DNA of 64,000 bases from Echinarachnius parma. Its lineage: Eukaryota; Echinodermata; Echinoidea; Clypeasteroida; Echinarachniidae. The stretch's first letter is position 1; each line of letters opens with the position of its first letter. The DNA lies in assembly GCA_037951105.1 (NCBI GenBank), contig JBAMJV010008414.1, forward strand, positions 62,001-126,000. The letters run 5' to 3'. Shown in pieces: positions 1 to 64,000 of the stretch. A program made the position numbers and the translations under genes. Under the pieces are notes generated by a model, which worked only from the letters and a program-made list of their open reading frames with translations, was not told where the DNA came from and searched no databases.

Positions 1-750
1 AACGTTCACGCAACTGTTCCAAATTGCTTGATCAAGAAATAACATTTTTGGCAATTATTAGTAGTCTATAATCGAAGTTAATTATTCCAATTATTCTAAT
101 TAAATGTTTTCATGAACAAAAGCCCAACTGTAAGTGCGATGTTGTATTAAAACTCAAGTTAATTCATTTTCCAAACTAACGTTACACAATAAATAGTTAT
201 GTTACACGTACTGCAAAAGTACAAACTGACAATAATATTATATACATATGTCATCATAACAATGATATAGTCTGATACATTATTCAACAATATTTTCCCG
301 CATAAAAACAATGTTAAACAGGTTTGAAAATCTAACACTACTACGTAATTTAACGAACAGTATTATCGCTACATTTTCCTCATTATTTTGATATCAGCAA
401 TACTAATAACAAAAAAGAAGGTTATCCAATAATCAGATACAAATTAAAAAGCAACATACCTATATGACATGCGTATGCTCCAAGACAAATACGCCATGTA
501 ATGCTGTGTGATTGATTCGCTTGTGTACTTATAATATGCTTAAATGATAGTACTGTCCAACCACTTGGAATATGAATAGGACTATTTATATGATATATGT
601 AACCTCCTTAGGAATTAGCAGGCAAAACTCTACTTTCGATTCCTATCGGAAACTACAATTTATATCACCATTTATCATGCAATGTTGCCCTATGAAATAT
701 AGGCGTCTCAATAAAAAAAATCATGCCTACAGCTACAGCGTAAGATGCAA
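1..750. other. AT-rich stretch, no gene seen
   Basis: The stretch is AT-rich without a credible coding region or RNA gene. A 101-codon open frame from 572 runs into the GT microsatellite and reads as poly-CV, so it is not taken as a gene. Confidence 0.5.
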
Positions 751-751
751 A

Positions 752-793
<42 letters not shown>

Positions 794-806
794 ATTTGTG
801 TGTGTA

Positions 807-842
<36 letters not shown>

Positions 843-855
843 TGTGTGTGTGTGT
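752..855. repeat. (GT)n / (TGCG)n compound microsatellite
   Basis: A GT tract is followed by a GTGC/TGCG tract and a short GT tail. Open frames on both strands here are poly-CV or poly-TH and are artefacts of the repeat. Confidence 0.95.
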
Positions 856-1351
856 CGTACTCCATATTTGGCAGTAATATACCGAGTTTCGGTAATTTGG
901 GGTATTTCCTCTTTTACATAAAAACAAAAGGAAACTGACCAGACATATATATTATAAATAAACAAGAGCACATAAAATAGAGTGATTAAAACAGTGACGT
1001 AGAACTGGTTTCAGGAGTTGAGGGGGGGGGGGGGGGGGAGGGGGGTAATCCATTAAGCCGAGCGGGGCAATGCGAGGCGAAGCGGCCGATATGCTTTCCC
1101 CATACATGGTATAGGGAGCTTTTGTATTTTTGATCCAAACACAAGGGAATTTAACAATTGTGACTCCAAGAAAAACGAGCTAATGTTTTTATCCACTGTA
1201 CCACATTTGAATTTGTGTTGGGAGAGGGGGACGGGGGCTAGCCCCAAGCACCCACATCTGTTAGACAGAAAAATGCATCTCGTCTGAAGGGGTCCTTTGA
1301 AATTATGACGTCATACTATCCCCTCCATCTACGAAGGGAACAAGATAGTGT

Positions 1352-1581
1352 AAAGCCCGGCGCAGACAGAGCCGACTCGAGACCCGATCCGACTGGTTTT
1401 CAGTCAGGCTAGAGTCAGTTTCGCTCAGTCGGAGCCGATCCAACATGTTGAATCGGCCTCGAATGACCTCTGACGGGCACTTGCACTGGAAAAACCGGAG
1501 TCCTGTGGCAGCACATACTGAGTTAATCCGGCTGAAAACCAGTCGGATCCTGTCGAGTCGGCTCTGTCTGCGCCGGGCATA
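1352..1581. mobile_element. Short foldback MITE, Harbinger-like
   Basis: An inverted repeat of almost 50 bp is formed by 1355-1403 and 1532-1578; the outer end reads GCCCGGCGCAGACAGAGC and its complement. TAA stands just outside both ends (1352-1354 and 1580-1582), a 3-bp TWA duplication typical of PIF/Harbinger elements. The interior has no transposase, so it is non-autonomous. The family assignment is inferred from the target size only. Confidence 0.6.
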
Positions 1582-1899
1582 AGATGATAATGATGATTGA
1601 AACAAGACGCAGTGGAATATTGTAGCTAAATCTATTAGTATGTCATTATAACATCAAGTTCATGTATTAAGGACATTTTAAAGAGACTTTTATAAAATGT
1701 TTCGCTCTAGCATTTTAAAAACATTAATTTATTGACATTAGTAGTAAATGTTTTTATTTAAGAAATAAATCAACATTTAAAAAATGTTTCTCACCTTACT
1801 TTTTCTAGAAATCGTCTTTTAAATATTGATGCAGAATATCATGCGAGTATTAGACATCATGAATCATGACCTTTTCTATTTTAGTATAAAGAGATTTTT

Positions 1900-2440
1900 A
1901 AAGGGGTAGTTTAGTTTTGGTAAGGCTGAACTTTAATAGCCAAAACCTCACACAGTAACATTATAAACTAATAGTTATAACTCCACCATGCTCGAAAGGT
2001 ATACAAAATTACAATCGACTAGGTAAAAAGCCTGTTATCATTCAAAAAGAGCAATTAAAACACAAGAGGGTGCTTTTTAAAAAGGCATTGGTTTCAACCC
2101 TTTTTCATACAAAATTATGTATGTGATGTTGTATTGATATAATTATGAAATAGCGAGATCATCAACAACTTTAAAAAAAAAAAACGCTTTTGACATTTAA
2201 AAAAAAAGTGCAAGCATTTTTTTTCTACATATCATCTAATTATTTGGGCCCCAACTAATTATAAGATCAGATATATTTATTGATATTTTAGCCGTTTCTG
2301 GGTCGATTTTGACCAAATAAAGCTCATTCTGCCATTATAATTGCATGTTCTCTCAAATTCGACACTCAGTTTTTCATTACCTCACAGAACAATTTTTTAT
2401 GTGCAGCGCCCTCTCTACCAAAACTAAACTACCCCTTTAA
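1900..2440. mobile_element. TTAA-target MITE, family A, intact copy
   Basis: The inverted termini read AGGGGTAGTTTAGTTTTGG on the left and the complement on the right, with TTAA directly outside each end, the target of piggyBac and Kolobok transposons. It has no open frame, so it is non-autonomous. Parts of the same element occur near 5390-5494 (reverse), 5942-7401 and 43170-44997. Confidence 0.8.
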
Positions 2441-2590
2441 ATTTGTGATAAAATGAAACATTTTGTAAAATCATCGTTTAAACGTCATAAATTTGAATCT
2501 AAAACATGATCGTAATGTTGTTTAAACGTTATTGGAATATTTTAGCATAATCTTTGATTATGTCAATATAACATCAAGTTTCTGCTTTAA

Positions 2591-2920
2591 AGCCCAAGTC
2601 CAGTTTCGGGAAAGTAGCCGAATACATCTATATTGATCATTATTGTTGAATATGTATTGAAATAGGGCTTTTGTGGTAAAAATCTGAACCTAAGCATCGT
2701 TAAATACAGAAATATCGGAAGAAATCAGTATTTCGTAATACACGTAGCGTACATGGCGTATGGGCGATATATATATATGCCTACATTGCTATATTATGCC
2801 TGGATAATCCTATATTAGTATAATTATATTCTTTCACATTATTGGTAATAAGAGCTTTCATTTCATTTTTTGAGAGGGGGGGGGGGGGGGGGGGGCGTTT
2901 CCAAAACTGGTCTTTACCTT
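2591..2920. mobile_element. TTAA-target MITE with internal G tract
   Basis: TTAA stands at 2587-2590 and 2921-2924. The termini are imperfect inverted repeats sharing ACCAGTTT/TCCAGTTT. The insertion splits the host phrase that continues as AAGGACATTTT. The interior includes a run of about 20 G at 2876-2895. Confidence 0.55.
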
Positions 2921-4199
2921 TTAAGGACATTTTGAATATACGTTTATAAAATGTCCCGCTCTTGCATTTTAAAAACATCAAGGTATGACATTAGTAGTAA
3001 ATGTTTTATCTAAGAAAAAAAAATCAACATTTAAAAAATGTTTGTCATACTTACATTTTCTAGAAAATGTCTTTTAAACATTAATGCAGGATGTCATGCG
3101 ATTATTACACAGCATGATTCATAACATTTTCTTTTTCAGTATATATAACTATTTTTAATGTTAAATTTGTGATAAAATGAAACATTTTGTAAACTCATCT
3201 TTAAAACGCCGTCAAATGTGAATCTAAAACATTTTAATCGTAATGTTGTAGAAACGTTTTTGGAATATTGTAGCAAAAACTTAAATTATGTTATTATAAC
3301 ATCAAGTTTATGTGTTAAGGACATTTAAAAAGACTTTTTATGTTTCGCTCTTGCATTTTAAAAACATTCAGTTATAGACATTAGAAGTAAATGTTTTTTT
3401 AAGGAAAGAAAATACCATTTAAAAATGTTTGTGATATTTCCATTTCATTGAACATGTTGTTTAACAATGAATAAAATACAAATCGAAACAATTTCAGTCC
3501 TTATGTTGTTTGAACATTTTTTAAATATTGTAAACAAATCGCTCTTGCATTTTAAAAATATTCAGTTATAGACATTAGAAGTAAATGTTTTTTTAAGGAA
3601 AGAAAATACCATTTAAAAATGTTTGTGATATTTACATTTCATTGAACATGTTGTTTAACAATGAATAAAATACAAATCGAAAAAATTTCAGTCCTTATGT
3701 TGTTTGAACATTTTTTAAATATTGTAAACAAATCTTAGATTTTGTTATCAAAACATCAGGTTGATGTTTTCAAGACATCTTAATTATATACTATTATAAT
3801 ATTTTGTTTTTGCATTGATTACACATTTTATTATCAACATTAGAAGTTAATGTTTTTCTTAAAGGAAAAATCAACATTTAACAAATGTTTGTCATATTTT
3901 GTTTCCTGGAAAATGTTGTCTTAACATTTAAAATAGAGTGGCATTTGTTTTTTATAAAACATTCCTCACAACATTATTTATCTGAAAATACTATTTCTGT
4001 TTTAATATATTGTAAATATGTTTCAAAAATAACATTTTATTTAATGTTGTATTATTATTATTAAAACATTCACTAAAAAAATATAATGTTACTTAAATAT
4101 TTTTATACTGTTTGTTAGAAAACATTTGAAGTTAACAACTTTGGGACCTTACGGAAATGTTTTGAAAATGTTTTGTGTATAGTATAGCTGGGTATAGTA

Positions 4200-5389
4200 T
4201 CTTGAAGACATAGCACATCGCAGTTTATTTGTTTGCACAGATGTGCAAGGACTTGTTCCATGATAGCTCCGGCAGGGGCGGTCGTGATAGGGAACCCTCA
4301 GCGGGATGGCTCTGGGGTGCTGCTTTAAAGGGAAATTGTGTTACGTTTGTCTTGGTCTTAATCGTAATATTATTATTAATCTTAGTCTAAGTCATTATTG
4401 ATCCTTGATCTTCGATGATTCAAATACTGATCAAAAGCGAATACTGTAATATCGGCTGTCGGTAATGACTTCTGCAAACACAACGAATTCACGACTCATC
4501 GTCGACTCCTGTACGAGCAGGTCGACCTGCCCGAGTCGAGTTCGTGTAGAGATCGTGTTGACGTCCAGTTGGTCTAGATGGTCTAGTACATATCGTATAG
4601 GGATCGTATATGCATCGGAATGATCGAGTAGAGATCGGAGTTGTTGTCAAGTATACGTCGTGCAGAAGTCGTGAATGGTCGGATGTGAGTCGTAAAAGAT
4701 CGAATTGCGGTCGGGAAGAGATCGTGTTTAAGGACGATCAAGAATTTGGTCGAGATTGGTCGGGGTAAAAATGTGCCGATGGGGCGATCGAGCTTGATCG
4801 AGTTGATCGGATCGGCAGTGGGATATAATTGTTTCTGGGAAATCCCCCTATAACAATAAATGCAGTACAATTGAATTGGCTGGCTCACTACTTTTCCCGA
4901 GCTACAAGTAATCGATCATTGTATTCAGGTCAATGTAATGAATAATATGAACAATAATTAAGCGGATTATACCGGAATGTATCTGCGATATAGCTAGTTC
5001 TGATCATAGGCGTACCCATGTGGGGTTTGGGGGTTCAACCACCCCCCCCCCCCCCCCCCCTTACAACTTGTAGCTGGTTAGTGGTCTCGACCATCATTAG
5101 CCTATGGTCTCGTCCTCTAAAATTGCGAAGAATCCTGGTCTCGGCCTCGAAAATGTTGAAAATTCTTGGTCTGGGCTTTGAATATTTTCTACGGACACCC
5201 CACCCCGCCCCCAACCCCGCTTACAGGATTCTCAACCAATGGTATTGGTCTTGGTCTCGAACATTTTTGACCGGATGGTCTCGGCCTTGAAAATGCTTCG
5301 GCTTCAAACATTATTTCATTCAAACTTCATATCTTAAAACACAATACAAACAAGTATCTATTCATAAGTAAATATTATAGCGCTACTAT
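4200..5389. other. Unique-looking non-coding DNA with a GATCG/GTCG-rich block
   Basis: No gene is seen. From about 4490 to 4815 the + strand is studded with GATCG, GTCG and TCGG at intervals of about 10-15 bp. A short poly-C tract (5040-5060) sits just downstream. The 101-codon minus-strand frame over this block has no recognisable domain. Confidence 0.4.
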
Positions 5390-5494
5390 ACTTTTCGAGC
5401 ATGGTGGAGTTATAACTATTAGTTTGCACCGTAATGGTGCAGGTTTTGGTTACTATAGTTAAGTTTGACCAATACTCAACTATCCCTTTAATAA
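5390..5494 (-). mobile_element. Fragment of MITE family A
   Basis: The end ACTCAACTATCCCTTTAA and the internal phrase around GGAGTTATAACTATTAGTTTG are the reverse complement of the left part of the 1900-2440 element. The other end is missing. Confidence 0.65.
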
Positions 5495-5750
5495 TAAATA
5501 ATAATATCCTCGATTTGTATAGCGCCTATCACGATTGACAATCATCTCTAAGCGATTTTACAATTATATTATTCCCCCGGTCATCGGATACATTCTGCAA
5601 TCAATTCAGCACACAAAGTGCACGTTTCCACTCCCTAGGGAGCATTCCAGGCACAGGCAACCTTATTGTGGGCACACACAATGCTAAGGAACTACATTCC
5701 ATCCTTCCGGGTACCCATTTACCCAGCTAGCCACCTGAAGTCGGGCCGAT
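5495..5750 (-). mobile_element. tRNA-type SINE fragment (3' part)
   Basis: The ATAATAATA-rich edge followed by TGTATAGCGCC matches the familiar SINE tail GGCGCTATACAAAT plus an AT-repeat, read on the minus strand. The inner phrase TGTGTGCTGAATTGATTGCA recurs almost unchanged on the + strand at 46588-46620, so this is a dispersed family. Confidence 0.6.
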
Positions 5751-5866
5751 GTCGGAAGTTGGTTGCCGGATGTCGGCATATCGCCGTTGGCTCGAGGTTA
5801 AAATGTCCGCCAGCCCAACATCGTCACTACGTCATTTTTGTGATATATTGGCATAACGTCATTTTC

Positions 5867-5914
5867 CGACAATGGCCCAACATCATGTCATGAGATGATG
5901 TTGGGCCATTGTCG
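5867..5914. repeat. Perfect 20-bp hairpin
   Basis: The arms 5867-5886 and 5895-5914 are exact reverse complements (CGACAATGGCCCAACATCAT) around an 8-nt loop. The surrounding GCCGATGTCGG-type sequence (about 5740-5800) suggests a palindromic transposon remnant rather than an RNA gene. Confidence 0.7.
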
Positions 5915-5941
5915 CCATGAAAATCGTCAGTATGGGACTGG

Positions 5942-7401
5942 GCCTTTATAAGTAACATTACAAACTTCTAGTTATAACTCCACCATGCTCGAAAGGTATA
6001 CAAAATTACAAACGACTAAGTAAAATGCTTGTTATCATTCAAAAAGAGCTATTAAAACACAAGACGGCGCTCTCTAAACAAGCATTGGTTTCAACGATTT
6101 TTCATACAAAATTATGCATATGATGTTTTCAATTGTTGAAATGATGATTAAATAGAGAGATCATAAACCGCTTTTGAAATTTTTTGAAAAAGTGTAAGCA
6201 TTTTTTTTTTTTTGTGGAAAAATCATCGAATAAATTTGGGGCCCAAATCTATTACGATCGGATATATACTCCGCAAAAAAAGAAACTGGACACTTGTATG
6301 AGACCAAATATTTCGTATTCATTAACGATAAAATATATGATATTGTATATCTTCAATATTCGCATGAAATCCATATGAAATCATTCATGCATGACTTGTC
6401 ACGGTCAATTAACCACACCAAGGTCTGTTTTCAAAAATAGCAAAAATGGAACATCCACTCAACCATGTAAATGTTGATAAGCATAATCTAAAACGCTATA
6501 TTCATGAGATGGCATAATTTTTCATTACAAATGTGACCTTTTCTATCTTCATCTCAATAAAGAGTATAAATGAAGACAAATTGTGAACGTTATAGGTGTT
6601 ATTTTCATCCAAAAGTAACAAAATGTGAATTCCATGGCAAAGCTTTATAAGTCAAACCCACAGTTTGTGCCCTTATTTCAGCATGAAAACGGTATAAATT
6701 CTTCTCAAGAATTATACCGTAGTCCAAAGATCTTCAAAACCTGAAGTCACCCTTGGTCAAACATTTGGGCAGTCTTTAACATGACATTTCTCTAGGTAAC
6801 TATGGTTAAAATTGCAGGGGACACATGGAATAGACAAGCTTCATGCCTGTAATACAGACCAGTATGATAATGCTCTCATAACCTGGTGCTGATTTATTGA
6901 CAAATTTGTATTTCCAGAGTTTGTTCATAACAATAAAGTTGAATAATGTCATAATTTACTTGTCCCGCTCATCTTGTTTTAATTGAAACGCTTACTATCA
7001 TTTCAGTCGAATGGTGTGGTCCTCCATTATTTTACTATTTTTGAAAACAGACCTTGCTAGTGTTAATTGACCATGGCATTTCATGCATGAACGATTACAC
7101 CTTTTAGTTATACCCTGCATGTAGAGGAATAAATTCTCTTTAATTTGATATATGATCATGTACACTTTATCGTACATTAATATGAAATATTTCAACTTAT
7201 ACAAGTGTCCAGTTTCTTTTTTTGCGGAGTATATATTTATTGATATTTCAGCCATTTCTGAACCGATTTTGTCCAAATAAAGTTTATTCTGCCATTAAAA
7301 TTGCATGTTCTTTCAAATTCGACACTCAGTTTTTCATTACCTCACAAAAAATTGTGTTGTACAGCGCCCTCTCTACCAAAACTAAACTACCCCTTTAACT
7401 G
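5942..7401. mobile_element. MITE family A copy split by a nested Tc1-like element
   Basis: The left part (5942-6266) and right part (7233-7401) align with consecutive parts of the 1900-2440 element, including the right terminus CTAAACTACCCCTTTAA. The outer left terminus is lost. The interruption is the 6267-7232 element, so family A inserted first. Confidence 0.75.
6267..7232. mobile_element. Non-autonomous Tc1/mariner-like element with long inverted repeats
   Basis: Both ends start TACTCCGCAAAAAAAGAAAC and then read GGACACTTGTA, in inverted orientation. Similarity between the ends continues with mismatches for about 200 bp, including the shared phrase AAGGTCTGTTTTCAAAAATAG. The element is flanked by TA, and removing it restores the family A sequence. 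No transposase frame is present. Confidence 0.75.
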
Positions 7402-9301
7402 TTTTCGATGCTTCTATCACATACCGTGACTCTCGCCACTGATATGTAGTTTTTCGCATCAGCAAAACCGTTATATTATCAATATACAAAACTCGTTTGC
7501 CTATAATATATGCAGTATGAAGTGACTCAGGAACTTATCCGGAAGAGATTTTGCAAATACAGGATCTAAATCTGACACGCGCATACTTGTAGCGTAGCTG
7601 CATGGGTGGGAGAGCGGGATGGGGGGGGGGGGGGGGGCAATTAATGGGGCGATGCCCCTCGTTTTGTGAATTAAATCTGTGGAATCTGTAATTGGCCGCT
7701 ATATATTTACCCAATATACGCCTCGCATGCCACTCGCACCTCTGCTGAAGGCTATATAATTATAATATTGATGTATATACCCTCAATGTCTCACTCTCAG
7801 TATTGCACGGTGTGTTGCAATTGGTATTGGATTGCACCAGCTTTTTGACAGCAATTCTTTTTGTGACGAAAGTACATAATTATTATACGCTAATATCACG
7901 TGGCTGTGGGTGTGATAGATTAAAGTGCCCTCGTTATAATCAGAGCAACTCCAAGTTAAAGGTTGACGTGTGATATATGATAAGCAACAACGGACACTGG
8001 GTTTGAAAGAGACGGTAAGTGATTTTCGTTTCGTTTTCATTATGTAAATTATCATATCAAATCTTCAAAACATACTGTAAAATTACGATATCTAATAATG
8101 TCATTGGATAGCATAACTTGCAGACAATAAATTTGGCACAGTGATCATGAAATGACATAGGATCTATTCCGAAAGTACTGACATGATTTATTGTAGGCTT
8201 GACAGATATCTTTTATTTGCTGTGGTATCAACATAAATTGTATTATATAGTTGGTATTGGTTGCATTGCTTTATGACGAAAAACAGATCAAAACAAAACA
8301 AAAACAAACATAAACGAGCAAACAAACATGCAAACAAACAAACAAACAAGCACATACACGAACAAATAAACATTTAGATTCGAATTGTGTACATATAATA
8401 TTCAGAGAAATACAAATATGAATGAATGTTGTAGCTGAAATGGTCGACAGAGAGACGGAGGTAGGAAATGGGGCGATTTCGATTGGAGGGCAACATTTTC
8501 CGGAGACATCCGTGGGCCGAGACCTAAAAACCCCACAATTGCACGCCCAGAATTTGAAGACGGGGGAGGGGGGGGGGGGGGGGGGGGAGGGGGGTTAAAA
8601 TAGTTTTCAACCGAATGACCTCCCCCCAGCTGGTTGTCTCAGACCCCCAGAAGATTTCGGGTTTTAGCAGATTACTGTCAACTGGTCAAGGTGTATGTAG
8701 AAATACAAGTCTTTATTATTTTCTTACAAAATGGTTTAATAAAACACACATTGAAATCGTTTTCATAGCTCGAACCCCTAAATGGGTCGAGTAAATGCCT
8801 ACCCACAAAGAGGGGCCATAATGGGAGTCCAGGGGGCGGAGCCCTATGAAGCTTGTGGATTTTACAAATGGTTTCAAAACTAATGTTCTTGTATGTGTGA
8901 TAAACATTGTATAAAATGGCAAAGCTAGTAGATTATATCTTTAAGGGCATAGAGAGGAAAATCGAAAAAGTATATATAGGGAATTGACTAACCATCCCCA
9001 ACGATACATGACAATATTACACTGTCTAAACACGACTTTCTAAAGTTCTAACTGTATAATAACACAATCTCATTTATGACTTTATATTTAATTTCATTGT
9101 TCATATACAAATAATCTTAATCACTTGAAATCACATTGGTGTACAATTTACGAAAATAATTTTGTTTTCTTTATATCAAAGAGAGCGTTTATTGCAGTTA
9201 CATAGTCTTCCAAATTTGACCGGCATGCCGAGTGATTTAGCGAGTAAAGTTACAGTGGGCGTGTTTTTAAGTACAGGCGGGGAGTAGATGTCAACTTTGA
9301 A
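7402..9301. other. Non-coding DNA, no gene seen
   Basis: It contains two G tracts (about 7620-7637 and 8568-8595), an AAAC-rich stretch near 8285-8370 and otherwise mixed AT-rich sequence. The short open frames here have no recognisable domain or splice context. Confidence 0.45.
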
Positions 9302-9316
9302 AGGGCCCCAGTAGAG

Positions 9317-9317
<1 letters not shown>

Positions 9318-9386
<69 letters not shown>

Positions 9387-9395
9387 GCAAGCAAT

Positions 9396-9451
<56 letters not shown>

Positions 9452-9900
9452 TTATTAGTCAGTTAGTCAATCAATCATCCATTCATTTATTCATTTATTC
9501 ATTCATTCATTCGTTCATTCGTTCATTCATTCATTCATTCATTCATTCATTCATTCATTCATTCATTCATTCATTCATTCATTCATTCATTCATTCATTC
9601 ATTCATTCATTCATTAATTTGTTCGTTCGTTCATTCATTAATTTGTTCGTTCGTTCATTCATTCGTTCGTTCGTTCGTTCGTTCGTTCGTTCGTTCGTTC
9701 GTTCGTTCGTTCGTTCGTTCGTTCGTTCGTTCGTTCGTTCGTGCGTTCGTTCGTTCGTTCGTTCGTTCGTTCGTTCGTTCGTTCGTTCGTTCGTTCGTTC
9801 GTTCGTTCGTTCGTTCGTTCGTTCGTTCGTTCATTCATTCATTTATTCATTCATTCATTCATTCATCGATCAACTCTTCAATCATCCACCCATCCATCCA
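9318..9900. repeat. Compound tetranucleotide microsatellite (AATC)n-(ATTC)n-(GTTC)n
   Basis: AATC repeats run to about 9450, ATTC repeats from about 9480 to 9620, GTTC repeats from about 9640 to 9830, then ATTC and ATCC to the end. A 94-codon frame that reads as iterated RSFV is produced by the GTTC tract and is not a gene. Confidence 0.95.
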
Positions 9901-9901
9901 T

Positions 9902-11213
9902 AGGCGCCGGAAGTGGGGGGGGGGGGGGGGGGGCAGGGGGGCGGCCGCCCCCCCCCCCCCCCCAATCCAAAAAGTGTGGAGGGGGGGGGGGCAAAACGCA
10001 ATTTTGACCCCCCAAAAAGCTCCCCTCCCCTGCTCAAAAAAGAAAAAAAGAGTGGGAAAGACAAAATCAAATGTAAGAGCTAACGTTCAAAAACTAGTTT
10101 ATACATCCATTTTCAATTTTCGCTGCGCGCTTCGCGCCTGAACAGGTTATCTCAGTTTGTTGTAAACATCTGATGAGAGCATAGACATTTTATTCTTTTT
10201 TTGTTAATTCTAAATTTCCTTCATAGGTAGGCTATGGCATGAAGTGCACAAAATTGCACCATTTCAAGTATATAAATGCAAAATCTTCCCCTTGGGAGGA
10301 GGATATACCCCTCCCAAACCCTCCCCCTCTGGATCTGCCCAAGCCCTCGGTCGCGCGCTTCGCTCCCTCGGGACTCATTCTTGGCTGTAGGCCATGTTGT
10401 TGGATCATACATGTGCCATATGGTTTATGTTGGAACTGTGTATGACACTAAATACAATATTTATGTGTGAGTTTGGGTGCATATTTATTAGTGTGTCAAT
10501 TATTTGTTTTCTTCGTGAAAATATATATTTAAAATTTCTCGACGATCAAATCATAACACGCTTTCCCAGATACAGTTAATCTTAAGCCCGAATTTCCTAT
10601 CTAGGTATGCACCAGATTGCACAATTTCAAGTCCATAAATGCAAAATCTTTCTTACCGTGGGAGGGGGATACCCCCTCCCCCTTCCTTCCTGACCCAGCC
10701 CTCGGTCGCTTCGCTCCCTCGGGAATCATTCTTGGCTGTATGTTGTTGGATCATACATAATGTTGCATAATTATGATTTATGTTGTTGTGTGTGTGTTTT
10801 GGGGTACATATTAATTAGTGTGTACATTTTTAAAATTTGTATATGCGTGAAAAACATATTAAAACTTTCTGGTCGATCAAATCATAACACGCTTTCCCAA
10901 ATACAGTTAATCTTAACCCGAATTTCCTATCTAGGTATGCACCAGATTGCACAATTTCAAGTCCAAACATGCAAAAGCTCCCTACCGTGGGGGGGGGGGG
11001 GGGGGGGGGGGGACACCCCCCTCCCACACCCTCCCCCCGGCGCCGCTCAGTCGCTTCGCTCCCTCGCAATGTCTCACTCTCACCTATGGCTCAAAGTTGG
11101 CAACCCCAGAGTGTGGTTGGGCATGAGCCCCATCACACACAAATTGTGAGCCCCCTTAGGGTTTTGCCCCCCCCCCCCCCCCCCCCAATCCAAAACTGCT
11201 TCCGGCGCGCCTG
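9902..11213. mobile_element. G/C-tract-bearing composite repeat
   Basis: The outer ends carry inverted GGCGCCGGAAG and CTTCCGGCGCGCC. Inside are at least three diverged tandem units (about 10220-10600, 10600-10930 and 10930-11090). Each contains CACCAGATTGCACAATTTCAAG or a variant, a G-rich then C-rich run, and TCGCTTCGCTCCCTCG. Long G and C homopolymers sit near both ends. No coding domain is visible. It may be a non-autonomous DNA transposon with expanded internal repeats; the class is uncertain. Confidence 0.5.
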
Positions 11214-12098
11214 CATCCATCCATCCATCCATCCAGTCATCCATTCATCCATTCATTTCGTTGGCATCACTGAACTCTGTGGTTGGCATGGAGTAGAATA
11301 ATCAGATCTGGTTAAAAACGTCCATGGAAGTACAAAAACTACCAGCATAGCTCACTGTACTGTTTGCGCAAGATATTTGCGCTTGATGACGATCTTGGTA
11401 TGCTAATCTATTTCCGTCTAAAGTTTGTGTGTCGAAATCGCAACGGAAGGAAATAATTACTGGAGCAGTGGAGGCCGGGAAGTGCGGTACGAGGGCTTTT
11501 TTTTCTGGAATCTTAGGTAGAATAGTGTGTAGGCAATTGTTAGAAATAAGTCATAAGTTTGATAATGATTGTGGCATTGTATCCAAATCGTAAAACGTAG
11601 CGTAGTGTAAACACAATCCAAATTCCAACGCATTGACCGTTGTGATCAGATTCAGAGACAATCATCGGTCTGCCGACGCCGGTACCGTCGGGGTAGCGTT
11701 GCATCGCATGACCGTATCCCTCTCTGAACAGCTGCTTTTGACAGACATTTGTTTACAGTTTACACAGTTTGTTTAGACTTTGAAGTTTGAGTTGACTAGG
11801 TCCATTGTAATCTTACTCACACTCTCAGGTCTAGATATTAAATAATATTAGATTATGTGTGATGGATGATGCTATTGTCTAATTGACATAAAACTTTGTT
11901 TCAATCATTTTTTGGCTTTGCCGGCTTTGGCTTTGCCAAGGGCAAGGCCAAGGCCCAAGCCTTTCTTTGCCAAAAGCCTTGCCTTTTCTTTGCTTAGCTT
12001 TTACTAAAATATACTTTTGATCCAATTCAGCTGTCCAGAATTGCTGAGGCCTGAGCTGAGCCTTGTCCTTGAAGCTAGCCAGGCTGAGTTGTGCCACG
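11214..12098 (+). other. 5' flank and probable 5' UTR of the NACHT-WD gene
   Basis: No repeat family is recognised after the ATCC microsatellite at 11215-11255. The in-frame stop TGA at 12057, with no ATG between it and 12099, fixes the start codon of the next gene. I see no convincing TATA box. A GGC/CAAGGC low-complexity stretch lies at 11920-11980. The minus-strand 72-codon frame here is taken as noise. Confidence 0.4.
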
Positions 12099-12216
12099 AT
12101 GACGGGTGGTGATGATGGACTGCCGGTGTTTCAGGACTTGGTCCTGGGAGAGACGGACTCACTCCCAGACCAAGAATCCAACACGGTCAGGATCTTCATG
12201 AGCTCAACGTTCACAG
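12099..12216 (+). CDS. NACHT-WD gene exon 1 (start codon)
   Basis: ATG at 12099 in the context GCCACGATGA opens a 39-codon stretch ending in [10 protein letters not shown], the first strand of the DUF4062-type domain. The donor is CACAG|GTACC after 12216 and leaves phase 1. Its single G joins AT from exon 2 to make the Asp of the family's STFxD motif, which strongly supports pairing with exon 2 across the retrotransposon. Confidence 0.88.
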
Positions 12217-15200
12217 GTACCTTTGGCTTTGCATTTTGTTGACCTTTTAACATTTACAGTTTAACCTGTTTTCAAATGTTTTGGGTCAATATTATTATTA
12301 ATCTGAAATATATATTAAAAAGAAAAGTTACAAAAATTATCTGTCTGTTTTATAAGTTTTAGATTTCTATGTTTGATGATACATTGAGCTGCGGCAGTAC
12401 TGTCAGGAGAGGGCTGGAGTTTGTCTACCGTAGCTACACCAGTAACGGATCACTTTTTGGTGGATACAATTTCTTGCTAAGACAAAATATTTTTTATGGA
12501 CTATCATACATCGTTGGAAAGCTAAAATGGTGCAGATTACGAATATTGTCAATTCAAACTCATTCCGTCACTAATAAGCAAATCACTGCGCGTTTTACGA
12601 ACCCCTAACGCTGCACCAGTAACGGATCACCACTACACCACATCTACAATGTATTGTAACGAAAATCGAAATTCATTATTTGTGCCGTTTTGCTAACATG
12701 AAAATGTACATATGGGACTGGTGAAATACTTAGTCACCGTCAATGTCCCGTTATATTTTTGACGTTAATATCACTTTAAAAATTGCTTTAATAGCGAGTG
12801 ATACTCACAATTGGGTGAATTTAAATGTTCTTTACGGTAAAAGCAGTGTAGATTCAGAAATATCCTTTGTAAGAAGGAATCATACTTGTTTTTCCGGCAT
12901 AACGTCACCCATTCTCGCACACTTGATAGGTTTTTAAATAGATAATACATGTCATGAATATTCATATTGGCGTTTGCATATGCGCACTTTCGACCAATCA
13001 GTTACTTTGTTTTGGGCGTGGAAGTGTTAGTGCGCATGTGCGGTAGTATAAATAGAGGCCTAAACGGGTTTCCCATTTTAACTCGTTCGATTTCTTGAGG
13101 AGAGGAAACATACGCTATACCTGTATACTGAAGCATTCGCCGTATTCATTTTGAACACTTTTTGGATTCCTACATTGTGAAACCAGGTAAACACAATATT
13201 TTTAGCCTTCATTTTTAGAATCGATTACGGATTTATTTCTATTATTTTAGGAAATTGAATGTTATATTTTTGGTCTAAAAGTCACATTAATCAATTTATT
13301 ATGTCTTTTATCTTTTATTATAAAGAGATTACACTATAACTTTTCGATTGAAATTATGCTTAATTTTGGAAATGTTCAATTGTGGCTACGCATCGAGACT
13401 ATCCCGGAAATGGGAAGGCCCGATTGTTTTATGAATGGATGCGTAAAATCAGCTGTTACTATAAATTTATGATCGATTATCATTTGCATTACTTGTATGT
13501 TTTTATTTTTGTTTGCCCTGACATTGAAGGTGAATTGTTATAAAATCTGCAACAAATATTTTTATTATTGTGAATGAATTGATGAAGTCTACTCTTGTTC
13601 AATTATCGACATACACCTTTTTGTGTGTTCATATTTGACATGCATGTTGAAAGTGGAAAATACTTATAAGATACATATGTCCAAATTGAATTTGAAATAG
13701 TATGAATTTATGAGCTCTTTTCATAACTCTTATTTTTATTAGTGAATTGCTTCAATTGCATAATTCGAATTGTTCATTTTTGAGCGGTCCAAATATGAAC
13801 CGTCCATTTCTGAACGTCCAGATCTGAACCGTCCAATTCTGAGCGGTCTAAATATTAACTGTTCATGATTGAATTTATTGGACTTTGCTTATATAATGTC
13901 AGTGGGCATTATAAATATATGCTCCAATTAAAATAACCAAATTAATTAGCTCTTTCCTCAATTCTTATTTTTTATTATTGAATTGCTTCCATTGTATATT
14001 TTGGAACGTCCATTTCTGAACGTCCAGATCTGAACCGTCCAATTCTGAGCGGTCCAGATCTGAACCGTCCATTTCTGAACGTCCAGATCTGAACCGTCCA
14101 ATTCTGAGCGGTCCAGATCTGAACCGTCCAAATATCAACTGTCCATATTTAAATTTATTGGATTTGCTTATTTTATATAAGTGGACATTATAAATACATG
14201 TTCCAATTAAAATAACTAAATTAATTAGCTCTTTTCCCAATTCTTATTTTTATTATTGAATTGTATATTGTGTGAACATGAATTTTTGATGTGTTTGCTG
14301 ACTTTGATCCGAAGTATGAATTATTCATTATTCTTTTGGAATTTGTCTATTCTCGTTTTCAGAAACATGAATGTTTGGAAAGAGAGGCTGCGAGCCTCAG
14401 TTACTTAATTTAAATGTCACCATAACCTAAGAATTAAATAATTGATTATCATCAATTATTATTGTGTGAATATTGTGTAAATACCTGCAATCTGTTAAAT
14501 AATTGATTTATTAATTGATTATGATAAATTATTATTGTATAAATATGAGGATGTAATTAGTTAAATAATTGATACCATTTGAACGAAATAATTGATTTCT
14601 CAATTATTTCAATCAATTCTTCTTGTAAATTATTATATAAATATTAGTGGTCATTAATTAATTTATTGTCTATTGTATAGTAGACATTGTATTTTTACTA
14701 AGACCTTTTTGTCTAATGACTCTTGGTTGCATGTAATTCTAGACTCTTGGAACTAGTTTGCAACTATAAGTGTCGGGACAATAGGCCTACTTCGAATTTC
14801 ACAGCTTTAAACTGCTCTTATATACATTTAAGCAAACATAAATAACTGTAACTAAGAGACATGAAATATTAGGTAGTAAGCTGTATTTTATTAATAAATA
14901 ACTTTAAACTTTAACATTCATGTACTTGTAGATTAAAATAGCCAGAGGATAGAGAATTTACAACGCTTATTGCTCGAAATCTATACAGTCAGTAAGGGAC
15001 GAGACTAAGGTTTACCTTAGATCTTAGATTGTGACATTAACTAATCTTGAACCGTGGTTGTTAGGAGTTCATAGAAACTTGATGCTTTCAATCCACATAG
15101 AATGTTGGTATTAGTGTTCAGGCATACACTAAAAGAATACTTGTGTATGACCTTAAAAGAGCTAGGGGTGGCTAGGCCAGATGGGAAAATCCCGGTGAGA

Positions 15201-18200
15201 GGTATGATACCAATGGATAAGGTATGGGAATGACTGCTGGACAGTCAAGAATAGGATAGTTATTGTTCGTTGGCAAGAAAAGGTGCCATCCATGTTGGTC
15301 TGATTTACGTATAAAGCATCAACCGGTGAGCAGATTTCAATTAGGAGCATGTCGCCTTAGTGCTGATATTCAGTGCTTTATTTATTACTTATATTAAGTA
15401 CACAAGCGTGTGAGCGAGTAACTCTCTATCTCTCAAATAAAATAAGTTATAGAATAATTTATAAATGTAGAACATAAACATAAACTCGTAACTTGTAAGA
15501 TATTTCAAGCGTATAAGAGCATCCAGATCTTAATAATTTCTTACGTTCAGGATTGAACAGTTTTATACGTCCGAAAACGGACGGTCTTATTGGTAAGAAT
15601 TGGAGCTCAGAACTTTGAGGTTTTCTATATATTCAAAGTCGTAGCGTAATATTACATTTATCTTATCTTATGAATACCTGTATACTCATGTGGCACTATT
15701 CATACAAATTATAAACAAATTTGTTCCTTTCTTTTGACTCAAATTGGAGTACTGTAAATAAATTAATTTGTTATTCATTGTTACATTTAACAATTCTGAC
15801 TCGGTATCGATTTATTCAACTAGTCTGGTGACACACACATTAGTTAGTTGTAATTATATAATTGATGTATGTTGTTTGCATTTGGTTTGTTGAGTGGAAC
15901 ACTTGAATGACTTGTTGAGATGCGGTCATTAACGATGTATGGATGATGCTGAAGAATGTAGGAATATTAGTAGTAGATTTAGTAAGTTAAGGTTTGCCAC
16001 GTTCATTGTTTGTGAACATCCACTCCATTGAAATTGACGCTCGTTATAGATAACCACGCTACGATTGGGGAACCATAATGGAAATGATAGGAAGATAGAG
16101 GTGAATTCTTATGCATTGTTGATGTCTGATTCTGAGCTTGTATAGAGTGTGTGACATAATGCGTGTGGCCAGATGCAACGTGTACGGAATGCATGCTATG
16201 CAAGTGCCTGTATTACATGTATGTATGCCGTGTGATTACGATTGGATAGCGAAACCTAGAGTTAGTGTCCCTTATTGCGCTTATATTGATAGTTATGTGG
16301 AAGGATAATTAGGATAAAGTCACTCACCCATATTCCCGAAGTAGTTGAATCTACCTGGTGTAGTTGACATGTTGATAAACGAGTAGAAGGCTCGTCTTTT
16401 GTAGATGAAATCAGGACACTTCCATTCCGTCGTACAGGTTATTTGCGGCACATTGCAGGTCACGTGTTATTTGTTTATATTTATACGGCCAATAGGAAGT
16501 CGGCTTATATACAGAGTTCGTATAAGGAATCAGAGGCTATTTATAGATCCTTCTTGGATTGTATTCTAAATACTTAGTTGCATTTAGATAGGGTTGGTAA
16601 TCCCCTTAATTTACCTGGTGGCAGCGTTTACTATTGTTGGTTATGATTAAGGTTCCCTCTTCTTTTGTATCTCAAATAAAGCTATGAGAAATATCGATTA
16701 TGACCCGAGCCCCATTCTCGTTACATTGGTGCGCAGCGGTGGGATTGAAGTGGCAAACCTATTTTTGTTATATTTTGATAGATGTGGCAAACTAATTAAT
16801 TGTTGTAACTCTTGTTAATTATTTTTAAAGTCTTCACTGTTGATCAAAATTATTTATCCTAGCAGTGATGAGTAGAGTTGTATGTAGCTAACTGGTTATT
16901 TTACTAAATGCAGTAAATTGGAATACAGAATATTAATTCTGTGATTCCCAAGTGTGTTTCACCAGACAGTGTCGGTTTTATGAACAAAGTGCACATGAGT
17001 TTACATTAGTATGACAATTAGATGTCATACCCGTAATAATAATTAGTAGTGAGCAAAATATTGCTCTACACTTACATTGTAAAGGTTATGGTGACATATA
17101 AACAAAATATATATATATATTAAATAATAATATATAAGTTATATATTATATAAAGGAAAAGAAAAGAATATAGTTCTTAAATGAAACAAACTCCAAATTA
17201 ATACATTTTAGAGAGTTTGTGAGATGGAGAGTGAGAGCCATATTCAGGAGCAGTCTGGGGCTGGAGATCAGCAGGATGCTGATGATGTGCAGAGACGTTG
17301 GGTAATTGACGGGCACGACCCGGAGATAGCCGTACCCATGGCCAGCTTTGGCGATGCAATCCCTCACGAGAGACGGGAAATCTACACTCCACATCAGTTT
17401 CGTGGCAACCCTGCCTACGAAAACAGCAACCGGTCCACAGAGCCAATGAGACGACAGCGCATGGTTCATGGGAAAGATGTTCTACCGGACAAATTTGCCG
17501 GAAAGATTCCGTGGTTGGACTACAAAATGCATTTTGAAGTGTGCATGAGAATTAACAATTGGAGCGACATTGAGGCTGGACAGTTTCTAGCCACACGTCT
17601 ACAAGGACCAGCGATGAAGGTCCTGAACAACATTCCAATTGGTCGCGAGATCACCTACACGGAGCTCATTCATCATCTTGGACGAAGATTTGGCCCCGGA
17701 GAGCAGGCTGAAAATTTCTTATACGAGCTGCGCATGAGACGTCGACAGCAAAGGGAATCCTTACAAGAGCTCGGACAGTCAATCCGCGATTTGACGTGCT
17801 TGGCGTATCCCGAACTTGGTTCGGATGTTCGGGAACGATTGGCACGAGGCCACTTCTCTGATGCAATCGATGATCCGGAAATCAGGGCTGGAATCTTCCG
17901 TGTACAACCATCGACACTTGATGATGCTATTAGGGCTGGACTAATGACAGAATCCTTCATCAAAGCAGAACGGGCTCGGGAACGAATTCGGCCGTCACGT
18001 CAGGTTCGATCCATTGAAGGCAAAGTGGAACCAGTAGCAGTACCTATGGACGAGAAAACAAGAAGAGAAATTGATGAGATTAAGGCTAGTGTCAGTCAGC
18101 TCGTGAACATGATGAAGGACATGAACACTAATGCTTACACTAATGGTAGACAAGGAGTGACGTGCTACAACTGCAAGGAAAGCGGTCACATATCAAGGAA

Positions 18201-21200
18201 CTGCCCAAAACCATCCCAGGGAAACGACCGCAGATCGTTCCAGGGAAACGATCGCAGACCATCCCAATGGATCGAGGGGCGGTCAGGCAAGAGAGGTCCA
18301 CAAGTTTAGATTCGGTATGTACCATCAGGGAGGCTCGAAGGGGAATGTTTGTTACTTCTACGATTGAAGACACCAAAGTCAGAATGCTCATCGATACTGG
18401 GGCAATGATAACTATTTTGTCCACTACCATTTACCAGAACATGAAATCAAGGACTAGAAGTGAACTACGAGAGGCGAATATCCGACTCAGACAAGCTGAC
18501 GGAGCACCAATACAAGTGTTGGGCATAGCTACTCTGAATATGACGATTGGAAGCACAAAACACCCAACCAATTTTATCATCGCTGAAATATTGCAAGATG
18601 GTATTCTTGGAATGGATGTTCTGCTGGATGCTGGAAGTACTATCAATTGCGATAATCTGGAACTAAACTTCAACGGAGAACTCATTCCATGCACAGACTC
18701 TGATGGCAAGGCCTTCAATCCTAGTCAAGCTGACGTCGCAACTCTAGTGGAAGTACCTGAACATTTGAATGACCTACTTCAACGATCGAACTCTGGTATT
18801 GATGACGATGCTCATCTAAAAATTGCAACGCTTCTCTCAAGGTACAGTGATACGTTTTCCAAAGGTGACCATGACATTGGGCGAACAGAAAAAGTAAAAC
18901 ACAGTATTCATACAACCTGTCCAGCTCCTATTCGTCAACACCCAAGACGCCACCCTATCGGCCAAAGAGAAGAAATCGAGACCCAAGTGAAAGATATGCT
19001 CGATCGTGGAATCGTCATTCCATCTACCAGCCCATGGTGTTCACCCGTTGTGCTAGCAAATAAGAAGGACGGCTCAAAACGATTTTGCATAGACTACCGC
19101 GTCCTTAATGGCCACACTGTAAAGGATTCGTTTCCCTTACCCAGAATCGACGAGTCAATCGACGCACTCAGCGGAGCAAAGTATTTCTGCACGTTGGATC
19201 TCGCTGCTGGGTACTGGCAGGTTCCTCTCGATGACGCCAAACTGAAGTCCGCTTTCATAGTCCCTGGAGGTTTGTTTCAGTTCGAAGTAATGCCGTTCGG
19301 GTTGTGCAACGCCCCCTCTACGTTTGAGAGGTTGATGGAGTCAACATTAGCTGGCCTGCAATGGAAAATCCTAGTGATCTACCTAGATGACGTCATCGTC
19401 TATGGTCCAACTGTAGACGAAACACTGGCCAGGCTAGAACTCGTTTTCCAACGTCTACAAGGGGCAAAGCTGAAACTGAAACCCAAGAAGTGCCACCTGT
19501 TTCGGAAAGAGGTTCTCTACCTAGGACATGTCGTCTCTGAACAAGGTGTGCACACTGACCCAGCGAAAATTGAAACAGTGAAAACGTGGCCTACCCCAAA
19601 GTCACAGACGGAAGTAAGGAGTTTTCTCGGACTTGCTTCGTACTACCGCAGGTACATTAAGAAATTTTCCGATGTTGCAAAACCCCTCACCGCTCTAACA
19701 GAGAAAGATCGCCCATTCGAATGGACGCCAGCATGTGAACAAGCATTCCAACTACTCAAAGACAAATTGATGACGGCGCCGATCCTTGCTTATCCTCAAA
19801 TAGGTCAACAATTCATACTCGATACCGATGCTAGCAATTTCGGTATCGGAGCTGTGCTATCCCAGGAACAAGAAGGCAACGAACGAGTGATTGCATATGC
19901 CAGCCGCACTCTGAGCAAGCCTGAGCAGAATTACTGCGTCACCAGACGGGAGCTGCTTGCTATCGTGCAATTCCTGAAACACTTCCGCCATTACTTGTAT
20001 GGTCAAGATGTACTAGTGAGGACTGACCATGGAGCCTTGAGGTGGCTCATGAACTTCAAAGACCCAGAGGGGCAATTGGCAAGGTGGTTAGAAGTTGTTA
20101 GCCAATATCGACTTACCTTACAACACCGTGCCGGCAGAATCCACATGAATGCTGATGGTCTGTCTCGACGTCCCTGCACACAATGTGGTCGCGCCGATGA
20201 CATCTGCAAAGGAAAGCAGTAAAAGACAAGAAAAATGAAATTAGACATTTGAATTCAGAGATATTTTTGTTCTTATTGATCTTTGTTTATTTTTGTACAG
20301 ACTCTTGTAATGAAGTAACTATGGCAGAAATTCAACAGTCCTATAATGAGACTGAACTGGAAGCCCGAATCGCGGCAATGAGTCTGTCAACTAATCATAC
20401 TTGTGCTGAAATACGTAGAGCACAACTATTGGATAATGATGTCAAGCCTATTCTGCAATGGAAGGAAAATTCTGGAAGGAAGCCGGACTGGAAAGACATA
20501 TCGATGTATTCATCAGCTACTAAAACGTACTGGGTAAATTGGAATCTTCTGGAAATTAAAGACGGTGTACTCATGAGAAGATGGGAATCGAATGACGGAA
20601 GAGAATCAACCTGGAAAATAGTCCTACCCAAGCTATTGCGGTCTGATGTGCTAACGGAATTACATGACTCAAAGGTATCGAGTCATCTCGGAGTAAACAA
20701 AATGCTGAATAAGGTGCAACAGCGATACTACTGGGTTGGGCTAGCAGCTGATGTTCGTTCTTGGGTTAGAAAATGCACCGTCTGCCAGCAAGCAAAGAAC
20801 CCACCTAAGAAATCCAGAGCACCCCTTCAACGTTACAGAGTTGGAGCTCCACTAGAGAGAGTGGCAATGGATATTATGGGACCACTACCTGTCACTGATA
20901 GAGGGAACCGCTACATATTGGTGGTCGGCGACTACTTCACTAAGTGGGTGGAATCTTATGCTATCCCAGACCAGGAGGCTGAGACTGTAGCTAGAGTTTT
21001 TGTGGAGGAATTTATCTCCAGATATGGCATACCAAGCGAAGTCCACAGCGACCAAGGTCGGAACTTCGAATCCAATCTGATGGCAGAGATTTGCAGACTC
21101 CTAGGAATAAAGAAGACTCGAACGTGTCCTCTACATCCACAGAGTGATGGCTACATAGAAAGATTTAATCGTACCTTAATTGGTATGATGAAAACACTTC

Positions 21201-24200
21201 TCGATCCATCACGCAACCAGAAGGACTGGGATGAACAGATACCCTATGCCATGCTTGCATACAGATCCTCGGTTCAAGAATCAAGTGGAGAATCACCCGC
21301 CATGATGATGCTTGGTCGCGAACTCAAACTTCCAGTAGACGCTCTTGTAGAAACTCCAGAACCTGGGGAGGAAGAAATTGAAAACAAAGATTATGCGGAG
21401 GAACTGCGTGAGCGACTTAACAAGGCATACGATCGTGCAAGGAACAAAATGAAACTATCCTGTGATCATCAGGCCAAGATGTATGACAGAAATACATTGC
21501 TCACTGCTCATGAAATTGGCGACTGGGTGTGGTTGTATGTAACAGAGAGGAAACGTGGTGTCTGCCCTAAACTGGTTATGAAGTGGACTGGCCCCTATTT
21601 GGTGACTACTAAGTTGTCTGATGTGGTATACCGCATTCAGAGAAGTGAGAGGGTCAAACCAAAGGTGGTACACATAGATAGGCTGAAGAAATACAATGGT
21701 CCGGAACTAGAATCATGGCTAAGACGTACCGTCCCCCGACGTAATAGATCTGTGCCCAACAGATATCGAGACTAACGCCCAGGCCAATATTTTGTTTTCT
21801 TTTCTCTCCAGAACATGATGTTTCTCTGTGACACATGCCGCGCTGGCTTTACCGCCAGATCAGCGTTGAACCGGCATGTACAGACTGTACATGCCACACC
21901 CCTCACAATGAAGTGTGAACACTGTACTTTTGAACATCGGACCACAACCAGTCTCAAGAGACATTATAGACTCAAACACAAGCTCCCAGCCGAGGATGTA
22001 AAGGCGATCTCGTTTTCCCCAGCATCAGTGGCATACCTGGAATTAGAGAAGGAGGAGCGCGCAGCCGAAATGAAGGAGCCGACCCTAACTGGCGAGGAAC
22101 TTGCCGTAAGAAATAGAGAAGTGGAGAAGGAAGAGCGAAAGAAGGAGAAGACGAAGAAGAAGGCAGAGCGAAAGAAGGAGAAGACGGTGAAGAAGGCGAA
22201 CAAGGAATCAACAACCCAGCTCGATCGACCCCCGATTAAGGTGATTTTCAGTCCATTAAAGGCCTTGGAGGCAGAACTTGCGCTATCAACAGATGAGGAG
22301 GAATTGGATTATCAAGAATCGTTACCAGAAATAGTTCTGGTGAAGGAGGTACCACGCATAAAGCGACCGATCAGGCCGCTGAAGCGAAAATTTGAGGAGG
22401 AAACGAAGAGCGAGATGGAGATCAACATACGCAAGGTCGTCGAGGAGGAAACAAAGAGCGAGATGGAGATCAACACACGCAAGGTCGTCGAGGAGGAAAC
22501 GAATAGCGAGATAGAGATAGACACACGTAAGGTCGTCAAGGAGGAAGACGAGGAGTATGTCACGATTACCCTTCGCCAACCAAAGTTTGGCCGTGTGCGT
22601 CTCCGCACGATTACCGTCATCACGGAACATTTTTTCCATGTACATGGAGTGGAGAAGCGGGCGGGTGTGGAGACGCGCACCGCGTATTTCGAGCAAGACG
22701 AGGCGGGGTCCAGTGAAGAATAAGTGTTAATTTAAAGAATTTTTTTTGTATATACATGGACGATTAATTTTAATTGATGAAGGAAACATATATGGACTTC
22801 CTCAATCAATAACATTTAAATATGAACATTATACCAGTCGATTGAACTTATTTGACTGTATTTGAACATTCGCGTTATTGTAGTTGTGGACTGTATTTAA
22901 AAAAAAAAAAAAAAAAAAACATTAGTCTTGAGATTATTACCTTGACTTGCATAAAACGATCCTCAACAGCATCAGTTCTTGGATGCACAGCAACGACAGG
23001 CGAAGTCTGCATATTCCTTTGGAGAGGAAAAACAGGAAAGATTTATTAACTTCAATCAATAACATTTAGTTATGCTTGAGAAGAAGTTACAAAATACATT
23101 TCAATGCGAGAACTTTATTGCTTACAATGGAGCAGGAGTCAATTGACTGTTTAAGACCATGAACATTTATGTAATGAATTGGTTATTTTCAAATGTTTAT
23201 AAAATGTGAGAAATATTATTCAGCATTGTCCATATGTGATTTTCTGTTATATTGCTATCTTTGCTGGGACAGCAATTTTTTAAAGGAGGGGGCAGTGTAA
23301 CGAAAATCGAAATTCATTATTTGTGCCGTTTTGCTAACATGAAAATGTACATATGGGACTGGTGAAATACTTAGTCACCGTCAATGTCCCGTTATATTTT
23401 TGACGTTAATATCACTTTAAAAATTGCTTTAATAGCGAGTGATACTCACAATTGGGTGAATTTAAATGTTCTTTACGGTAAAAGCAGTGTAGATTCAGAA
23501 ATATCCTTTGTAAGAAGGAATCATACTTGTTTTTCCGGCATAACGTCACCCATTCTCGCACACTTGATAGGTTTTTAAATAGATAATACATGTCATGAAT
23601 ATTCATATTGGCGTTTGCATATGCGCACTTTCGACCAATCAGTTACTTTGTTTTGGGCGTGGAAGTGTTAGTGCGCATGTGCGGTAGTATAAATAGAGGC
23701 CTAAACGGGTTTCCCATTTTAACTCGTTCGATTTCTTGAGGAGAGGAAACATACGCTATACCTGTATACTGAAGCATTCGCCGTATTCATTTTGAACACT
23801 TTTTGGATTCCTACATTGTGAAACCAGGTAAACACAATATTTTTAGCCTTCATTTTTAGAATCGATTACGGATTTATTTCTATTATTTTAGGAAATTGAA
23901 TGTTATATTTTTGGTCTAAAAGTCACATTAATCAATTTATTATGTCTTTTATCTTTTATTATAAAGAGATTACACTATAACTTTTCGATTGAAATTATGC
24001 TTAATTTTGGAAATGTTCAATTGTGGCTACGCATCGAGACTATCCCGGAAATGGGAAGGCCCGATTGTTTTATGAATGGATGCGTAAAATCAGCTGTTAC
24101 TATAAATTTATGATCGATTATCATTTGCATTACTTGTATGTTTTTATTTTTGTTTGCCCTGACATTGAAGGTGAATTGTTATAAAATCTGCAACAAATAT

Positions 24201-27200
24201 TTTTATTATTGTGAATGAATTGATGAAGTCTACTCTTGTTCAATTATCGACATACACCTTTTTGTGTGTTCATATTTGACATGCATGTTGAAAGTGGAAA
24301 ATACTTATAAGATACATATGTCCAAATTGAATTTGAAATAGTATGAATTTATGAGCTCTTTTCATAACTCTTATTTTTATTAGTGAATTGCTTCAATTGC
24401 ATAATTCGAATTGTTCATTTTTGAGCGGTCCAAATATGAACCGTCCATTTCTGAACGTCCAGATCTGAACCGTCCAATTCTGAGCGGTCTAAATATTAAC
24501 TGTTCATGATTGAATTTATTGGACTTTGCTTATATAATGTAAGTGGGCATTATAAATATATGCTCCAATTAAAATAACCAAATTAATTAGCTCTTTCCTC
24601 AATTCTTATTTTTTATTATTGAATTGCTTCCATTGTATATTTTGGAACGTCCATTTCTGAACGTCCAGATCTGAACCGTCCAATTCTGAGCGGTCCAGAT
24701 CTGAACCGTCCATTTCTGAACGTCCAGATCTGAACCGTCCAATTCTGAGCGGTCCAGATCTGAACCGTCCAAATATCAACTGTCCATATTTAAATTTATT
24801 GGATTTGCTTATTTTATATAAGTGGACATTATAAATACATGTTCCAATTAAAATAACTAAATTAATTAGCTCTTTTCCCAATTCTTATTTTTATTATTGA
24901 ATTGTATATTGTGTGAACATGAATTTTTGATGTGTTTGCTGACTTTGATCCGAAGTATGAATTATTCATTATTCTTTTGGAATTTGTCTATTCTCGTTTT
25001 CAGAAACATGAATGTTTGGAAAGAGAGGCTGCGAGCCTCAGTTACTTAATTTAAATGTCACCATAACCTAAGAATTAAATAATTGATTATCATCAATTAT
25101 TATTGTGTGAATATTGTGTAAATACCTGCAATCTGTTAAATAATTGATTTATTAATTGATTATGATAAATTATTATTGTATAAATATGAGGATGTAATTA
25201 GTTAAATAATTGATACCATTTGAACGAAATAATTGATTTCTCAATTATTTCAATCAATTCTTCTTGTAAATTATTATATAAATATTAGTGGTCATTAATT
25301 AATTTATTGTCTATTGTATAGTAGACATTGTATTTTTACTAAGACCTTTTTGTCTAATGACTCTTGGTTGCATGTAATTCTAGACTCTTGGAACTAGTTT
25401 GCAACTATAAGTGTCGGGACAATAGGCCTACTTCGAATTTCACAGCTTTAAACTGCTCTTATATACATTTAAGCAAACATAAATAACTGTAACTAAGAGA
25501 CATGAAATATTAGGTAGTAAGCTGTATTTTATTAATAAATAACTTTAAACTTTAACATTCATGTACTTGTAGATTAAAATAGCCAGAGGATAGAGAATTT
25601 ACAACGCTTATTGCTCGAAATCTATACAGTCAGTAAGGGACGAGACTAAGGTTTACCTTAGATCTTAGATTGTGACATTAACTAATCTTGAACCGTGGTT
25701 GTTAGGAGTTCATAGAAACTTGATGCTTTCAATCCACATAGAATGTTGGTATTAGTGTTCAGGCATACACTAAAAGAATACTTGTGTATGACCTTAAAAG
25801 AGCTAGGGGTGGCTAGGCCAGATGGGAAAATCCCGGTGAGAGGTATGATACCAATGGATAAGGTATGGGAATGACTGCTGGACAGTCAAGAATAGGATAG
25901 TTATTGTTCGTTGGCAAGAAAAGGTGCCATCCATGTTGGTCTGATTTACGTATAAAGCATCAACCGGTGAGCAGATTTCAATTAGGAGCATGTCGCCTTA
26001 GTGCTGATATTCAGTGCTTTATTTATTACTTATATTAAGTACACAAGCGTGTGAGCGAGTAACTCTCTATCTCTCAAATAAAATAAGTTATAGAATAATT
26101 TATAAATGTAGAACATAAACATAAACTCGTAACTTGTAAGATATTTCAAGCGTATAAGAGCATCCAGATCTTAATAATTTCTTACGTTCAGGATTGAACA
26201 GTTTTATACGTCCGAAAACGGACGGTCTTATTGGTAAGAATTGGAGCTCAGAACTTTGAGGTTTTCTATATATTCAAAGTCGTAGCGTAATATTACATTT
26301 ATCTTATCTTATGAATACCTGTATACTCATGTGGCACTATTCATACAAATTATAAACAAATTTGTTCCTTTCTTTTGACTCAAATTGGAGTACTGTAAAT
26401 AAATTAATTTGTTATTCATTGTTACATTTAACAATTCTGACTCGGTATCGATTTATTCAACTAGTCTGGTGACACACACATTAGTTAGTTGTAATTATAT
26501 AATTGATGTATGTTGTTTGCATTTGGTTTGTTGAGTGGAACACTTGAATGACTTGTTGAGATGCGGTCATTAACGATGTATGGATGATGCTGAAGAATGT
26601 AGGAATATTAGTAGTAGATTTAGTAAGTTAAGGTTTGCCACGTTCATTGTTTGTGAACATCCACTCCATTGAAATTGACGCTCGTTATAGATAACCACGC
26701 TACGATTGGGGAACCATAATGGAAATGATAGGAAGATAGAGGTGAATTCTTATGCATTGTTGATGTCTGATTCTGAGCTTGTATAGAGTGTGTGACATAA
26801 TGCGTGTGGCCAGATGCAACGTGTACGGAATGCATGCTATGCAAGTGCCTGTATTACATGTATGTATGCCGTGTGATTACGATTGGATAGCGAAACCTAG
26901 AGTTAGTGTCCCTTATTGCGCTTATATTGATAGTTATGTGGAAGGATAATTAGGATAAAGTCACTCACCCATATTCCCGAAGTAGTTGAATCTACCTGGT
27001 GTAGTTGACATGTTGATAAACGAGTAGAAGGCTCGTCTTTTGTAGATGAAATCAGGACACTTCCATTCCGTCGTACAGGTTATTTGCGGCACATTGCAGG
27101 TCACGTGTTATTTGTTTATATTTATACGGCCAATAGGAAGTCGGCTTATATACAGAGTTCGTATAAGGAATCAGAGGCTATTTATAGATCCTTCTTGGAT

Positions 27201-30200
27201 TGTATTCTAAATACTTAGTTGCATTTAGATAGGGTTGGTAATCCCCTTAATTTACCTGGTGGCAGCGTTTACTATTGTTGGTTATGATTAAGGTTCCCTC
27301 TTCTTTTGTATCTCAAATAAAGCTATGAGAAATATCGATTATGACCCGAGCCCCATTCTCGTTACAGTATTGTAAATGGTCCAATTGGGACCATTTACTG
27401 CTCACAGTGGTAAAAATCTACGGGACACAATTTGAACTACAAACAGAGAGAAAAGAACAGCATATCTAAAGTAAAAAATTGCATACCTAGATTGAAGCTG
27501 ATTTTATGATTTATTGTACAAAATTTCATTTTCAAAATGATAAGTCATACTTACAAAAATCGTCATATAAGTTCCATTTCTTTCTCTTCCTGCTCGATGT
27601 CCCATCGTAAACAAAGAAAGCCCGCCCGCAACATGCGGAGGCCGCTTATTATTGTCCAAAACAAGCCAACTCGCGATCTGCAAGCATGCCCGCCGTATCC
27701 GATTTCGGATACGCCGTATCAGAATTCGGATACGCCGTGTCAGAATTCGGATACGGTAACACGTGTGGTGTGGGAAGCTTGCGGGAAATACATGACAGTC
27801 ATCCAGATAGCAGCAACACTTTCGACCGGGATCACGACTGAGATTTTCTCAGTCTTTTTATTTTCCAAAACTGCAGATTTTCCATTTTTTTCGACATTTG
27901 AAGAATAATTTGGACCATTTTGGTAAGTTCATATAACACTTGTATCATTTTTAGGGCCAGTCATGATTGATTTTGTTGAATTTAAGATAAGAATTTTGTG
28001 TGAAATTTTGACAAACTTTTTTTGTACTGTCCCACATTGTTCCCGTATAGCGCAGCATTACAATGTAGTGTTGTGTGCACTACACCAGTAACGGATCACC
28101 TGGCTTTATTTTAAAAATAATTGACCAATTATCTTAATTTTTTCATCAAAGTGTTAGCAAATTAGCAATTAATATCCAGGAAAAATGTTACTTCTTAAAC
28201 ATGCTTCCTTATTTAGTTATGAGGAGTTGAATTCTGCCACACATGATCCTTATGAAATTTTAGCAAAAATCACACAAAACCCCGATTTTACCAAAATAGC
28301 CATTTCATTTTCGATTTTCAAGTTAGAAATATCACAGATTCTAGTGAAATACATTGTTACAGCAAAACAAAATTAATTCTGATCTTTTGTTTTGTTTTAT
28401 AAGGATTTGAAAATGGGTGATCCGTTACTGGTGTAGATAATTTCTGCTGTAATTATACATTAAAATTTGCCTTTTTTTACTATAAGCCTGCACCCAAACA
28501 CCCGGGAAATGCTGTGGGGTGTATACCAGAACATCTTTCTGTGTTAATAATATATGAATTCTAGATCCGTCGGCATATTTTTGTTTTTGAAACATCTTAT
28601 TTAAAAAAATGAAATTAAAAAAATCCACGTTTTTTTCTTGAAAATCTGAAATCTGTACATTTTGTCACTAGATGACACTATTTTGAAGGCTAATTTCTCA
28701 CTTTTGCGCGATGATCATGGAACTGAGGTTTATCACTTTTAAAAAGGAGATGATAAAGTTGATATTAGATGCACATTCCTCTTCCAGTTATGAAAATTAA
28801 AACAATTAGATAGTCACAAACGTCTTCATGCATCAATTTGGGTAGGTGATCCGTTACTGGTGTAGAAACGGTACTTCCGATTTAAAAAATGATCTCATCT
28901 AAATTCACTCTCCAATTATCTATGATTAGTAATATATATATTTTAAAATTTATATTAACTTGTCAGATATGAAGGAGGAGAGAAACAGGTTGGGATGGTG
29001 TGGCACGATCGGATGGATGCTTGACTTCAAATCTAGAGGTCGTGGGTTCAAATCCGGTTGATGTCTCATCATTGATGTCCTTCAGCAAGACATTTAATCC
29101 GTATTGTTGCTCTCTACCCAGGAGTATAAATGGGTACCTGGTTGGGTGTTAGTTAGCCTGGGCGCTATCATATGGCTGCCATTAGCTAGTATGCTCCCCG
29201 GGGTGTTGAGATGGTGCGCAAGATAATTGTGCGGGTTTGAACTGTACCAGTAATGACCAGGTTAATAATACAGCGCATAAGGATGTGCATTTGCAATGTG
29301 ATCATATTATTGTTATTTAAATTATTATCAGAGAGGTGTTCCCGGAGCTGCATCACTACGCCAGGAGAGAAGTCTGGAGTTTGTCTGTTTCTGATTTTAA
29401 ATAATTGTGTAATCTCTTAGATGTTTTATAATATTTTTATTTTAATATGATACTAACTTGTCAGATATGATGGAAGAGAGGAACAAGTTGATCAGAGAGG
29501 TGTTCCAGGAGCTGCGTCAGTACTGCCAGTTTGTCTGTTTCTGATTATAAATAATTCTTTGTTTAATTTCTATAACTTCTCTTGTTTAATAATATTTTTG
29601 ATCATGCATCTGTTTTAATTTGATATTAACTTGTCAGATTACTCAGATATGAAGGAAGAGAGGAACAAGTTGATTCGGGAGGTGTTCCCGGAGCTGCATC
29701 AGTACTGCCAGGAGAGGGGTCTGGAGTTTGTGCATTTCTGATTATGAATAATTATTTAATCTCTTATTCTCTATGTTTGATAATTTTTTAATTTTAATTT
29801 GATACTAACTTATTAGATATGAAGGAAGAGAGGAACAAGATGATTCGGGAGGTGTTCCCTGAGCTGCGTCAGTACTGCCAGGAGAGGGGTCTGGAGTTTG
29901 TGCATTTCTGATTAGAATAATTGTTTAATCTCTTATTCTCTATGTTTGATAATATTTTTATTTTAATTTGATACTAACTTATCAGATATGAAGGAAGAGA
30001 GGAACAAGTTGATTCGGGAGGTGTTCCCCGAGCTGCGTCAGTACTGCCAGGAGAGGAGTCTTGAGTTTGAGGTGGTGGACATGAGATGGGGGGTCAGGGA
30101 CAGTGCCACCGCTGACCACCTGACCTCTCTCCTGTGCCTCAATGAAATTGACCGATGTAAGCAGATGTCTCAGGGACCTTACTTTGTGGTAACTATGATG

Positions 30201-33200
30201 AAAATTAGGAAAGTGATCCGTTAACTCTCAAACAACTTTTCATAAAACTTGTGATATTTGAGACTACAGTATAATCATATACCAGTATAATTGTAAGATT
30301 CTCATATTTGATGTGTGAAAGTGATAGAAAAAGAAAGCTGTTTATCTATAGTGAAAAAGTGAAAATTTATGTAAGATTTTATCACCTACTCACCGATTGT
30401 TTACGGGGAATATCCAAAGTTGGATACTATGAACTATCAAAGTATCTGAATTTGGATTCTTTTGACTACAATAGAAAGATAGGGACAAAACTGTGTATTA
30501 ATTTTGGCAATTTGAAGAGGTTCATCATATCAACTTCATTGATTTTTGCAAGAGAAGCATACTTAACAGAAGTGGCAGAGCTATCAACTTGATAATGACT
30601 GGGAGATCTACAGGGCTACCATACACTACTGTCCTGATGATGATTATGATGATATGAATCCTTTTACTAAAAGGGAGAAGTTTGTACAATTAATCCAATT
30701 ATCTTTAATATTCAGTGGTTTAGACCTCTTCATGAGTATCTGGTAGGAAGTCATCTAGGTGATGTGCAGTTTTCTTCTTCTGAGATAAACTATTTGATAT
30801 ACACTCGAAGGACACTCTTGCTTTATATTTGTCTTATGAATAGTGTTTCCTTGGCAACAAATATGGCTACCGGCCCCTGAAGGCGAGCATCGACTCTCTC
30901 GTCTTCAAGGAGCTCATCAACGTCGCTTCCAATCATGAAACCATCGATGAAGAGGACGTAGACCTCGTGAAAAGATGGTATGTGGAGGACACTAATTGCG
31001 TACCCCCCGTCTACACCCTTCAGCCCATCACTGTGCATCTTCCTGATTACTACAATGCGATGGATGCGGACAAACAGAGAGCGGCGAGGGAGGAATGGTG
31101 GAGGATGTTTGAGAGGATGAGGAGGGTGTTTGACGAAGCGGCTCGATTGGCTGTAGAGAAGGGCGCCCTCTCAGAAGAACTCATGCACACATTTGTGATG
31201 TCAGGTATGAATAGCTCAAAGGAACATTTGTTTTTTACTGCTTCATTATTAGTATCTAGCCAGAGTTGACACTGTATAGAGGGCGACGAATGGGATAATA
31301 TTCCTGTGGGTGGGGGAGCCTGAGTTGAAAATTGCTTTGAAATCTCAATCAGGACTGGTCCCAAAATACTCTTGCTTGGGTCTATGGAGAATGTGTGAAA
31401 ACCTGTGTATTAAGTTGTATGAATTGTATACATTTTTGCGTGGAGGAACAGCACAGGTAGACGCTGGGTTCATCGTGACTTACCTTTGCTTGGTTTGAAA
31501 AACAAGAACATATATATATTTCTCATCCTTGTTGCTTTTCCTGTATTACAGTGACGGAAGAAGAGCTCAGACACAGTCTGCTTGGAAATGAAAACATTCA
31601 GGACACGTCTCTCTTCTTCCTGCGTGATTTCAAAGAACTCGGTCCTACTCCAGAGGAGGGGAGCTCTATTGCACAGTTTGCTGACGTCAGCCTTAATGAG
31701 TAAGTCAATTTTCCTTGCCATTTTGGTATCCTACTCATTAAGTGGTCACTTTCCCTTTAGTGAAGATTCTGCAATTATTAAAAGCTTATGCCCCATTTTG
31801 ACTCTACAAAGATTAATAATGCAATATGGTTGTCTGTCTGCTCCATTCTCAGTATTGCATCAATACAAGAACCAGTGGCAGATTATCATCAAACTTGGTT
31901 GCTGTATGTGTCTTGAGTGTTTAAAATGAGTTGATTTTGGGGTCATGAGGTCAAAGGTCACAGGTCTCTTTATATGACAGTTCTTTCCTTAACTCTTTTC
32001 TAAACCCATTCCCTTCAAGATTCTGAAATCCCCATAGACCTTCTGCATATCCCACCCGGTTCCTGTACGCAACAAATTAACTGTGTGACAGTTCTGTATT
32101 ATCATTCTTCTATTTCTTTTTGAAATGTTTTCCCCTCCAGTGACAAAGGAACCTGTGAGTTCATGCAGCACCCACAAGCTCTCCTGTCCAAGCTTAAGCT
32201 GGAGTACATCCCAAATCTTGTTCCCCAAGACTCCATCAACCGGTACAGCATTCCCTGGAGGAAAGGGGGGCTTGAACCTACGACCTGCCCAGAGCACGCC
32301 GAGTACCTGAACCACATGTGCTCAGTGTTTGCATCCAGGATCAAGGCTATGATTGATAAGAAGCTGGAAGGTCGGGGGTCAAGGGAGGCTGCTGACCAGG
32401 TCAAGTTGGACCTGTACAAGGAGATCCTTCATCATGCATCATTCTGCAAAACCAAATGCAGGTGTGTGCAGTCAAACCTAATCTAGTGCTAATACCTAAT
32501 ACTAACCCTATTATATAAAGAACCAAATGCAGGTGTGTGCAGTCAAACCTAATCTAGTGCTAATACCTAATACTAACCCTATTATATAAAGACCACCTGT
32601 CTTTAAAGACCACTGTACTTGATTCCTTTGAAAGAAGTGTACATTTAATGAAACCTGTCTAGATAGAGATCACCTGTTTACAAATACCACCTTTTCTCTG
32701 AATTCTGTCTCCCTTTGGTGGTCTTATAGATGAGTTTAACTCTATTTACGCTTTCCTTTATGGAATCCTACTTGACTTTATGATTGAAGTACAATATTTT
32801 GAAAGGGACAAGTTAAAGTTAACTTTATATAGATCTTTTTGATAGATCAGCTACCTTTTAATATTTTTGCTGATTTGTAGCTTTATACTAGCTGTTTTGT
32901 ATTCGTGAAAATAGCTGATTTTATGCTTAAATTGCAGACAAAAGACAACCTGAGAAGTGACTTCTAAACAGTTGTCACAGTGATGATTATGTAGATTAAT
33001 ATTCATTTAGTATCATATATATATTTTTAACTGTATGTTATTTTTAATTTGCAGTGTGTTTCAGGGCAGAGATGAGCTGCTGGCTTCAATCAGGAATTAC
33101 TTGACCTCCAAGCACGGCAAGCCACTAGTCGTTCATGGAGTCTCCGGGTCAGGAAAGACATCAGTCATGGCAATGGTCGCAAGAAATGGTCCCCAGTGGA

Positions 33201-36200
33201 TCGGACAGGGCTGTGTGACGGTCCTGCGATTTCTAGGGACTTCGGCACAGAGTACTTCCATCCATGGCACGCTACAGAGCATGTGTAGACAGGTTAGTTT
33301 AGAATGATAACTTAGCCCGGTTTTTCAAATGATAATCTATTCCCAGTTTTTGGACAAGTTGGTAGTCCTTAAAACCTTGAGCTACTGAACAAAGATTTAT
33401 TGTTGATACATTTCCTATAGTGTTTTCGGTGTCTTGGCCCCAAATTCATTAGAGTATCAAATTGACTTACACGACTATTATTTTCAAAGCTTTTCGCTTC
33501 GTATGTGGAGGATTAAAACAACCCAAAAGCCACCATTCAAAAGATTTTTTTGTAAAGCTGGTCCTTGAATAACTAAAAATATTTGTAGTATCAACTTTAC
33601 AATTGTTATAATTTGTGTATGGTACTATGTTAACTCCTACTAATTCACTGTGACAGATAAGAGTTTCTAATAGATTTCCATAATGTTTGTTTTCAACAGT
33701 TGTGCTTTGCCTATGGAGTAAAGCAGCCCCAAAGTGACCATATAGAGGACTTTTCAGAGCTGGTCCAGGTATTTGGTCGCTTGATTCAAACTCTTCCCAC
33801 AACAGAGAAGCCTCTTCTCCTCCTGTTCGACAGCATCGATCAGCTGAACGCCAACCACAGCGCCCACAAGATGAACTGGCTCCCAAAGACCCTTCCAGAG
33901 AACACCTCTATCATTGTATCCATGCTCCCCAAGCAACACAACTGCCTGGACAACATCAGGCTGACCTTGACTGATCCAAAGTGTTATATCTCCATGGAGA
34001 CGGTGCCCAAGGAGACTGGAATCGCCATTATGGATGGATGGCTTCACAGCAGGAGAAGAACTCTCACCCAAGATCAGAAGGACATCATTGCAGCTGCCTT
34101 CAGCAAGTGTCCCCAACCTCTCTTCCTGAAGCTCCTGTTTGAGGACTTTGTAACATGGCCGTCTTACAAACCAACCGAGGGAATCAAGTTGCCAAATGAC
34201 GTCGTTGAAGCAATCGTCAACCTGTTTCAGGAACTAGAGGACAATCACGGACCAATCCTTGTTGCGCATGCGCTTGGGTATCTCACGGCAGGAAAGAGCG
34301 GTCTTACAGAAGCAGAGATTGAAGATGTCTTGTCGTGTGATGATGAAGTCCTGAATGATGTCTATCAGTATTGGGATCCTCCTGTAGAAGGGATTGTTCG
34401 CATTCCTTCATCGGTCTGGAAACGTCTCAGATACGACATCTCGGAATTCCTATCTCAGCGTCAGTCTGGTGGGAAAACGGTGATAACCTGGTACCATCGG
34501 CAGTTCATTGAAACAGCCAATACTCGCTACCTTGGCATCACAGAGACCAAAGAGATGAGGCATCAGCTGCTTGCTGATATGTTTCTGGGAGAGTACAGTA
34601 ATGGAGCCATCAAGCCCATCCGGCTAGCAAAGCGTAACAAGGACTTTCCAAATGCCAACCGCCATGTTGGCCCACAGCCTGTGATGTTTAGAGGCAATGT
34701 CTTCAACATGAGGAAGTTGCTTGAGCTTCCATATCATCTAATGAGATGCCGGCTGCACAATGGTGTTCCTGAGGGCATGGTCCAGCACATCATGTACAAC
34801 TTTGACTGGATTCTCACCAAGCTGAGGTCCTTCAACTTCCTTGACCTCATCAACGACTTCTCTGCATTCGATGAGGAGAGTGCTCTCTTGATCGACTCTC
34901 TCTACCTCTCTGGAAGCAACTTGAAAGAGGACCCATTTTCTCTGGCTGGGCAGCTGATTGGAAGCATGGCAGATCTTACTGATGGACACCCAAACCTTGC
35001 CAAACTCCTTGAGGGCGCAAGGAAATGGGTCTTTGAAACAAACATGCCACTGATCATTCCTAGAGGTGCATGTTTGATACCACCTGGGGGCCAGTTGAAG
35101 ACCTCACTCTCTGGTCACCCTTCTAAAGTGGAAGCACTCACCCTCAACAGATCTGGAAACATCCTTGTAACAGTGTGCAAGGACACAAGTGGGCAGCCAA
35201 TGGCAAATGTGTGGGAGGAAGCAACAGCGGAGCTTATCCACACCCTTCAGCTCAAAGCAGGTAAAAAGGCTTCTGGGGCATTTTCTGTCGTCGTCAGTCC
35301 TGATGACAAGTATGTCTTCTTTGGCAGTCAGGTCATCGGGATATTTGATCTGATCAGTGGAGAATGCATTGGGAAACTCGAGACTGGTGCCAACCACGCT
35401 CTTACATCCTTCATGTTGAACGATGCTGGGACTGTGGCTGTAGCTGGTGCTGAGAAAGGATCGAATGCTTTTATGTGGGATCTGCAGAACGACAATGCCC
35501 TAACCAAGTTTGAGCATCCAGGAACTGTCTTCTACGCCACCTTTGAAGAAAACACAGAGCTCCTGACTGTGTGCCAAGATGGCTCACTTAGGCGGTGGTC
35601 ACTGAACACCAGGGAATGTCTGCATGCTGTAGAGCTCCACAGGAAAGGCGAGGTTAAAGCAGTTGCGCACGCCAAATCCCTCAAGATGATTATTTCTGGA
35701 GGAAGTGATGGTGTGATCAAACTCACCAACTACCTGGACAACCCGTCTGCACCTGAGAGGTCTCTTGAAGGACACAAGAAGGGAATCCTTTGCCTGCTTG
35801 TTCTTTCGGAAACGCATTTTGCCTCTGCTGCAGGGGACAACATTGTGCGCATCTGGGACATCGGAAAGGGGACAACAGTCATCCATTGCAAAGGTACGTA
35901 GGTGTTCAGTTCAGTTCAGTATTAGTTTATTCATGACATGAAATAAAAGATATATAACAAGAGGAAAAAAGTTTGCTGGGGACTGGGGATCACTTTATAA
36001 TTTAAGCTGTAAGAGTGTATAAAAAGGTGTGTCACTGTGAATATGGTGTTAGATTTGTATTTTGTTGTTTGTTTGAAACTCTAGGACTTTATGAAGGGTC
36101 AAGATTGGTGTCATTGAAATTGCTTAGATTTACTAGGAATTGAAACAAAATTTAAGCAGAATGGATTATGCTCCCTACCTGTTATATTTAATTGGCAGTG

Positions 36201-39200
36201 CAGACTCATCTGCTTTTTTAGAAACTACCACTATGTTAGACTTCACAGGTAACATTGTATGGCTGCGGTATGGTCCTAGCAATAACAATGACATCCCATT
36301 GCTGTGTTGAGATTCATACAAAGATGACTACCTGAAAATTGTGGCACATTTCTTTCAGACAACCAACAGTTGCAAATTTGTACCTTTTGATTGCGATTTA
36401 TTTGGATATGCTCTGCATAACATATGAATTGCTTTATAGTTGTTTACTCTTGTTGATACGGTTCTGTTTCCCTAGGTCATACAGGGTACATAACAAGCCT
36501 CTGGTATGGTCCAGCTGACACAGATGACCCAAGGAGTAAGTCCATCCTCGTATCTGGATCAAAGGATGACCATGTAAAGGTCTGGGATACCAATCCCGAG
36601 GACCCAAACAATCCCCTTATCACCACGCTAGAGGGTCATGCTTCTTGGATCTCAGCAGTCACAGGGTCGCCAGTTAGTCAAACCATCTACTCGGCGTGCA
36701 ACGACAAGAGCGCAAAGGTGTGGGACTACAGGAAAGAGACGGTGGGTTTGCAATGTTTAGCCTCTTTAAATTTTAAGCCTAAATCTTCAATACCACCTTG
36801 GGCTTCTAATAGTAAAGCAATTGTGATTCATTCCATTGTAGTACAAGGATGTCAAAGGGTGGGGGGGGGGGGGGTGGGGGGTAAGTAGGGGGCAACACCT
36901 TGAGGGTGGGGGAGGGGTACAATTAAAACATCATGTTCATTATAACTACAATAATAATTATCAGAATTTTCATCATCTTCATTGTCATTATAAGTCATGA
37001 AGACTATAAGGGGCCATCTACAAAGTATGTACGCACAAGGGGGGGGGGGGGGGGGGGGTTCACGCTGATGCATATATGCTTCATTCAACCAGGTGTATAA
37101 AAAGTGCGTACAGGGGGGGAGGGGGGTCAATTTCGGACAATAAATTACATACTTTGTAGATGGGCCCTAATGCTGCTGCTGCTGATAATGATGACGATGA
37201 CCATTGAAATGAAGACTAATGATGACTAGGATGATGATAAGATGATGACGATGATGATGATGATGATGATGATGTCAATGATAATGAAGATAATTATGAA
37301 TTTCTTCTTATACTACAGGTTATCAAGAGAGAGCGTCATGAGGATCATGCCTTTGCGGTCATCTTCTCTCCTGATAAATCAACGGTCATCACCAGCGGGA
37401 AGGAGGGAACGGTCAAATTCTCCAGATTCAAGGACTGCCAGATCGTGAGGCGGGAAACGGGGTTCACCAACAGTCTGATGGTCAGCCGGGATCAGAGCAA
37501 GCTGATTGGTGCACTGCATGATGAGGGCGTGGTCCGGGTCTGGAGCTTGGACCAATCGGACAACGGCAGCACCTTTGATCTTGAAGGACACGAGAAGGGC
37601 ATGGTGTACATGGCTCTGGGGCATGGTGATGAGGTCGTTGTGGGGTCAAAGGACATGACCCTGACAGTGTGGAATCTGAAGGACAGGTCACAGAGATTGA
37701 CCTTGAATGGTATGGTTGAAATTATATGGTTCTAAAGATGCAATTGATTTTGATAGTAAAATACCTTGTTGTGGGCTTAAAGTTTTACACTAACTTATTT
37801 GCCCCTCTGCAACGTTGTTGATATCTGTAATTTGTTTATGGCGTTGTGCGGTATCAGCGAGAACATGGGCAAAGGAAGGACTGAACCAGACTGAACTTGT
37901 CTTTATTTAATGACCACGCTTTTTCCAAATTGGATTTGAATGAGTTTATAGTTGGGCTATTTACTACATAATCTGGCAGATTGTTCCATTCTGTTACAAT
38001 GCGTTGAGAGTATGCATTCTGTCTCCTTTGAGTTTTCACCCGGTGCTTGGTAACCTTGTACTTGTGACCTCTGGTTCGCTTGTCAAAGAAGGTACTTGGT
38101 TGAACATCATCTAGGCCTTTAACTATCTTGTAAGTTTGGATGAGATCAGATCTGTGTCGACGGTAGGCTAACGTAGGCAACTTAAGCTGTTTGAGTCTCT
38201 CTGAGTAGCTCTTACTCTTCATATCTGAAACTGCCTTTGTTGCCCGCCGCTGGACTTTCTCAAGCTTATCCTGGTCTTTCTTCAGCTGTGGGTGCCACAC
38301 TTGTGAACAGTACTCCAAAGAGGGTCGTACTATAGATTTGTATAGTAGAGTGAAGCTGGAAGAGTCAAGTGAAGAAAAAGTCTGTTTGATGATTCCCATC
38401 TTTCTGTTTGAAGATGCTGCTACTCTATTTGCATGCTGTGAAAAGTTCAGTTCATCATCAAACGTAATTCCCAGATCATTTTCACTGCTTGAGACTTGTA
38501 GGTTTGGGTGGTCTGGAGACAATTTATAGTGAGATCTGGGTTCTTTCTGCCATAGTGCATCACTTTGCATTTGTCTTCGTTGAAGGGGAGTTGCCATAAG
38601 TCTGCCCATTTGGTGATTGTCATTAGATCATCCTGAAGAGCTTCCTGTTCGTGGGGATTGTTGACTACAGAGTATAGCTTTGTGTCATCTACAAACAACT
38701 TCACTATACTCTTTGCTGACTTCAGTACATCTGGCAAGTCGTTGATGAAGATTACAAACAGCTCAGGTCCAAGAACGCTGCCTTGGGGGATGCCACTGCT
38801 CACTCTTGCTTCAGTAGACACTGCACCATTGATAAAAACTTGTTGTCGTCTGTTGCTGAGGAATTACTCAATCCACCTCCAAAAGTTGTCTCTGATGCCA
38901 TATGAGTGTAGCTTAGCTAGTAGTCTTCAGTGTGGAACACTATCGAAGGCTTTTCTGTAGTCCAGGTATATGCAGTCGATAGATTCTCCCTGATCCAAAG
39001 CTTCTGCCCAATCCTCGGTGCCTTCTAATAGTTGAGTTGCACATGACTTCCCTTTTCTGAATCCATGCTGGTGGGAACTGTACAGGTTGTTGAATGTCAT
39101 GTGTTTGTTGATTTCATCTCAAACTATCCGCTCCATGACCTTGCCGATTGCGCTGGTTAAGCTTACTAGTCTGTAATTATTTGGATTGCGTTTGTCCCCT

Positions 39201-42200
39201 TTCTTGAATATAGGAATTACATTGGCCACTTTCCAGGAGTCAGGAACTGTACTGGTTTTCATAGAATCGTTGAACAAGTCCGCAAGTGGTTGTGCTATCT
39301 CATGAGCTAATTCCTTAAGCACTCTATTGTGGATTTCATCGGGACCTGGAGACTTTGACTGATCCAGTTTTACAAGTCTGTTCAACACCATATCTGCTGT
39401 AAAGGTGATGTCATCCAAAGTTGTTTGGAATTGTCTGTCCGGAAATGGTGGAATGATGTTTAAGTCTTCACGGGTAAACACAGATGCAAAGAACTGATTT
39501 ATAACTCAACCTTTTCTTGATCTTCCTCTGCTGTAGTTCCATCTGGTTTCATTATTGGTCCAATTGAGGATTTAGACTTTGTCTTGCTCTGCACATACCA
39601 GTTTGACCAGTTTGGAAGCTGTGTTACGTACTCGGTTCCTTGTTGATTTCTGGAACAGATTCCATGCTTTATGTTTTCTTTTAACAGCTTCTATAGCATC
39701 TCGGTTCATCCATTGTGTACGTTGGTGAGAAGGATTTATCTTGGGAACAAACTGATCTGTAACCTCCTTCAGAGTTTCTTCAAGATGTCTGCTTTTGGAA
39801 TTGACGTCCAAGTTAGGCGGCGTTGAGAATACATCGTTGTCTCTTACATAGGTTCTCATTTCCTCATATCTGCCCTTGAAATATGCATACCGAGGACATG
39901 TTTTTTGTTGAGACTGGCTGCACTTTGATTTCAAATTCAATTGTTAGATGGTCACTTTTACCAAGAGAAGGGTGCAAATCCCAGTACTCTATGATCTCTT
40001 CGTGGTTGGTTATCAGTAGGTCTAAAACATTTGACTGGTGCCCGCTTCTCATTCTGGTAGGTTTGTTTATCATCTGCGTCAAAAACATATCGTCTAGTAC
40101 ATCAATGAACTTCTGTGCAAAAACGGAGTTACTTGTTACTGTACTGCTTTCCCAGTTCACTTCTGGCACGTTGAAGTCTCCGATTATTATTGTATGAGTA
40201 TGATTCTGATCCAATGCTGTAATCTCACGAATGAGACTGAGTAATGCCTCGTTATTTTCCTTGGAACTGTTAGGACTTCTGTAGATGCATCCCAGTAGGA
40301 TTTTGCCAACTGCTGTCTCTATGGAACACCATATACTCTCCTCAAAGTCTGAAGAATATGTGTTGAATTGTTGTGCTTGAAGAGAGTCTTTAATGTAGAT
40401 AATAACCCATCGCCTCTGCTTGCTTGGTAGAAACAAATTATATCCCGGAATATGAAGTTCACTGGCTTCCACTTCATAGTTAAAAGTTCTTAGGATATAT
40501 CTCCGATAAAGCAATAAATTATGTCTGGTTTGGACAATGCAATTTTAGTCTCGAGTTCTTCTTTTTTATTCAAGAGTGAGTCTACGTTACTATACATACA
40601 ACTTAGGTGTTCAGGTGCAGAATTAAAATGAGAACTACATTGAAATCTATCTTGCGTGCGATTGTGGTTAAAAATGTGATCATCTCTCTTTTCACAGTTA
40701 GGGTCGAAAAGACCCTGGCCCGGCTCCAGTAGGGTCTCTGTCACTTGGTGGATTTCTCTTTTTTACAAGTTTGTCGTTCTTGATTATCCAGCTGGGATCA
40801 CCTTCGTTCTGCCGTTTCCTCAGCTCTTTCACAAGCTCTGCTCTTGTAGCTCTCTGTTTTTGTGTACGATCTGGCTGAATGAAGATGTCTTTCAGTGGGG
40901 GTGGTGCCTGTCGTAGTTTGCTTGCACGTTTGCACAAATCATCTCTATTGAAGCTGCTCGGAAGCTGTACTAACAGAGGACGAGATCTGGATCCCTGCTC
41001 CAACTTTCCAAGTCTCTGTGCCTTTTTTACTTCATAGTCCACATTAAGGGAGTCAAATACTGAAGAAACACGTGCAATGTCCTCGTCGATTCTTTCTTGA
41101 CTGCTCTCAGTAACTGTTTGTGGTATACCATGCAGAATCACATTGCTTTTTCTCTTGTCCTTCTCTCTTTCCTCCCCCATGCATTCATTGAAGATTGACT
41201 GGACAGTGTCCGATAGATCACCAGGCAATTCTTGCTCATGTATTGTTGGTCCTTCAAATGATCTTGCGTTCATGTTTTCTTTGAGGCTCTGTAATTCTGT
41301 ATCTAGCTGTTTGCATTGCTTCTCTACATCTTTCCATTTAGCAGCCATAATCTTCAAGTTTGTTTAGCCGGTCCCTAGTATCACTCAAAAACTTCTTGCA
41401 TCTCTCTTCAACAACTTGATCGGATTTAACAGCTTCAATAGCTTTCAGCTCGCAAGCCTTGCAGAACCAATGGGCGGCTGTCACATTTCTGAATAACTGA
41501 AATTCCTCATCTGACAAGGCACAACAACTTGAACAGAACCATCCATCACATCGTTCACATTCAATGCTTGTAGTATCAGAGTCTGTAAAAGCTTGACCAC
41601 ATTGACTGCAACATTCTTGGGTGCATCATCATCTATATCAATAGCATCAGTATCTCTGCGGCGAGCTCTAGTCTTAGTGGGTGCTTTATTCTTAGTCTTG
41701 CTAAAAACGACTTTGTTATTTGAACTTGCTCCCTTTTGTGTTTTTTGATGTATTTTGACCTTTATAATCTAATATTTCTACTGATTGTAATATATCTGAA
41801 ATGAGACTTTGAATTTTTCTTACCCATTTTGTATTCTTTTCTATAAAAACAAAACAAAAACAAAACAGGACATCTAGCCACCGTGGAACTAGTCAGAGTC
41901 GCCCAGCAAGAGGCAGCTACATTCATCCTGTCAGGCGACACAAAGGGAGAGCTGAGAATATGGAATTATGTGACGGGAGAATGTCTGCTCGCAATCAAAG
42001 CACACAAGACATCAATGCGCTGCCTGAGAATATCTAATGATGGTGAGCATTTAACCCGTTCCCTTTGAGATTCTCAAATTCACTTAGACTTTGTACATAG
42101 CCCACCAGGTTCCTGTGGGCAAGGGGTTAACAAAACATCAAACGAGGTCCCCTGAAAACCCTGCTAGCTTACATACATGTAGTTCCTTGCTAAGTGTACA

Positions 42201-45200
42201 TGTATTTCAAATGTGCACTTTATTGAGCAACAAAGAGTTTTCCTAGTCCCCAACTAGGGGGTTATCTGGGTAAGCCTATGGTACCCACAAAGTTAACCCT
42301 AGTTAGCAACTAAAAGATCTTGTGTATCAGTCTTAGCCACATCATCCAATAAAGACTTGGCAAGGAAGTAAGCTAACAGGCTACTATGAATAAAGGCCCT
42401 GATTACTGCAAATGCTTAATGACCACTAGATCACTGAGATTGGCTAAGGCTTTAACTCCTAACGTGCCAAGCTCGCATTTTTGCGAGTTACAATACACAT
42501 AAATGCCATAGAGCATTAAAAATCCCTGGCATGTTAAGAGTTAATCTTAGCTTCCTGCTTGACCCTATACATTGTATTCCTCTTTCTTGTTTCAGCTCAA
42601 TATGCACTGACCGGGGGTAATGACAAACAGCTGATCCTCTGGTCTCTGAAGTCCGATGCCTTGGGTCAAGAGATCAAAAGACTCTCTGTTCATATATCAG
42701 AGATCACGTGCGCAGAGTTTACTTCGGACGATACAACAATTGTCTCTGGGTCGCACGCAGGTGAATGGCAGCTACATGTTTGGAACATTTGGGAGCAGGA
42801 TGACTCGAAAGACCAGTAAGTAATCTTGAGGAAAACATAATTTGTTTTATAAACCTTTATTTAATAGGTTCTTTCCCAGGGTAGTTTTCAATCGAGAGGC
42901 TTAATGATACCTGATCATCTCTTTATAAAATTTGGTTTTTGTAATCAGCAGTTTTTGTCATTTGTAATTCTTATCATTGTTTGAATCTGCAGTTTTGGGG
43001 CGGGGACATTTTTTAGCATCGTTCACATCCATAGTGTCATGAAGCTCTTGCCTAAACCACTTTGGTGCTACATGTATTTTGTGCTATTTGAGCCCCTCAT
43101 ATTATTTCTATTATTGTTTATGACAAAAATAAAATTGAATATTATTATCACAAATAAAGTACCATTTAAAGGGATAGTTGAGTTCTGGTAAAGAGAGTAC
43201 AGTTTTGGTCAAACTGAATTTTAGTAAGCAAAACCTGCACCATTACGATTACAAACTAATAGTTATATCTCCACCATGCTAAAACGGAATAAAACAGTAC
43301 AAATGACTAAGTAAAAAGCCTGTTATCATTCAAAAAGAGCCGTTAAAAACACTCATCGGTTTTAACCATTTAAAATAAAATATTGTGCATATGATGTTTT
43401 GTTAAAATGGTGATTAGATAGAGAGATAATCAACAACTATCTAAAAATCTATTTTCTAATGCTGTTATCCGATCCGGATCCGATCCGAGATCCCGGCGGT
43501 AATGGCTTCCGAGCCGATTCCGAGACGGATCCGAGAAATATTTTTTCTCGGTAGAAAATATCGGAAGATTTTGCCGACCCATTTTCTCCAGTGATAATTG
43601 AACATGTGTATGTTTGACAGTCCATTAAGTAGTGTAATTTAAATAAGAAATGGGGAAATCAATATTGTTTACTTTATGAGTGGTTATTTTGGAGAAATTC
43701 ATGGTTCGTCAGTTCGTTTTGCAGTCGAAAATTGAACAGGATGCGCGAAATTGCTAGTCATTTGAACGATGTTGTGGACGGATGTGCAATCAAAGTTACG
43801 CCGATACTCGAGGGGAGACGTCTGTTGGATGTCTGTATGATCGAGCTAATAAGCCAGTGCATTCAAAATGTGGCTCTGAATACGTTTTATTGTCATTTGC
43901 ACATTTAAAAATGTTCTGATATTCTACTTACATGATTTCTTGGCGTTTGATAGCTGGGCGGAAACAAAAATATGCCCCTAAGCAATGAAAACAATTGCGC
44001 AAAATATCGATAAAAAATTACTACACCGCTCCCGTTTGCTTGTATAATTGCGTGTGCAGATATAGATCCGCCGCCGGGAATTCCCCAATTTTCGGCGGAT
44101 GGATCTCGCGTAAGAAAAAACGTTCACCATAACACACGCAAAGTAATACGACCAAATTAACGCCTAATAACTTGTTGCATGTGCATGCAAGCTAGCTATA
44201 GCTAGCTAACTCATTGGAGTTCTCTCGAGGCCTAGCCGTCCGTAATCCGATTTTTTTCTTTGGAAATATATCGATAATTCAGCAGTTTTGTCTTTGATTT
44301 GGGGGGTTATTTTGTATTCTGTTCGGCTTTCAGATGCCATGTTATCATGTAAGTAGATTACCAGAATTGTGTGGTTCCCTAAAAGGGTAATTTATAGCCG
44401 ATTTTTGAGGGCAGTGGCCCGGCAGTGGCTCACAAGCGCGGTTTTCCACGCGATTGGCGGGTTGAGTTTCTGTGAAACGTGTGGTGCGATGCCGAACAAA
44501 CCATCGAAAAAATACTTTTCTTGCGAAACTCTGAATAATCTGAATATTATTTTTCCGTAAAAATTGATATGTACATGCCTCGAAACGGCATTATTATTAA
44601 TATTTTTGCCCTATAAAACAAGAAAGATGAGTCTACAACGCTGCATTTTTTCAGAGCAAATTGCAATATTTTTTTTCTCCGAGATCCGATCCGATCCGAG
44701 ATCTCGTTAGCGATATAGAATTCTAATGATCCGAGAACGGGCCGGGATTTTTTGTTTACCTAACAGCGTTACTATTTTCTAAATTTTTGAAAAGAGGAAG
44801 CATTTAAAAAAAATAATTAACGGCTGGTTCAAAATTGTGGAATAATTGTGGGGCCCCACATTTATTACAATGGCTTAGATGTTTATGGATATTTCAGCCA
44901 TTTCTGAACAGATTTTGATCAAATAAAGTTTATTCTGTCATTAAAGTTGTAGGCTCTTTCGAATTTGACACTCAGTTTTTCATTATCTCACAAAAAAGTC
45001 AGTGTCTGATAAATGAGACTTACTGCCCGCCATACTATTTACCAATTATGTCCATTCTCTCGGCACCGCTCGGCACACAGCTGAATGCACACTAACAATG
45101 GCGGGCGGAATACTCGCATGTTCAATGGTATGTAGGGCAATAAGTCTCATTTATCAGGCACTGACTTGGTAAAAATTGACAAAAATAGGAACCTGACATG

Positions 45201-47779
45201 GTCTCACTCAAAGCGCCCTAAAACAAAAACTACACGTCCAAAATTACTTTTCTTGGTATCGTTGTTCATTGGAAAGGACACCCTATCCGATGGACATGTT
45301 CGTTTTCTTACTTTATTTTGGGAAGTGCCCCGTTCCGTTATTTCTGGGCCACCCTGTATAGAGCTAGAGATTTCATCTGACGATCAATACTAGGTGACTG
45401 TGTCATGTGCCTGCATCATCAAGGTCTGGCATCTCTCCACCCAGATGATGGCTTGCCTGACATGTACAATCATTACCCATGGCTGTAATTAGTTTTCTCT
45501 CCAATTATTTCTGTTCTAGCTTCCTGGTCGGGCATCATCATGCAGTGCTAGAGCTACAGATCTCAACTGATGACCAACACCTGGTGACCGTGTCGCGTGA
45601 TTGCACCATCAAAGCCTGGCATCTCCCTACTCAGACAATGGTGGCATCCTTTGACAGCAAGTCGCAGATCAAGCTCTTCGACATGGTCCAGATTAATGAA
45701 GACCACTTTAGGCTGGCGGGGGAGAACAAAACTGGGACCATTCTCCTACTGGACCTGTTCCTTGCCGGAGCTGATAGATCAGATGTTAAGTAAGTGTCTT
45801 AAAACAATACTAGACATGTTAGTGGAATCTTTCTAGAGAAGTCTCTTCTCTATATAGGTACCACTAATTTTGTATGTGCACTTGTTAGTGGAATCTTTCT
45901 GGAGAAGTCTCTTCTCTATAGGTACCTCTTATTTTGTATGTGCACTTGTTAGTGGAATCTTTCTGGAGAAGTCACTTCTCTATCGGTACCTCTTATTTTG
46001 TATGTGCACTTGTTAGTGGAATCTTTCTGGAGAAGTCACTTCTCTATCGGTACCTCTTATTTTGTATGTGCACTTGTTAGTGGAATCTTTCTGGAGAAGT
46101 CACTTCTCTATCGGTACCTCTTATTTTGTATGTGCACTTGTTAGTGGAATCTTTCTGGAGAAGTCACTTCTCTATCGGTACCTCTTATTTTGTATGTGCA
46201 CTTGTTAGTGGAATCTTTCTGGAGAAGTCACTTCTCTATCGGTACCTCTTATTTTGTATGTGCACTTGTTAGTGGAATTTTTCTGGAGAAGTCACTTCTC
46301 TATCGGTACCTCTTATTTTGTATGTGCACTTGTTAGTGGAATCTTTCTGGAGAAGTCTCTTCTCTATCGGTACCTCTTATTTTGTATGTGCACTTGTTAG
46401 TGGAATCTTTCTGGAGAAGTCTCTTCTCTATCGGTACCTCTTATTTTGTATGTGCACTTGTTAGTGGAATCTTTCTGGAGAAGTCTCTTCTCTATCGGTA
46501 CCTCTTATTTTGTATGTGCACTTGTTAGTGGAATCTTTCTGGAGAAGTCTCTTCTCTATCGGTACCACTTATTTTGTATGTGCACTTGTGTGCTGGATTG
46601 ATTGCAGTGTGTATCTGATGACCGGGGTAGTAATAATGATGTGCTGCGAGCATTGAAAGATGGAACAGCGCTGCATGTACAGTATATAAGTAACCACTAT
46701 TATTATTATTAGATCCCATGATCAATATATATCTGCATTTTAGTATTCCAAATAATAAATGCATACATGTGATCGGCTATAGCAAAACCCTGCACTTGTC
46801 AGTAAAAATCCAAATGTAGATTTTTAAACCATTAGAAAGGTCTCATCACAAGCTCATTTCATGTATTGTTCTAACAAATAGGTCAATTATTGGCGAAGAT
46901 ATGATTGTTCCAATTTTACAATCATAAGCCTTTTACACACATTATTATTACTTAAAATGCCCATTTCTTCAAAACATGAATTTTGCTATAGCCAGTCACA
47001 AATATTACAAACATTACAGTCATCATGAGCAGCTAGCTTGATATAAATGAAGGCCTCATGTACAAATTCTATGTAATTTTCTCATCCAGATTATTTTTGC
47101 CCTGTCCTTTTTGTATTCCAGTGTCATTTCCTCTCATCCATCCAACACCAAACAGCCTCAACCATCTGGCTCCAAAGAGATAGCAGATGCCTCTCATCCA
47201 TCCAACACCAAACAGCCTCAACCATCTGGCTCCAAAGAGAAAGCAGATGCCTCTCATCCATCCAACACCAAACAGCCTCAACCATCTGGCTCCAAAGAGA
47301 AAGCAGATGCCTCTCATCCATCCAACACCAAACAGCCCCAACCATCTGGTTCCAAAGAGATAGCAGATGCCTCTCATCCATCCAACACCAAACAGCCCCA
47401 ACCATCTGGCTCCAAAGAGATAGCAGATGACTCTCATCCATCCAACACCAAACAGCCCCAACCATCTGGCTCCAAAGAGATAGCAGATGCCTCTCATCCA
47501 TCTAACACCAAACAGCCTCAACCATCTGGCTCCAAAGAGATAGCAGATGATGGACACAAGAAGATAGCTCCTCAGTCAGCTGAAGATGGTAACAATGGAT
47601 CCCAAGCAGGTAGCGTTACAAACAAAGCAGACAGTAGTAGTCATGTTGATGGCAGTCATGGTAATGAAGCAGGTGATGGTTGCCATGGGAATGAAGGAGA
47701 GGATAGACAGGGAAGGGGCACATCTACAAGAAGTAGACAGAGGAAGACGAAGAAATCCAAGTTATGTACAGTCAATTGA
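12099..47779 (+). CDS. NACHT and WD40 repeat protein, NWD1/TEP1-like, 13 exons
   Basis: The joined exons are 12099-12216, 29986-30188, 30844-31204, 31552-31699, 32141-32461, 33055-33292, 33700-35893, 36476-36741, 37319-37709, 41869-42042, 42596-42815, 45520-45789 and 47122-47779. All junctions are GT-AG, all phases match, and the total is 5562 nt (1853 residues plus TGA). Domains in order: a DUF4062-type N-terminus (about residues 30-130, FMSSTFT then MRWGVRD); a NACHT-like NTPase with Walker A GVSGSGKT at 412-419 and Walker [10 protein letters not shown] at 502-510; a helical region with [10 protein letters not shown]40 repeats about 930-1634; a tail with seven 20-residue repeats. NACHT-WD proteins are usually cytoplasmic, NTP-dependent oligomerising scaffolds; NWD1 and TEP1 are the closest families I recognise, but orthology is not proven. 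Intron 1 carries a sense-oriented Gypsy element and intron 9 an antisense LINE. Human NWD1 is, from memory, somewhat shorter. Confidence 0.88.
12386..12425 (+). pseudogene. Isolated remnant of exon 2
   Basis: GAGCTGCGGCAGTACTGTCA and the following AGGAGAGGGCTGGAGTTTGTC closely match the middle of true exon 2 (29986-30188). It lacks the acceptor half and the rest of the exon. It belongs to the array of truncated copies at 28977-29901, from which the Gypsy insertion now separates it by about 15 kb. Confidence 0.75.
12970..13080 (+). promoter_or_regulatory. Upstream LTR promoter (P1): octamer-like, CCAAT, GC box, TATA
   Basis: In order: GTTTGCATATGCGC (octamer-like, about 12971), GACCAATCAG (CCAAT at 12994-12998), GGGCGTGG (about 13014), and TATAAATAG at 13047-13055. 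Initiation would be expected near 13077. This is a textbook strong Pol II layout, similar to that of histone gene promoters. The same block recurs in the 3' LTR at +10641. Confidence 0.7.
13186..13191 (+). promoter_or_regulatory. Splice donor in the LTR leader
   Basis: ACCAG|GTAAAC with the cut after 13186 (23827 in the 3' LTR) is close to consensus. The stretch between the predicted start near 13077 and this donor has no ATG, as expected of a non-coding leader exon that could be joined to downstream acceptors. Confidence 0.6.
13783..14150. repeat. Two LTR iteron arrays of a ~15-bp motif
   Basis: Units of 14-15 bp, such as AGATCTGAACCGTCC, AATTCTGAGCGGTCC and ATTTCTGAACGTCC, follow one another head to tail. 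I count about six near 13783-13865 and about nine near 14011-14150. They sit inside a larger imperfect duplication (about 13710-13945 and 13948-14225) whose shared edge reads TAGCTCTTTYCYCAATTCTTATT. The 3' LTR carries the same arrays at +10641. Such clusters are typical of protein-binding sites, but the binder is unknown. Confidence 0.8.
16480..16515 (+). promoter_or_regulatory. Downstream LTR promoter candidate (P2)
   Basis: GGCCAATAGG (CCAAT box, about 16488) is followed by GGCTTATATACAGAG (TATA-like, about 16504), about 170 nt before AATAAA at 16675. This spacing would give a conventional short R region, unlike P1. Which promoter makes the genomic RNA cannot be decided from sequence. Confidence 0.45.
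16675..16680 (+). terminator. LTR polyadenylation signal AATAAA
   Basis: AATAAA lies 46 nt before the LTR end (equivalent at 27316 in the 3' LTR), the usual place for the R-U5 polyadenylation signal. Because the element is in sense orientation it could also truncate host transcripts in intron 1. Confidence 0.6.
16727..16746 (+). other. Primer-binding site, tRNA-Leu-like
   Basis: TGGTGCGCAGCGGTGGGATT begins one base after the LTR. From memory of animal tRNA-Leu(AAG) 3' ends (AATCCCACCGCTGCCA plus CCA), it is complementary apart from one extra C in the site. The primer assignment is therefore probable, not certain. Confidence 0.6.
16747..17223 (+). other. Retrotransposon untranslated leader
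   Basis: This is AT-rich leader between primer site and gag, including a TATATA tract at 17108-17119. No recognisable domain is encoded. It presumably holds packaging signals, but none can be named from sequence. Confidence 0.5.
17224..18309 (+). CDS. gag: Retrotransposon Gag (361 aa)
   Basis: This is the structural protein that would form the virus-like particle and bind element RNA. The frame opens at ATG 17224. The middle, rich in basic residues ([19 protein letters not shown]), resembles the retrotransposon gag capsid domain. A single CCHC zinc knuckle ([14 protein letters not shown], starting at residue 314) binds nucleic acid. The C-terminus carries a twice-repeated QGNDRR, encoded by a 24-bp duplication that also duplicates the frameshift heptamer. 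The stop at 18307-18309 lies 148 nt beyond the start of the overlapping pol frame. Confidence 0.93.
18162..20222 (+). CDS. pol: Retrotransposon Pol: protease, reverse transcriptase, RNase H
   Basis: The protein is made from the -1 frame relative to gag. The ATG at 18162 is incidental; real entry is probably by frameshift near 18225. Aspartic protease: MLIDTGAM with DTG at residues 78-80. Reverse transcriptase: the conserved [24 protein letters not shown] and the catalytic YLDD at 407-410. RNase [16 protein letters not shown] near 554, then [10 protein letters not shown] and [10 protein letters not shown]. The frame ends with TAA at 20220-20222, just after the RNase H region, instead of continuing into integrase as in most Gypsy elements. 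No internal stop or frameshift is seen, so this copy looks intact. Confidence 0.93.
18219..18249 (+). promoter_or_regulatory. Twin -1 ribosomal frameshift heptamers GGGAAAC
   Basis: GGGAAAC occurs at 18219-18225 and 18243-18249, both in the gag frame as G GGA AAC, a canonical X XXY YYZ slippery site (the same heptamer is used by some simian type D retroviruses at gag-pro). A -1 slip enters exactly the pol frame, which is open from here. I did not identify a firm downstream pseudoknot. Confidence 0.75.
20260..20300 (+). promoter_or_regulatory. Splice acceptor before the integrase ORF
   Basis: A T-rich run of about 40 nt ends in TTTATTTTTGTACAG at 20300. The first ATG afterwards (20310) starts a two-codon frame, and the integrase ATG follows at 20321. 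The site would allow a spliced integrase mRNA, or removal of a short intron from pol. GT at 20158 and 20185 has the right phase to fuse pol to integrase but poor donor consensus. Confidence 0.5.
20321..21775 (+). CDS. Retrotransposon integrase ORF (484 aa from the first ATG)
   Basis: It catalyses insertion of element DNA. The frame is open from 20201; the first ATG is 20321, and the upstream TTG at 20249 is unlikely to start translation in an animal. Features: an N-terminal HHCC zinc-binding domain ([12 protein letters not shown] then CTVCQQAK); a DDE core with D in MDIMGPLP, D in [10 protein letters not shown] and E in [10 protein letters not shown]; a C-terminal region with KWTGPYLV and the basic end [17 protein letters not shown]. 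It is in the -1 frame relative to pol and shares only 20201-20219 with it, with no canonical slippery heptamer there. How integrase is expressed is therefore open: splicing or an unusual frameshift. Confidence 0.92.
   Translation: MAEIQQSYNETELEARIAAMSLSTNHTCAEIRRAQLLDNDVKPILQWKENSGRKPDWKDISMYSSATKTYWVNWNLLEIKDGVLMRRWESNDGRESTWKIVLPKLLRSDVLTELHDSKVSSHLGVNKMLNKVQQRYYWVGLAADVRSWVRKCTVCQQAKNPPKKSRAPLQRYRVGAPLERVAMDIMGPLPVTDRGNRYILVVGDYFTKWVESYAIPDQEAETVARVFVEEFISRYGIPSEVHSDQGRNFESNLMAEICRLLGIKKTRTCPLHPQSDGYIERFNRTLIGMMKTLLDPSRNQKDWDEQIPYAMLAYRSSVQESSGESPAMMMLGRELKLPVDALVETPEPGEEEIENKDYAEELRERLNKAYDRARNKMKLSCDHQAKMYDRNTLLTAHEIGDWVWLYVTERKRGVCPKLVMKWTGPYLVTTKLSDVVYRIQRSERVKPKVVHIDRLKKYNGPELESWLRRTVPRRNRSVPNRYRD
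21786..21811 (+). promoter_or_regulatory. Strong splice acceptor before the zinc-finger ORF
   Basis: ATATTTTGTTTTCTTTTCTCTCCAG, with AG at 21810-21811, is a near-ideal 3' splice site. The ATG of the next ORF is only 3 nt downstream (21815). With the ATG-free leader ending at 13186 it predicts a subgenomic spliced mRNA, the strategy retroviruses use for env. Confidence 0.7.
21815..22723 (+). CDS. C2H2 zinc-finger protein in the env position (302 aa)
   Basis: Two canonical C-x2-C-x12-H-x4-H fingers occupy residues 5-26 and 34-55. They are followed by a highly charged Lys/Glu-rich, probably coiled-coil stretch (about 80-130), and by three tandem repeats of about 20 residues with the core [10 protein letters not shown] and RKVV (about 192-250). 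The C-terminus has the acidic end [10 protein letters not shown]. There is no signal peptide or hydrophobic membrane segment, so it is not an envelope protein. It looks like a nuclear DNA-binding or tethering protein, possibly captured from the host. A role in regulating the element is inference. The frame is intact, though the element's extra ORF belongs to no family I can name. Confidence 0.85.
   Translation: MMFLCDTCRAGFTARSALNRHVQTVHATPLTMKCEHCTFEHRTTTSLKRHYRLKHKLPAEDVKAISFSPASVAYLELEKEERAAEMKEPTLTGEELAVRNREVEKEERKKEKTKKKAERKKEKTVKKANKESTTQLDRPPIKVIFSPLKALEAELALSTDEEELDYQESLPEIVLVKEVPRIKRPIRPLKRKFEEETKSEMEINIRKVVEEETKSEMEINTRKVVEEETNSEIEIDTRKVVKEEDEEYVTITLRQPKFGRVRLRTITVITEHFFHVHGVEKRAGVETRTAYFEQDEAGSSEE
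22724..23281 (+). other. Retrotransposon 3' untranslated region
   Basis: AT-rich non-coding sequence with an A-run at 22899-22918 lies between the zinc-finger ORF and the polypurine tract. A 65-codon frame over the A-run is not credible. Confidence 0.6.
23282..23295 (+). other. Polypurine tract
   Basis: AAAGGAGGGGGCAG directly abuts the 3' LTR start TGTAAC, the place of plus-strand priming. The single C before the final AG is a minor departure from pure purine. Confidence 0.9.
23296..27366 (+). repeat. 3' LTR (4071 bp)
   Basis: It matches the 5' LTR without gaps at a constant offset of 10641. The one difference I noticed is A at 24541 for C at 13900. Its P1-like promoter (TATAAATAG about 23688) and donor (after 23827) point toward exon 2 of the host gene. 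Confidence 0.97.
27371..28079. other. Intron 1 sequence after the retrotransposon
   Basis: A hairpin with 11-bp arms (27372-27382 and 27388-27398, GTAAATGGTCC) abuts the target duplication. At 27691-27755 a ~23-bp unit built on GGATACGCCGTATCAGAATTC is repeated about three times. A 123-codon frame across this stretch has no recognisable domain. Confidence 0.5.
28080..28436. mobile_element. MITE with CACCAGTAACGGATCACC termini, TA target
   Basis: The perfect inverted termini CACCAGTAACGGATCACC are each flanked by TA. Further copies of the terminus lie at 12437 and 12613 (same direction as the left end) and 28844-28862 (inverted), so at least one older copy was split by the Gypsy insertion. 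The interior is AT-rich without transposase. Confidence 0.75.
28977..29901 (+). pseudogene. Array of four truncated copies of exon 2
   Basis: Exon-2-like segments follow a conserved intron end GATACTAACTTRTCAG at 28977-28992 plus 29327-29384 (split by a SINE), 29465-29535, 29647-29730 and 29817-29901. All match the first part of exon 2 ([20 protein letters not shown]) and break off into TTTCTGATT and AT-rich sequence. The last three repeats and the true exon start 169-182 bp apart. They lack the second half of the exon and its donor, so they cannot replace it. Confidence 0.85.
28993..29326 (+). mobile_element. tRNA-derived SINE inside an exon-2 remnant
   Basis: It has a tRNA-like head with a B box GGTTCAAATCC (about 29047), a body with CCAGGAGTATAAATGGGTACC, and a TTATTGTTATTT tail. 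Removing it rejoins GTTG and ATCAGAGAGG of the exon copy. Confidence 0.75.
29986..30188 (+). CDS. NACHT-WD gene exon 2
   Basis: The acceptor TACTAACTTATCAG ends at 29985. The exon begins AT-ATG, encodes [13 protein letters not shown]... and the diagnostic [10 protein letters not shown] of DUF4062-type proteins, then ends GPYFV with donor TTGTG|GTAACT, phase 0. An in-frame ATG sits at its third base. Confidence 0.9.
30844..31204 (+). CDS. NACHT-WD gene exon 3
   Basis: After acceptor ATGAATAG the frame reads [12 protein letters not shown], continuing exon 2 as [15 protein letters not shown], the typical family order. It ends with donor TCAG|GTATGA in phase 1. The pyrimidine tract is weak, but reading-frame continuity supports the start. 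Confidence 0.85.
31552..31699 (+). CDS. NACHT-WD gene exon 4
   Basis: Acceptor TGTATTACAG; the frame reads [17 protein letters not shown] and continues; donor ATGA|GTAAGT, phase 2. This is linker between the DUF4062-type domain and the NTPase. Confidence 0.85.
31989..32080. mobile_element. Micro-MITE with TTAA ends (intron 4)
   Basis: The 92-bp segment starts and ends with TTAA and shares AGATTCTGAAAT, CATAGACCTTCTGCATA and GGTTCCTGT phrases with 42051-42130 and, inverted, 47798-47877. Confidence 0.55.
32141..32461 (+). CDS. NACHT-WD gene exon 5
   Basis: Acceptor TTTTCCCCTCCAG; the frame runs [19 protein letters not shown] to CKTKC; donor AATGCAG|GTGTGTG, phase 2. The donor region is duplicated 71 bp downstream; reading on to the second donor would meet a TAG. 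Confidence 0.88.
32450..32591. repeat. 71-bp tandem duplication covering the exon 5 donor
   Basis: 32450-32520 and 32521-32591 are identical as far as I can see, so the intron carries a second copy of the splice donor and the last 12 exon bases. Confidence 0.9.
33055..33292 (+). CDS. NACHT-WD gene exon 6 (Walker A)
   Basis: Acceptor TTAATTTGCAG; it encodes the P-loop [14 protein letters not shown] (protein residues 410-423) and ends MCRQ with donor ACAG|GTTAGT, phase 0. The intact GKT indicates nucleotide binding. Confidence 0.92.
33700..35893 (+). CDS. NACHT-WD gene exon 7 (Walker B to first WD repeats)
   Basis: This single 2194-bp exon follows acceptor TTTTCAACAG and reads [12 protein letters not shown] with no stop. 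It holds Walker B ([12 protein letters not shown]), the downstream beta strand [10 protein letters not shown], the helical region with [11 protein letters not shown], and from about 35090 the first WD40 repeats (for example VRIWDIGKG near the end). The donor is CAAAG|GTACGT, phase 1. Confidence 0.95.
36476..36741 (+). CDS. NACHT-WD gene exon 8
   Basis: Acceptor TGTTTCCCTAG; two WD40 repeats with the tell-tale VKVWDT and AKVWDY endings; donor AGACG|GTGGGT, phase 0. Confidence 0.92.
36742..37318. other. Intron 8 with a small MITE and simple repeats
   Basis: A palindromic element of about 157 bp (37011-37167) has termini GGGCCATCTACAAAGTATGT and its complement and carries G tracts. A GATGATGAC-type repeat fills 37180-37275. 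Confidence 0.6.
37319..37709 (+). CDS. NACHT-WD gene exon 9
   Basis: Acceptor CTTATACTACAG; WD40 repeats including VRVWSLD and LTVWNLKD; donor GAATG|GTATGG, phase 1. Confidence 0.92.
37855..41760 (-). mobile_element. Degenerate CR1/L2-group LINE, antisense in intron 9
   Basis: On the minus strand, in order: a PHD-type finger (41450-41600, CSQCGQAF then [13 protein letters not shown]); an ORF1 part with coiled coil and RNA-binding-like region (41357-40698); an apurinic-type endonuclease (about 40650-39900, [32 protein letters not shown]); and reverse transcriptase (39481 to about 38450, [41 protein letters not shown]); then the C-terminal [11 protein letters not shown] region. Several stops and frame changes break both ORFs (for example after GKVMERIV and near 38870), so it is dead. 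CR1/L2-group membership is judged from motifs and the PHD finger in ORF1. Confidence 0.85.
41869..42042 (+). CDS. NACHT-WD gene exon 10
   Basis: The acceptor AAAACAG has an A-rich rather than pyrimidine-rich tract, but the phase fits. The frame reads [15 protein letters not shown] then [12 protein letters not shown]; donor GATG|GTGAGC, phase 1. One WD40 repeat. Confidence 0.88.
42051..42130. mobile_element. Micro-MITE, 80 bp, TTAA ends (intron 10)
   Basis: It runs TTAACCCGTTCCC to GGGCAAGGGGTTAA. The same 80-bp unit in the other orientation lies at 47798-47877. Confidence 0.65.
42452..42544. mobile_element. Micro-MITE, 93 bp, TTAA ends (intron 10)
   Basis: Termini TTAACTCCTAACGTGCCA and TGGCATGTTAAGAGTTAA are imperfect inverted repeats. 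The interior has GCTCGCATTTTTGCGAG, a small second hairpin. Confidence 0.65.
42596..42815 (+). CDS. NACHT-WD gene exon 11
   Basis: Acceptor TTTCTTGTTTCAG; WD40 repeats with [11 protein letters not shown] and LHVWNIWEQ; donor ACCA|GTAAGTAA, phase 2. Confidence 0.92.
43170..44997. mobile_element. MITE family A copy (intron 11) with nested hAT-like insertion
   Basis: TTAA then AGGGATAGTTGAG begins a diverged family A copy whose body continues at 44780-44997 after the hAT-like insertion. Its right terminus is missing where the 44998-45165 element starts. Confidence 0.7.
43457..44771. mobile_element. Non-autonomous hAT-like element
   Basis: An 8-bp duplication CTATTTTC (43449-43456 and 44772-44779) flanks termini TAATGCTGTTA and TAACAGCGTTA. 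GATCCGATCCGAGATC-type subterminal repeats lie inside both ends (43468-43495 and 44685-44710). No transposase is recognised. An 8-bp duplication is typical of hAT transposons, though the terminus is not the common CAG type. Confidence 0.75.
44998..45165. mobile_element. Short MITE, GTCAGTG termini
   Basis: Near-perfect ~31-bp inverted ends (GTCAGTGTCTGATAAATGAG against CTCATTTATCAGGCACTGAC) surround about 105 bp. No clear target duplication is seen. Confidence 0.65.
45358..45465 (+). pseudogene. Decayed duplicate of exon 12 (first half)
   Basis: GAGCTAGAGATTTCATCTGA and TCAAGGTCTGGCATCTCTCC mirror the start of exon 12 (45545-45640). An in-frame TAG replaces the CTG of HLVTV, and the acceptor side ends at a mariner-like terminus GGGCCACCCTGTA. 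It is a non-functional duplicate exon. Confidence 0.75.
45520..45789 (+). CDS. NACHT-WD gene exon 12
   Basis: Acceptor TTATTTCTGTTCTAG; the last WD40 repeats ([20 protein letters not shown]); donor TTAA|GTAAGT, phase 2. Confidence 0.92.
45818..46590. repeat. ~64-bp minisatellite, about 12 copies (intron 12)
   Basis: The unit starts TTAGTGGAATCTTTCTGGAG and includes TCGGTACCTCTTATTTTGTA and TGTGCACTTG. Middle copies carry the odd palindrome GAGAAGTCACTTCTC; outer ones have GAGAAGTCTCTTCTC. A central block of homogenised copies with variant edges suggests repeat turnover. Confidence 0.95.
46591..46715 (+). mobile_element. SINE 3' fragment
   Basis: TGCTGGATTGATTGCAGTGT, GATGACCGGGGTAGTAATAA and the ATTATTATTATT tail match the 5495-5750 SINE in the opposite orientation. 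Confidence 0.6.
47122..47779 (+). CDS. NACHT-WD gene exon 13 (repeat tail, stop)
   Basis: Acceptor TTTTGTATTCCAG. The exon encodes seven tandem copies of [20 protein letters not shown] with minor variants, then a Gly/His/Asn/Asp-rich stretch and a basic end ([11 protein letters not shown]) before TGA at 47777-47779. The tail is polar and probably disordered. Long antisense frames over it exist only because the 60-bp repeat keeps all frames open. Confidence 0.9.
47131..47550 (+). repeat. 60-bp coding minisatellite, 7 copies
   Basis: The unit begins TCTCATCCATCCAACACCAA. Copies differ by single substitutions (I/K at ATA/AAA, A/D at GCC/GAC). The unit length is a multiple of three, so copy-number change would keep the frame. 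Confidence 0.95.
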
Positions 47780-47797
47780 GACTTTTAGGCCAGTGTA

Positions 47798-47877
47798 TTA
47801 ACCTGTTGCTTAAGGGAACCAGGTGGGCTAAGCACAAAGTCTATGGGAATTTCAAAATCTCGAAGGAAATGGGTTAA
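47798..47877. mobile_element. Micro-MITE, 80 bp, TTAA ends (3' UTR)
   Basis: It runs TTAACCTGTTGC to AAATGGGTTAA; the inverted sequence matches the 42051-42130 copy in length and in the phrases GGAACCAGGTGGGC and CAAAGTCTATGG. Confidence 0.65.
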
Positions 47878-47969
47878 AACAGTTTGTTTTGTTTCATATA
47901 TGGATTTCAATATAAGCAAAAATGAGCAAAGAAAATCAGGTTTCCCCAGGGTTCAATAACCAGCAAAAA

Positions 47970-48042
47970 GGCTTTCTAGCTTAGTTGGTAGAGCACCGGA
48001 CTTGCAATCTGGAGGTCCCTGGTTCGAATCCTAGGATAACCA
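47970..48042 (+). tRNA. tRNA-Ala(TGC)-like sequence, probably a pseudogene or SINE head
   Basis: D-arm TAGCTTAGTTGGTAGAGCA, anticodon arm CCGGA-CTTGCAA-TCTGG (anticodon TGC) and T-arm CCTGGTTCGAATCCTAGG are recognisable, ending in genomic CCA. The T stem has an extra T, the acceptor stem pairs at about five of seven positions, and 13-bp inverted repeats flank the whole. A working tRNA is unlikely. Confidence 0.5.
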
Positions 48043-48259
48043 TATTTACCTTTGCTCATTTTCATTGCTATCATATATTTCTGGTCAGTTTCCTTTTGTA
48101 GGAAATGATCAATTTCAAGTCAGAGGTATACATAAAGCTGTAATGCAAGTGACCCCCAAATAACAATGGTCTTGAGACTGAACATGCCACCCCAATAATT
48201 TGCCAAAATCAGTAGAAAACATGAGGGGTAAATTTATTAAAAATAAATAAATATATGAG

Positions 48260-49285
48260 ATGTGCCCCCCCCCCATAATTTGCATCCCCCCAATCAGTCT
48301 GCCCATGCCATGCCATTGTGAACAACCTTGTCAGTAGTTAATGGACAATCAAAAAGCTTGCCTTATTAAGAATCGGGTAAAAGAAAGAGAAAGTTTTAAC
48401 CAAGAGGCTTTAGATTGTGTGGAAATAAGTCAGATTTAAAATGTCTTTCAGAAGTTTTCTTTCAAACGTGCCATTTTTTTACTGAGTGAATATGTGTGTG
48501 TAAGAATCATTCCTGCAAATGTGACCTTGGTTGTTTTAACTAGGTTTTTCATGCTTTAAAATTAACTGCGAAAACATCTTAAACAAAGATGTTATAATAT
48601 ATGATTTTGTCCACGACAATGTAAAAGAGAGTGATGTTCAATGTACATGTCTTGTGATATTTGTTAAAACTTGTAATTGAGAGTTAATTAATAATTCTGA
48701 AGGATTTTAATAAGAATATGTTTTTATGACCTAAGAATGGTTGACAAAATTATACTTCCATAGGAAATATAATGATCATTATCTATGATTAACTTCTGTA
48801 AGGGTGTTTTATTTGAATTGTTTCATAACTTATAATGATCAAAGAATATTTTGTATTACAAATGTTTGTATTATCTCAAAATCTCTGACAATTTCTGTTT
48901 TAAAGAATCAAAATATTGATTATGAATTACGATTGTAGGGTGTTACATTTAAACATTTTGATATGTATTTTTGATAATCAAAGATGAAAGATTTGTTCAT
49001 AAATTGTTTTTTATAACCTATACATTTTTGTCAAATAATGCCGCAGAGTGTGTAACCATGATTATGAATTATTATGATATGTGTGTGTAATCTGAATTGT
49101 TACATTTCTTATCATATGATCATCAAAGAGAAGAATTGTTCCAAGAAAAGTATAACCTACAAATATTTTACAAACACTGTTCTTATGATTGAAATAGAAC
49201 TTTATTATGAATTATGATTGTAAGCATGTTGAATCTGAATTGTTATGTTCCTTATAATTGTCAAAGATGAAATATTTGTTCCAAG
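48260..49285. other. AT-rich non-coding stretch
   Basis: No coding region is seen. Diverged single copies of the unit amplified at 49288-49740 are visible (for example near 49011-49090), which suggests the array grew from older local repeats. Confidence 0.5.
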
Positions 49286-49287
49286 GA

Positions 49288-49740
49288 TATGTGTTATGAC
49301 CTATGAATGTTTGTCAAATACTGCCATAGAGTGTGTAACAGTGATTATGAATTATAAGTATAGGGTGTTATGACCTATGAATGTTTGTCAAATACTGCCA
49401 TAGAGTGTGTAACAGTGATTATGAATTATAAGTATAGGGTGTTATGACCTATGAATGTTTGTCGAATATTGCCATAGAGTGTATAACAGTGATTATGAAG
49501 TATAAGTATAGGGTGTTATGACCTATGAATGTTTGTCAAATACTGCCATAGAGTGTATAACAGTGATTATGAAGTATAAGTATAGGGTGTTATGACCTAT
49601 GAATGTTTGTCAAATACTGCCATAGAGTGTGTAACAGTGATTATGAATTATAAGTATAGGGTGTTATGACCTATGAATGTTTGTCAAATACTGCCATAGA
49701 GTGTGTTACAGTGATTATGACTTATAAGTATAGGGTGTTT
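49288..49740. repeat. ~75-bp tandem repeat, six copies
   Basis: The unit carries TATGACCTATGAATGTTTGT, CAAATACTGCCATAGAGTGT and GTGATTATGAATTATAAGTA. Copies start near 49290, 49366, 49441, 49516, 49591 and 49666 with few substitutions. Confidence 0.93.
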
Positions 49741-50176
49741 AATTCAAATTATTTACAATCATCAAAGATTAATAGCACTATTCGCAATTCATATCAGTCT
49801 TCAGGTTTGTATTTGCAGAAAATATAAAGTATCATCTTGTAGTATGCTGTAGTGTTATACATTGGTTGTCACATTAGTACACATCCTTAGACAGGCTTGT
49901 GATTATTATGCTGTTTAATACCTTGGACCTTTAATAAGTATAGAAAATCCAACTTTCTTGCCAAGTTCATGCAATACTATAAGAAAACAAATATATGAGA
50001 ATAGTTAGTATAATAGTAATAGACCAACATATATATTGTGCCATCTCGAAATTCTATTATTTGTTCTGTACAGTAATCATTATATTATTACCCTGGCTGT
50101 AGCCGAGCTGCCTTGCAGGCGCATCAAGCATGTCAAGGATACATTCCTGCCAGGTACCCATTTACTACACCAGGGG

Positions 50177-50471
50177 GTGTTTCACAAAGATCCTAAATTG
50201 AACTAAACTCTAAGGTGGACTTAAACATTATGGAAAGCCGTTAGTTTCTTTGAAACATTGTTGGAAAGGTTCTTTTAAAAGGTGTAAAATGTTGATTCAA
50301 ATCATAATAATATTTTCTATTATCAAGGAGACTTGCTGTAAAATTGATGAAAGTCTAAAATACTCACATTTTTGCGTTTTAATATGTTTTAATCCAAGTC
50401 TACAAATGGCTTTCCATAATAGTTAGGTCCGACTTAGAGTTAAGTTCAACTTAGAATCTTTGTGAAACATG
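50177..50471. mobile_element. MITE with ~60-bp inverted ends
   Basis: GTGTTTCACAAAGATCCTAA on the left is answered by TTAGAATCTTTGTGAAACAT on the right. Similarity continues through ACTCTAAG and ATTATGGAAAGCC. There is no transposase and no certain target duplication. Confidence 0.7.
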
Positions 50472-50548
50472 TGGATAAGGTGCCAGAGAAGTGAGTATCA
50501 TAGAAGAAATCAAGTAAGCCAATAAGAGACTCTTTTCCAATACCTCAT

Positions 50549-50668
50549 GGCATGGGCGTTGATCCTTACGTAATACCTATTGTTCAGCGGAGGATGAATA
50601 AAAAGATCACCCCCCCCCCTGAACAATAGGTATCAATTACAGATCGACACCCATGCCTCATGACTTCA
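50549..50668. mobile_element. Short palindromic element
   Basis: The left GATCCTTACGTAATACCTAT, then TGTTCAG, is answered by CTGAACAATAGGTATCAATT; the outer CATGGGCGT and ACACCCATG extend the inverted repeat. The interior is about 45 bp with a C tract. Confidence 0.6.
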
Positions 50669-51059
50669 TCATCTTGCAATTATATTCCTGGGTAATGATA
50701 GAAGACATGAATCTAAGGACATGACAACAATTGATTTTAGTCTTTAGAATAATTTTATATCCATGTTATTGTCTGCATCATACAGTGGAACCTTATTGTA
50801 ATGAGCACCTTGGGTTCATTGAACTTACCTTGTAATACCAGGTATCTTGTTGTATCTGGGCTTAAAAACAATAAAATGCATAGAACCTAGGCCTGCGAAA
50901 TTTCCTCTTTATAACAGATCTCATTATAAAAAGGTTTCACTGTATTACATGCTTTTTAATGGTGTCAACAATATTTTAGTGTTAATCATTTACATTCCTC
51001 AAAAGTATGGTAATTATTTACGAGGGTTCTGAAAAATGTATCCTATTGACTAAGACATA

Positions 51060-51143
51060 TTAACCCGTTCAGGAGTAGTCCCGAACATATTCAGGCGTAG
51101 GTCTATGGAGAAGTAGCAAAATCAGTCCGTCCTGAAGGGTTAA
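51060..51143. mobile_element. Micro-MITE, 84 bp, TTAA ends
   Basis: Termini are TTAACCCGTTCAGGA and TCCTGAAGGGTTAA. It is a different subfamily from the 80-bp units but has the same size and target. Confidence 0.6.
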
Positions 51144-53942
51144 CAGAGTTCATATAAATGCAGAATATTTTAAAAGTGACATTATTCTTGCCAGTGATAA
51201 AGACAATATAAAAAAAGTCTTCTCACAAATGCCAACTGTAAAAGTATATCTAAGCTGTAATCAATTTTGAATTATCGTCTGTTTTAATATATTGGACCAA
51301 TGAATTAATACATATTGGACCAAGGAATCAATACATTATTGGACCAATGAATGAAAACATATTTTGTTCCATTATGTTTGAAGCTATATAATAACACTGA
51401 AATATAAACAATGTACAGCCACACTTTTTTTCTTTGTTGAAAATGTTTAGTTTCTTGTTATTCGTGTCATATGTGAGAGAAGTTAAAAGATGAATATGAC
51501 AGTATTAGTGTGTGTAAGATTGTAAATCAAAAGATTTAAGAAAAAGAATAATAGGATGATGATAAACATGAACTAGAAAGAAAGGAAGGGTATTTAATAA
51601 AAGGATGAGAATAAATTGTTACCGTTATATAGAAATTAAAACAGTATGACATATCAGTGGCTTGTTATCTTGGGCTTACTAATTAGAGGGGGGGGGGGGG
51701 GGGGTACACTGTCTAAATTGACTTCGTTTTTATTTTGTTATTATTATTGCGGGGATACACACACCCCCCCCCCCCCCCCCCCTTTCACAACAATGCCCTG
51801 TAGCTTTGCCAATTGCAGGCTTATCAAAACAGGGGAGGAAAACAAATACACAGAAACATTATTTAGAAAAAAAGGAACACATGGGTAGACACTGAGAAAC
51901 AGAGAAATACCAAAAAGAAAACGTATGATGAATCATTGATAATAATTATGTGGAAAATAATACTTGCTCCGCTTCTTTTTGTTTCCCCATATTTCACACT
52001 TGTTTGTTGCAGAACTTTGGATTGATGTTCGCAGTAGGCCTACATGTAATTTTGAAAGAGAAAAAAACAACAGAACAGCACATATTAGATTTGACTTGCT
52101 GATAAGGGGAAGTAGCATAGCACTGGGGGAGATGCATGGGGGTACATGCCCCCCAATCATTTAATGAAAACAATAAGCAAAACAAGATGAAAATCCTTTA
52201 ATATAACCCCCCCTCCCCGGGTGGAGGGGGGCAATCATGTATATATAATGTAAGACGGGTATGTGCCGCTTAAAAGAACCCCGTTTTCACACCCGATTGC
52301 TGCTCTAAAGATACCCGATTTTCAAAAATTGCCGCCCCATAGACCCCCGGAATGTAATTGGCTAGGTAGTTGAGTAGCGCCAAGTCCATTATTCTTCTTC
52401 TAGTCAGCTCCTTGGACCGCCTTTTTGAGGGTTTCCGTAGGTCTTTGGTAGCTCCAAGTCTATGTATTTCAGTAGCTTTAGTCTGCTCCTTAGACCCCTT
52501 AACTCCCGTTCAGGATTTTTGTAGCTCCAAAGACCCTATATTTTTTGCTTGTAGTCAGCTCTTAAGACCCCCATTTCAGAGTTCCGTGCGGCACACCCCC
52601 GTCAAAAAATAAATAGAGTGCCCCCTGGCCCCCCCCCCCCCCCCCCCCCCCCCCCTTATCAGTCTGACCACTCACTACCACTGATCATGGGGCACTCTCT
52701 ATGTATTTCTGTATGTTTTATTATTATAAACATCAAATTTGTCATAATGCTGTGGTTGGTCGGGGTGGGGAGGGAGGGGGTCACGTTTTTACAAACTGAC
52801 AAAATTTCAGTCGACCTCAAAGTTTGTAGTATGTACATTTTTGATGAGCGACACCATGCGACAAACTACTGCGCAGTTTCAACCGTGGGCCTGGGAATTG
52901 GGTAAAAGCCCGTGTTTTTTTTGTATTGCGCTAACTTCAGCATACAAATAGCGACGAAGTTCGAAGGAGAGCATCCACTTTGATCTAGCTTACTCGGGGA
53001 AAAATGCCATATTTTGCGGATCTTTATATATTCACAGCCCGAAACGATTACGAAAGACTCTAAAAGAATACAACGAGTACAGATATTTGGGATATCTATG
53101 TCGTAGAGTTCAGTAAATCTCCGGATATCACGGTTTTCTGCTCTCAATTTTTTCTCAGCGGCTTGGTCCATTCATCAGTCAGAGCTAGCCCGGTAGAGAC
53201 GGGGATTGATTAACTCTGGTGGTGCGTGGCGGTGGTACTTTCTGCACAACGCAATTATCAGTGATTGGAGAAATTGTCTGAACTATTTTTAACTGTTATG
53301 ACTTCTTTTGAAATGAAATATTTGCCCACCTCTTATTCTTCTATTCATCAAGTACCGGTATAAGTGGATCCATATGTTTGCTTCAATTCTGGGAATATTA
53401 TTTGAATAGATTTATCAAAGACATCACTGTCATCGACATCAGTCGTCATGGATATTGCGTAAGTTTTGGTGATGATAATCGGATGATGAATATGTGATGA
53501 CAACAGTACTAAGTAGATCGAAAAATCTATCTTTTTCATGGCCTCTTTTACATTTATTTGAAATACTTCACAGTCGGCCATTCTAGTTAAAATGGCCATT
53601 AAAAGACTACAATTAAATGTAAAAGAAGCCTTGAAAATGATAGATTTATTGATCTAGTGTTGTGATGACAATAGACATTGTCATTGACATTGGGAATGGG
53701 ACATTTGAATTTGATTGACATGATGATGATGATGATGATGATACTTGATACTTGATGAGGTAATCCCTTGATGCAGCTGCAAAGCTATACTGGGATGAAA
53801 ATGGCCAACAGTGGGATGATGATGGGCATTCTCTTCGAAGACGTACCCACGACTTGGCATGCATGACAAAAAGAACCGATGCGGTATACAAATTGCATAT
53901 ATATAGATAGAGCATGGGTTCTTTTAGTCATGCATACCACTC
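51144..53942. other. Non-coding DNA with homopolymer tracts
   Basis: No gene is seen. G tract at 51688-51703, C tracts at 51765-51782 and 52630-52655, short GAT repeat near 53722-53742. A segment at 53815-53875 (CTCTTCGAAGACGTACCCAC) recurs inverted near 58215-58262. Confidence 0.45.
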
Positions 53943-55878
53943 ACGCCTGCGTCGCGATGTACACTAGCGAATGGGAAACTGTATGGCCAAGTATGCCCAA
54001 GTATGCCCAAAAGTCACACTGCCGTATAGCAGTAGTGACTTCACTAACCCCCGTTTTTTGTTGTAGGACTGTATATGACGTTAAATTAATCACTGTGTGT
54101 TTTTTTATTTTCTCACCAAACTTTGCAGATCGTGCTAGATGACAGGTTTAAAATCCTCCATTTGGAGGCGTCACGTTGCCCCTAGCTAAATTGAAATGGG
54201 CTACAATTTTATTCGTTGGTCCTGAACTGCACGTCAATCCAGCATCACCGCACACGTAATAATGGCGTTCACCGTGCAGCTAGCGCAAATTGTATTACGT
54301 CATCAATCATACAAACTTGTTTTGGTCGGAAGCAAGGCTCATCATCAACTGTTAAAACTGCAAAGTAAAAATGTATAATTTAATTTAATGTGTGTACGTT
54401 TTTTCATAAAAAATAAATATATTCCATCGTATTTTATTTAATTCTATTCAAAAATCAGTCGTTACAATTTTTAAATCCATATTCTTTAAAAGTTTGAAAA
54501 ACAACAATTCGCAAGCAGAATACGGTAGTTTCATCTCAAGCGCACTCAGTGGCACACACTTTATTTCCGATTTGACAGGCATACAATAATGTGCGTAAGT
54601 AATTTACAACGTATCAATTCATGGCTGGACGAAGACTACCTAACGAAAGGTCATTTCAGCAACACACTTTTCACGGTACTTCCGTCGCAAGCGTGTGCGA
54701 TGATCAGCGCTCGACGCGACTGCATGGCAAATGAACGTGAAATATTGGCTGATTCATAGCAAGAAAAGTGGGTAAGTATCAAAAACACATCTTTCAATGA
54801 TTTAATTTCACCTTATAGATTACAAATGTCATGTCATAAGTGGAATGAATGAACGGGGAGAAACCCTACCTTACGTTTTGATGTAGGTGGGGATGTGGGT
54901 ACCTGTATACACGCCTGCGTCGCGATGTACACTAGCGAATGGGAAACTGAATGGCCAAGTATGCCCAAGTATGCCCAAAAGTCACACTGCCGTATAGCAG
55001 TAGTGACTTCACTAACCCCCGTTTTTTTTTGTAGGACTGTATATGACGTTAAATTAATCACTGTGTGTTTTTTTATTTTCTCACCAAACTTTGCAGATCG
55101 TGCTAGATGACAGGTTTAAAATCCTCCATTTGGAGGCGTCACGTTGCCCCTAGCTAAATTGAAATGGGCTACAATTTTATTCGTTGGTCCTGAACTGCAC
55201 GTCAATCCAGCATCACCGCACACGTAATAATGGCGTTCACCGTGCAGCTAGCGCAAATTGTATTACGTCATCAATCATACAAACTTGTTTTGGTCGAGAA
55301 GCAAGGCTCATCATCAACTGTTAAAACTGCAAAGTAAAAATGTATAATTTAATTTAATGTGTGTACGTTTTTTCATAAAAAATAAATATATTCCATCGTA
55401 TTTTATTTAATTCTATTCAAAAATCAGTCGTTACAAATTTTTAAATCCATATTCTTTAAAAGTTTGAAAAACAACAATTCGCAAGCAAAATACGGTAGTT
55501 TCATCTCAAGCGCACTCAGTGGCACACACTTTATTTCCGATTTGACAGGCATACAATAATGTGCGTAAGTAATTTACAACGTATCAATTCATGGCTGGAC
55601 GAAGACTACCTAACGAAAGGTCATTTCAGCAACACACTTTTCACGGTACTTCCGTCGCAAGCGTGTGCGATGATCAGCGCTCGACGCGACTGCATGGCAA
55701 ATGAACGTGAAATATTGGCTGATTCATAGCAAGAAAAGTGGGTAAGTATCAAAAACACATCCTTCAATGATTTAATTTCACCTTATAGATTACAAATGTC
55801 ATGTCATAAGTGGAATGAATGAACGGGGAGAAACCCTACCTTACGTTTTGATGTAGGTGGGGATGTGGGTACCTGTAT
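53943..55878. repeat. Direct tandem duplication of a 968-bp unit
   Basis: 53943-54910 and 54911-55878 are almost identical; I saw only a handful of substitutions and 1-3-nt indels (for example the T run near 54053 and 55022). Each unit contains a 37-codon frame from ATGGCTGGACGAAGACTACC, followed by AAAGTGG|GTAAGTATC, a consensus splice donor. It could be a duplicated first exon of an unknown gene, but no downstream exon is visible. Confidence 0.88.
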
Positions 55879-55879
55879 A

Positions 55880-55935
55880 GGTACCCACATGTAATGGGGA
55901 TGCCTGTATAGGTACCCACATGTAATGGGGATGAT
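55880..55935. repeat. Short direct repeat GGTACCCACATGTAATGGGG
   Basis: Two copies of about 31 bp directly follow the 968-bp duplication. Confidence 0.8.
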
Positions 55936-57540
55936 ACCACTGGCTGTCCGTACTGTTCGTGCATATTATAATAATCTACGTACAGTCACATCTACACTGT
56001 ACAATGGTTCTGGGGGAACCATTTACCTTACACTAGTGCTAATCGCGGTCGAAGCAACTTTTACGTTTTTTCTCTCTCACATACCTTCTCTTTCTCACTT
56101 CTTTTGCACTCCAGCAATTCATGAATGGATTGTGCCACTTTTTTATTATTTGTTATTATATAAATGCGAATACAATACGTTCTGCTATACTCACCAAATC
56201 TGCATTTTCAGCGGGAAAATTCTGTGAGTCCGGCTTCCTTCGGGAATTGGCAGGAAATGGCCGCGTACACACGCCACCTATGGCTTAACATATCGCGCGG
56301 TACGGTAGCTCTATATCGATATCATGTAAACATGAAAGTTCGTTTACTAGTCTTTTACAAAGCGTACTTGAATGTATGTTGGTAGCAGAGCGTGATGACA
56401 GGCTTCACATAATTACGGCGTTAATAGTCAACGTCTTGATGGAAGATCAACATCCGATCTCGAATGGTCAACACTCGAAGAGACCAGCGTCACGTAACTA
56501 ACATCGCCAGGCAATGCATTGTCTCGCATGTACGTAATTGTGGCGTAGAGAGCGCACTCTGACTCGGACCAGAAAAATACTGAGTCGCCATTATAACGTG
56601 CAGGAAGCATGCTAGAAAGAGACTGGATACGTTGATGTATCTACGAAAATGGGCTAATTTCTACCTTTGTGCCAATATTTTCCCAAATTAAAGTGCCATC
56701 AGGAGTAAAATGGTGAGTTAAAGGTATGGTGACAAGAAAACTGCCTCAAAATTGGGTTTTACTGTATCTAAGGTAGATTTTCATGAAGATTACTAATACA
56801 AACATATTTTCCTCGTGGGAAAACTTGGTAAAATAAAAAAATCAACTTGTAAATTCTCTTTCGGAACCCCCGTAAAAAAACTGAGTCCCGGGCGAACAAA
56901 AAATGACGTCATCTTTGTGACGTCACCGGCAGGCAATCGCAGTTTAGCTCGGTCATAGACGTACACGCTGAGTACAATACTCACGTTGACACAGAGATAT
57001 TATTTCCATTTGTTTCAATATTTGCAAACATTTGTTCAGGTTTATATCATGGGACGATATACACTCAGATGTGTAGCTGCATCCTGCTACAATTCATTTC
57101 TTAGCAATTCTTAAGCATTTTCAGTAAAACCTCAATTTACAAGCAAAAACGAGTTTGTTTTACAAGCAAGTCATAGGCTCTGCATGTAAACAATGCACAT
57201 TCCTCCGCGTTGCGGTCTGCAAGTGATGTCATGAATCGGGTGACACGTGCGCACATTTCCGCTCTGCTATAAATGACTTTTTTTAGGAGCATGGAACGCC
57301 GATGCGTAATAAAGCAAAAAAGTTGCATGAAATTTACCTTTTTTTCCCAACTTAAGGATTTCTTTGAAAAAAAGAGTGTGGTATATCAATAAAGGCACAT
57401 ATTTAAAGCTATAAACCTGAATCAAAGCCGGGATTGCACCCCTCCTTTAATGCATTCAACATGTTTCTTAGAGTATGAATGTGAAGCATAATTTTCATGC
57501 TTTGGTTGTGTAAACTTAACATAATTTTCGGAAGATGTAG
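55936..57540. other. Non-coding DNA, no gene seen
   Basis: Several frames of 60-100 codons occur but none shows a domain, codon bias or splice context. I see no repeat family here. Confidence 0.4.
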
Positions 57541-57551
57541 TGCATGGTTCT

Positions 57552-57637
57552 AACCTTGATGATCGGATCGTTTGATCGGATCGGCAAAATTTTATCGATC
57601 TTCGAAATCGGATCGATGATCGGGATCGGATGATCGG

Positions 57638-57717
<80 letters not shown>

Positions 57718-57961
57718 ATCCCCAAAAAACACATTTGGGGAATATAAATGAATACCAAAGCAACATATATCCATATGAATAAGCCCAAGGTAATCTTGTA
57801 TGGGTATGCTTTCATTTAAAACTTATTACCTCTCCTTTTACAAAAAATTTCGCGCCGATTTTGAGCTTAGTCCCATGTGATTAATTTGGCGTAACCTTTC
57901 AGAAACACATGGGACTAAGTTAAAAATCGGCATGCCGATCCGATGATCGGTTACAGCACTA
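57552..57961. mobile_element. hAT-like remnant with GATCGG-rich ends and 75-nt A tract
   Basis: ATGGTTCT (57544-57551) and ATGGTTCC (57962-57969) look like an 8-bp duplication. Both ends are rich in GATCGGATC; the right end, read inward, is TAGTGCTGTAACCGATC, resembling TAATGCTGTTATCCGATC of the 43457-44771 element. An A run of about 75 nt (57641-57715) interrupts it. Confidence 0.55.
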
Positions 57962-58262
57962 ATGGTTCCCTTACGTTCATACCACGTAAGTGAATGGCAA
58001 TGAGTGTATGTGTGCGTACAGTCAGAATTGAATTGCGGCAATGCATATTTTTTTTGCGCGGTGGCCGGCAGTGTTCATTGATTGTGCAGGGGGTGTTCGC
58101 GAATTTACTTTGACCCAGTTGTACTTTACGACCTGACGCTACCGCCCGGGATTAAATCTATAGAATAATTGTACCACGATGTGTAACATACAGAGTATTT
58201 TACACATGACAGAATGGGTAAGATGCATACCAACTCGTGGGCATGTCTTCGAAGAGAATGCC

Positions 58263-58303
<41 letters not shown>

Positions 58304-58402
58304 CTGATAATGATGATGGTGATGGTGATGGTGATGGTGATGGTGATGGTGATGGTGATGGTGATGGTGATGGTGATGGTGATGGTGATGGTGATGGTGA
58401 TA
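58263..58402. repeat. (GAT)n / (GATGGT)n microsatellite
   Basis: GAT repeats become GATGGT repeats. Overlapping frames read as poly-D, poly-DG or poly-M and are not genes. Confidence 0.95.
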
Positions 58403-59613
58403 ATGAATTAATGGTGATGATGGTGGCTGATGATGATGAAGATTGTCATGAATAATGCTGCATGCTGCTACTGATTGAGGTTGAGATGATAAATGATGAA
58501 TAATGATGATGATGATGGATAATACGTTGATAATTTTTTATCAATGTTCATTGTTTAAAAGACAGATTTGTAGAAAATTTGAAAGGGCACAAGTCAAAAC
58601 ATTTTAGCCATGGCATTTATTTCACATTGATATAATTTTTCAATTCATTCAATGCACACAAAAATTATAAGATTTAACACTTGTGAGCTCGACTATAATC
58701 ACTATATTTTTAAGTTCAAGTTGAAGTTCAGCTTATTTAACACTTTATAAAAACAACGATTTGACAATGTAATGAACAAAAAGAAAATCAAGGAATCAAG
58801 TTCAACATCGTTACTGTGGCACAGCATATTATGCAGTTAACCCCTCGACTTGCAGGGGTGGTTCAACATACAAAGTATACAAAATACAGACAAAATTATT
58901 AAGTGTAAGGAGTTAATAGAAAGGTTGTAATTGCCTTTTGTAAAATAAACCCCAGTTTTCATTCTAAGCTTTCATAGAAAAGTTTTTATTCACTTCAGAA
59001 AAAAAGCCAAATATTTCATGTACCTTGGCTTTTGCGTGTGCTTGGAAATGCGTTTTAAAAGATGAAGACAAAAAAATGAAAGGGTTTCGAAAAAATGTCG
59101 AAATAAATCATGATGAATCAAGATGAATACATGTTCATTAATATGTGAATAGACTGGTAAAAGCAAATCATAATTAGGAAAATCATATGGTGTGTTTAAA
59201 GTTAGGTGCGCAAACTTCGATGCCCCCATCATAAAGATGTACAGCTCTAGCCTCTAATGAATTGAGAATGACAAGGCAAAACATGGTTAAATGAGAAAAC
59301 AAATCAAGCATGAATGTATGTAGAATCCACCTGAGGCCAGGAGGGGGTATACATGGAATGAGCAAAGTTCTGTCAATTCATCCTGAGTCACCATGGTTGG
59401 TGTACATGGTTGATTAACATGATCCACATACATACATCCATGTACTGGGTAGATTATTTCGCTATGAGTATCAAACATTAGACTTTGTTATTGGTGCAAA
59501 CCGAGGTAATTAACATAAAAGTGCATTTAATTATCACCTGTACCTTGTATTCCCCTTCTACATGATGTACAGTACTAGATGACTGGATAATCTAGGTTGA
59601 TGTTTTTTAATAC
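58403..59613. other. Non-coding DNA, no gene seen
   Basis: AT-rich; short frames near 58990-59478 on the minus strand lack any recognisable domain. Confidence 0.4.
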
Positions 59614-61595
59614 GGGCAGGTCCAAGCTAATGTCCCCCTTGATGGTGAAAATTAATCTTCATTTTAGCATGTAAAATTTGGTATCATTTAAAAGCATAAA
59701 AGTATAGAAATTTGCATAATCTGCATATTTAATGAGTAGGGGACATCTAATTTGCATATAATATTACCGTGACGTACAGGACATTATATTTTTATTTCTA
59801 TTATTTATTTAATCAATCAAGCATTAATTTCATATGAAGACTAGTATTTACTAGCAATAGTTGACCAAATTTTCAAGTTTCAAAATTAATTTTAACATGC
59901 TAATTAGGGCGTGTCCAAAATGCTCCTGTACGTCACCAAAATGAACACATTTTTAAATATTTCAGGATGAAATGTCAGTTAATTTTTTTCTTTCATATTC
60001 TGTGAAGTTCTAATTTATCATACTCCTGACCTGCTTGCTAAGTTTTATGAAAACACCATTTTTCATTTTAATTTTATTAGCTAATTAACACATGTGACGT
60101 ACGGGACAAAAGTGTGATGTACAGGACTTTTTCAGTGTTTAAGCAATGGCAAGACAGGTAAAAATTATTTGTTTGTGTTTTAACCACTGATCATCATTTT
60201 TATTTGCAAGATACTCTCCAGAAGTTCAGAATAAATAGGTCTTACCTTCAGGAGGCACCTCTAAAAGGAATTGCATGTTTTCCATTTCGTACTTTACTAT
60301 ATTTATATCAGAAGAATGTAACCTACACATTTTAAAGGGACAGATCCACTTTTACAAAACGTCTGAACAGCTTTCAGTTGACGGATGGGGATCAATGTAA
60401 CACGCAAAAAAAAAATCAGAGCGAACAGCCCTCTAATTTGGATTCTACGAATGAAAAACGAATGCGTCCCTCCATTTAAACTATATATCGGTCAATAAAG
60501 GAGTTCAACTGATTTAGCATAATATTACAACAATATAGTACTAATTCTCGTAAAGGTATTGTGAAGCCGACATTTGTTAACGTATGTCACGGAAAAAGAT
60601 CTCAAAAAGAAAGAATATATAATTACATGTAGTCAGTTTAAGCGAAGTTTGGGTATTTTGCTTGGTAAACGCTCACACATTAGTACTTATGCGCGGCTCA
60701 CGTAGCTAGCGGGGGTCACGTAGGGGTCATGCATACCGATCTGGCACTCCGTGAAATCTATGTACGAACTTACTCACCGGCCAAAAATACGTATGTACAT
60801 AATTAACCGACGTCCCTCAGTTTATTCAGTTTTAGGTCTATAACTCCACGAAAAAGAGATTTCAAGCCCTAATTTTTTCAGGCATGCTATTAAATGACAT
60901 TTCCTTTCATATAAGACAATAACCTCGCAACTTTTGAATTTTGGCTTGCAAAAGTGGATCTCTCCCTTTAAAGCCAAATTAAATAATTAGTCTTCAATAC
61001 TAATTCAATTAGGAATTCATTAGCTTAATTAATGAAAATCATTTTCCTTCAGAGCTTCACTTTTTAAAAGTCTGATTACAAATTTTAATTGAAGTGTTTT
61101 TGATTTCTAAGTCATCAGAATATTAGATTTATACAATAAGAACAAATATATTGCAAAATAGAATTAAAGATTTTAAAATAAAATTAATATAGAAAAATTA
61201 CAATTTAAACTTGAGTTTTAGTGAGGAAAAAATGTCCCGTACGTCACGCGCATACTTATAATCTTTCATTACTTATCATGAGAAAAATAGTAATTGAAAG
61301 AATTTTAAATTTTTTTTTAGTGTGTACTTGATTATCAGCCCTGTAGATTCAGAGAGTTTCCATGATACACAATTTTCTGAAAAAGTCAAAATTTCTCTGG
61401 TCCCGTACGTCATGGCGCATACATGTATTAATGAGCGATTTTAATAATTTTTTTTGCATTTTAGGACGGGACTACAAGTAGCTTTCCAAAGCACCAAAAA
61501 GATTCCAAATCATAGCTCCTTCCTTTTTAATAATTCATTCAATTGAAGCTGTGAAATGTCCCGTACGTCACAAGTCAAATAGCTTGGACCTGCCC
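59614..61595. mobile_element. ~2-kb inverted-repeat element with GTCCCGTACGTCAC motifs
   Basis: The perfect termini GGGCAGGTCCAAGCTA and TAGCTTGGACCTGCCC enclose AT-rich DNA. Seven copies of GTCCCGTACGTCAC or close variants occur at about 59769, 59923, 60094, 60114, 61234, 61400 and 61558. Most left-half copies read GTGACGTACRGGAC and the right-half copies are in the opposite orientation. A second MITE (60336-60967) is nested in it. No transposase frame is present and no clear target duplication is seen. Confidence 0.65.
60336..60967. mobile_element. TTAA-target MITE, AGGGACAGATCCACTTTT termini
   Basis: TTAA at 60332-60335 and 60968-60971 flanks imperfect inverted ends (AGGGACAGATCCACTTTT against AAAAGTGGATCTCTCCCT). 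Size and start AGGG match the style of family A, but the sequence differs. Confidence 0.75.
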
Positions 61596-62069
61596 AAACA
61601 TAGTAAATGTACAATAACTTTACAAAAATGTACCTTGTAGAACTTTGGGCATTCTCTTCCAAGATAAGCCTAGGGATAAAAAGAAGGGATGCTATAATAT
61701 CTGCAGTTGCACTGAATTGCGCACTCTAGGCAAAGAGCATTAAATCTTGTCATGCGTGTACATGCTGCGGCACATTTCGGAAGAAAGTGCTAAACTCTGT
61801 GTTCTTTCAGCTAAACAACTTGTCAGCCAGGCTTATGACTGACATGATTTTGAAATAAGTGATGTCTAGTACTTGTAATTAGACATTGGTCTGTGACATT
61901 ATGAAAGACTTCCTGAAAAGGGGGTGTGATTTAGTGTACGTCATGTTTCTTGGTTGAACTTTTCATAGGTTACAACCAATTCAAGACTGTTTGTTTTTGG
62001 TAAATCCATGCAATCTTCATAGACCCTGGCCTAAGTGTTCTGTTCACCATTCATTAACAATTCACATCT

Positions 62070-62104
<35 letters not shown>

Positions 62105-63158
62105 GGGCACAGAGGGAAACATTCCCATCCCCCAATAATTTAACAAACAATTAAAAACATCTATAGCCTGGGGAAATCAGTGATAATAGAACCCCCAAAT
62201 AATTTGTGTGTGTCCCAATCAGTTTGATCATGCTATGCCACTGATGGGAGTTGTCTACTCATAATGGAAAATTGGTTGAGGGATCATTAATGACTCCCTG
62301 AAATAGGGACACGGTCCCCCCCCCCCCCCCCCCACCCCAAGGAAAACAAAATTGACAAAACCAGAAAAAGGGAGAAACCTGTGAAAAAGAAAGTAAACAT
62401 AAGGTGCCCCCCCCCCCCCAAATCAGCTTGATCATGCTATGCCCCTGATGGGAGTTGCCTCCTCATAATTGAAAATTGGTCGAGGGATCATGAATGACTT
62501 CCTGAAATGAGGAAGGGGAACTGTCACTCAGTCAAATATTTCTTTGTCAAACAGGTTGAGCATGTGTTTAGCTTAAGGCTGTAGTAAGTCGGGTATTTTG
62601 ACAACCGGTTAACCGACGGCAAAAACCATTTAACCGAACGGGTAACCGAAACAAAAAAAACAAAAAAAAAACAACTCAGATATATCCATTATCTGTCCGT
62701 TTTTTTCAATTGGAATCAGCAGGGCAGTGCCATGTTAGTCTACAAACCGCTGTCAAGATGAAAGCCTTCGGATATCTCATCACAAATGATTCATCTAAAT
62801 TTGGCTCTACCAGTCTAATCTACATGTATTCATTTATCCTCTTACCATTTGTTTATTTGTTTTGTTTATTTGTGATACATGTAAAATACCTTTACTTTAG
62901 CAATAGATTGGCAGGGTTCAACATGCTATTTTCTGACCGAATCTATAGAATGGGGATAAGAACAAAGAAGAAAAAAAAGAAAAAAAAGAAAAGAAAAAAA
63001 ATGCAAGATGAGACTGAACTGATTCAATGTTGGGTTTCAATAATTCACCTAATAATGTCTAAGATTCAACTCTAAGTAGTAAAGTACTATGGCTGCTATG
63101 TCATGATTAGTCATTTTACTTTTGTTCTTCTTTATTTATTCGGGCCAGCAGATTCTGG
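61596..63158. other. Non-coding DNA with G/C tracts
   Basis: A G run of about 32 nt lies near 62072-62103 and C runs near 62317-62331 and 62407-62419. Around the C runs is a repeated phrase CTTGATCATGCTATGCC(C/A)CTGATG (about 62223 and 62425). A 121-codon frame at 62710-63075 includes poly-K and is not credible. Confidence 0.45.
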
Positions 63159-63159
63159 T

Positions 63160-63998
63160 TTCGGGCCACCAAAATTTGAAAAATACTATTTTTACTGGCC
63201 CGACCGGGCCACCAGCAAAAAAAGTTAATTTTGAGCGTTGTGTAATAGAACTTTGTTAAAAAGTTGACAGGAAAAAGTGAATAGACCAAATGTAAGCTAG
63301 AATGAGTGAGATACTGACATACAATTTTTAAAAATCTAGAAATTTTAATCCAAATTTTAATCCAACATTTATTTCCCTAAAAATATAATGTTGACTTAAA
63401 AAAACTTTCTCAAATGTTGGGAGGGATCTTACAGTGACTACTGTAAGTATGTATTTATGTTTAAGACCTGTCATTCAGAATTAAACTTCCAGAAGTGATT
63501 AATGTGACTAGTTAGTTGTCACAAAGAAAAAATAGGTCTCCAACAGGGAATTTGCAACTTGATAAGGGTGTGGTTCATATTGACTGTAACTAAGTTACAA
63601 ATTGCATTTCTATTACTCAGATTTATGTGTGATTACATTTTAAAGCACAGCATTATTTGACAAAAGCTGGGTATCTAATCACATAGATATAATTATGACA
63701 CGCAGTACTACACTGTATGTACATAACTTTTTTTTCTTTAACTAGTACAAAATAACAAAATAGAATAACAATTCCTATGTACTAGGTACATTAATTTCAA
63801 TGCTAGAAATGAACTTTTTTTGCCTTGTGGTCCAGTCGGGCAAGTAAAAACAACATCAAATTCTATTAACTCAAAACCTAAATCTGGTGGCTCTGAACAA
63901 ATAAAAACATTAATAACTAGCTGTTTTATTTGGTTGCCCACTTGCCCATGAGGGCCAGTGGAATTGAGCATCAATAAAATAAAATTTGGTGGCCCGAA
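63160..63998. mobile_element. Possible inverted-repeat element at the window edge
   Basis: TTCGGGCCACCAAAATTT (63160-63177) is answered by AAATTTGGTGGCCCGAA (63982-63998). Further GGGCCA/TGGCCC pairs lie near 63141-63212 and 63830-63960. Whether this is one element or two facing fragments cannot be told because the window ends here. Confidence 0.4.
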
Positions 63999-64000
63999 GA

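Follow-up and report, generated by a model that had tools for sequence, protein, structure and literature searches.

Foamy viruses encode, downstream of pol, a small DNA-binding protein (Tas/Bel1) that switches on the virus's own LTR. In plants, VANDAL elements are DNA transposons, a class other than Gypsy. The VANC protein of Arabidopsis VANDAL elements is a TE-encoded, sequence-specific anti-silencing protein, and its targets are often tandem repeats, which differ from one TE to its relatives (PMC5735166). The CERV protein of the element Cer1 of Caenorhabditis is made from a spliced mRNA, is nuclear and fast-evolving, is suspected to form a zinc-binding loop and is described in that report as having no obvious homologues outside nematodes (PMC10309623). 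In rotifers, the report on Vesta, Juno and TelKA describes captured ORF3 genes that encode a GDSL lipase, a DEDDy exonuclease and env (PMC5408684). Extra genes behind pol are already known in LTR elements. In a mollusc survey of 21 Gypsy clades, the words "zinc", "ORF" and "envelope" are absent from the main text (PMC6238403). The initial annotation of the locus analyzed here knew of no described Ty3/Gypsy lineage with a C2H2 zinc-finger gene in the env position, and we likewise found neither such a lineage nor a clade-wide C2H2 gene behind pol in the open literature, a scope outside which lie most subscription papers and Repbase.

The window, that is, the whole 64-kb (64,000-nucleotide) stretch of Echinarachnius parma DNA that was analyzed, contains a complete and very young Ty3/Gypsy insertion with a C2H2 ORF located 39 nt behind integrase. 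The element is composed of the following features (window positions and strand):

12651..12654, no strand: 5' copy of the target-site duplication, GTAT (4-bp duplication)
12655..16725, +: 5' LTR of 4071 bp, TGTAACG...CGTTACA (LTR pair comparison)
13767..14145, +: short TCTGRAC / CGTCC-type units repeated in tandem within the 5' LTR (the 3' LTR has the second copy, 24408-24786)
17224..18309, +: gag, 361 aa, with one CCHC knuckle (ORF and domain match)
18162..20222, +: PR-RT-RNaseH open frame, terminating right behind RNase H (split pol; ORF and domain match)
20276..20300, +: splice-acceptor-like site 5' of integrase (rank 2 among the candidates of the 6.6-kb internal region)
20321..21775, +: integrase with H2C2, rve and p58_C, encoded by its own frame, which is open from 20249 (ORF and domain match)
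21787..21811, +: polypyrimidine tract and AG, 3 nt upstream of the ORF's ATG (top-scoring acceptor-like site of the internal region)
21815..22723, +: C2H2 ORF in the env position, 302 aa (ORF, Pfam, genome copies)
21827..21892, +: finger 1, C-x2-C-x12-H-x4-H, residues 5-26 (Pfam and alignment)
21914..21979, +: finger 2, C-x2-C-x12-H-x4-H, residues 34-55 (Pfam and alignment)
22091..22210, +: predicted charged helical stretch, residues 93-132 (single-sequence structure model)
22394..22537, +: three 16-residue repeats, residues 194-241 (sequence)
22547..22687, +: conserved C-terminal block, about residues 245-291, for which no relatives were seen (alignment, structure-database search)
23282..23295, +: polypurine tract (read from the sequence)
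23296..27366, +: 3' LTR (LTR pair comparison)
27367..27370, no strand: 3' copy of the target-site duplication, GTAT (4-bp duplication)

The two LTRs, of 4,071 bp each, present a single difference (99.975% identity). The element possesses the features of Ty3/Gypsy (Metaviridae): the order PR-RT-RNaseH-IN, a CCHC motif in gag, a p58-type integrase C-terminus (Integrase_p58_C, E 1.7e-14) and LTRs with a short target duplication. Its pol is not one polyprotein, PR-RT-RH and IN being separate frames; a single polyprotein is usual in Ty3/Gypsy but not strictly defining. Because relatives with long fused frames occur in the same genome, we read the split pol as a derived trait. We take the primer-binding sites of the window element (16726-16745) and of the F2-F4 leaders (families defined below) to resemble the complement of the tRNA-Leu 3' end; they carry one extra base, which is different among F1, F2 and F3. 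Elsewhere in the window, pieces of host genes with NACHT-like and WD-repeat-like sequence were recognized by eye on the + strand (30967-45793), as were fragmented LINE-like reverse transcriptase, endonuclease and ORF1-like frames on the - strand (37854-41357). Blocks of tandem repeats are located at 45814-46589, 47130-47549, 49291-49739 and 53942-55879 and include one 970-bp tandem duplication with 99.4% identity.

The initial annotation had described the ORF as an intact frame of 302 codons with two perfect C2H2 fingers, a charged coiled-coil stretch, three internal repeats of about 20 residues and no membrane segment, and nearly all of this description was borne out. The frame starts with ATG, contains no internal stop and encodes both fingers near its N-terminus, and the charged stretch coincides with the one part of the protein (residues 93-132) that a single-sequence fold predicts confidently, as a helix (mean pLDDT of the whole model: 48). 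The repeats are indeed three in number; their units, however, are 16 rather than about 20 residues long (residues 194, 210 and 226). The best 19-residue Kyte-Doolittle mean is 0.94 in F1 and 0.56, 0.31 and 0.78 in F2, F3 and F4, and none of these proteins shows the hydropathy of an errantivirus-type envelope. Six Pfam C2H2 models match the window ORF with scores below their curated cut-offs (E 0.0003-0.03), and zf-C2H2 passed in the ORF of locus C6715 (35.6 bits against a cut-off of 25.2), whereas the C10141, C2237 and C4214 ORFs scored under the curated cut-off. Among solved structures, those nearest to the fingers are the fingers of CTCF (PDB profile matches; whole-chain E 7e-12, best single stretch 3e-6), and clusters of basic residues are present in the protein. 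The profile search of the structure database revealed no relative of its C-terminal part. No match at E <= 0.01 was obtained in a database of 5.8 billion protein sequences with either the ORF alone or a seven-row alignment (A1), a search that requires shared 5-residue words, such that relatives at ~30% identity may stay hidden. No relative was found in viral contigs, and in GTDB genomes integrase had two weaker matches, at 37% and 21% identity, both from bacterial bins.

The ORF is not specific to this locus. Searching the same 1.2-Gb genome with the ORF returned at least 47 matches, including open frames in diverged families; this is a lower bound, as 130 of 1,448 candidates were scored. We defined the families F1 (the window copy and those of contigs C981 and C11614), F2 (261 aa), F3 (253 aa) and F4 (265 aa). 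The C981 copy has an ORF identical in every letter to that of the window and a different 5' flank. Across F1-F4, identity amounts to 67-80% in integrase and 65-78% in PR-RT-RH but to ~25-34% in the ORF, with the exception of the pair F2/F3, which shares 96% in pol and 64% in the ORF. Within the ORF, the fingers and a ~50-residue C-terminal block are conserved and the middle is variable. Both fingers are found in F1, F2, F3, F5, C6715 and C6197; the last His of finger 2 is lost in F4, and C4214 and C92 present one finger.

The initial annotation had also proposed searching related copies for the ORF, with absent or broken frames counting against it. Among the best 88 of 1,854 candidates listed with an integrase query, 18 rows reach at least 66% identity; leaving out two integrase fragments of one rearranged neighbouring copy (C7430), the ORF is open behind 13 of the remaining 16 loci, broken behind two (the first C11614 copy and C7430) and absent behind one rearranged locus (C4344). 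The status of two loci (C11084 and C3068) was judged solely from the table of ORF-query matches. We surveyed 19 more distant loci (<=52% identity) drawn from different groups of the integrase list, reading 1.7-2.0 kb from inside the integrase C-terminus. At 46-52% identity, a C2H2 frame was present behind pol in 9 of the 14 loci examined. C6715, C12336 and C1070 form one family, in which a frame of 332 residues is open in all three copies; C4214 and C1896 form another, with one finger and a frame both open and identical in the two copies. The frame of C92 extends past the stretch read, that of C6197 is broken in its second half, and the other carriers are C10141 and C2237. In the stretch read, no C2H2 frame was seen at C3386, C72, C2861, C4350 and the chimeric C8995, nor at any of the five loci examined with <=42% identity (C1107, C9234, C2452, C8066 and C3956). 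The last of these, C3956, was set aside as a carrier: its C2H2 pattern match is loose and no ORF query matched there. This locus represents a distant Gypsy family in which the integrase C-terminus is immediately followed by a PHD finger (PF00628, E 2e-10). In old F1-like copies (L018-L022 and L028) and at L023 and L024, the ORF is only partly open. Relatives without the frame or with a broken one therefore exist, yet most relatives keep it. The recurrence of diverged but open frames in other families is more than chance, and the C2H2 gene is a property of a Gypsy clade rather than of one element.

We estimated selection from substitution ratios, the other check that had been proposed. Between the F2 and F3 ORFs, pN is 0.22 and pS 0.83 (saturated), for a ratio of 0.27 (bootstrap 0.21-0.35); the ratio is that of this pair, the remaining pairs being synonymously saturated or nearly identical so that no ratio was taken from them (e.g., pS 0.83 and pN 0.44 between C6715 and C92). 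The finger part and the C-terminal part show a pN of ~0.11 in F2/F3, whereas codons 141-190 are nearly neutral (pN 0.56 vs. pS 0.79). Neutral simulation to a pS of 0.69 led to a pN of 0.63 and to at least four stops in each of 40 replicates. These comparisons strongly indicate that the ORF is under purifying selection in the measurable pair and evolves much faster than pol. The nearly neutral middle of the protein and the broken frames of old copies would be expected of a decayed or chance reading frame without function, but with purifying selection in F2/F3 and frames open at most close loci and in most distant carriers, such an explanation appears extremely improbable.

We then considered the origin of the gene. 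In a maximum-likelihood tree of integrase from 19 loci, the ORF is found in 11 of the 13 rows of one clade, whose support (90/92) is lower than the tool's mark for a firm branch. The two rows of this clade without the ORF are C3386 and C2861, and the integrase of C2861 is nearly identical to that of the carrier C92. ORF presence requires three changes on this tree relative to a mean of 6.3 when shuffled, and a value this low was reached in 3 of 500 shuffles. A single gain with two losses is enough to account for the distribution on the integrase tree, which suggests that the C2H2 protein was probably acquired once, in the env position, by a Ty3/Gypsy clade and was mostly kept. Alternatively, C2H2 genes might have been captured repeatedly and independently at this position. 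The distant families differ in finger number and spacing, and a comparison of the F1-F4 profile with C6715/C92 aligned the fingers only. Because C2H2 fingers resemble one another anyway (the family profile also matches CTCF), finger similarity is no proof of common descent for the most distant ORFs. In contrast, the carriers cluster on the integrase tree, finger 1, where present, is of the H-x4-H form at the extreme N-terminus, and the arrangement of a splice acceptor and ATG recurs; we thus regard repeated capture as a serious but rather unlikely scenario. In a PR-RT-RH tree of 49 rows, F1-F4 group with 22 database proteins with 100/100 support. In 20 of these 22 proteins, no more than 25 residues separate the RNase H motif from the C-terminus, and the other two lack the motif and are of similar length; on this basis, the split pol marks the clade of 26 rows. 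Within this clade, F4 is placed apart from F1-F3. Where the 120 listed pol relatives carry an animal name, it is that of Pinctada imbricata or of one of two dart frogs.

Several observations suggest that the element is spliced. When the internal region of F1 was scanned for acceptor-like sites, the first-ranked site was located 3 nt before the ORF and the second, TTTATTTTTGTACAG, before integrase (window stretch 20222-20321). The site before the ORF also ranks first in F2 and fourth in F4, whereas the scan found no good acceptor-like site near the ORF's ATG in F3. Overall, 10 of 11 families have an acceptor-like site 0-25 nt upstream of the ATG. When random 70-nt windows were drawn from the same locus, those scoring equally well or better made up 0.7-8% in F1, F2, F4, F5 and C2237, 13% in C6197 and C10141, and 19-42% in C6715, C4214 and C92. 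Relative to copy L010, two F2 copies (L009 and L011) lack an exact GT-AG intron that extends from AAG/GTAGTG in RNase H to TTCCTTCCAG/AAAC before the ORF. Among the F2 matches of the ORF query, three have the frame length of the spliced form (279) and five have that of the unspliced form (four of 309 and, with shortened repeats, C8569 of 292). In L011, the starts of the LTRs are identical at 408 of 408 bases and the copy has a 4-bp ATAT duplication, which indicates that spliced RNA was apparently reverse transcribed and inserted. L009 and L011 (contigs C713 and C3605) have lost part of RNase H and all of integrase and have kept gag, PR-RT and the C2H2 ORF; they have moved, presumably aided by full copies. 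At C713:510767-519107, two spliced-type copies are spaced by 7,558 bp, which is the LTR-to-LTR distance of L009, and these copies are therefore probably in tandem with a shared LTR. The donor of the L009/L011 intron is absent, by eye, from the corresponding place in F1, and for the normal ORF message the leader offers weak donor candidates only, as scored against a consensus table. Considering the acceptor-like sites of 10 of 11 families and the two insertions without an exact GT-AG intron, splicing of the element is very probable, and the ORF protein is probably translated from spliced RNA.

An element with real introns would need to export its unspliced RNA, and C2H2 fingers are able to bind RNA. 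The ORF protein might therefore act as a CERV- or Rev-like factor that binds the unspliced RNA of the element in the nucleus and gets it exported. CERV, which genomic RNA requires for its nuclear export, differs strongly from one species to another and might contain a finger of the C4 type (PMC10309623). The fingers of the ORF, in contrast, resemble the DNA-binding fingers of CTCF, and CERV, to which the ORF is likened by description, shares gag exons and is presented in that report with no C2H2 finger named (PMC10309623). We consider an RNA-export function improbable on balance.

The comparison of F2 with F3 further suggests that the ORF has been exchanged. Synonymous divergence between the two families is low in gag (dS 0.13, using the F2 copy L009), PR-RT-RH (0.19) and integrase (0.16). 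Compared in 60-nt bins, the two families are 92-98% identical as far as the integrase stop; identity drops to 72% in the bin starting ~5 nt past the stop, ranges from 43 to 78% over most of the ORF and rises to 73-97% from the end of the ORF into the beginning of the LTR; it is ~83% further into the LTR and 93% at the LTR end. This pattern, which could have arisen if reverse transcription switched templates once where pol borders the ORF, strongly indicates one exchange in which the ORF was swapped along with the 3' region and U3 but without integrase. Such linkage favors a regulator over an integration tether, the two roles that the initial annotation had offered for a captured DNA-binding protein. 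A tether would guide the integration complex to particular chromosomal sites, a role played in other elements by chromodomains or LEDGF, and it is true that fingers of the DNA-binding type adjoin integrase and that a different Gypsy family in this genome has a PHD finger behind its integrase. Integrase and the ORF are not strictly co-inherited, however, being 96% and 64% identical between F2 and F3, and the ORF is kept in two spliced copies, and in a third judged by its frame length, without integrase, which weakly argues against this role as well. A tether appears quite unlikely overall. As for capture, we only infer a host origin of the gene.

If the protein is a regulator, the LTRs of its own element might contain its targets. 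Arrays of short motifs are present in the LTRs of F1, F2 and F3, and the motifs of F1 and F2 differ: we counted 13 TCTGRAC sites in the F1 LTR (0.6 in shuffles) and 21 TTTAGAC sites in the F2 LTR (1.1 in shuffles), with motifs that were picked after the arrays had been seen and counts that tandem duplication alone can yield. Neither motif is found in the F4 LTR, which presents a different 32-bp repeat in two of three copies, and the short LTR of C1070 contains no array except a 1.9-copy repeat. The arrays were consequently set aside as general evidence; those of F1-F3 could be candidate targets of the ORF protein and constitute a lead. The finger positions that usually contact bases carry residues that differ between families (by eye), suggesting that each family's protein would read its own target.

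Taken together, the CTCF-like fingers, basic clusters and rapid evolution of the protein, along with splicing and the link to U3, suggest a regulator that acts in the nucleus. We lean towards the view that the ORF is an accessory C2H2 gene of a Gypsy clade whose product is a nuclear nucleic-acid-binding regulator, most likely acting on its own LTR. The protein would be translated from a spliced subgenomic mRNA and enter the nucleus by means of its basic clusters; its fingers would bind nucleic acid, its helical or C-terminal parts might allow oligomerisation, and it would most likely bind its own LTR and thereby activate or de-silence the element. A more specific version of this model is doubtful: in an ancient animal Gypsy clade, the element's own C2H2 regulator may recognise motif arrays in its own U3, co-diversify with them and pass between lineages as a gene-plus-U3 cassette by template switching, making it a counterpart, in animal LTR elements, of plant VANC. 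If the protein does read its own LTR, zinc-finger protein and target would constitute a natural pair that rewires rapidly and would serve as a test case for the self-regulation of animal retrotransposons without an envelope. With its split pol, acceptor-like sites and spliced copies, the clade also constitutes a model for splicing-dependent Gypsy expression, and its young intact copies make the question directly addressable in RNA data of the host.

The foamy virus protein Tas/Bel1 is likened to the ORF by description only and is not a C2H2 protein. The tandem targets of VANC would find a putative parallel in the arrays of the F1-F3 LTRs; F4 lacks the motifs and C1070 an array, and target binding is putative here. 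CERV and the ORF are both fast-evolving, and the spliced mRNA of CERV may be paralleled, at the genomic level, by acceptor-like sites and intron-less copies; the finger named for CERV, in a protein likened to the ORF by description, is of the C4 type (PMC10309623). The rotifer elements share with this clade an extra gene at the ORF3 position and modular exchange, with reported expression from spliced messages; their proteins are different, and the word "zinc" is absent from the main text of that study (PMC5408684). Finally, chromoviruses are likewise a Gypsy lineage that stands out by having gained a domain (PMC12440569); their chromodomain is fused to the C-terminus of pol, whereas the C2H2 protein described here is encoded by a separate gene.
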